From a virus, in the IMG/VR virus record IMGVR_UViG_3300044632_001684, positions 1-25,074 of that record: DNA of 25,074 bases; one strand, 5' to 3'. Every line of letters begins with the position of its first letter. Positions within the stretch are counted from its first letter, which is position 1. The notes beneath the pieces were generated by a model. The model did not search any database and was not told where the DNA came from. It saw only the letters and a list, made by a program, of their open reading frames with translations. Position numbers and translations under genes: made by a program. Below, piece after piece: positions 1-25,074 of this stretch.

Positions 1-425
1 ACGGAGGCAAAAAGATTCAAACTGCGGTAGGTAAAAATACGAAGAAAAAAGAAATCAAGAAAAACAGAAATACTTCGTGGCCTCCTATTAAACCTGAGAA
101 TTCTCCAATTATGGAATACGGCTATATTCCAGAGCCGCCTAAAATTGCCACAGAAATCAGTCTTACAACTGTGCAATTTGAAAACGCTTTTGGTAAAATG
201 AAAGCCAAGGTTGAAAACATTGTTGAACACGAACAAGCTTTTATGCTTGTTTTTAGAAATGAGGATGATGTTGTTTTTGAGCCTAAGATTGGTGAAACTT
301 TAGCGTTATATGATCATTATAGAAATAGACACGAGGTATATTACCCTGGTGTGACTTTTGACTGGCCAGTTTCAGACAAAAAGATTATGATTCTATTTAA
401 AGTACCTTCAGAAAATCAAGAATAA
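1..425 (+). CDS. Unrecognised phage protein, 5' end cut off by window
   Basis: The reading frame that ends at 425 is open back to the first bases of the window, so the ATG at 111 is probably internal and the true start lies outside. About 141 residues are visible. The first part is Lys-rich and looks flexible. From about residue 50 there is a compact acidic region with alternating hydrophobic residues that reads like a small beta-rich domain. No known motif was recognised. It lies 4 bases before the 55-codon gene and just upstream of the portal-like gene, so a structural or head-assembly role is possible, but this is inferred from position only. Confidence 0.6.
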   Translation, partial: GGKKIQTAVGKNTKKKEIKKNRNTSWPPIKPENSPIMEYGYIPEPPKIATEISLTTVQFENAFGKMKAKVENIVEHEQAFMLVFRNEDDVVFEPKIGETLALYDHYRNRHEVYYPGVTFDWPVSDKKIMILFKVPSENQE

Positions 426-429
426 TATT

Positions 430-597
430 ATGGAAAAAAATGGAATGCTATCAGAAAAGTCCTCAAGTGACTTTGATAACACAAAAAAAGCTGAATGGTA
501 CGATGCTGAAGGTTTTAATGTAGCCGACAGCGCGAATAAAGATAAACTTAAAAGCCCAAAGTCCGTTAAAGAATTAAATAAAGAAGAACAAGAATAG
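430..597 (+). CDS. Small hydrophilic protein (55 aa) before the portal-like gene
   Basis: An open frame of 55 codons runs from the ATG at 430 to the TAG at 595-597. It fills the gap between two longer genes exactly: 4 bases after the upstream stop and 1 base before the ATG at 599. The product is very polar, rich in Lys, Glu, Asp, Asn and Ser, with no predicted membrane segment or recognisable motif. The tight fit in the operon is the main reason to believe it is translated. There is no strong Shine-Dalgarno sequence, which is common here. A small accessory of head or portal assembly is a guess; no function can be assigned. Confidence 0.5.
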   Translation: MEKNGMLSEKSSSDFDNTKKAEWYDAEGFNVADSANKDKLKSPKSVKELNKEEQE

Positions 598-598
598 C

Positions 599-2365
599 AT
601 GACTACTCCAGACGACCCGCAAAGTTATTTTAAAGTTGGAGACAACGGTAGAGATCGTTACTCTAATCCTTTTTACAATATTCCACTGCAGTATCTCCCT
701 ATGAATATCGAGGGCATGCTGCTCTGGGCGGAGCATTTCTTGTTTAGAAACGGCTTCTACAAGCAAGCTTTAAACAGAATTGCCAATTATTTCATCACTT
801 CACTAACCATTGAGTGTGATGATGAAGAAGCCAAGAAAACATATCAAGAAACTCTAGATAATTTAAAATGGAAACAAGTATGCGCTAAAGCTGGGTTAAA
901 CTTGTTGGCCTACGGTAATGAATTTGTTACTGTAAATCAGGGGTTTCATAGGTATCTAACATGTCCTAATTGCAATAAAACCTCAAACATAGATAAATTG
1001 CAAAATTATGAGTTTAACAAAGGTAAATATGTTATGGGCTGCCTTAAATGCAGCTATAGAGGTGAGCATAAATGTGTAGACAAACCTGCAAATGATATTG
1101 ATAAAATTCATATTGTCCACTGGCCAGCTAAAGAAATTAAGATTCGTCATGAGGAAACTACAGGAGAATCAGAGTATTTTTGGGATATTCCACAGCAATA
1201 CGCTAAAAAAGTAATTACTAAAAATAACAAGTTTTACAGCAAAAAAACCCCACAAGTTGTTTTTGAGTGTGTCTTTAACAAGACAATGCTCGCGTTTAAT
1301 AATAAAAATTTTGTACATTTAAAGTTAGATACTCCAAGCACTATTAGAACAGACGGAAAAGCTATACCTCCGAGTATGTTTATATTTGAAGATCTGTTCA
1401 TGCTTCAAACTTTAAAAAGATATAATGAAGTCATTTGCTTTGAAGACATTGCTCCCTTCAGGGTTATTTCTATGGGAGACTCTACTAACCCTGCCGCAAA
1501 TCCATTACTTAATCAAAATGGAGCCGTCTGGAGTAACGCTGTGGATAATATGATCGACGAGCACCGCAGAGACCCAGGGTCATATCACAAATTTGCTTTT
1601 CCGTTAAATTATCAACAACTTGGCGGAGAGGGAACAAAACTTGCTCCTGTTGAAATGATGGAAAATGCCAGGAATGCAATTTTAAATGCTTTGGACATTC
1701 CTGTAGAAATGTTTCAAATGACGTTTCAGCAACAAGCAGCCGGACCTATGCTTCGTATGTTTGAAAACGCTTGGAGTGTCATTCCTAGTAACTATAATTC
1801 TCTTTTAACACATATGGGAGAAGTTATTGGCAATATTCTTGGATTGCCTAAAGCTAAGATATCGCTAATACCTATCACCTTTTCTGACGATATTGAGCGC
1901 AAAGGTGTCATTAGTCAGCTTGTATCTGCAAACGCAATTGCGCGTAGTGAACTTCTTAAAATGTACAATTTTGATTATTCTGATCAAATTCGCAAGAAGA
2001 TGGAAGAAGATAGAATAGCGCAAGATTTACAAAGAGAAGAGCAAGAGAGACAGCAAATAGCAGATTCAACTAATCAAAGTCTAATGCAGCTGTTACAAGG
2101 TCAGCAGCAGGGAGGCGGCTCACCCCAGGCCGGCGGACCAGGCGGCACAGTTACGCCACAGGACGCGCTGCAGCAGGCTCAGGAAATAGCCCAACAACTA
2201 TTCCCACAAGATGGCTCTCAAAGAAGAGCACAGCTTCAGCAAATAAAGGCGCAGGATCAAGAGCTGTATGCACAAGTTAAAGCACAGCTAGAGCAGATGA
2301 CATCGCAATCTAAATCCCAAGGACTACAAGGAGCAAAACAGCAAGCAGCAGGAGGGCAACAGTAA
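599..2365 (+). CDS. Probable portal protein with zinc-ribbon insertion
   Basis: A 588-residue protein with the general make-up of phage portal proteins: an N-terminal region with repeated aromatic residues, a large mixed middle part, a segment around residues 350-390 that recalls the portal stem (NALDIPVEMF and QQQAAGPMLRMFENAW), and a long Gln/Gly-rich, probably disordered C-terminus from about residue 475. Unusually, residues about 121-152 hold two CxxC pairs (CPNC and CLKC), a likely zinc ribbon inside the body of the protein. Portals normally form a dodecameric ring through which DNA enters and leaves the head. The call rests on size, composition, the stem-like segment and position ahead of other plus-strand late genes. 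No terminase or capsid gene is visible to confirm it. Confidence 0.6.
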   Translation: MTTPDDPQSYFKVGDNGRDRYSNPFYNIPLQYLPMNIEGMLLWAEHFLFRNGFYKQALNRIANYFITSLTIECDDEEAKKTYQETLDNLKWKQVCAKAGLNLLAYGNEFVTVNQGFHRYLTCPNCNKTSNIDKLQNYEFNKGKYVMGCLKCSYRGEHKCVDKPANDIDKIHIVHWPAKEIKIRHEETTGESEYFWDIPQQYAKKVITKNNKFYSKKTPQVVFECVFNKTMLAFNNKNFVHLKLDTPSTIRTDGKAIPPSMFIFEDLFMLQTLKRYNEVICFEDIAPFRVISMGDSTNPAANPLLNQNGAVWSNAVDNMIDEHRRDPGSYHKFAFPLNYQQLGGEGTKLAPVEMMENARNAILNALDIPVEMFQMTFQQQAAGPMLRMFENAWSVIPSNYNSLLTHMGEVIGNILGLPKAKISLIPITFSDDIERKGVISQLVSANAIARSELLKMYNFDYSDQIRKKMEEDRIAQDLQREEQERQQIADSTNQSLMQLLQGQQQGGGSPQAGGPGGTVTPQDALQQAQEIAQQLFPQDGSQRRAQLQQIKAQDQELYAQVKAQLEQMTSQSKSQGLQGAKQQAAGGQQ

Positions 2366-2367
2366 TT

Positions 2368-2748
2368 ATGGCAAAAAAACAAAGCTATAAGTGTGTAGTA
2401 AGTGGTAAAATTATACCAGCAGAACGGGTTGAGGCACTAAAGATGCTCGGAACCCCAGAAGAATTATGGACCTGTGTGGAGCATTCTTTAACAAAACCTA
2501 GACAGGGCCTTTTTCTTGGTGAAGTAGGGACCAGCGAGTTGTTGATTGTAGATAAAGTGTACGATGACTCAGTTAGATCTGTATTCAGAGGAGCCAGAAA
2601 AGAAGCAGAGCAATCTCAGGATGAAAATGATGAAGAGCCAGCAGATAAAACTTCCTATAACGTAAAGGAATTAAATTACTATACCTCTGATGAAGAAATT
2701 GTGGATTCAGAAGAAAAAATAGAAATTATAAAAAGACACGATACTTAG
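2368..2748 (+). CDS. Unrecognised protein with degenerate zinc-finger-like N-terminus
   Basis: A 126-residue protein starting 2 bases after the portal-like stop. The N-terminal 40 residues have the pattern CxxSGKxIPAERVEAL, about 17 further residues, then CxxH, which recalls the C-terminal zinc finger of DksA/TraR-type proteins. Two of the usual four Cys are replaced by Ser and His, so metal binding is uncertain. The second half is strongly acidic (many Glu and Asp) and probably extended. No enzymatic motif is visible. It could be a small structural or regulatory partner of the portal-like gene with which it is presumably co-transcribed. Function unknown. Confidence 0.55.
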   Translation: MAKKQSYKCVVSGKIIPAERVEALKMLGTPEELWTCVEHSLTKPRQGLFLGEVGTSELLIVDKVYDDSVRSVFRGARKEAEQSQDENDEEPADKTSYNVKELNYYTSDEEIVDSEEKIEIIKRHDT

Positions 2749-2752
2749 CTAT

Positions 2753-2766
2753 TTGGTAAAATAGAT
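2753..2766 (+). promoter_or_regulatory. Possible extended -10 promoter before the 2783 gene
   Basis: TTGGTAAAATAGAT lies 17 bases before the ATG at 2783 and matches 12 of 14 positions of the element at 7114-7131 and 13145-13162 on the other strand. No -35 box is seen. A similar string (TTTGGTAAAAT) occurs inside a gene near 190, so chance is a real possibility. Confidence 0.3.
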
Positions 2767-2782
2767 ACAAACCTCAAAAGCT

Positions 2783-3295
2783 ATGTCAAACTATACTGAA
2801 GAAACTGTATCTAACGAATTTAACACTGTGGCTGCAATACTACAGCTTCAAAATCAAAAATTAATCAGAGATGCTGAGATAGATAATATTCGGCAAAATC
2901 TTTCAAATATGACGCTAGAAACAAATGAAACACTTAAAGCATTAGAAGCCTCCGTTTCTTCTGTGCGCGATATGGCTAGAGATGCTATGCACATCAGTGT
3001 AGGGGTAGACGGCAGAAACGGCTTGAGAGGGTCTATAGCTAATTTATCTGAACAAATGGCCGTCTTAGTTAAAGAGTTTGGTTATTTAAAAGAAACTGCG
3101 CACAGTTATGTAGAAATGAAAGAATTGGTCATGAAATTTTTTGCAACCGCTGCAGTGGGTTTATTTTTTCAGTTTGCGGCAGCGATATGGTATTTTTCAG
3201 GACAGCATCAGCAGCAGCAGTCGATGCGTGATGATCTTAATAAAGTTATAAGCTATATTGATAAACAGCAAGAATTGGCTAAAAGTGTAAAATAG
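2783..3295 (+). CDS. Coiled-coil protein with one membrane segment
   Basis: A 170-residue protein. Residues about 15-110 are rich in Glu, Leu, Asn and Gln with heptad-like spacing and probably form helices or coiled coils. One hydrophobic stretch at about 118-138 is a likely membrane helix, followed by a short Gln-rich polar tail. The layout (amphipathic helix, then one anchor) recalls small phage membrane proteins such as the XhlA type, but no signature motif was found. It precedes a strong terminator and the lysis genes, so a role at the membrane during lysis or in late assembly is possible. It may have its own promoter at 2753-2766. Confidence 0.55.
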   Translation: MSNYTEETVSNEFNTVAAILQLQNQKLIRDAEIDNIRQNLSNMTLETNETLKALEASVSSVRDMARDAMHISVGVDGRNGLRGSIANLSEQMAVLVKEFGYLKETAHSYVEMKELVMKFFATAAVGLFFQFAAAIWYFSGQHQQQQSMRDDLNKVISYIDKQQELAKSVK

Positions 3296-3316
3296 CTGTC
3301 ATTTATTACAATTAAT

Positions 3317-3347
3317 GGCTCGATCTTTAGGGATCGGGCCTTTTTTT
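3317..3347 (+). terminator. Rho-independent terminator after the plus-strand structural genes
   Basis: A 9-bp stem (GGCTCGATC with GATCGGGCC, one G-T wobble), a 6-base loop and a run of seven T. It lies 22 bases after the stop of the 2783 gene and separates that unit from the lysis cassette, which would then need its own promoter or read-through. No convincing promoter was found in 3348-3390. Confidence 0.85.
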
Positions 3348-3390
3348 GTATATACTGGACATATCAAGCTTATTATGTTATTTTACAAAA

Positions 3391-3591
3391 ATGAAAAGCA
3401 TATATACATTGTTTTTTTTATTTTTGCTTGGTTGTTCTAGTGTACCGAGCAATAAAAATACCCCTGTTTTTCAAACTGCACCCAAAGGGTCATCAGGCTC
3501 TCTTGGTAAAAATATTGACGAGCTTGATAGTGTTATGAATAAGTCTTTATCTAGAATAGATAAAATTCTTTTAAACTTAGGAGGCAAATAA
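3391..3591 (+). CDS. Small lipoprotein, possible outer-membrane spanin (Rz1-like)
   Basis: Starting at the ATG at 3391 (an upstream in-frame ATG at 3346 lies at the terminator and would spoil the signal peptide), the 66-residue product has a lipoprotein signal: Lys at position 2, a hydrophobic core and a lipobox LLGC ending at Cys15. The mature part is short and Ser/Pro/Asn-rich. This is the size and layout of outer-membrane spanin subunits, which join the inner-membrane subunit to destroy the outer membrane at the end of phage lysis. Its stop touches the start of the next gene (TAAATG). A Gram-negative host follows if this is right. It could also be an unrelated phage lipoprotein. Confidence 0.65.
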   Translation: MKSIYTLFFLFLLGCSSVPSNKNTPVFQTAPKGSSGSLGKNIDELDSVMNKSLSRIDKILLNLGGK

Positions 3592-4095
3592 ATGAGTTTA
3601 AAATATGTTATTACTATAGTTTTATTTTTAATCACTATAAGTGTGAATGCTTCTGAAAAAATGTCTATAACCAGTGAGTTACTTGAACTGCGTGGAGAGC
3701 TTACGCAAGCTAGTTCAAGGATAGTTCAATTAAGAAAGGATAAACAAGCCATAGAAGATTCTTTTAAATATTTAGAGGATTGGGCGGCTAATCAGCAAGC
3801 GGAAAAACTGCAAGTGTATGAGGAAAATAATGAGATACGAAACCTATTAAACAGTGCAGAGCAACGTATAGTTAATGAGAAAGTAGCGCATAAAAAAACT
3901 TCTGATAAATACGACAAGATTAAATCTATTATGGGCTATCTTGCTGGAGCTTTTTTGGCCTTACTTTATATTAAATTTGGCTCTTCAATGACCTCAATGC
4001 TAGCCGTCGCGGGTCCTTGGGGTCCTGTTATACACCTACTAGGTCCTTTTGGTGCTTTTGCTGCAGGATATATGCTCATTAAATTCTATTTTTAA
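3592..4095 (+). CDS. Secreted coiled-coil protein with C-terminal membrane segments (lysis cassette)
   Basis: A 167-residue protein with one of the few good ribosome sites here (AGGAGG 6 bases before the ATG). The N-terminus is a signal peptide or anchor (residues 2-18, possible cleavage after VNA). Residues about 24-110 form a long charged coiled coil. The C-terminus has a hydrophobic helix at about 113-130 and a Gly/Pro-rich hydrophobic tail to the end. Inner-membrane spanins have an N-terminal anchor and a periplasmic coiled coil but usually no C-terminal membrane segment, so this would be an unusual spanin. It is directly coupled to the lipoprotein before it and the holin-like gene after it. 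Confidence 0.55.
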   Translation: MSLKYVITIVLFLITISVNASEKMSITSELLELRGELTQASSRIVQLRKDKQAIEDSFKYLEDWAANQQAEKLQVYEENNEIRNLLNSAEQRIVNEKVAHKKTSDKYDKIKSIMGYLAGAFLALLYIKFGSSMTSMLAVAGPWGPVIHLLGPFGAFAAGYMLIKFYF

Positions 4096-4096
4096 T

Positions 4097-4537
4097 ATGT
4101 TTAAATCATTACTCAATATAACTAAAAACGCTGCAGCATTTCTGCAAAACGGTGTTACACCTCCAGGAGTTTGTCCAGAAAAGAATCCTGAAATTGCAAA
4201 CACTAATCATTTAACAAGTAAAAAGTTTTTTGCAGCTTTTTCAGGTTTTATCATATTAGCAATATTTTATATCTCCAGTATAGGTTTACTATTTCTTTTA
4301 GATCATGATCCCGCTTTACTAGCCGTGTATCCGACTATATTTACAAAAACAGTCGAGGTATTTGCAGCGATAATGGCTGTTTACTTAGGAGGGCAGGCAA
4401 TTGTGGATGTTAAGTACAACAGTACCAGCAATGCTTCTTTAGATGCTAAAGTTGAAGTTGTGGATATTACTGAACGTAAGATTACAAACGAAAAAGAAGG
4501 CGACTATACACTGGAGATTGAAGATGAAACTAAATGA
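4097..4537 (+). CDS. Holin-like protein with two membrane helices
   Basis: The ATG at 4097, one base after the upstream stop, is preferred to an in-frame ATG at 4049 that would overlap the previous gene. The 147-residue product has a polar N-terminus of about 43 residues, two membrane helices (about 44-68 and 84-101) joined by a short loop containing Asp and His, and a charged acidic C-terminal tail of about 45 residues. Holins open the inner membrane so that endolysin reaches the cell wall; two-helix proteins with a charged tail directly upstream of a lysozyme are the usual arrangement. The gene overlaps the lysozyme start by 14 bases. No family-specific motif was recognised. Confidence 0.6.
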   Translation: MFKSLLNITKNAAAFLQNGVTPPGVCPEKNPEIANTNHLTSKKFFAAFSGFIILAIFYISSIGLLFLLDHDPALLAVYPTIFTKTVEVFAAIMAVYLGGQAIVDVKYNSTSNASLDAKVEVVDITERKITNEKEGDYTLEIEDETK

Positions 4538-5123
4538 TAAAGGTATTGAGTTTATTGTTAATGAGGAAACAGGTGGGAGAGCCTATTATGAGAAGGTATA
4601 TAAGAGCACTTTTACCTGGCCAGGAGGAGCATCTGGTCCAACAGCCATGGTGGGTATTGATATTGGCTATTATACTGAAGAAGAAATCGATAGAATCTTT
4701 AAACCATTAACGGATAGCGCTGAGCTATCTTTAATCCGTGGCGGAAGAGGGTTGAAAGGCTTTTTAGCAAAAGAATACACCGTTAAACTTAAAGGTATTA
4801 CGTTTACCTGGGAAGAAGCTATTCAAACATTTAAAGAATTTATTCTTCCTAAATTTACAAAACTTACAGAAAGAGCTTTCCCAGGAGTGTCTGAACTGCA
4901 TGAAAACGCACAAGCAGCCATGGTTTCTCTTGTATTTAACCGTGGGACATCTTTAAAAGGGGCGTCTAGAGTTGAAATGCTAGAATTAAAAAATATTATA
5001 GCTTCTAATAAAGACTACAAAGCTATGGAAGCTCAGTTTAAAAGTATGAAAAGGCTCTGGGACAAAAATAGTGGTCTTGTAGGTCGCAGAGACAGAGAAG
5101 CTGCCTTATTACTCATGGCATAA
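4524..5123 (+). CDS. Endolysin, GH24/pesticin-like lysozyme
   Basis: A 199-residue muramidase-type endolysin that should cleave the glycan chains of peptidoglycan. The ATG at 4524 is chosen because the conserved part begins right after it and a GGAG lies 8 bases upstream; the frame also has an earlier ATG that would add 27 residues with no family resemblance. Visible family features: Glu14/Glu15 in NEETGG as the candidate catalytic acid, then TWPGGASGP and VGIDIGYYT, equivalent to the glycine-rich strand of T4 lysozyme-like enzymes, and a later helix AMVSLVFNRGTS. There is no signal peptide, so release depends on a holin, consistent with the preceding gene. Confidence 0.85.
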   Translation: MKLNDKGIEFIVNEETGGRAYYEKVYKSTFTWPGGASGPTAMVGIDIGYYTEEEIDRIFKPLTDSAELSLIRGGRGLKGFLAKEYTVKLKGITFTWEEAIQTFKEFILPKFTKLTERAFPGVSELHENAQAAMVSLVFNRGTSLKGASRVEMLELKNIIASNKDYKAMEAQFKSMKRLWDKNSGLVGRRDREAALLLMA

Positions 5124-5130
5124 CGCGTAA

Positions 5131-5409
5131 CTAGTCGCGCTCACCTTCATTATCTTCTCCATCCTCTACGTCGAGGCTTTCTTCTTCTTTTAAAGCCATA
5201 TTTTTCATATGCTTTTGAATTGCATCTACATGTAGCTCAGCAAAATTTACTATCCCAAGCTTTATTACAGGATTATCATAAGCTTCGTGAGCATATAGCT
5301 CCCCTTTTTCGTTACACACCAGAAGCATATACCCTCGTGTATATTCTCCCAATTGGTTCAAAAAACTTTTTGGTAATATAAATCCTCGGGAGTTTTGATT
5401 GTCTTCCAT
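5131..5409 (-). CDS. Small unrecognised protein with acidic tail
   Basis: A 92-residue protein, the last gene of the minus-strand arm, convergent with the lysozyme gene and separated from it by only 7 bases. The first 65 residues look like a small folded domain with alternating hydrophobic residues; the C-terminus is a run of Glu and Asp. No motif was recognised. It lies downstream of the strong minus-strand terminator at 5442-5473, so it needs read-through or its own promoter. A TATACT sequence at 5421-5426 is in a plausible -10 position, but without a -35. Function unknown. Confidence 0.55.
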   Translation of the reverse strand: MEDNQNSRGFILPKSFLNQLGEYTRGYMLLVCNEKGELYAHEAYDNPVIKLGIVNFAELHVDAIQKHMKNMALKEEESLDVEDGEDNEGERD

Positions 5410-5441
5410 ATGTACATATAAGTATACTAAACCTAATAGCT

Positions 5442-5473
5442 AAAAAAAAGGAAAAACCCCGAAGGATTTTCCC
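5442..5473 (-). terminator. UUCG-loop rho-independent terminator of the minus-strand operon
   Basis: On the minus strand a 10-bp stem (GGGAAAATCC with GGGTTTTTCC, including G-T wobbles) encloses a TTCG tetraloop and is followed by eight T. On the plus strand a T-rich stretch also follows, so it may stop lysis-gene transcripts coming the other way. It closes the unit ending with the 5503-5976 gene. Confidence 0.85.
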
Positions 5474-5502
5474 TTTTCTTTGTTATTTTTTTTTGACTAC
5501 AG

Positions 5503-5976
5503 TCAAAAGATTTCAATAAACTCAGCAACTGCCGCGCTACTCAAGGGTCTCAATATTTCATAAGAACTAACTCTGTTCTTAGCATGATACTCCCAGGTGT
5601 TAAATTTTTTATAATATTCAAACGCCCATTTAGTCTCCAAAGGAGAGTTTTTGTTCGTCAACGTTATAGGTATATTTAACTTCGCAAATACTTTAGCTAT
5701 AGGATATTTTTTAAATTTAGCGTACAGTTTCATTACTTTTTTCCTAATTTCTGTAGGTAAATTACCAGGAGAAACAATTTCTTTTTGAGTTTTTTGATAT
5801 TTTTGTCCGTTACAGAAATTAAAATCTATAAAATCTTCAAAAAATTTTGAATTGAATTGATAGCTTTCGCCCACATGCTTGATTGCTGCCGCAGCTAAGG
5901 CAGTTTTTCTAACGTGGCTATTCCCTAGTAGTAGTATTGGAGATATTTGCTGGTTGTTGTTCTTTGATTTTTGCAC
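5503..5976 (-). CDS. Unrecognised protein, GTG start overlapping the gene before
   Basis: A frame of up to 157 codons ending just before the 5442-5473 terminator. The furthest start is a GTG at 5976 and gives an unusually long overlap of 59 bases with the 5918-6235 gene; a later start would shorten it, so the N-terminus is uncertain. The product is basic, rich in Lys, Phe and Asn, with an Ala-rich segment (TALAAAAIKH) near residue 30 and another hydrophobic segment at the very C-terminus. No membrane helix or known motif was recognised. A TTTGACT/AGTCAAA inverted repeat covers its stop codon. Function unknown. Confidence 0.45.
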   Translation of the reverse strand: MQKSKNNNQQISPILLLGNSHVRKTALAAAAIKHVGESYQFNSKFFEDFIDFNFCNGQKYQKTQKEIVSPGNLPTEIRKKVMKLYAKFKKYPIAKVFAKLNIPITLTNKNSPLETKWAFEYYKKFNTWEYHAKNRVSSYEILRPLSSAAVAEFIEIF

Positions 5977-6235
5977 TTAGTAAAATTATTTGCTTTTGAG
6001 CTTCGATCAATTTTTCAGATAATATAGATATCTTTTCTTTTTGCAGGAGATCTTTTTCTCTATATATGTCACGAACATCCACATTTTCCTGACTTACATA
6101 TTTCCTGATTCCTCCAATACCTATACAGGTAAAAAATAAGCTAGCTGCGACACAGAAAAAAACCACACCCGTGTCGGTCATTGAAGCTGTTACACCTAAT
6201 GCGCCTGTAACTAAAAACAATATAGATAGTTTCAT
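5918..6235 (-). CDS. Membrane protein with two helices and a coiled-coil tail
   Basis: A 105-residue protein. Two hydrophobic helices (about residues 3-19 and 24-45, separated by a short MTDTG turn) are followed by a charged helical region (about 50-98) with heptad-like Leu/Ile spacing, likely a coiled coil exposed on one side of the membrane. It starts 8 bases after a large hairpin (6243-6274) in the intergenic space and overlaps the next gene. Small two-helix proteins of this shape include holins and membrane scaffolds, but it lies in the minus-strand arm away from the lysis cassette, so no function is assigned. Confidence 0.6.
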   Translation of the reverse strand: MKLSILFLVTGALGVTASMTDTGVVFFCVAASLFFTCIGIGGIRKYVSQENVDVRDIYREKDLLQKEKISILSEKLIEAQKQIILLSAKIKEQQPANISNTTTRE

Positions 6236-6242
6236 AAATTTA

Positions 6243-6274
6243 CCAGACAGGCAGAGTTTAATCTACCTGTCTGG
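6243..6274 (-). promoter_or_regulatory. Long intergenic hairpin between the 6290 and 5918 genes
   Basis: CCAGACAGG pairs perfectly with CCTGTCTGG, and four more inner pairs (TAGA with TCTG) form in minus-strand RNA, giving a 13-bp stem with a 6-base loop. One inner pair is G-U in minus-strand RNA but C-A in plus-strand RNA, so the fold is better on the minus strand. The T-rich tail, however, lies on the plus-strand side. It may be an mRNA processing or stability element, or a plus-strand terminator. Confidence 0.55.
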
Positions 6275-6289
6275 ATTTTTGTTTGTTGT

Positions 6290-7060
6290 TTACCTCTTCT
6301 TCTTATGTGGGCCTAAAAGAGCCCATTGCTCTCCGGGGCTATTTGCGGGGAGCCCCCTTATGTCTGGCCCAACCATCCAGCTTGCCATACATCCGTCTTT
6401 GATTTTTACGGTTACCCAGCCGTATTTTTGGTGCACTTGTTGTTCTGTTAATGTACCAAACGCCTGATCGGTTCTTATAGCGTCTAGGCTTGGAACTATG
6501 TCCATGTACTGTCCGTCTTTTTCCCTTCTGAGAGATATAACACGCCCAGCGTCATAAACAGTTTGGTCAATGTCCTGTCGTTGCACGTAGGCTACTTTGC
6601 CTATATACCCTTCAGGGATCTTGATAGCAAACATTTCTTCCGGCCCTGCATATGTCGTCACTTTTCTCACGTCAGCGGCAGCCTCGAGAAATAAGGCGAA
6701 CTGCTGTGTGGTTTCGACCAGTTTGCCCCGCCGGTCAATGAGACCTGCGGTAGGCCTCGATTTTGTTGCCGGCGCAAAGCGCGCAGGATCATAGTTTGCT
6801 GCTCCTAGATATGCCTCATTTCTGCGATTTAACTCAGACCTGAAAGCTTTTTTTATTTTATCTGATAGGTTTTCTGCCGTTGCCTCAGGTAGAGATTCAG
6901 TCTCAGCTTCACAAGGCTGTTTTTTTATTTTTTCTCTTTTTTTCTCATAGGCCTTTACGATCTCTTCATCAATACCTACCAGTAGACGTTCGCAATACTC
7001 TTTTTGTTGTTTGTTTTTGATTTCTTCTTCTAGCTTAGTGGGGATGTCGATATGTACCAT
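6290..7060 (-). CDS. Unrecognised 256-residue protein with coiled-coil N-terminus
   Basis: The ATG at 7060 (MVHIDIPTKLEEE) is preferred to an in-frame ATG at 7111, because the promoter element at 7114-7131 would place the transcript start almost on the upstream ATG, while 7060 leaves a leader of about 50 bases. Residues about 5-90 are highly charged (Lys, Glu) and probably helical or coiled coil. From about residue 95 a globular domain follows with many Gly, Pro and aromatic residues (GWVTVKIKDGCMASWMVGPD near the end). The local base composition is more GC-rich than neighbouring genes, which may reflect a separate origin. No known motif was recognised. Confidence 0.6.
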   Translation of the reverse strand: MVHIDIPTKLEEEIKNKQQKEYCERLLVGIDEEIVKAYEKKREKIKKQPCEAETESLPEATAENLSDKIKKAFRSELNRRNEAYLGAANYDPARFAPATKSRPTAGLIDRRGKLVETTQQFALFLEAAADVRKVTTYAGPEEMFAIKIPEGYIGKVAYVQRQDIDQTVYDAGRVISLRREKDGQYMDIVPSLDAIRTDQAFGTLTEQQVHQKYGWVTVKIKDGCMASWMVGPDIRGLPANSPGEQWALLGPHKKKR

Positions 7061-7113
7061 ATTTTTTTGGTTTAGTAGGTTTAAAGAGAGTAGCTTGCAC
7101 AAGCAAAGCATCT

Positions 7114-7131
7114 CAATATATTATACCAATT
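7114..7131 (-). promoter_or_regulatory. Probable extended -10 promoter (copy 1)
   Basis: On the minus strand this reads AATTGGTATAATATATTG. It contains a perfect TATAAT (7120-7125) preceded by TTGG, and no -35 box at the usual distance. The same 18 bases recur at 13145-13162 before another minus-strand gene. It lies about 55 bases upstream of the ATG at 7060. Confidence 0.65.
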
Positions 7132-7564
7132 ATTCCTCAAAATATACTGGGGTTGTTCTCTTCAGGTAATGGGCCATCGGCTCTATAGCATAACCTAATG
7201 TTTTGTCTGAATCTCTCAGCAATACTCCACCTTCGCCATCATATTGCGAAGCTTCAGATATAGCCATTAATGCTCCTCCAGAATAGAACGCCACGCATTC
7301 TACATCTTCGTTTTCAAATAGCATTACAGCATTTGCATACAGATCTGTCTTGATAAACAGCCTATAAAAGAACAGCTTGCCTACAGCTATAGTATCTTTG
7401 GTCGTACCTATCCGAAAGGAAGCATCCTTTACGCTAGCCTCTATCACTGGATGCTCTTCACCAAGATCTTTTAGGTATGCTTTAATACTGTCCGACACTA
7501 TCTGTTTTTTAACTCGATAGTGTTTTGCTAATGCTTCGCAAACTCTTACTTGTACTAGTGTCAT
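7130..7564 (-). CDS. Unrecognised 144-residue phage protein
   Basis: The start is fixed by a 4-base ATGA overlap with the stop of the 7561-8157 gene, a sign of translational coupling. The product is a mixed alpha/beta-looking soluble protein: a helical basic N-terminus (about residues 1-40), then alternating hydrophobic segments and an acidic C-terminus ending in FEE. No catalytic motif, zinc site or membrane segment is visible. Its stop codon region overlaps the promoter element at 7114-7131, so transcription of the next gene can be renewed here. Function unknown. Confidence 0.6.
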   Translation of the reverse strand: MTLVQVRVCEALAKHYRVKKQIVSDSIKAYLKDLGEEHPVIEASVKDASFRIGTTKDTIAVGKLFFYRLFIKTDLYANAVMLFENEDVECVAFYSGGALMAISEASQYDGEGGVLLRDSDKTLGYAIEPMAHYLKRTTPVYFEE

Positions 7565-8157
7565 TCTTCGGGTGGATATTGGTTTTCTGCGTCTTTTCTT
7601 AATTTATCCAAGAAGTTTTCGTATTTATTAACCACAGGTCTAACTAACCTGCGTAACTTCCACTCGACATCGCGTATAGCGGAGAATATTCTCCAACTAT
7701 ACGTACTTCTAATTTTATCCCAGCGCTGTTGATGCTTTTGTATTTCGGCTTCTTTATTAGCCATGTTTGTTTTCTCTAATTTTACTAAAGAAACTTCGGC
7801 TAGCTGCCCATTCAATATATGCCCTTCAAACTCAATCCATACTTCATCTTCACCAATATGGCGAACCATGTCATAGAAATTGATGTAAGCATTTAGTTTT
7901 TCGCAACTCTCGTCAGGTAGTCTTTCATGGCGAATACCAAATTTGCATTCTGGATCTTCAATATATTCGTGCACCTCCCGCCATACCTTGTGGTCTTCTC
8001 CTATCTTGTATAACCACATAAAGTTTTCCAGATCTTTAGTCTGAAAATGCAGACAATCCTCTACGTCTGCACGCCACTCTTTTTTTAACAATTCCTCTCC
8101 TTCTAGGAGAGGTAAAATTATACTTTTATGAACTAATATTGTGTCAAACATTCCCAT
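7561..8157 (-). CDS. Conserved phage protein of the MGMFDT type
   Basis: A 198-residue protein that begins MGMFDTI and continues with FQTKDLENF and YKIGEDHKVWREV. This opening, followed by an FQTKD-like segment and a short hydrophilic domain, is typical of a widespread family of small phage and plasmid proteins of unknown role; that link is from memory of the pattern. In many members the N-terminal part carries Cys pairs, absent here. The C-terminal half (about 130-190) is strongly charged and probably helical. It is coupled to the next gene by ATGA. Upstream lies a 140-base structured gap. Confidence 0.6.
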   Translation of the reverse strand: MGMFDTILVHKSIILPLLEGEELLKKEWRADVEDCLHFQTKDLENFMWLYKIGEDHKVWREVHEYIEDPECKFGIRHERLPDESCEKLNAYINFYDMVRHIGEDEVWIEFEGHILNGQLAEVSLVKLEKTNMANKEAEIQKHQQRWDKIRSTYSWRIFSAIRDVEWKLRRLVRPVVNKYENFLDKLRKDAENQYPPEE

Positions 8158-8297
8158 ATTTTATAAGTGCTTAAATTTAAATTGCTGCTTCGTGGTTAGC
8201 CGATCTGCTGCAGCTACAGACTGAAATTAGCGATTACCTTCGCTTCGGCAAGGCACTCACGACTTACCTTTTTTGCCTCTACCCTATCAGCAAAATT
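8158..8297 (-). ncRNA. Candidate structured leader RNA before the 8157 gene
   Basis: This 140-base gap has no gene. In minus-strand RNA it can fold into a branched structure: an outer helix TCGTG (8267-8271 region) with CACGA (8190-8194 region), then GCC with GGC, a strong hairpin CCTTGC-CGAA-GCGAAGG with one bulge, and a smaller hairpin TCTG/CAGA. It is more GC-rich than neighbouring gaps, and the fold ends about 33 bases before the ATG at 8157, as a leader RNA would. No known riboswitch or tRNA consensus was recognised. Folding was done by eye only. Confidence 0.35.
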
Positions 8298-9158
8298 TTA
8301 ATAATTACCTGGAGCCACCTGAAATACAGTTAAGCCCATTTCTCTGAGATGATCTACTACTTGCTGCCTATCGTCAAGAGCAAATTCAATGTAATAGTTA
8401 GGAAGAATCTCATGCCTAAGAATTTCTTCTTTAACCAAGCTGTCTTTGCGGTTGTCTCCAGTAGGACGCATATATAGCATGTACCACGGAGCAAACACAT
8501 CAACGTTACAGACTTCTTTAAGCCATTTATCTGTTTGCGGTCTGAAAGAGTCTTCTCTCCCTGTAAGGAAGATTAACCTATAGCCAAACTGACTTAGTGC
8601 TTTTATAGCATTAAGCACAGGCGGATTAGGTTTATCGGTATCGCACCGCTCAATATCAAATGCAGCTCTATTGTGTATGGCTAATGTACCATCTAGATCT
8701 ACCAGGATAGCTTTTGTTTTACCTGGCGTCTGTACCACCTTTTCTTTCTTTGGTAGTACATACTTTTCGTACATATCAATGATGACTTTATCTGGTACGC
8801 TGCTATCTCTCTTTCTGTTTCTCTCAAGACATACATCAAGAGGAACATCGAAGTCTTTTACCTCAAATTCTGCATTCCAATCCTCAGCGATTTCCTGGAT
8901 AGTGGTTACATGTTTTGCGGCAAAGTTCGTATCATCAACGATAACATCATAATTATGATTAATTGCCGATATGATGATACTGTCGCGAATATCTAGTACT
9001 AGCTCTTCGTTTTCTTGACTCCACTGACTGTTATGGAGCATTGCACGCAAATCATCTTTGTTTACCCTAGAGGTTTTAGGGTTCCTACTAATGTAATCTT
9101 TGGCCCATGTGCTTTTACCTGAGGCCGGCAGACCTCTCAATACAATAATTTTACTCAT
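8298..9158 (-). CDS. pseT: Polynucleotide 5'-kinase / 3'-phosphatase (T4 Pnkp type)
   Basis: A 286-residue two-domain nucleic-acid end-healing enzyme. The N-terminal kinase has a P-loop GLPASGKST (residues 9-17), NKDDLR (33-38) and VDDTN (74-78). The C-terminal phosphatase has the DxDGT acid-phosphatase motif (Asp154, Asp156) and FLTGRED (197-203). Length and domain order match T4 polynucleotide kinase, which adds 5' phosphate and removes 3' or 2',3'-cyclic phosphate before ligation. It overlaps the DNA ligase gene by ATGA and follows the metallophosphatase, forming an end-processing and ligation operon. With the RNA ligase at 14059 it could repair tRNAs cut by host anticodon nucleases. Confidence 0.92.
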   Translation of the reverse strand: MSKIIVLRGLPASGKSTWAKDYISRNPKTSRVNKDDLRAMLHNSQWSQENEELVLDIRDSIIISAINHNYDVIVDDTNFAAKHVTTIQEIAEDWNAEFEVKDFDVPLDVCLERNRKRDSSVPDKVIIDMYEKYVLPKKEKVVQTPGKTKAILVDLDGTLAIHNRAAFDIERCDTDKPNPPVLNAIKALSQFGYRLIFLTGREDSFRPQTDKWLKEVCNVDVFAPWYMLYMRPTGDNRKDSLVKEEILRHEILPNYYIEFALDDRQQVVDHLREMGLTVFQVAPGNY

Positions 9159-10285
9159 ATTACTACGTCTTCTCCTAGAATGTTTCTGAATTTGATGGTA
9201 TTGTTGAACCTCGGTATTCCATCAGTACTGAGGTTTTGATACTTTACAGTAGCGTATAACCCTAGAAGCAATTCGCGGTTTTCCCACAGATGCTGAAGAT
9301 ATTCGACTCCTCCTACAGGAACAGAGTCAAATTCTTTACCATCTCTGGTGGTTAATCTAAGCGTGATACAGCCCTCTCTGTTACCTTTGCCTTCTTTATA
9401 GCCAACAATCAAGAACTCTTCGTCCACAAAATCTTTACGCTTCAGCAGATACTTGGTCCTTTTCTGTTGGTAGGGAGCATCCGCTCTAATCATCTGCCCC
9501 TCATAACCGTCAACCATATACCATTGATACTCTTCATTCAGCTCTTCCCTATTCCAAATCATTTTGGTTTCGACTAGCTTTAAATGTTCGCTGTCTTTAG
9601 GAATCATTACACTCAGATCAAGATCTCTCGTTTTAAATATGAGGTCAGCGAGATCTTCGGATGGTACATAGTCATAAACGTGATACTGTACCATTTGCTT
9701 ACATTTCTCAATGTCTTCGGCCGTAGCTTTAGGTTGCTTGACAATACTCACAATCTCCTCAAAGTTATCTTTTAACTTATGTGAGTACATTTCACCGTCA
9801 AACGCCTGCACTGTTGGATACTTATCAAAGATAGGCTGTAACGCGTCTCTGATATGTTGAAGCGTTGTGAACGGCTTCCATTTACGGCTAAATGCTCCTT
9901 GTCTTGTGACAATACAGCGCAAACCGTCGAGCTTAGGCTGAGAGTACACAGGAAACTCTATCTCTGTGCGATAGTCTTCATAGTTCTTGGCGAGCATAGG
10001 ATCTATCCTATCATCCACTACATCAATATCATTGATGTCTTCTACATAACCTTCGTCTTTCTTCTTCTGCCATCTAGCCTGTGCCTCTCTTAATGCCTGC
10101 TCGTTTGGTGTCGTGGCATTCTTTCTGCCCACGTTTTTACCAGCACAATTTGTTTTTGCGCTAGTAACTTTCTTGCCATCTGTCTGGCCGCTTACAGTCC
10201 AGAAAGAACCATACTCAGAGAAGATAGTCCACTCTTGCGTGGCTCCTGTCGATGTCAGCTTATACAGTGTTGCGAGTTTATTCAT
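9155..10285 (-). CDS. ATP-dependent DNA ligase with WGR-like N-terminal domain
   Basis: A 376-residue ligase that seals nicks in duplex DNA. The nucleotidyl-transfer motif is KLDG at 118-121 (Lys118 takes the AMP), followed by FDGEMY, EGQMIR and LLKRKDF, the usual later motifs, and a C-terminal OB-like region. Residues about 1-80 (LYKLTSTGATQEWTI and a Gly/Lys-rich stretch) resemble the WGR-like domain seen in some phage ligases and probably help DNA binding. It is coupled to the kinase-phosphatase gene (ATGA) and overlaps the metallophosphatase gene by 8 bases. An RNA ligase is less likely given the motif spacing and the N-terminal domain. Confidence 0.9.
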   Translation of the reverse strand: MNKLATLYKLTSTGATQEWTIFSEYGSFWTVSGQTDGKKVTSAKTNCAGKNVGRKNATTPNEQALREAQARWQKKKDEGYVEDINDIDVVDDRIDPMLAKNYEDYRTEIEFPVYSQPKLDGLRCIVTRQGAFSRKWKPFTTLQHIRDALQPIFDKYPTVQAFDGEMYSHKLKDNFEEIVSIVKQPKATAEDIEKCKQMVQYHVYDYVPSEDLADLIFKTRDLDLSVMIPKDSEHLKLVETKMIWNREELNEEYQWYMVDGYEGQMIRADAPYQQKRTKYLLKRKDFVDEEFLIVGYKEGKGNREGCITLRLTTRDGKEFDSVPVGGVEYLQHLWENRELLLGLYATVKYQNLSTDGIPRFNNTIKFRNILGEDVVI

Positions 10286-11096
10286 TTCTGTGAATTGTTA
10301 TTTTTCCGTTTTCAATTATGATGTAATGGTTTAGATGCGTATCTATGTTGAAGTTATAGCTTACGCCTGGAGCTAGATGATATTCCAAACCTGTGTCAAG
10401 AGTACCCTTATCAGGGGCTATGGCTGAGCCATTACCGTCCATGATTTGAGGATTCTGAGTAGGAGTATGCCCTACAATCTGACTTATCTGAGGGTGAGGT
10501 CGAAACTCAAGGTTCCAATCCAGCCAGGTTATACCTCCTACAGGCATATCTCCTCTCCTGGCTCTGCCTGCCTTAAGGATTGGCAGGTACCCCTCAACCA
10601 TAGGATCTCCCTCCATGCGAAATAGAGTTCCCATTGTTTCGTGACATAGGTCTAAAACACGTTTAGAAGAAATATTACCAGATTTTGTAGCGAAGTGATA
10701 TCTACTAACTCCTGCATGCGAAAGAATAATATCTTTCTTTTTAGCGTATTTAATTCTATAGGCCAACATTAATCTAGCCCGCTGCAGCTTATCTTTAAAC
10801 ACCTCTTGAATAATTATTAATTTATCAAAGGTATTACCGCTGCATGTGAGTCTATCATATGTCTCAGGAAACAGATATGGAACGTCATGGTTACCCATAA
10901 GCCATATAAAATTGTCTCCTAGCTCTTCATACAGATCCAAAATATACATGGCTGTACGCATACTGTCTTCTGGAGTATCGTGGAAATTATCAAACCAGTC
11001 TCCTAGAGAGATCAGCTTATCAAACTTGTTGTTCTCTACTATTCTTTTTACTTTGTCCAATTTTTGATGGACATCAGGTATTATTAGGTATCTCAT
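10278..11096 (-). CDS. Calcineurin-like metallophosphatase
   Basis: A 272-residue phosphoesterase with the full two-metal motif set: DVH (Asp8, His10), GDWFD (32-36), GNHD (68-71), LSHAG and GHTPTQ. These bind two metals and hydrolyse phosphate esters. Substrate cannot be read from the sequence; phage relatives include broad protein phosphatases and nucleic-acid end-processing enzymes. Its place next to DNA ligase and the kinase-phosphatase suggests work on nucleic-acid ends, which is an inference from context. Its 3' end overlaps the ligase start by 8 bases, and its 5' end overlaps the small 11074-11238 gene by 23 bases. Confidence 0.85.
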   Translation of the reverse strand: MRYLIIPDVHQKLDKVKRIVENNKFDKLISLGDWFDNFHDTPEDSMRTAMYILDLYEELGDNFIWLMGNHDVPYLFPETYDRLTCSGNTFDKLIIIQEVFKDKLQRARLMLAYRIKYAKKKDIILSHAGVSRYHFATKSGNISSKRVLDLCHETMGTLFRMEGDPMVEGYLPILKAGRARRGDMPVGGITWLDWNLEFRPHPQISQIVGHTPTQNPQIMDGNGSAIAPDKGTLDTGLEYHLAPGVSYNFNIDTHLNHYIIIENGKITIHRNE

Positions 11097-11238
11097 TTTC
11101 TTCGTTTTTTAAATATTCGGCCCACTTGACCATTACGTCTCTTGGGACATTACGTACTGTATGCCATTCTCCGATACTTTCAAGATATTCTGTAGCGTCT
11201 TCAACGCTCATGCTCGCTCCTACTTGTAGTTGATTCAT
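11074..11238 (-). CDS. Small unrecognised protein (54 aa)
   Basis: The ATG at 11238 is chosen because it makes a 4-base ATGA overlap with the stop of the 11235-11687 gene; an in-frame ATG at 11268 would overlap that gene by 34 bases. The 54-residue product is soluble, with a predicted helical segment VEDATEYLESIG and another ending in YLKNEENE. No motif was recognised. Its end overlaps the metallophosphatase start, so the genes are translated from one mRNA. Function unknown. Confidence 0.5.
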   Translation of the reverse strand: MNQLQVGASMSVEDATEYLESIGEWHTVRNVPRDVMVKWAEYLKNEENEIPNNT

Positions 11239-11687
11239 TGTTTTACGTTGTTTGTGTTTGGAAACCATTCACTGAAATTATTGATGGCAGCTCTGAATAT
11301 GTGTGGAATAGCGCACAAATGTTCCCATGTCTTGTGCACTTCAGGGCTATCTGACATATCATGCAATGGACACTGCGTCCGTTGCGTAAAAATCCCTCCA
11401 AATTTATTTAATTCTAAATACGCTAACTGGCTCCAATAACAGGTTTCTTTGGGTGGAGCATCTTGCACATACCTGTATTTCTGGTATCTTACTTTAGTAG
11501 AGTCCAGTATTTGCATATTTGCTCTCCAATACTTTTTATCTTCGTGCACAGGGTCTATGAAGCACACCAGCTGTCCTTCTTGAGCACTCCAAAATTCGCG
11601 GGTAAGCTCATGGGGTTCACAGTTAAGCCTGTTAGTCATACTAAGCTTTCTGGTGCATCCTTTATTTTTAAAATAGATTTTAAACAT
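11235..11687 (-). CDS. Unrecognised Cys/His-rich protein (150 aa)
   Basis: A 150-residue protein, overlapping the end of the sigma-factor gene by 8 bases and coupled to the next gene by ATGA. It contains Cys at about 11, 23, 42, 83, 106 and 124 with several His and Trp residues, and a segment QCPLHDM that could contribute to a metal site, but the spacing fits no familiar zinc finger. It is soluble, with many aromatic residues. Because it directly follows the sigma factor, an anti-sigma or polymerase-associated role is conceivable, but nothing in the sequence proves it. Confidence 0.55.
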   Translation of the reverse strand: MFKIYFKNKGCTRKLSMTNRLNCEPHELTREFWSAQEGQLVCFIDPVHEDKKYWRANMQILDSTKVRYQKYRYVQDAPPKETCYWSQLAYLELNKFGGIFTQRTQCPLHDMSDSPEVHKTWEHLCAIPHIFRAAINNFSEWFPNTNNVKQ

Positions 11688-12324
11688 TTTTTAATTTTTT
11701 CTTAAGTTGTTCTTTTCCTTTGTGGATTAGAAAAGTAATACGATTAGAGTTGCTGTTAAGTTTTATTGCCGCATGTCTAGGTTTTAATCCATTAAAATAC
11801 ACCGCAAGCATGGCCTCCTTTTGTTTAGGAGGCATGTTTTCTATGATTCCTCTTAGTTTTTTAATTAACTGATTTAGCTCTGCTTGATAGGTTGGAGTAT
11901 CCATATCGCAACTACCTGCAACTATTTCTAGATTGGTAAGATTACCCAAAGGGTCACTATCATGCTCGCTCAAGTCGCTCAACGTAAAAGAATCACGATA
12001 GTTTGTACGTTTATTTTTTTTCTCTAGATCTTTAAGCTGTAATTTGTCTCCTTCAATCAACAGGAAATTACGTGCAGGGTTAGTGGTCATAAATCTTACA
12101 TGATTTTTATAGCAGTTTTTGGCAATACTTAATAAGTATTTTTCCAGATAATCTAGATTGTCCCATGCGTCAAATTTTGATTTAAAAAAACGTATAAAAG
12201 TTTTTTGCGTCAAATCTTCTGCGTCTTGTACATGCCTGATTTTCTTTAGAATATACGCAAAAACAAGTTTATTATATTCAACGTAGGCTTTAGAAAATTC
12301 TTCTTTTTTATTCTCGTTTTTCAT
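11680..12324 (-). CDS. ECF-like RNA polymerase sigma factor
   Basis: A 214-residue sigma-70 family protein of the two-domain ECF layout. Region 2 is at about residues 8-50 (KLVFAYILKKI, then VQDAEDLTQKTFIRFFK, the typical AEDLxQxxFxxFF core); region 4 is at about 160-212, with a helix-turn-helix (NMPPKQKEAMLAVYFNGLK, then a recognition helix around SNSNRITFLIHKGKEQLKK). The linker of about 85 residues is longer than in most ECF proteins. It should bind host core polymerase and direct it to phage promoters. It overlaps the genes on both sides (17 and 8 bases). The shared element at 7114 and 13145 is a candidate target, unproven. Confidence 0.8.
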   Translation of the reverse strand: MKNENKKEEFSKAYVEYNKLVFAYILKKIRHVQDAEDLTQKTFIRFFKSKFDAWDNLDYLEKYLLSIAKNCYKNHVRFMTTNPARNFLLIEGDKLQLKDLEKKNKRTNYRDSFTLSDLSEHDSDPLGNLTNLEIVAGSCDMDTPTYQAELNQLIKKLRGIIENMPPKQKEAMLAVYFNGLKPRHAAIKLNSNSNRITFLIHKGKEQLKKKLKNV

Positions 12325-12859
12325 TTTTACTTTTAACTTCAGGTATTATAGTGAAAATTTCTTGAGCAATATTCGGCATGTCCATCATCAATTCTACATA
12401 CATATTTACAGTAGATCTGCCTAGATTGGCCTTCATACACCCAAACATTTCTTTTTTCCTGCCTGTTCTGATTGTCTCATCGCAACCAAGTAGTTTCATT
12501 TCATATGTGCAATTCCTTGTGAAAAAATTGACCTCAGCGATTCTTAATAAAGCATCTGATGATGTGTAATATTTATTTACAAAATCGTATTTTTGTATTT
12601 TTCCTACTGTACAGAAGTCATTCACAAAAAAACTTCCAGATGCCCTGTAGCCTCCGTATAATTTTACAAGCCTAAGTACAGCAAATTTTTCAACGGTAGG
12701 TAAATCTGAGTTAAACATTTGTCTGCATAGCTCAGAACCAAACATAATCGCTGTGGGTGAGTAAGCGTCGTCTACCATTTTATTATTTTGTTCTGGAGGT
12801 TTGCGTTTATTTCTAAACCAAACTTCTGCCGTTTTGTTTTTATTCCAAAAGTAATACAT
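12308..12859 (-). CDS. Unrecognised protein before the sigma factor
   Basis: The frame is open further up, but a perfect terminator hairpin lies at 12861-12894, so the ATG at 12859, directly after its T run, is taken as the start (183 residues). The 3' arm of the hairpin supplies GGAG 7 bases before this ATG. A later ATG at 12778 (156 residues) is a reasonable alternative. The protein is basic, with scattered Cys and aromatic residues and a segment AVLRLVKLYGGYRASGSFFV; no motif was recognised. It overlaps the sigma-factor start by 17 bases, so the two are likely co-translated and perhaps functionally linked. Confidence 0.55.
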   Translation of the reverse strand: MYYFWNKNKTAEVWFRNKRKPPEQNNKMVDDAYSPTAIMFGSELCRQMFNSDLPTVEKFAVLRLVKLYGGYRASGSFFVNDFCTVGKIQKYDFVNKYYTSSDALLRIAEVNFFTRNCTYEMKLLGCDETIRTGRKKEMFGCMKANLGRSTVNMYVELMMDMPNIAQEIFTIIPEVKSKNEKRE

Positions 12860-12860
12860 A

Positions 12861-12894
12861 AAAAAAACTCCAGCACCTGTTAGAGTGCTGGAGT
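12861..12894 (-). terminator. Perfect-stem rho-independent terminator
   Basis: On the minus strand ACTCCAGCAC and GTGCTGGAGT form a perfect 10-bp stem with an 8-base loop, followed by a run of T. It lies 24 bases after the stop of the 12919-13125 gene and, with the element at 13145-13162, defines a one-gene transcription unit. Its 3' arm contains a GGAG placed correctly for the next ATG (12859). Confidence 0.9.
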
Positions 12895-12918
12895 GCTTGT
12901 TGTTTGTTAATTTGACTG

Positions 12919-13125
12919 CTACTCTTCTTCTCCTGTCCCAAATATCTGCGTCCACTCAGACTCAGTAATTCCTGACTTTATGAATTCCCTGTCTCCGGGG
13001 GAGATATTCGGGAAAGCATTCTGTAGAAGTGCACCTTTATGGTACGCAGCTAACTGATCTTCTGTGACGGGAATATCAACAGTGTTAATTTCCCCCGATA
13101 TAGGTGATTTTCTGGTAATAAGCAT
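12919..13125 (-). CDS. Conserved small phage protein, single-gene unit
   Basis: A 68-residue protein with the pattern MLITRKSPISGEINT, then VTEDQLAAYHKGALLQNAFP, then REFIKSGITESEW and an acidic end. Proteins with this layout (a short N-terminal beta region, then two helices with QxAFPNxSxxxREFxxxGIT) are common in phages and plasmids; their role is unknown. This recognition is from memory of the pattern. The gene has its own promoter-like element 20 bases upstream and a perfect terminator downstream, so it is probably expressed apart from its neighbours and perhaps strongly or early. Confidence 0.7.
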   Translation of the reverse strand: MLITRKSPISGEINTVDIPVTEDQLAAYHKGALLQNAFPNISPGDREFIKSGITESEWTQIFGTGEEE

Positions 13126-13144
13126 ATTTGATAAATAAGTACTG

Positions 13145-13162
13145 CAATATATTATACCAATT
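13145..13162 (-). promoter_or_regulatory. Probable extended -10 promoter (copy 2)
   Basis: The minus strand reads AATTGGTATAATATATTG, identical over 18 bases to the element at 7114-7131. It has TATAAT preceded by TTGG and no -35 box. The expected transcript start is about 19 bases before the ATG at 13125, with no Shine-Dalgarno sequence in the leader. Confidence 0.65.
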
Positions 13163-13172
13163 TATAGACGTA

Positions 13173-13397
13173 TTATTTTTTACCTCTAATCATTTTGCAG
13201 ATTTCTTCTGCAGGATTTCTAACTTTGACAACATATTCGTCAAAGCCTATATCAATAACTGTATGCGAAAATTTAAAACTTTCAGTTTTTTTGTCTACGG
13301 TGTAGATCTCTTCCATAGTATAGATTTTATCCGAAGCTAGATAGATATAGTCCTCGTCGTTAGGTCTACTAGTGTATTTAATAAGTTTAAGAATCAT
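13173..13397 (-). CDS. Small FlbD-like or unrecognised protein (74 aa)
   Basis: The ATG at 13397 follows the ThyX stop directly (TAATATG junction, also seen elsewhere here); a TTG at 13409 would overlap ThyX and is less likely. The 74-residue product is MILKLIKYTS, then strand-like segments with YLASDKIYTMEEIY, SHTVIDIGFDEYVVKV and a C-terminal helix RNPAEEICKMIRG. The order of strands and the Val-Lys-Val, Glu-Glu-Ile ending recall small FlbD-type proteins, but this is a weak likeness. Co-transcribed with ThyX. Function unknown. Confidence 0.5.
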   Translation of the reverse strand: MILKLIKYTSRPNDEDYIYLASDKIYTMEEIYTVDKKTESFKFSHTVIDIGFDEYVVKVRNPAEEICKMIRGKK

Positions 13398-13398
13398 A

Positions 13399-14058
13399 TT
13401 ATAGTTCAAATGCAGCTATTGTGTGCTCGAATGGGTTATCCTCAATATCCTTCACCAATGAAAGCATTTTTTCAGCAATCTCACATATCTCTTTTTGTGC
13501 GTCTGGGCTGTTCCTGAGCTTTTGGAAGTGCTGAAAGGATCTCCAATTAAACATAACATCAGATTCAATCTGGCTATTGTACAGTTTGAAGAACCTGGCA
13601 CTTTCTTTGGCTCTCTTGCGTCCATACACCTTTTCAAGATCCTTTATTGCTGCATGATAAAAGATGTTCATCTCTTGAGATTTATCATTAAGCAAATCTC
13701 CCCAAGTATCATATGGCTGCAACCCGTGCTGCACATCTATAGTAGTACTATAGAATTCCTTAGGAATATAGAACTTATCTTCTTTTAATTCTTTATATCT
13801 GGCTGACTCAGCGTTCAGTGAAACACCCACTCTATGCTTGAGCAGATGAATGTGACTTGCTATCTCGCAGTTTACCAGGAAGTGGAGACTGCTTTTCTCA
13901 AAAGGTGTATGGTGTCCTGCGTTAGCAAGATCCTTTAGCATCTTTGGAATTCTAGCTTTCTTTTCCTCTGATAGACTTCTACTCGTGCTAGTCCATGCGC
14001 TGCAGGCATGGAGCGTATCACTGCCATAATATCCAATTAATTCTACTGTATTTTTCAT
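13399..14058 (-). CDS. thyX: FAD-dependent thymidylate synthase ThyX
   Basis: A 219-residue flavin-dependent thymidylate synthase, which makes dTMP from dUMP using FAD, NADPH and methylenetetrahydrofolate. Evidence: HHTPFEKSSLHFLV (49-62), the signature region KHRVGVSLNAESARY (74-88), and the C-terminal SARFFKLYNSQIESDVMFNW with a following HFQKLR segment typical of the family. The signature is a variant of RHRx7S: the first Arg is Lys and there is one extra residue between HR and the Ser. The gene abuts the RNA ligase gene (TAAATG). It supplies thymidine nucleotides for replication together with the dNMP kinase at 15763. Probably active, though the variant signature deserves a check. Confidence 0.92.
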   Translation of the reverse strand: MKNTVELIGYYGSDTLHACSAWTSTSRSLSEEKKARIPKMLKDLANAGHHTPFEKSSLHFLVNCEIASHIHLLKHRVGVSLNAESARYKELKEDKFYIPKEFYSTTIDVQHGLQPYDTWGDLLNDKSQEMNIFYHAAIKDLEKVYGRKRAKESARFFKLYNSQIESDVMFNWRSFQHFQKLRNSPDAQKEICEIAEKMLSLVKDIEDNPFEHTIAAFEL

Positions 14059-15078
14059 TTAACCTTTCTTCATGTCGTATGGTTGATTCATTACTTTTAA
14101 GCTCCACCAGGGCTTCTGTAATACTAATGACCTGACTGGTGATACAGGCCTGATAACAATACCTTCTGCATTAGTTCGGCCATGATCGTATTTTGCATTA
14201 TTTGCTATCTCTTGCAATTCTTCTAGAGTAGGAGAAGTTTCAGTAAATTTAAACACCGTCAGCTCTTCCACATGAGGAATTTGATTTTCTCTACAAAAGG
14301 TTTTTAATGTATCCCAGCTTAACCATTTATCGTGTTTAATATCCTTCATCAGGAAGGCGAAAAATGTAAGCTCAGTCAGCTTCATAGGATTACCTTGAAT
14401 TCCGGGACCGCAAACTTCTCCCTGCAACGCAGTATTATCACCAAATTTTAATAGCTTTTCATGCAAGCTATACTTTTTGGCTACCTGCCAGAAAGCATTC
14501 CCCTCTGTCTCTTTTAGCTCAAGGTTTCTAGAGCATACTCGAAACTCGCCGTTTTTAGCTATAAATGTGCCACTGCTACCGTCGCATTTAAGAGTAATAA
14601 CAAACTCTTGGTTTACAAGTGGAGATAGACGAGCTTCATTGAGGGCATTAGGCTCGGATCTAACATTAAATTCATCCGTTTTTGAGATAATGCCAGTTGG
14701 AAAATTACCTGCAGCATCTCCTGCTATAGAAGCTGCTGCAGGCGCAACCCATTTCTCAATACCTAATAGTTCGCTGACTTCATCTCCTTCATTAAAGCTA
14801 TTACCTACAACACTCATAGGTAGCAGGAGTCCTGCACTATACTGCCCTTTTAACTTAACAGTTTTTAACCTTACTTTATCATCACCCTGATACGCTCCAT
14901 CTAAAAATTTTTTAGGTACAAGAGTGTCAGGAAAAATCATTACAACAAGATCGCCTACACTGTGTAGATATTTTTGAGTAACTACTTTCCACCCCAAGAC
15001 TGTAGCTGTTTCAATTCTGTCTGCGCCTTCTATTGGAGCTAGTTCTAATACTCTGGCTACTACTGCGTATTTTTCCAT
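14059..15078 (-). CDS. RNA ligase, DraRnl/Rnl5-like, with N-terminal OB-type domain
   Basis: The ATG at 15078 (MEKYAVVARV) is chosen since the conserved domain starts there; an in-frame ATG at 15129 would overlap the upstream gene by 47 bases. The 339-residue protein has an N-terminal OB-fold-like domain (about 1-110, resembling the tRNA-binding domain fold) and a nucleotidyltransferase core: KCDGSSGT (Lys164 is the AMP acceptor), LQGEVCGPG, EGIVIR (305-310) and SLKVMN. This order, with the OB domain first, is that of the Deinococcus Rnl-type ligases, which seal 3'-OH/5'-phosphate nicks in RNA-containing duplexes. With the kinase-phosphatase it suggests RNA repair. Confidence 0.88.
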   Translation of the reverse strand: MEKYAVVARVLELAPIEGADRIETATVLGWKVVTQKYLHSVGDLVVMIFPDTLVPKKFLDGAYQGDDKVRLKTVKLKGQYSAGLLLPMSVVGNSFNEGDEVSELLGIEKWVAPAAASIAGDAAGNFPTGIISKTDEFNVRSEPNALNEARLSPLVNQEFVITLKCDGSSGTFIAKNGEFRVCSRNLELKETEGNAFWQVAKKYSLHEKLLKFGDNTALQGEVCGPGIQGNPMKLTELTFFAFLMKDIKHDKWLSWDTLKTFCRENQIPHVEELTVFKFTETSPTLEELQEIANNAKYDHGRTNAEGIVIRPVSPVRSLVLQKPWWSLKVMNQPYDMKKG

Positions 15079-15082
15079 AATC

Positions 15083-15499
15083 TTATTTATTGTAGTTTTC
15101 GTCATTATGATCCCAACAGAATACAACATTATCGTATCCTCCTAGTTCATCTTGCAGATTATGACTAATCACTCTTTCCCATATCCAATACCTGTTAGCT
15201 AATCCAGCCCCCAATTTTGAGATGTAAAATTTATGTGTAGGATTGTTTTTAATATGTGCAGATAATTGATCTAACTGATCGAAAAAAGGTTTAGCATATT
15301 CTTCGGGTGTAAAACATGCACCCTGATTATTTGTAGGCTCTTTTTTAGTTACAAACCCTATAGCTCTAGGATGATTGCGAAGTTTTGCTGCACCACCCAA
15401 ACCTATTCTTTGTGCATTATCTCCATAAACAAAAAATGCGTTAGGTTCGTTATTTAATATTTCTTCAGTTACAATAATGCTTTTATACGTAGCAGGCAT
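15083..15499 (-). CDS. Conserved phage protein with GDN and GGAA motifs, macro-like
   Basis: A 138-residue protein containing FVYGDNAQRIGLGGAAKLRNHP (residues about 23-44), IGFVTKKEPTNN, FYISKLGAGLAN and a C-terminal VVFCWD. This set of motifs marks a family often found in phages and bacteria; the glycine-rich loops and the GDN-GGAA arrangement suggest nucleotide or ADP-ribose binding as in macro or DprA/LOG-like folds, which is inference. Catalytic role unknown. It lies 4 bases before the RNA ligase start, so a link with NAD or ADP-ribose chemistry or RNA repair is conceivable. Confidence 0.65.
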   Translation of the reverse strand: MPATYKSIIVTEEILNNEPNAFFVYGDNAQRIGLGGAAKLRNHPRAIGFVTKKEPTNNQGACFTPEEYAKPFFDQLDQLSAHIKNNPTHKFYISKLGAGLANRYWIWERVISHNLQDELGGYDNVVFCWDHNDENYNK

Positions 15500-15500
15500 A

Positions 15501-15770
15501 TTAAATTTTATTTTTAATTTTTTCGTATTTAGTTAACCAATTAGGGTCATGTATTCTAGTTTTTGCTTCTTCTAAAAGGTCTATTATTTGTGACCTGATA
15601 GCATCAACTTTATTGTTGTTAGTCGCTAAATTTTGCTCGTCCGGGTATGGAAGATCAGTATGAATTACTTTGGCCAGCAGCTCATCTGCAGCATCATCTT
15701 CCATAAAATTATGGGCTTGATTGGGGCGGCCCAAAACGGGAATTTCTTCTTCTTCTTCTTCGTTATACAT
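15501..15770 (-). CDS. Small acidic unrecognised protein
   Basis: An 89-residue protein that begins with a run of six Glu (MYNEEEEEEIP), continues with an acidic middle (MEDDAADELL) and ends with a helical basic segment (KVDAIRSQIIDLLEEAKTRI and WLTKYEKIKNKI). It overlaps the end of the dNMP kinase gene by 8 bases and is 1 base from the next gene. No motif was recognised. The charge pattern could suit a small protein-binding adaptor or DNA mimic, but this is only suggested by composition. Confidence 0.5.
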   Translation of the reverse strand: MYNEEEEEEIPVLGRPNQAHNFMEDDAADELLAKVIHTDLPYPDEQNLATNNNKVDAIRSQIIDLLEEAKTRIHDPNWLTKYEKIKNKI

Positions 15771-16251
15771 AGTTTAGAGTGTTTAAAGTTTTTATTTTTA
15801 ATTCTTCAATTGTTCCATCATTTATTATGGTAAAATCTGCAGTTACATCGTCTTGTCCATATTCACTAATATGCTGATGTGCGATTTCTAATTTTAAAGA
15901 AGGACGCACAATTCTAATTATTATACCTTTTCTGTAATTTTTAATATATTGAGCTTCATTGATAAATCTTACGTCTGTAAAAACGTAGGGCATATCTTCT
16001 TTTAAGCTGGCTGCGGTTTTGTTGACCCAGGTGTCCACAGAATACTCTCTGAACGCCATACCTACATCTTGTAGTAATTTTCTACCCCTTAAATCTTTTT
16101 TGCCGTCCCATCCTAATTCTTCGCATGTTTTTTTTAATGCTAAAGCAAAACTAAGTCTATTGTACGGCATACTAGCGCATATTATATCAGCCACAGTGTC
16201 TTTACCGCTACCCGCTAATCCTATAAGCCCTATATCTAAAAATTTATTCAT
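15763..16251 (-). CDS. Deoxynucleoside monophosphate kinase
   Basis: A 162-residue P-loop kinase with GLAGSGKDT at 11-19, a following ADIICASMPYNRLSFALALK helix, and VFTDVRFINEAQ with IIRIVRPSL later, the typical arrangement of phage dNMP kinases (T4 gene 1-like) and dephospho-CoA-kinase-like proteins. It would phosphorylate dNMPs such as the dTMP made by ThyX a few genes downstream. The length is slightly short for T4 gp1 but common for phage homologues. The specific nucleotide cannot be read from the sequence. Confidence 0.82.
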   Translation of the reverse strand: MNKFLDIGLIGLAGSGKDTVADIICASMPYNRLSFALALKKTCEELGWDGKKDLRGRKLLQDVGMAFREYSVDTWVNKTAASLKEDMPYVFTDVRFINEAQYIKNYRKGIIIRIVRPSLKLEIAHQHISEYGQDDVTADFTIINDGTIEELKIKTLNTLNYV

Positions 16252-16253
16252 AA

Positions 16254-16307
16254 CTAGTCTCTATTTAAAATTATGATTATTAAGAAAACAATTAAAATTA
16301 TAATCAT
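16254..16307 (-). CDS. 17-codon hydrophobic mini-gene between two neighbours
   Basis: ATG at 16307 overlaps the stop of the 16304-16522 gene by ATGA, and the frame ends with TAG at 16254-16256, two bases before the ATG at 16251. The 17-residue product is almost entirely Ile, Leu, Val and Phe, ending in Asn-Arg-Asp, so it would be a single short membrane helix. Similar tiny one-helix proteins exist in phages and bacteria. The exact fit, with coupling on one side and 2 bases on the other, is the main support; AT-rich sequence can produce such a frame by chance. Confidence 0.4.
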   Translation of the reverse strand: MIIILIVFLIIIILNRD

Positions 16308-16522
16308 TTTGCCTCCATTACTATTTCTTTGTCTGTATATAAATTTCTTACCATTTTGTTATTTAAAGGATGCTCAAACTCATAGAAAGGTTCTCTAAGA
16401 GTGCCGCCTTGCTCATTTATTTCAAACTTTCTAACACATCTAGCTATTCCAAAATATGAGCCTTCTGGCTGCTTTTCGTCTGTATAATCTATATAATAGA
16501 ATTTTCCTATAACTGGTTTCAT
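16304..16522 (-). CDS. Small unrecognised protein (72 aa)
   Basis: A 72-residue soluble protein beginning MKPVIGKFYYIDYTDEKQPEGSY, with aromatic residues spaced as in a small beta-barrel or SH3-like fold (YYIDY, YFGIARCV, FYEFEHP). No motif was recognised. Its start overlaps the stop of the membrane-protein gene before it (ATGA) and its stop overlaps the 17-codon frame after it (ATGA), making a tightly coupled string. Function unknown. Confidence 0.55.
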   Translation of the reverse strand: MKPVIGKFYYIDYTDEKQPEGSYFGIARCVRKFEINEQGGTLREPFYEFEHPLNNKMVRNLYTDKEIVMEAK

Positions 16523-16761
16523 TTTTTTCTAGTTCTTAATTTTATTCCTATATATGTTCCCGCAAATGCGCCAAGTGCTGCAGGAATAAGAAGAGTATGA
16601 TTTGTGGTGTAATTTATTACGGCTACACAAGCAACGCAAAACACAATTACCGCCCAACAGCTGGCCCTGAGTGCATGATCTGATTGCACGGCTTTTAAAT
16701 AATAAGTATAGAATATGTCCGTGAAGAACAGAGATAAAAATGTAATCAACCAGTCAATCAT
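16519..16761 (-). CDS. Small membrane protein (80 aa)
   Basis: The ATG at 16761 (MIDWLITFLS) is used; the frame runs on into the tRNA genes, which is artefact. The 80-residue product has three hydrophobic stretches (about 3-17, 35-50 and 57-74), a Gly/Ala-rich third segment and a basic tail (KLRTRKK), so an integral inner-membrane protein with a positively charged end in the cytoplasm is likely. It resembles small phage membrane proteins of unknown role. It begins 8 bases after the tRNA-Asn gene end, probably on the tRNA transcript. Confidence 0.6.
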   Translation of the reverse strand: MIDWLITFLSLFFTDIFYTYYLKAVQSDHALRASCWAVIVFCVACVAVINYTTNHTLLIPAALGAFAGTYIGIKLRTRKK

Positions 16762-16769
16762 AATAAAAA

Positions 16770-16844
16770 TGGCTCCAAGACCTGGACTCGAACCAGGAAC
16801 CGTTCGGTTAACAGCCGAATGCTCTACCATTGAGCTATCTTGGA
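16770..16844 (-). tRNA. tRNA-Asn (GTT), CCA encoded
   Basis: Acceptor TCCAAGA/TCTTGGA, D arm with AATGGTA loop, anticodon stem TTCGG/CCGAA around loop CTGTTAA (anticodon at 16810-16812 on the plus strand), T arm CCTGG-TTCGAGT-CCAGG, discriminator G and an encoded CCA. All arms form. It reads AAC/AAT codons, which are frequent in this phage. Usual class I shape. Confidence 0.95.
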
Positions 16845-16853
16845 ATAAAAGTG

Positions 16854-16935
16854 AGCCTCGAGTGGGAATCGAACCCACAGTAGCTTTCGCTGCTGGTTTA
16901 CAAAACCAGTCCTTTACCATTCAGGGCATCGAGGC
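16854..16935 (-). tRNA. tRNA-Thr (TGT) with long variable arm
   Basis: Acceptor GCCTCGA/TCGAGGC, anticodon stem CTGGT/ACCAG around loop TTTGTAA (anticodon TGT), T arm GTGGG-TTCGATT-CCCAC, discriminator T, no encoded CCA. The variable region is 14 bases with an AGC-GAAA-GCT hairpin, a class II feature normally confined to Leu, Ser and Tyr tRNAs. The D stem has one C-A mismatch. The register gives Thr; aminoacylation identity is therefore uncertain. Confidence 0.8.
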
Positions 16936-16945
16936 ATTTAAAGTG

Positions 16946-17027
16946 TGGGCAGTGATGGACTCGAACCATCGGTCTCCGAAGAGGGGAGATTTACAGTCTC
17001 CTGCAATAGCCGCTATGCGAACTACCC
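16946..17027 (-). tRNA. tRNA-Tyr (GTA), class II
   Basis: Acceptor GGGTAGT/ACTGCCC with one T-G pair, D stem GCA/TGC, anticodon stem GGAGA/TCTCC around CTGTAAA (anticodon GTA), a long variable arm with CTC-TTCG-GAG, T arm GATGG-TTCGAGT-CCATC, discriminator A, no encoded CCA. This is the normal bacterial class II Tyr shape. Nine bases separate it from the Thr gene on the same strand. Confidence 0.93.
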
Positions 17028-17030
17028 ATT

Positions 17031-17134
17031 AAAATTATCTAGTACTCTCCCAGTGTCACACCACTTCCCAACTGTGGCCATAAGGTGGACCCTCAATCAG
17101 ACCTAGGCGGCATGGAGCCACCGGCAGGTGTCGC
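17031..17134 (-). ncRNA. Structured RNA element, copy B (between tRNA-fMet-like and tRNA-Tyr)
   Basis: No gene or tRNA fits here. The element shares two blocks with copy A: a 36-base left block (17031-17066) and a right block (17123-17134). In minus-strand RNA, ACACC (17127-17131) pairs with GGTGT (17058-17062); in copy A the last pair is A-T instead of C-G, a compensating change. Inside lies a strong hairpin, GGTGGC/GCCGCC with loop TCCAT. The element ends with an ACACTGGGAGAG tail and CTAGA a few bases before tRNA-Tyr. No known RNA family was recognised. Confidence 0.7.
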
Positions 17135-17154
17135 TCTCCAATTGGAGGAGAAAT

Positions 17155-17228
17155 TGGTTGCGGGACCAGGAATCGAACCTGGGACTGGAGCTTATGAGAC
17201 TCCTATTTTACCACTTCACTATCCCGCG
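17155..17228 (-). tRNA. tRNA-Met (CAT), initiator-like end
   Basis: Acceptor CGCGGGA/TCCCGCA forms six pairs with positions 1 and 72 left as C and A, the mismatch that marks bacterial initiator tRNA for formylation. Anticodon stem GGAGT/GCTCC encloses CTCATAA (anticodon CAT); T arm CCAGG-TTCGATT-CCTGG; discriminator A; CCA encoded. The initiator's three G-C pairs in the anticodon stem are not present, and the D stem is weak. Elongator Met or Ile2 (lysidine) are alternatives, but neither normally has C1xA72. Confidence 0.85.
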
Positions 17229-17246
17229 ATTAAATGTTAAAGATCG

Positions 17247-17338
17247 AAAATTGTCTAGTCTCTCCCAGTGTCACACAACTTAGTCGACCGAATATTCCGG
17301 TCCAAACACCCCGCTATACGCAGTGTGGCATGTGTCGC
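17247..17338 (-). ncRNA. Structured RNA element, copy A (upstream of the fMet-like tRNA)
   Basis: Shares the 35-base left block (17247-17281) and right block (17327-17338) with copy B. In minus-strand RNA ACACA (17331-17335) pairs with TGTGT (17273-17277). Between lie two hairpins: ACACTGC/GCGGGGTGT with loop GTATA and a two-base bulge, and GACCG/CGGTC with loop GAATATT. The inner sequence differs from copy B while the flanks and the helix are kept. The element ends about 20 bases before the fMet-like tRNA. Confidence 0.7.
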
Positions 17339-17406
17339 AATCTCAGCAGGATTTACAGGCTGCTACATTCCAATTACAGCCCAACCTACTACCATTGGGT
17401 TCGTGG
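17339..17406 (-). other. Non-coding stretch with small inverted repeats, unexplained
   Basis: Between the 17407 gene and copy A. It can form CCCAA/TTGGG (17380-17384 with 17395-17399) and AGCAG/CTGCT (17345-17349 with 17360-17364); a third pairing, GCTG/CAGC, competes. It contains AATGGTA, like local tRNA D loops, and CTGTAAA, like the Tyr anticodon loop, but no full cloverleaf or T arm. It could be a decayed tRNA. Confidence 0.3.
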
Positions 17407-17649
17407 TTACTGAGAAATATTATTTTTCTCCACTAAAAAAGAATATAACTCCTCTGCTCTATTTATGATTTCTTCAGTTGTGGGATACCCGTCTCTAATG
17501 AAATCGAACTGCGCTTCAAATAGTGACGCTTTATTATTTTCGTCTGCGCTAAGACGAAAAGTATCCATAACCTGATGAAATCTATGTGTTAGATCTTCCC
17601 TGGCCATAGCTAAAACATCTAATTTAATTTCTTGTGTAGTTTTATTCAT
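17407..17649 (-). CDS. Small unrecognised protein (80 aa)
   Basis: An 80-residue soluble, largely helical protein (KLDVLAMAREDLTHRFHQVMDT, then FDFIRDGYPTTEEIINRAEELYSFL). The YPTTEEIINRAEELY end resembles short helical phage proteins of unknown role. Nothing catalytic is visible. It is the last gene before the tRNA cluster on the minus strand, and its transcript probably continues into the RNA elements and tRNAs. It begins 10 bases after the stop of the next-upstream gene. Confidence 0.6.
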   Translation of the reverse strand: MNKTTQEIKLDVLAMAREDLTHRFHQVMDTFRLSADENNKASLFEAQFDFIRDGYPTTEEIINRAEELYSFLVEKNNISQ

Positions 17650-17659
17650 ATTTTTTAAT

Positions 17660-17950
17660 TTAAATATCGTCGTCTTCTAACAATTTTTTGTACTTTTGTT
17701 GAGCTAAAACTAATCCTTCTGGTGTGTATTCGTACACTCCAGGAATTTCTGTAGGTACAACAAAGCCTTCCATAATTAGATACTGAATAGACTTTTTAGC
17801 ACGTTTTTCCATGTCTGCAAACATTTTTTGTATAGCTTTATGCTGTTTATCGTGCAAGCTCTGCCGTCTTTCATCTTCTGATTGACTATCAAAAGATTCA
17901 TCATCTTCATCTTCTTCGTTGTTCCAATCATACTCGTCTTGTTCGTGCAT
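17660..17950 (-). CDS. Small unrecognised protein with acidic N-terminus (96 aa)
   Basis: A 96-residue protein. Residues 3-30 are mostly Asp, Glu and Ser, then a basic helical part (KQHKAIQKMFADMEKRAKKSIQ) is followed by IMEGFVVPTEIPGVYEYTPEGLVLAQQKYKKLLED. The last part has the layout of a small winged-helix (helix, beta hairpin, helix), so nucleic-acid or protein binding is possible but not shown. It starts 1 base after the glycosylase-like stop. Confidence 0.55.
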   Translation of the reverse strand: MHEQDEYDWNNEEDEDDESFDSQSEDERRQSLHDKQHKAIQKMFADMEKRAKKSIQYLIMEGFVVPTEIPGVYEYTPEGLVLAQQKYKKLLEDDDI

Positions 17951-17951
17951 A

Positions 17952-18725
17952 TTATTTTTCTAGTACGTAGCTCCAATAGCGGCTGTCATTATAACCCTGT
18001 TTGTTATCCCAATACAAGCATCTAGCTATGTATGAAGGTACATTCCACATGGTACACATGTCAACCCAGTGTTGCTCTATACTTTTATATTGTTTTGCAT
18101 CTTTTGTTTGATTTAGACCATAAGCTTGAAACATATGAGTGTCAAGACATGTTATTTTAGCTTTATTAGGATAACACATCTCTATTGCAAAACTTGTTTT
18201 TGCAGGACCTAGGCCTAGAATATCTTCTTGTAGTCTATCTCTGAATTCAAGCCAAGTCTCACTGTTTGTTTTTTTATACTTTGAAGGATTTTGCCAGAAC
18301 TTATGAGCAAATTCAGTTAGATACTTCAGCCTATTCAGCTGCATACCTACCCGACTATTCTCAAGTCTAGACAATAAATCTTCTCCTTTATTTAGCCATA
18401 ACCACCAATCTTTAATAGCCAGGTAGCCAACAATGTTCGACTTCCAGGAGGTATGTACACTCATGAAAGCGAAAAGCCATCGCTGAAAAGCCTCACTGTC
18501 ATTATTAGGGGCTACGTGCTGCCAATAGTCTTTATATGGCTGCACCTGCTTATGATCAAGCGTCAAAAAGAAATTTTCTACTTGATTATAATTTATAGTT
18601 CTTTTTGGTGCTGGTAGTACATTGTAAGAATTATCCCAAAACTCTGGATGCACTAATTCAGCAGTATGATCTATATTTTCTAACTTTGCTTTTTCGTAAC
18701 CTGTTAGAAAATTAAGTTGTTTCAT
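17952..18725 (-). CDS. HhH-GPD superfamily DNA glycosylase-like protein
   Basis: A 257-residue protein with a helix-hairpin-helix followed by the catalytic Asp region of base-excision glycosylases: ILGLGPAKTSFAIEMC (169-184, Lys176 in the place of the endonuclease III/OGG1 lysine) and then CLDTHM (193-198, Asp195). The surrounding sequence is helical and aromatic-rich, as in the family core. No iron-sulphur Cys cluster is seen. Such enzymes remove damaged or modified bases. Substrate is unknown: it might repair phage DNA or act on modified bases. Its neighbours are a RuvC-type resolvase and recombination genes. Confidence 0.7.
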   Translation of the reverse strand: MKQLNFLTGYEKAKLENIDHTAELVHPEFWDNSYNVLPAPKRTINYNQVENFFLTLDHKQVQPYKDYWQHVAPNNDSEAFQRWLFAFMSVHTSWKSNIVGYLAIKDWWLWLNKGEDLLSRLENSRVGMQLNRLKYLTEFAHKFWQNPSKYKKTNSETWLEFRDRLQEDILGLGPAKTSFAIEMCYPNKAKITCLDTHMFQAYGLNQTKDAKQYKSIEQHWVDMCTMWNVPSYIARCLYWDNKQGYNDSRYWSYVLEK

Positions 18726-18743
18726 TCATAATTAATATTAGTT

Positions 18744-19247
18744 TTATAATTGATTGATTTCTCTTCTTCTCAGAAACTCTGCAATCAGAAGTCCGTCTGC
18801 GTCTTTTTTGATATCTAATTCTGGAAATAACCTTTTGCCTATGTCGAGACTGGCTTTTTTTAACTCATCGCTTCCCTTGATATTTTTTGGAAGCAATACT
18901 TTTTGCCATTCTTTACTGTCTACATACTCGTATCTTAAAGAGTGCTGCTCAATGGCTATGAGTGTAGACTCTAGCGCACGAATTGCTGAAAGTGAAGCGT
19001 TGAATCTGGTGCTGTTAATCATAGGCCTTTCAAGTCCTACAAGAAACTTATCTCCCAAGTGCTTAGCTTGCAGTTTCTCAAATATCTCACACAAGGCCGA
19101 AAAGTCTATTCTTGAGATGTTCTTGGCCTCCTTGGTGTAGCTTAACTCTTTTTTAATAGGTAGCTTGATGAGTTCAGCGTGCCTATCGCTAGACACTACA
19201 CCGATACCCTGACTGGTTACGCCGTTGTCAAATCCAATAAATATCAT
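18744..19247 (-). CDS. RuvC-like Holliday junction resolvase
   Basis: A 167-residue RNase H-fold nuclease with acidic residues at the expected places: Asp7 in IGFDNG, Glu73 in VGLERP, and Asp149/Asp151 in KKDADGLLIAEF. Length and order match RuvC and phage RuvC-type resolvases that cut four-way DNA junctions, using two metals. It would resolve branched replication and recombination intermediates before packaging, in agreement with the recombinase and binding-protein genes upstream. A hairpin (19259-19289) lies just before its start. Confidence 0.85.
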   Translation of the reverse strand: MIFIGFDNGVTSQGIGVVSSDRHAELIKLPIKKELSYTKEAKNISRIDFSALCEIFEKLQAKHLGDKFLVGLERPMINSTRFNASLSAIRALESTLIAIEQHSLRYEYVDSKEWQKVLLPKNIKGSDELKKASLDIGKRLFPELDIKKDADGLLIAEFLRRREINQL

Positions 19248-19258
19248 AAAATAGTTTT

Positions 19259-19289
19259 GTTAGGTAGAGGGATTGGACCTCTAGCTAAC
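19259..19289 (-). promoter_or_regulatory. Intergenic hairpin before the RuvC-like gene
   Basis: GTTAGGTAGAGG and CCTCTAGCTAAC form a 12-position stem with one G-G mismatch and a 7-base loop, ending 12 bases before the ATG at 19247. No T run follows on either strand, so it is not a normal terminator. A processing or translation-control hairpin is possible. Confidence 0.5.
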
Positions 19290-19302
19290 ATATGTACACA
19301 AC

Positions 19303-19491
19303 TCAGACTAAACTGTCTAGAATTTCCATTACTTTATCGTAATTTTTGTGTTTTGCGTTTCTGACTGCAAGATTGTTCTTCAGCCATCTAGCGTCGTCGT
19401 TATGCTTCACAGTTTTCCGATAAGCTGGAAGATCCATCTTAGCTATCAGTTTTTCTATTTCAGCTAGCTTCTGTAAGTAACTGTTAGTCAT
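19303..19491 (-). CDS. Small helical protein (62 aa)
   Basis: A 62-residue, mostly basic helical protein (SYLQKLAEIEKLIAKMDLPA, then HNDDARWLKNNLAVRNAKHKNYDKVMEILDSL). It starts 8 bases after the 19500 gene stop and ends just before the hairpin at 19259-19289. No motif was recognised; helix-turn-helix-like packing is possible. Its size and place between recombination genes suggest an accessory protein, without direct evidence. Confidence 0.5.
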   Translation of the reverse strand: MTNSYLQKLAEIEKLIAKMDLPAYRKTVKHNDDARWLKNNLAVRNAKHKNYDKVMEILDSLV

Positions 19492-19499
19492 CTTAACAT

Positions 19500-19973
19500 T
19501 TACAAACTTAACCGATTTAAATCTCGGGTATTGAGTTTAGATAACGCTGTAGCAATCCCCACATTATAACAAAAGGGATCTTTTTTCGAGCATTCGCTGG
19601 ATAGACAGATATACTCCTGGTCTTTCATATGTATCGTAATATGTGTAAACCCACCCTTAGGCTGCAGCTTGTAGTGCGGGCTATGTCTAAAGGTAGAGGG
19701 CACAACAAGCTCTCTTACACCCCTATGCAACCCCATAAAAAAAGCATTAGGAATATATAGTGCATATCGGAGATGTCTTATTCTAACCTTAAACCCAGCG
19801 GATGTCAGTTTATCTATTGTGACGCCATTACTGCTTACTGTGTGAGTTTTACGTGAAAGCCTTTCCTTGTATGGCCAAGACCATGACTTTCCTGTAATTT
19901 TATCAGTTTTCACAAAGCAATTAGTTTGCTCGTCAAATACTGTATTGTACCACGCGATTTCTTTTTTACTCAT
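19500..19973 (-). CDS. Unrecognised protein coupled to the recombinase (157 aa)
   Basis: A 157-residue basic protein that overlaps the recombinase end by 8 bases. It is rich in Lys, Arg, His and aromatic residues, with segments KVRIRHLRYALYIP and GGFTHITIHMKDQEYICLSSECSKKDPFCYN carrying three Cys near residues 122-134. It looks like a mixed beta-rich domain, possibly with a metal site, but the Cys spacing matches no known finger. A nucleic-acid-binding accessory of the recombinase is plausible from context and charge only. Confidence 0.55.
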   Translation of the reverse strand: MSKKEIAWYNTVFDEQTNCFVKTDKITGKSWSWPYKERLSRKTHTVSSNGVTIDKLTSAGFKVRIRHLRYALYIPNAFFMGLHRGVRELVVPSTFRHSPHYKLQPKGGFTHITIHMKDQEYICLSSECSKKDPFCYNVGIATALSKLNTRDLNRLSL

Positions 19974-21168
19974 AATCTGTAACCAACGGTTCGACTTCTA
20001 ATTCACTTACACGTTTACGCCTAGTTTTGTTTACTTTTTCAATTTCCATCTCAAGCTGAGGATCTGGCATATCGGGAATACCAAAGGCCTTACGGATTAT
20101 CTCTTTGGCCTCGCTGCTGTTTTTGATCACAAACCCTAGATCTTGCTCACGAAATTTCTTTTCCGTGTCAATATTGAGTATCTGCTGTTCTCCCTCGATA
20201 TCTAGTGTGAACGGCACTTCAGGAGTTTTCCATGTATACCAACCACCAGTCTTCCCTACTAGCGCAGGATAATGCTCGCCAAGTAGGCGCACAAGAGGAG
20301 AATACCAATCAATGCCCCCATTGATATGGATGTCAAACTCGATCTTCTGGCTATTACCCTCACGGCCAAGCTTGTTTCGCTTGACTGTAAGTGTATGAGT
20401 AGAGCCTGCCTTGCGCTTTACTCCCATGTGATCTTCTTCGAGGTTATCTTTGATGCGGGCCACCTTGAACTGGTAGGTAGAATTGAAGCGTTGAGCTTCA
20501 CCGCCAATTAATGCTTCGGGCTTCTCAGTACCAAAGCCTGCCATACCTCCAATTTGCTCTTTGAGCTGATTGGTAGCAACAAACACCATGTTCTCACACT
20601 CTAGATAAGGAATAATATTCCTATAGAATGCACTCATGAGTTTGGCGTGCTCGCCCACTTTTGTCTGACCAATAACATCCTGATCGCGCTCATAGTCAGT
20701 ACTAGCACCTGCAATACTGTCTAGAGCAATAAGGATAGGAGTCTTACCATCACTATGCTTGGCATAGTTCTGGATGATGATCTTACACAAGGTAAGAGCT
20801 TCCTCAAGACTCTTGGGATTATGATAAATCACATGCTTTGGATCTACTCCCTGCAACTCCATATATCTGAAGTCCGGGGCGTTCTCGGTCTCAATCCAGA
20901 ACATCTTTCCTCCAGCCTTCTGGAATACTTTAGCCAGGTCGAACAATAGCGTTGTCTTGGAACAACCTTTCTTGCCATAGAGCAGATAGCACCGACCGTA
21001 GGCCATAAACCTACGGTCGAATGCGTACTCTAGTAGAGGGTTATCCAACACAATGCCTGTAGGCGGCAATTCCTTGTCCGCCGTATTCAATTCAAGATTA
21101 ACAGCTTCAGACTTGAATGTCTTACCGAAGTTTTTTTTGATTGAGTTTAGGTATGTGTCTATATCCAT
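19966..21168 (-). CDS. RecA/UvsX-like recombinase
   Basis: A 400-residue RecA-family ATPase. Walker A is GKKGCSKTT at 65-73, Walker B is PILIALDS at about 143-150, and MVFVATNQLKEQ with GGEAQRF and the following basic segment match the L1/L2 DNA-binding region of recombinases. Length is close to T4 UvsX. It would coat single-stranded DNA and drive strand exchange, with the binding protein encoded just upstream. The C-terminus is charged (EIEKVNKTRRKRVSELEVEP). The N-terminal 35 residues are short relative to RecA. Confidence 0.9.
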   Translation of the reverse strand: MDIDTYLNSIKKNFGKTFKSEAVNLELNTADKELPPTGIVLDNPLLEYAFDRRFMAYGRCYLLYGKKGCSKTTLLFDLAKVFQKAGGKMFWIETENAPDFRYMELQGVDPKHVIYHNPKSLEEALTLCKIIIQNYAKHSDGKTPILIALDSIAGASTDYERDQDVIGQTKVGEHAKLMSAFYRNIIPYLECENMVFVATNQLKEQIGGMAGFGTEKPEALIGGEAQRFNSTYQFKVARIKDNLEEDHMGVKRKAGSTHTLTVKRNKLGREGNSQKIEFDIHINGGIDWYSPLVRLLGEHYPALVGKTGGWYTWKTPEVPFTLDIEGEQQILNIDTEKKFREQDLGFVIKNSSEAKEIIRKAFGIPDMPDPQLEMEIEKVNKTRRKRVSELEVEPLVTDYE

Positions 21169-21175
21169 ATTTTAT

Positions 21176-22228
21176 TTAGTCTTGGTTGATGAACTTAAGC
21201 GCGTCTGCGCGACTCAGCTTGCCTGCCATCGGATTTGGTGGCAAGGAAGAAATGTCCGCAACTGCAGGAGCATTAACTGGCGCTACTGGCGCTGTCAATG
21301 ATACTCTTGGAATTTCCACAGCAGCCACAGGTGCAGGCGCTGAGGTCACAGCTTTAGCGATTTCCATCTTGGGTCTAGCAGGAATTGGAGGCAGCTCTTC
21401 AGCTTGAGGTTGTTGCGTAATCTGCTTCGGGGATACATTGAAGCTGGCCGTGCTAGTTTTGCCAAGACCAGGATAGCCGTTCATGCAATCATCAAACACA
21501 TCAGCAGAGTACATTTCACGAAGCTTTGCAATGATCTCTTCTTTCGGTTTAATTACGAAGATCTCGTCAAGGTTATAGAGATAATCGCTATCAGCAAGCT
21601 GCTCAGGCAATTGTACAGGAGAATTGCCTTCAACTTGTACCATCCAAGGATTTGCGCTGTTTTCCTTCAGCTTTACAAACACAGGAATGCAGCGATCAGG
21701 ATCATTGATAGGATTGCGAGGATTTCCACGCATATCCTTACCTTCAAGCCAGTTCATTAGTGTGTCAGCGCCATTCCTTAACGGCAAATCCAGCACATGA
21801 GCTCCGGCAGGGAGATTCTGAGCAAACGCCACATTGTACACTACACGCTCGGTCGCGCGACCGAAATTAGGGTACTTCTTGAATTTGCGACCATTCACTT
21901 CAGTATCTGTAACCTTCGCCTCTTCAGGATACAAGATCTTGAAGTTGTTTGCGAAATACTCTGCAGGGTCGTTAGCCCTGTTGGCTACGTAGTATTTTTC
22001 CTTGAAGTTAGTGCCGAAGTTATCGCGGATTATGATCTTCTTGTACCAGATACCATTACCAGCAGAGTCGGCTTTGTATGCTGGTAGGAAATACAGATAT
22101 GCACCTTCCTGGTTATTGGTCTTGTTGAATACTGCTCTACGCACATTGTCTTGTATGTATGGAGTTGCGGATACGGTGAGATTGAGTTCTGAGCCTTCGA
22201 ATTTTAGTGAGGGTCTGATGATAGCCAT
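21176..22228 (-). CDS. Gp32-like single-stranded DNA-binding protein
   Basis: A 350-residue protein with an aromatic- and Lys-rich core (about 1-230: YLYFLPAYKADSAGNGIWYKK, FKKYPNFGRATERVVYNVAF, MVQVEGNSPVQLP), typical of phage gp32-type binding proteins, then a Pro/Ala-rich linker (about 250-330) and a C-terminal tip LSRADALKFINQD. The classical gp32 zinc-binding Cys/His cluster is not apparent. It sits 7 bases before the recombinase start, the standard partnership. The linker is unusually long and rich in VAPVNAP-like repeats, probably a flexible tether for partner proteins. Confidence 0.75.
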   Translation of the reverse strand: MAIIRPSLKFEGSELNLTVSATPYIQDNVRRAVFNKTNNQEGAYLYFLPAYKADSAGNGIWYKKIIIRDNFGTNFKEKYYVANRANDPAEYFANNFKILYPEEAKVTDTEVNGRKFKKYPNFGRATERVVYNVAFAQNLPAGAHVLDLPLRNGADTLMNWLEGKDMRGNPRNPINDPDRCIPVFVKLKENSANPWMVQVEGNSPVQLPEQLADSDYLYNLDEIFVIKPKEEIIAKLREMYSADVFDDCMNGYPGLGKTSTASFNVSPKQITQQPQAEELPPIPARPKMEIAKAVTSAPAPVAAVEIPRVSLTAPVAPVNAPAVADISSLPPNPMAGKLSRADALKFINQD

Positions 22229-22275
22229 ATAGTTGTATATTTGTTAGTTAGTTAGTGTGTTGTTTGCTGATGTTT

Positions 22276-22563
22276 TTACTTTACGTGTTCTTCTAGATTT
22301 GTGAACCATTTAAACTTTGCTGATATCTTTATATTTAGCTTTTTTAACATACCAAAGCACTGGTCGTAAGCACAAAACAGCGCTATTTGTTTTTGCTTTT
22401 TTGCTTTATAGCCTTTGATGATAGCCATAAGCAACTCTTTGTTTAGCTCCCAATCATCTTTCCGAATATCTACAATAAGACATATTTTGTCAAGCAGCCC
22501 TAGCAGATATTTTTCTGCAATATCTTTTTGAGCTTGAGCATCATTATTTTTGTTTGCATCCAT
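22276..22563 (-). CDS. Small unrecognised protein downstream of the E1 gene (95 aa)
   Basis: A 95-residue helical protein. Its ATG overlaps the E1-like gene stop by one base (TAATG), so the two are translated together. It has Lys/Gln-rich segments, the sequence ELNKELLMAIIKGYKAKKQKQIALFCAYDQCFGML, and ends in TNLEEHVK. It does not end in Gly-Gly and shows no clear ubiquitin fold, so it is not an obvious ubiquitin-like substrate. Part of the putative ubiquitin-like operon by position. A 47-base gap with a repeated GTTA follows. Confidence 0.55.
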   Translation of the reverse strand: MDANKNNDAQAQKDIAEKYLLGLLDKICLIVDIRKDDWELNKELLMAIIKGYKAKKQKQIALFCAYDQCFGMLKKLNIKISAKFKWFTNLEEHVK

Positions 22564-23159
22564 TAAACCATGAACACAGATTTAAACGTCTGCTGTCCCC
22601 TCAGTTTATTAAGAAACGCCTGTACCATCATACCTGCAACGATGGTTGGAAGAGTGTGGCTAATATTCTGCTCTTTCTCGTAAGCAAGCAGGCAGCCTCC
22701 CTCTTCTTGAGAATCATCGATGTAAGGCTCTAGAGCAGGCTTAAGCATATCAGATGTGAATAGCGCGCCCTGCCTGCTTGTACACCTGCCGTCGATCCAA
22801 AATACTTTATCTTTACCTACTTTCCAGCCATATTCGTACAGGCTTTTCCTGAACTGCATACTGTCCACGCAGCTGAATATTACATCGTATTTGCTGAAGT
22901 CAGTTTCATTCATTCTGCGGTCAACGCCGTTCGCAATATACTTATCTTCCAGCACTTTGACTTTATGTTTGCCCACGTCATCAATTTTGAAGTTTTGATG
23001 AAGTAGATTTTTAATATCGACCGTGTCATCGTCGTAGATATCAACCTCAATATCCATATAACTGAATTGTTTACGATTGTAGCCGTAATCAAATAGTATA
23101 CTAAGCAGATTGGAGCCTATACCTCCGGCTCCGGCAATTGCGATTTTTTCTATTTTCAT
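22563..23159 (-). CDS. ThiF/E1-like ubiquitin-activating-type enzyme
   Basis: A 198-residue Rossmann-fold adenylating enzyme: AGAGGIGSN (9-17) is the nucleotide loop, then DIYDDDTVDIKNLLHQNF (40-57), with the Asp and Asn of the E1 active site, Lys66, and SCVDSMQFR (96-104) with the later Asp. Cys156 in EEGGCLLAYE, before a TLPTIVAGMMVQAFL helix, sits where E1s carry the catalytic Cys. The usual NLxRQ arginine is His54. Such proteins adenylate the C-terminus of a ubiquitin-like protein or sulphur carrier. It lies 1 base after the JAMM gene (TAATATG), as in bacterial ubiquitin-like operons and PRTRC clusters. Confidence 0.85.
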   Translation of the reverse strand: MKIEKIAIAGAGGIGSNLLSILFDYGYNRKQFSYMDIEVDIYDDDTVDIKNLLHQNFKIDDVGKHKVKVLEDKYIANGVDRRMNETDFSKYDVIFSCVDSMQFRKSLYEYGWKVGKDKVFWIDGRCTSRQGALFTSDMLKPALEPYIDDSQEEGGCLLAYEKEQNISHTLPTIVAGMMVQAFLNKLRGQQTFKSVFMV

Positions 23160-23160
23160 A

Positions 23161-23595
23161 TTATTTAATTAATTTTTCTATTGTTTTAATTGGTAGGTAT
23201 GTAACACAAGAATCATCTCCTATCCATTGAGAATAGGAGAATGTTCTGTGTGTTGGTGACCATATTACGTTATATCTAAAGCCTTGAAATAAGGCATCCA
23301 GATCGAGAGCGCTGGGTGTTGGGCTGAACGATGGATGTGTATGAAAACTGGCATGCATCTTCCACCCTTTACATACTCTGGAGAATACCAATTGAGACAA
23401 TTCTTCTTGATCTGTCTCATATAGCCCACAAGCTCTATCAGTTCCTTCGTAAACGTTTTTAACTCTCACGAATTCAAACACTCCTTCTTTTTCCATAATA
23501 ATACCACCCTCCTCTTCTTTAGTGCTGAGGCACTCTTCGGAAGCTTTTATCATGGCTTTCAGGAACAATTCTGTACCATATCTAAATATATACAT
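23161..23595 (-). CDS. JAMM/MPN+ metallopeptidase (deubiquitinase-like)
   Basis: The ATG at 23595 gives a TAATATG junction with the upstream stop; a TTG at 23610 is the furthest alternative. The 144-residue protein has the complete JAMM set: an acidic start with Glu29 before GG, then HASFHTHP (81-88: His85, His87), P94-S95 and Asp98. This Zn2+ site cleaves isopeptide or peptide bonds after the ubiquitin-like Gly-Gly, releasing or maturing the modifier. Adjacent to the E1-like gene, it makes the minimal pair of a ubiquitin-like system. RadC-type or tail-assembly JAMM proteins are alternatives, less likely here given the partner. Confidence 0.87.
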   Translation of the reverse strand: MYIFRYGTELFLKAMIKASEECLSTKEEEGGIIMEKEGVFEFVRVKNVYEGTDRACGLYETDQEELSQLVFSRVCKGWKMHASFHTHPSFSPTPSALDLDALFQGFRYNVIWSPTHRTFSYSQWIGDDSCVTYLPIKTIEKLIK

Positions 23596-23596
23596 A

Positions 23597-25060
23597 TTAT
23601 GCTTTTTCAAATAACTTGTCTACTATCGGAGCAATTACATCTTGTACGTCACGTTCTGGTCTGTAGTCATTATGCACATTTTCGGCCCCTGGTTGAGCCG
23701 CTCCTCTTAATGTACCTATCTGATCTTGCATCATAGAGTCATTCTTTAGCGCCAATAGTCTGCTGGCTACGTCGTCATAGCCAGCACCCTTGTAGTGTCT
23801 GTCATTTACAATGCAGCGATACTGCTTTGTTTCGTAATCGTAAACCTTGGCGGTTTTGATTACCACGACATACTCTCTTAGGCTACCCTTGACTTTATAG
23901 GATTTCTCACCCATAAACTCAATTTCTTCAGCGCCTGTGAGTTTTACTGCAGTGTTTAGGAATTGCTTTGATCTTTCAATCTTAGCTTTGTTTTGTTCTT
24001 CAACTACCTGTAACAGTTTGGTCACATCTTCTTTAGAGATCATGGTCACATCTTTCTCTACTATTGTGTCATCTTCCAAACTTTTAAACTTTACAGGAAA
24101 CGTAGTAAACTCAATCAAGGCTTTTGTAAGCTCTTCCGCAGCCCAAAGGTGGTCTCTATTTCGATAATAATTATCTGCATAGTATCCTCTATTGTTAGTT
24201 TTTGAGTTGATTGTTTTTACCTTTTTAATCAACCCGCTAATATCTATAGGCACCTGGCGATTTTCATCGACATACAGCTTAATCCGCTTGTCTTCCTTGT
24301 CTATAATAAACTTCAGAGCTGGAGCATTTATTCCGGGCGTTTCTTGTCTGAACTCATCAGGAGTCATCCCTGAGTGAATTTTTACATGAAGCCCGTTTGC
24401 AATAATATCGTGCCTCCTAATACTCATCCGGCTAATACTCTTCAGAAACAATCCATATTCCTCAGCTGATCTGTAGCAAGAAGCGCGATATATGGCTTTT
24501 GCTATCTCGTCCTGATTAATCCTGATATTGTTTAAGTACCTTTGGCCTGTATGGGAAACGGTTGCAGATATGCTAATTCCGTTTATTTTAAATACAGGTA
24601 GACCCTTTAGCTTGAGGTCGTTTGCGCCGGCGTTGATGTCGTCAATTTCCTGGTAATCCCAGCTCTTGGCGTTTAGGGCGCTTTGCACGTAATTGGCGTA
24701 CAGTTGAGCTATAGCGTAAATGTCAAACTCGCCATTAAAGTCAAGATCTCTCGACAGTATAGTCATGAGATTCTCGGCCTCAATTTCAGTATTTTCATAC
24801 TTAGCTGTTGTTGATGTAAACACTATGTCCCTGATTGTAGTTTTATCAATTTCACCGCCGAGCAATTTACCCACCACAACCAGCGTTGTATTTTTACGAT
24901 AATCTTCATCAAGAAGCTTTGATTGCTTTAAGTATAAAGATTTAGCCTCAGGAGTTAGCTTTCTGAGCATTTTAAGCTTAAGCATTTCTGCATCATATTT
25001 ACTTACAAAACACTCATCTTTTAGAAGACTGATTAGATTATGCTGTATTTTACACATCAT
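23597..25060 (-). CDS. Large unrecognised protein of the E1/JAMM operon
   Basis: A 487-residue protein, two ATGs at 25058-25060 and 25055-25057 marking the visible start; the frame stays open to the window end, so the real start may lie beyond. The N-terminal half is helical and charged. Middle segments are GLPVFKINGISISATVSHTG and MSIRRHDIIANGLHVKIHSG; the C-terminal part contains YRCIVNDRHYKGAGYDDVASRLLALKND and a polar tail ending in DKLFEKA. No Gly-Gly end. No family was recognised. It abuts the JAMM gene, so it may be the modified target, a Ubl fusion or a scaffold of the system. Confidence 0.6.
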   Translation of the reverse strand: MMCKIQHNLISLLKDECFVSKYDAEMLKLKMLRKLTPEAKSLYLKQSKLLDEDYRKNTTLVVVGKLLGGEIDKTTIRDIVFTSTTAKYENTEIEAENLMTILSRDLDFNGEFDIYAIAQLYANYVQSALNAKSWDYQEIDDINAGANDLKLKGLPVFKINGISISATVSHTGQRYLNNIRINQDEIAKAIYRASCYRSAEEYGLFLKSISRMSIRRHDIIANGLHVKIHSGMTPDEFRQETPGINAPALKFIIDKEDKRIKLYVDENRQVPIDISGLIKKVKTINSKTNNRGYYADNYYRNRDHLWAAEELTKALIEFTTFPVKFKSLEDDTIVEKDVTMISKEDVTKLLQVVEEQNKAKIERSKQFLNTAVKLTGAEEIEFMGEKSYKVKGSLREYVVVIKTAKVYDYETKQYRCIVNDRHYKGAGYDDVASRLLALKNDSMMQDQIGTLRGAAQPGAENVHNDYRPERDVQDVIAPIVDKLFEKA

Positions 25061-25074
25061 AAAAACATGGGCAG

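Follow-up and report, generated by a model that had tools for sequence, protein, structure and literature searches.

A widespread family of covarying RNA elements in phage genomes, found near tRNA, tmRNA and protein-coding genes

Two related elements in a phage tRNA cluster

A 25-kb phage fragment from IMG/VR (record IMGVR_UViG_3300044632_001684, positions 1 to 25,074; this whole 25,074-nt stretch is called the window) carries a minus-strand cluster of tRNA-Met, tRNA-Tyr, tRNA-Thr and tRNA-Asn, in which two similar sequences, copy A and copy B, lie among the tRNAs. Do they represent a structured RNA of an undescribed kind, and what could such an RNA do? The initial annotation had proposed a structured RNA from two shared blocks and a single compensating base change, and each of these observations was borne out. 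The 12-base block occupies 17123-17134 in copy B and 17327-17338 in copy A, as read from the sequence, and the long block 17031-17066 and 17247-17281, respectively, with a 92% match in a self-BLAST. The compensated pair is real, with C at 17062 opposite G at 17127 and A at 17277 opposite T at 17331, and the single indel corresponds to an additional base in the terminal loop of copy B (GAGAGUA, as compared with GAGAGA in copy A and in the family at large). A minus-strand tRNA does follow each copy, tRNA-Tyr 11 nt after copy B and tRNA-Met 26 nt after copy A.

Read along the minus strand, the locus is composed of a structured module designated M2, copy A, tRNA-Met, a CUCCAAUUGGAG hairpin, copy B, tRNA-Tyr, tRNA-Thr and tRNA-Asn (Table 1). 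Minus-strand genes elsewhere in the window (8298-9158, 14059-15129, 11680-12324, 13399-14058 and 19966-21168) correspond to polynucleotide kinase, RNA ligase, a sigma-70-like factor, a ThyX-type thymidylate synthase and a UvsX-like recombinase, a T4-like gene set.

Table 1. Components of the two elements and their neighbours in the window (R2, core model; its E-values are rough)
Feature	Position	Strand	Basis
Module M2, structured, directly 5′ of copy A	17341..17415	-	closing-stem covariation
Copy A	17255..17338	-	sequence; R2 24.8 bits, E 1.2e-4
Copy A P1 5′ strand, ACACA	17331..17335	-	partner 17273-17277
Copy A optional interior hairpin P2b, GACCG/CGGUC	17286..17302	-	fold prediction, relatives
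Copy A P1 3′ strand, UGUGU, then GAC (17272-17270) and unpaired A (17269)	17273..17277	-	
Copy A hairpin P3, CUGG/GAGAGA/CUAG	17255..17268	-	sequence
Copy A tail, ACAAUUUU, G-poor as after P3 family-wide	17247..17254	-	sequence
tRNA-Met, 3′ of copy A	17155..17228	-	
Palindromic CUCC-AAUU-GGAG hairpin, immediately 5′ of copy B	17136..17147	-	precedes other copies too
Copy B, GCG of 5′ strand through end of P3	17039..17134	-	sequence; R2 22.5 bits, E 4.5e-4
Copy B P1 5′ strand, ACACC	17127..17131	-	partner 17058-17062; covariation in relatives
Copy B optional interior hairpin P2a, GGUGGC UCCAU GCCGCC	17106..17122	-	fold prediction, relatives
Copy B P1 3′ strand, GGUGU, then GAC (17057-17055) and lone unpaired A (17054)	17058..17062	-	
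Copy B hairpin P3, CUGG/GAGAGUA/CUAG	17039..17053	-	sequence; P3 covariation in relatives
Copy B tail, AUAAUUUU	17031..17038	-	sequence
tRNA-Tyr, 3′ of copy B	16945..17027	-	
tRNA-Thr, after tRNA-Tyr	16853-16935	-	
tRNA-Asn, after tRNA-Thr	16770-16844	-	

Covariation in relatives

Two copies make a weak case, since neither has a single-copy folding energy better than that of its shuffles and a lone compensatory change between them is slender evidence. The matter was settled by covariation, which confirmed compensation in hundreds of relatives. We assembled 124 non-redundant window-type elements without selecting for pair 5 of helix P1, the pair formed by 17062 and 17127 in copy B, or for the 3′ strand of hairpin P3. 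Pair 5 was C-G in 110 of them, A-T in 11 and the mismatch A-G in 3 (among the matches listed), so that the two positions do not show the independent variation that the initial annotation had named as evidence against its proposal. Pairs 2, 3 and 4 of P3 were Watson-Crick in 96, 98 and 92 of the 124 elements, the corresponding shuffled means being 32, 47 and 40.

A third IMG/VR scan specified only the second hairpin, leaving the 5′ side free, and its listed matches are a lower bound. In 64 of the 92 non-redundant elements picked by the hairpin alone (among the matches listed), a complementary A-AC-nnn was present upstream, while random assignment of nnn yielded a partner in 16.9 ± 3.1 of the 92, with a maximum of 26 in 1000 shuffles. 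A slightly larger set contains 29 different nnn combinations (among the matches listed). On an alignment of 29 sequences, the structure left no cell unpaired (100% paired) and scored 0.496 for covariation, versus 0.156 ± 0.022 after shuffling and at most 0.09 for slid structures; the aligned elements had been chosen for pairing, so that this result serves as confirmation only. In addition, copy-A-like RNAs linked to M2 hold both C-G and A-U (for example, L015, L023, L040 and L047 versus the rest), indicating that the switch does not simply follow one lineage.

Architecture of the family

The common core reads 5′-(CG or GA)AC-nnn ... n′n′n′-GUGAC-A-[stem]GAGAGA[stem]. P1 comprises 5 bp, with AC-nnn pairing with n′n′n′-GU, and is bordered by GA or CG at one end and by GA(C) at the other; P3 is a stem of 3-5 bp closed by the GAGAGA loop. 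The linker between them is one nucleotide long in most of 253 elements, and is A in 187 of the 253 (among the matches listed). P1 occurs in two contexts: the window type, CGACAC...GUGUGAC enclosing UGC and AGU, and GAAC...GUGAC, in which nnn is free. The first pair of P1 may not be a plain Watson-Crick pair, as it is occasionally A with C (GGTGCGAC with ACACC) and was never seen as G-C.

The interior ranges from a few nucleotides to about 85 nt and contains none to two hairpins; the core of P2a, GGCUCCAUGCC, was found again in many relatives, and P2b is kept in relatives with altered pairs. The tail after P3 is G-poor and AU-rich, and only weakly conserved. The essential structure is P1 plus P3, with an optional interior. 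A helix preserved around a diverging interior, as the initial annotation had it, holds true for P1, but the annotation did not name the second essential hairpin, P3, which covaries as well; the earlier observation is correct but understated. P1, GAC, one nucleotide and P3 with its GAGAGA loop are found together and with covariation, defining the core of a new family, and both window copies match core model R2 even though they were outside its training set.

Distribution

The 17-mer GTGTGACACTGGGAGAG matched 47 stretches in IMG/VR, and degenerate patterns (the 5′ block plus GTGTGAC plus GGAGAG) gave at least 120 matches in each of two scans; altogether, the IMG/VR pattern scans yielded at least 253 non-redundant elements. 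These element counts are lower bounds, and the samples are not random. Across bacterial and archaeal genomes totalling 257 Gb, scanned for the window type, the strict pattern occurred in one place, a metagenome-assembled genome, and an R2 search found nothing in 39 other genomes of its phylum. In these collections, the window type is thus confined almost entirely to viruses. A search of the E. coli genome with one enterobacterial-type copy found nothing.

Several isolated phages are carriers: Gordonia phages Sisko, Sour, Evaa and relatives, Pseudomonas phage Itty13, Stenotrophomonas phage SOVA965, Morganella phage IME1369_02 and Providencia phage PSTRCR_117lys, to which Synechococcus phages S-SRP01 and DSL-LC07 can probably be added as bearers of an AUGAC variant. 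Thus, phages of several bacterial phyla carry the element, without a linked protein gene. BLAST of the window copies against isolated phages gave no true match, and multi-hairpin queries did better; a match in a Cronobacter phage (H29) lacked the core on inspection and was attributed to chance. No description of the motif was found in the literature searched, which largely excluded subscription journals and preprints.

Comparison with known RNAs

The Rfam 15 cmscan of the window, 12 relatives and 18 more sequences matched nothing but tRNA at or near the elements, the remaining matches, a group I intron and an sRNA, being located elsewhere in their contigs. At E up to 10, the scan of the window region gave nothing relevant, and none of the Rfam ribozymes hammerhead, HDV-like, twister, pistol and hatchet matched the element. 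The suggestion that the RNA is undescribed thus withstood comparison with Rfam, and we regard it as practically certain that this apparently new, widespread family of phage structured RNA is real. What is new is the RNA family; the mechanism may be of a known kind.

The tRNA cluster of phage T4 also contains non-coding RNAs, the stable rnaC and rnaD, which were rejected as relatives: they have no GAGAGA hairpin or core, and R2 finds nothing in the T4 cluster. GOLLD and ROOL are structured phage-linked RNAs, often located near tRNA genes, but they are several hundred nucleotides in length and belong to Rfam, where the scans gave no match to either of them. T7 and some other phages process their transcripts at RNase III sites, which in T7-like phages are, like the element, intergenic structures upstream of genes; those, however, are long imperfect hairpins with no conserved primary sequence, while the element has a fixed loop and junction. 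Three further resemblances were dropped: that of GAGAGACUAGA to the R-element of group I introns, since the hairpin stem varies freely; a CsrA decoy, as GGA straddles the loop edge and, to our knowledge, Gordonia has no CsrA; and GGAG as a ribosome-binding site, given that tRNAs also follow and that start codons, where present, are too distant.

Theta ribozymes are HDV-like, small phage RNAs situated beside tRNA genes (PMC10879173), and the element shares with them a small conserved core, freely varying helices, optional inserts and a phage, near-tRNA setting. It may accordingly be asked whether it is a candidate new small self-cleaving ribozyme, cutting at or near the single unpaired nucleotide that joins P1 to P3, or else at the element edge, and thereby trimming transcripts; the polynucleotide kinase and RNA ligase of the window phage could handle the ends so produced. 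We consider this rather unlikely. Unlike theta ribozymes, the core has no visible HDV-like double pseudoknot and no Rfam ribozyme match, and most copies lie away from tRNAs; moreover, no conserved position allows a cut to be assigned confidently, and the core tolerates change, as its two P1 contexts (CG or GA) and the A-C first pairs of some members show.

The put sites of phage HK022 (putL and putR) provide a different parallel: they are about 70 nt long, consist of two adjacent stem-loops and act in cis without a dedicated phage protein (PMC9378689), suppressing termination via the zinc-binding domain of the RNA polymerase beta-prime subunit. The element has the same gross plan, of about 70 nt and two adjacent stem-loops, and, by analogy, its nascent RNA could bind RNA polymerase to allow read-through of pauses and Rho-dependent sites, which would be useful before the untranslated tRNA and tmRNA stretches that it precedes; its occurrence in phages of several phyla with no linked protein gene also fits. 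Direct kinship with put was rejected: HK022 24000-40751, in a record with the put sites unannotated, lacks the core pattern, and its best R2 match has a rough E of 0.16. Furthermore, put is located near early promoters, while the element occurs in tandem, where repeats would be redundant for antitermination, and near tRNAs and capsid genes, with many copies in mid-operon by capsid and terminase genes; it is also found, unlike put, in phages of Actinobacteria and probably of cyanobacteria. No promoter could be identified close to the window copies, although the sigma-70 consensus need not apply to phage promoters. Overall, antitermination is an unlikely answer, if one to be taken seriously.

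Genomic context

The element commonly lies 5-15 nt upstream of a tRNA or tmRNA, or just before a start codon. tRNA or tmRNA genes are present within 1.5 kb of 46 of 215 clusters, on the same strand in all 46, and the 19 such genes that start within 25 nt downstream all begin 7-15 nt past the pattern match. Phage-borne tmRNA genes were seen 11-20 nt 3′ of the element in L032, L038, L045 and L047. An RNA of the tRNA cluster, as originally envisaged, describes both window copies, which do adjoin tRNAs, but not the family, which is also found beside capsid, terminase and replication genes and in the gaps between small genes in numerous phages. Flanking coding sequences are on the same strand in 179 cases and on the opposite strand in 36. 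In clusters with no adjacent tRNA, an ORF starts within 35 nt in 37%, versus 19% for random positions, a generous control in that it includes coding sequence; these figures derive from simple ORF calls rather than a gene finder.

Several short elements occupy the gap between genes, starting 8-10 nt past a stop codon and leaving 20-29 nt to the following ATG. Some follow capsid genes (at 10 nt in L188 and 71 nt in L332), and others precede terminase, HNH or capsid genes. Neighbouring genes vary widely in function, which counts against a gene-specific switch. Intrinsic terminators occur downstream in only 9 of 206 cases, indicating that the elements are embedded in longer transcripts.

Covariation alone cannot distinguish RNA from single-stranded DNA, and some copies are found near terminase genes or the genome end, as might be expected of a structured DNA signal for packaging, recombination or mobility. 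Such a role is nevertheless very improbable, in view of the invariable strand agreement with adjacent tRNAs, the G-U pairs present in both P1 and P3, and the scattering of positions over the genome.

Two observations concern the surroundings of individual copies. In Synechococcus podoviruses L352 and L353 (~2435-2470), the AUGAC-variant element is located 70-95 nt 5′ of the major capsid gene; before the element there is a hairpin whose loop, CACCUCAGAGUnGGA, is conserved and whose stem differs (CAGGG/CCCUG versus GGAGG/CCUCC). Gordonia, Pseudomonas and Stenotrophomonas phages contain tRNA-like T-arm and acceptor pieces in long unannotated non-coding stretches (L230 2329-2377, L231, L233 2430-3335 and L351 2440-3366), with one weak mascRNA-like score, below threshold.

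Tandem arrays and associated modules

Most genomes contain one or a few copies. Among the matches listed, 164 of 215 non-redundant clusters are single, and 51 have two to five cores, which carry unrelated interiors; some neighbours in an array are separated by just one nucleotide (L091). In ~40-kb phages (L091, L075, L060 and L164), arrays begin some 10 nt past the stop codon of a gene whose product ends in ...FDYNAA or ...FNYNAA, a putative capsid gene judging by position and sequence.

Directly 5′ of the core, we found several partners. M2 is represented by 19 distinct copies, each with a family element 1-5 nt downstream, and its closing stem covaries (UUCUUAGC/GCUAAGAA, UUUGGGU/GCCCAAA, UUUCGAGU/GCUCGAAA and UUCUCAGU/GCUGAGAA, with UCUCAGU/GCUGAGA at copy A). 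It has no Rfam match, and resembles a tRNA anticodon arm (CUGUAAAUCCUG). Other partners include a GACG-loop hairpin with a changing stem and the hairpin that precedes copy B. In L241, L283, L296, L301 and L309, a helix upstream of P1 appears to pair with the segment preceding the P1 3′ strand, and may thus form a pseudoknot; the putative pairings, about 60 nt before the hairpin, reach across the P1 5′ strand (AGCCGUC/GACGGCU, CGCGUC/GACGCG or CCGGC/GCCGG).

Tandem arrays make it possible that the element is a trans-acting RNA, for instance one that serves as a decoy, its constant core titrating a host or defence factor and the arrays setting the copy number. Two to five cores with unrelated interiors and the joining of one core to differing 5′ modules would suit such a role. 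We find it quite unlikely, however, as most clusters are single, terminators seldom follow, and tight spacing to downstream genes is needless for an RNA acting in trans.

Possible function

The best explanation overall, which we put forward with more doubt than confidence, is that the new family serves as a generic cis-acting separator involved in transcript maturation or protection; we infer a domain that keeps segments of the phage transcript apart, or matures or protects them. The element would be part of a longer phage transcript, between the preceding gene and the following tRNA, tmRNA or ORF, and would present a folded block with single-stranded, AU-rich RNA behind it, in which a host or phage nuclease could cut. 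The cut would define the 5′ end of the downstream RNA, and the upstream RNA would be left with a stable 3′ end. Such nuclease cutting, as the particular mechanism of maturation and protection, is more tentative still. Maturation or protection is favoured by the 5′-side placement at tRNAs, tmRNAs and start codons, by the AU-rich tail, by the lack of gene specificity and by the scarcity of terminators. Against it, arrays of up to five copies exceed the need of a simple separator; with mostly one or a few copies per genome, the element is not a general operon separator; and the abutting tandem copies, together with the weak conservation of the tail, imply that tail cleavage would not apply to every element. 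Antitermination comes close behind the maturation and protection reading, as does a new ribozyme class. It is conceivable, although we would lean against it, that phages of Actinobacteria, Proteobacteria and probably cyanobacteria share an RNA-only device with a modular core and interchangeable 5′ and interior domains, either a new ribozyme class or an RNA that reprograms RNA polymerase on its own.

Conclusions

A strongly covarying RNA that Rfam lacks and that hundreds of phage contigs, as well as isolated phages, carry points to an unrecognized step in phage gene expression. With members in cultured phages of Gordonia, Pseudomonas, Stenotrophomonas, Morganella and probably Synechococcus, the family can be tested immediately, and it would account for non-coding sequence that is at present left unannotated near the tRNA clusters and capsid genes of phages.

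Follow-up and report, generated by a model that had tools for sequence, protein, structure and literature searches.

It is likely that the operon studied here, which lies in a 25,074-bp IMG/VR fragment (the window, that is, the whole stretch of DNA analysed), encodes a phage-owned ubiquitin-like (Ubl) modification system for the processing, the activation and probably also the conjugation of a small modifier, although no experiment has addressed this. The parts of the system, their putative catalytic residues, the Gly-Gly motif of the modifier, the fixed gene order, the purifying selection and the genomic setting can be read from the sequences of the window and its relatives. To our knowledge, the prokaryotic Ubl systems with an E1 and a JAB peptidase known so far belong to bacteria, often as anti-phage defence, or to plasmids. 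Here, large uncultured phages have the Ubl, E1 and JAMM genes built firmly into their replication core, and neither ubiquitin nor ThiF is mentioned in the literature on jumbo and large phages that was examined.

In agreement with the initial annotation, the E1 gene is adjacent to a JAMM (Prok-JAB) peptidase gene in a single minus-strand operon (Pfam ThiF, E = 3.6e-19; Prok-JAB, 2.4e-7). The tight junctions described there are also found, being TAATATG between the gene of a ~700-residue protein (BIG) and the JAMM gene, TAATATG again between JAMM and E1, and TAATG between E1 and a gene for a 95-residue protein. The E1-like, ThiF-fold adenylyltransferase (22563..23159, minus strand, 198 residues) reaches 69.3 bits in Pfam ThiF, where the cut-off is 28.1, and carries the ATP-loop. 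Cys156 (codon at 22694-22692) is the sole invariant cysteine in the alignment of 26 E1s, which samples this phage family (19), the plasmid PRTRC ThiF proteins (6) and a Flavobacterium phage (1). It is a candidate for the catalytic, thioester-forming cysteine, for which there are no thioester data. The two features expected of the E1 of a Ubl conjugation system, an ATP-binding loop and a candidate thioester cysteine, are met as far as sequence alone can tell.

The JAMM metallopeptidase (23161..23595, minus strand, 144 residues) scores 31.1 bits in Pfam Prok-JAB (cut-off 25), and its metal site, initially annotated as complete, is indeed intact. Glu28 (23514-23512), His85 (23343-23341), His87 (23337-23335), Ser95 (23313-23311) and Asp98 (23304-23302) are invariant in the 22 aligned sequences and are visibly kept in 5 more divergent loci. 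The ATG at 23595 is more likely to be the start codon than the TTG at 23610, because close relatives begin there. In 9 of the 10 long relatives searched whole, this is the only Prok-JAB gene found; the tenth has no Pfam Prok-JAB match, yet its JAMM gene is detected with the family's own profile.

The BIG gene is cut by the end of the contig. The initial annotation had treated its 487-residue open reading frame as a whole protein, but the frame (23597..25072, minus strand, the C-terminal ~490 codons) is open to the contig edge and the full-length protein has 691-730 residues in 11 relatives. The fragment is 81% identical to the full-length copy of the related contig L005. Two cysteines are invariant in 25 homologues, Cys403 and Cys628 in the L005 numbering, encoded in the window at 24478-24476 and 23815-23813, respectively. 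BIG is only a candidate for a transfer enzyme, and an E2 role is unproven. There is no significant structural match between BIG and known folds, only weak RWD-like hits, and the sequence search against solved structures gives nothing at E<=1. No E2 enzyme is among the fold matches listed for the Ubl and BIG, which is uninformative either way. In Pfam, DUF7737, for which we know of no function, is hit by 21 of 25 members, with a best E-value of 0.0015 and none shown above the cut-off. In BFVD, BIG matches two viral proteins of 441 and 452 residues (3e-7 and 5e-6).

No product ending in Gly-Gly is encoded within the window, as was stated initially, because the contig stops too early. The suggestion that the modifier lies past position 25074 is supported by the relatives, in which a protein with a predicted beta-grasp fold and an invariant Gly-Gly is encoded immediately upstream of the ~700-residue protein; as for the E2-like partner that was likewise to be sought there, the two known E2 families searched for, Prok-E2_B and UQ_con, are each found in 0 of 10 relatives. 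The small Ubl gene is present upstream of BIG in 29 of 30 related viral contigs and the thirtieth begins within the operon, so that every contig reaching that point has it (29/29). Each of the 10 long relatives has one Ubl per record. If the window phage is spaced like its close relatives, its Ubl gene would sit ~0.7-1.0 kb beyond 25074.

The Ubl core has ~85 residues. The C-terminal Gly-Gly is invariant in all 24 de-duplicated copies and provides two of only four invariant columns. It is followed by no tail in 3 of these copies, by 1-9 residues in 19 and by 75 and 157 residues in the other two, and these tails differ in both length and sequence, as expected for a trimmed precursor. The AlphaFold model has a beta-grasp topology (pLDDT 80.4), and the best matches in the fold search are ubiquitin-like, PB1 and protein G structures, all weak and none significant. 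Sequence comparison with the PDB gives no significant match, and in Pfam there are only scattered weak matches, the commonest of which, Binary_toxB_3 (4 of 24, best 0.0063), is taken as chance. In the absence of a significant fold or family match, the fold assignment rests on a single model of middling confidence. On this predicted topology, the protein meets the description of a beta-grasp modifier with a C-terminal Gly-Gly.

The order Ubl-BIG-JAMM-E1 on the same strand is preserved in 27 of 31 contigs. Of the remaining four, three are cut by contig ends and one has an E1 gene split by an insert (L028), in which no RNA family is found in Rfam. The dN/dS values, calculated only for pairs with unsaturated dS, are 0.03-0.17 and indicate strong purifying selection on the module. 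Around it lie genes for a helicase, a polymerase, an SSB-like protein and UvsX, which belong to replication and not to the tail. In the window, a UvsX/RecA-like recombinase gene (19966..21168, minus strand; Pfam RecA, 4.5e-23; PHROG UvsX-like, 6.2e-35) places the module in a recombination cluster. The 350-residue conserved neighbour (21176..22228, minus strand), which adjoins the module in the loci mapped, is matched by nothing in Pfam or NCBIfam and by nothing convincing in PHROG; it is SSB-like by position and look only, and is a possible substrate. The 95-residue protein (22276..22563, minus strand), encoded in the same operon, is predicted by eye to be mostly helical and has no family match above cut-off. 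It is probably accessory, since it is found by tblastn in only some relatives (6 of 11; L002-L006 and L010). The window also carries four tRNA genes. Outside the family, no confirmed relative was found in the bacterial genomes scanned with the BIG and E1 alignments, and in cultured phages BIG, the Ubl and JAMM are without a match; those of the E1 are limited to Flavobacterium phages.

The following mechanism is inferred from these data. The Ubl would be made as a precursor in which the invariant Gly-Gly is in most cases followed by a short variable tail, and JAMM would mature it by cleavage after the Gly-Gly. The small E1 would adenylate the freed glycine and then probably hold the Ubl as a thioester on Cys156. 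Conjugation to target proteins may occur directly or via BIG, acting as a transfer enzyme with its two invariant cysteines. The targets would most likely be the replication and recombination machinery, or host proteins acting on the phage DNA, and JAMM might also reverse the tagging. A more specific proposal, which remains tentative and is rather doubtful in its entirety, is that a complete Ubl pathway is built into the replication/recombination operon, with a new Ubl family made as tailed precursors, a minimal E1, JAMM, and BIG as a new class of transfer enzyme that uses an invariant cysteine for the E2 role. The tag would then regulate replisome or recombination proteins of the phage, as a viral counterpart of PCNA ubiquitination or SUMOylation.

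It is also conceivable, but unlikely, that the Ubl is a sulphur carrier, thiocarboxylated by the E1 as in ThiS-ThiF, MoaD-MoeB and TtuB, with the sulphur passing to a tRNA, a nucleotide or a cofactor and JAMM trimming the precursor or freeing the product. CysO-Mec+ is a precedent for such a role of JAMM, ThiF-fold E1s also carry out sulphur transfer, ThiF models are the second-best match of the E1 (3.3e-11), and the window has its four tRNA genes. However, Rhodanese, Aminotran_5 (cysteine desulfurase) and ATP_bind_3 (TilS/TtuA-type) are found in 0 of 10 relatives by searches that are positive in 13 or 14 of 14 control genomes; host desulfurases could provide the sulphur, and borrowed host partners are not excluded. 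The E1 is also nearer to PRTRC_ThiF than to ThiF, and sulphur transfer leaves the fixed linkage of BIG, with its invariant cysteines, unexplained.

The core replication cluster, the constant gene order and the strong purifying selection argue against a counter-defence role, as anti-defence genes usually sit in shifting accessory regions. The module would then block or imitate the Ubl anti-phage systems of the host (Bil, CBASS Cap2/Cap3), for example by JAMM stripping host tags or by tagging of a defence protein. Host systems combining E1, E2 and JAB do exist and there are weak PADLOC matches, of the E1 to the E1-E2 model (1.1e-5) and of JAMM to the JAB model (4.8e-4), but a whole set with its own Ubl exceeds the needs of tag stripping, and this role is considered improbable. 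It is very unlikely that the E1 is a RiPP adenylyltransferase of the MccB type acting on a peptide: ThiF-like enzymes are reported in such pathways (PMC12250964), but here the candidate substrate, a conserved protein of ~85 residues, is predicted to have a beta-grasp fold and is partnered by JAMM, and neither transport nor biosynthetic genes stood out on the neighbourhood maps. A tail-assembly origin of JAMM, structural evidence for which the initial annotation named as a refutation along with the lack of any Ubl or sulphur-carrier partner in the genome, would make the E1 a bystander and is hardly credible: JAMM has its best PHROG hit in a tail protein family (phrog_5556, 4.7e-7) and a JAB protein accompanies the Ub-like TAPI in lambda-type phages (PMC1779556), but the gene lies in the replication/recombination cluster, its product has no NlpC/P60 domain in Pfam, and it is fixedly linked to the E1 and to a Ubl that the relatives do possess.

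If the preferred reading of a Ubl modification system is true, phages conduct their own protein tagging, for which very few genes suffice and which could be reconstituted in vitro; a phage setting would also allow tests of what the little-studied PRTRC-type E1s are for.

When compared with known systems, the module resembles the TAPI and TAPK (JAB plus NlpC/P60) proteins of lambda and T1 in combining a Ub-like protein with a JAB peptidase (PMC1779556), but these lack an E1, lie in the tail cluster and have the NlpC domain, which is the opposite in each respect. ThiS-ThiF and MoaD-MoeB share a small Gly-Gly protein and a ThiF-fold adenylyltransferase with the module; they differ in that the phage Ubl has a tail past the Gly-Gly in 21 of 24 copies and that sulphur-donor genes of the three families are lacking in 10 phage relatives. 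BilABCD and CBASS Cap2/Cap3 defend bacteria against phages, and their E1s are larger and their E2 domains can be recognised; they share the E1 and the JAB peptidase as Ubl-type conjugation parts, whereas the module is phage-owned and has only weak PADLOC matches. In Flavobacterium phages of the genus Fipvunavirus (FpV4 and others), gp53-gp50 form a likely analogous cluster in cultured isolates, with a related E1 (gp50) and a JAB-like gp51 among replication genes but without BIG. The JAB match of gp51 is weak (0.0076), gp53 is read as a Ubl by eye only, and the cluster is deposited under 'thiamine biosynthesis protein'.

The plasmid PRTRC system (ParB, proteins E, C, F, B, A and ThiF), which we equate with the operons of type '6d' in Iyer et al. 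2006, has a related E1 with the same lone cysteine and the same arrangement, with the Ubl-like gene first and the JAB gene beside the E1 last (C-F-B-A-ThiF in Cupriavidus and Paraburkholderia). It differs in being a plasmid partition cluster, whereas the phage module lies in a replication cluster and has no recognised ParB, protein E or protein F. Filing the module as PRTRC failed both on the E1 cut-off (NCBIfam PRTRC_ThiF: 2.1e-13, 50.2 bits, far below the cut-off of 144.75) and on the protein C test, the PRTRC_C model having no hit at E<=10 in any of the 11 records and hhalign giving 1.4% for the Ubl with four PRTRC C proteins. JAMM is a possible counterpart of the JAB protein A, with 0.3% in profile comparison against two PRTRC A proteins. 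BIG occupies the place of protein B without detectable sequence kinship to PRTRC B or F, and hhalign does not support a fusion of F and B. The arginine of the NxxRQ motif of the PRTRC E1s is a histidine in all 19 E1s of this phage family. Clearly, it is the E1, with a profile probability of 99.4% to the plasmid PRTRC ThiF proteins, through which the phage module is predicted to be related to the PRTRC systems.

The module of the window is a real, conserved, phage-encoded ubiquitin-like module, located on the minus strand at the edge of a linear record (25,074 bases, the entire IMG/VR entry and probably a fragment). The ThiF-fold protein (E1, 23159-22563) and the metallopeptidase (JAMM, 23595-23161, more likely starting at the ATG at 23595) match their Pfam families above the cut-offs (ThiF, 3.6e-19; Prok-JAB, 2.4e-7), and the operon junctions TAATATG, TAATATG and TAATG are present, which bears out the adjacency and tight coupling described in the initial annotation. 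The 487-residue protein placed in the same operon exists as a frame (25072-23597, minus strand), but this frame is open from the contig edge and, judged also by the length of its relatives, is the C-terminal part of a protein of about 700 residues, referred to here as BIG. On the 3' side of E1 the 95-residue gene (22563-22276) is followed by a 350-residue gene and a UvsX/RecA-like gene, all on the minus strand. Elsewhere the window carries a nucleic-acid repair set of polynucleotide kinase-phosphatase, ATP-dependent DNA ligase, RNA ligase and four tRNA genes (8298-9158, 9155-10285, 14059-15129, 16770-17228).

Relatives were collected among viral contigs by searches with E1 (11), BIG (23) and an E1 profile (29), which together, the window aside, amount to 30 different contigs. 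In the DNA of these relatives a small gene lies directly upstream of BIG. Its product has a conserved core of about 85 residues, in many copies extended at the N-terminus, and ends in most cases with LTGxLxGG plus a tail. Profile searches find this protein (Ubl) in 29 of the 30, the exception (L073) beginning within the operon, so that the earlier suggestion of a modifier past position 25074 holds in the relatives. The gene is absent from the window because the contig ends inside BIG; the spacing in two relatives (L003 and L005) would place it roughly 0.7-1.0 kb past the contig end. An 81-codon frame of the window with a TTG start and a C-terminal GGK (3346-3591, plus strand) does not match the Ubl profile and could have arisen by chance.

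Only Gly13, Leu67, Gly83 and Gly84 are invariant in 24 de-duplicated Ubl sequences, and the chance that four random invariant columns of 86 include both Gly-Gly glycines is about 0.002. At the sequence level the Ubl has no significant match in the PDB or Pfam. The AlphaFold model (mean pLDDT 80.4, pTM 0.66) has the order beta-beta-alpha-beta-beta-alpha-beta. Foldseek ranks a trypanosome ubiquitin-like protein first among its PDB matches (E 0.032, probability 0.77), none of which reaches 0.001, and the best VIA-align match is the Ddi1 UBL (Z 4.7, rmsd 3.1, 69 residues), with similar Z for PB1, protein G and ISG15. These matches of a predicted structure support a beta-grasp fold and point to no specific relative.

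After the Gly-Gly, three of the 24 sequences have no tail, 19 have 1-9 residues without a common sequence, and two have long tails (L078 4644-5372, 157 residues; L080 4922-5404, 75 residues), which share a domain of about 60 residues that no other searched locus contains. A conserved Gly-Gly with a variable end has, as far as the alignment can indicate, the look of a processed precursor. Glu28, His85, His87, Ser95 and Asp98 of JAMM are invariant in 22 sequences, and JAMM is inferred to be the natural processor, the cleavage itself being an inference. JAMM is present too in the three loci with a tail-less Ubl, and its presence there is no evidence for or against an action on the tag; an additional role, for example tag removal, is inferred as likely.

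The alignment of 26 E1 sequences (19 from the window phage family, six from the plasmid PRTRC system and one from a Flavobacterium phage) has twelve invariant residues: G10, G12, G13, D43, N51, Q55, D61, K66, D99, R104, D123 and C156. As Cys156 is the only invariant cysteine, Cys126 being conserved inside the window phage family only, its proposed role as the catalytic cysteine is well supported by conservation, the chemistry not being shown. Two of the four E1 pairs compared have unsaturated dS, and these give a dN/dS of 0.036-0.038. In one relative (L028, IMGVR_UViG_3300027749_000235, 9300-10477) an insert of about 1.1 kb, without a match in Rfam, splits the E1 gene within the nucleotide-binding region; a LAGLIDADG-like frame is seen by eye, and a stop follows immediately after the first E1 part, which favours an intron over an intein. 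Activation and processing of the Ubl are considered highly probable; its conjugation, to an unidentified substrate, is considered probable.

The order Ubl-BIG-JAMM-E1 on a single strand is preserved in 27 of 31 contigs, the exceptions being L027, L073 and the window, truncated by contig ends, and L028 with its split E1. The gap between BIG and JAMM exceeds 500 bases in 15 of the 29 contigs having both genes and, where tested, contains a 3'-5' exonuclease-like gene of about 210-220 residues (L008 8904-9530; L072 6891-7559, RNase_H_2 6e-6), present in about half of the contigs and absent in the window. In L005 one flank carries a DnaB-type helicase, a polymerase I whose N-terminal part matches uracil-DNA glycosylase (a single frame of 896 residues, 3274-5961) and a GP88-family gene, and the opposite flank carries SSB-like, UvsX and, by eye, RuvC-like genes. 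Ten long relatives searched whole have one Ubl copy each; nine have one Prok-JAB gene each, and in the tenth (G015) JAMM is found by its own profile. Rhodanese, cysteine desulfurase, ATP_bind_3, Prok-E2_B and UQ_con were not found in the sets of ten relatives, which are linear records and may be incomplete.

It is possible, as a tentative lead, that BIG is the transfer enzyme. Cys403 and Cys628 are invariant in 25 homologues. The BIG model (pLDDT 83.6, pTM 0.56) has no significant match among PDB structures; residues 553-666, approximately, weakly resemble Mediator and Ctf19-Mcm21 chains (Z 2.5-3.5), which we take to be RWD-type, that is E2-like, folds, and Foldseek matches the whole model to one Mediator chain (E 0.013) with a poor TM-score. 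The predicted order is helix 563-587, four strands in 590-620, Cys628 and helix 641-651. In Iyer et al. (PMC1779556) the E2 fold is a four-strand meander with flanking helices, and the order of elements in the C-terminal part of the BIG model is that of E2. Weak matches to Pfam DUF7737 occur in 21 of the 25 BIG proteins (best 0.0015), therefore the Cys628 domain (window 23815 region) may have cellular relatives.

Among 50,697 phage records BIG, Ubl and JAMM are without a match, and the matches of E1 are confined to Flavobacterium phages (29 records, about 30% identity); scanning genome contigs with BIG and E1 gave no confirmed relative. Shine-Dalgarno-like words stand in 4 of 22 upstream regions of the window (2.9 expected), and this lack of excess, with the Flavobacterium link, hints at a Bacteroidota host, which remains a guess. 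In the cultured Flavobacterium phage FpV4 the genes gp53-gp50 (L053 3532-7543) likely form an analogous cluster, adjoining primase, uracil-DNA glycosylase and exonuclease genes: gp53 has, by eye only, a Ubl-like start with KSGG and then a long tail, gp52 is an unknown protein, gp51 matches Prok-JAB below the cut-off (0.0076), and gp50 (ThiF, 4e-12) is deposited as a thiamine biosynthesis protein. Kinship with the window module is demonstrable for E1 only.

No description of a phage E1-Ubl-JAMM set was found in literature titles and abstract starts, a scope that excludes preprints and most subscription journals and is not proof of novelty, and two large-phage papers text-searched for ubiquitin and ThiF terms had no occurrence. 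According to Iyer et al. (2006, PMC1779556), lambda-type tail clusters hold Ub-like and JAB genes, and bacterial operons combine E1, E2, JAB and Ub-like genes. The top NCBIfam match of E1 is PRTRC_ThiF (2.1e-13, 50.2 bits, cut-off 144.75), followed by ThiF (3.3e-11), and its profile matches seven plasmid PRTRC ThiF proteins with 99.4% probability; the NxxRQ arginine of the PRTRC E1s is replaced by His54 in all aligned members of the window phage family. Comparing sequences revealed no kinship between BIG and PRTRC B or F; between the Ubl and JAB genes, PRTRC has genes F and B, whereas these phages have BIG.
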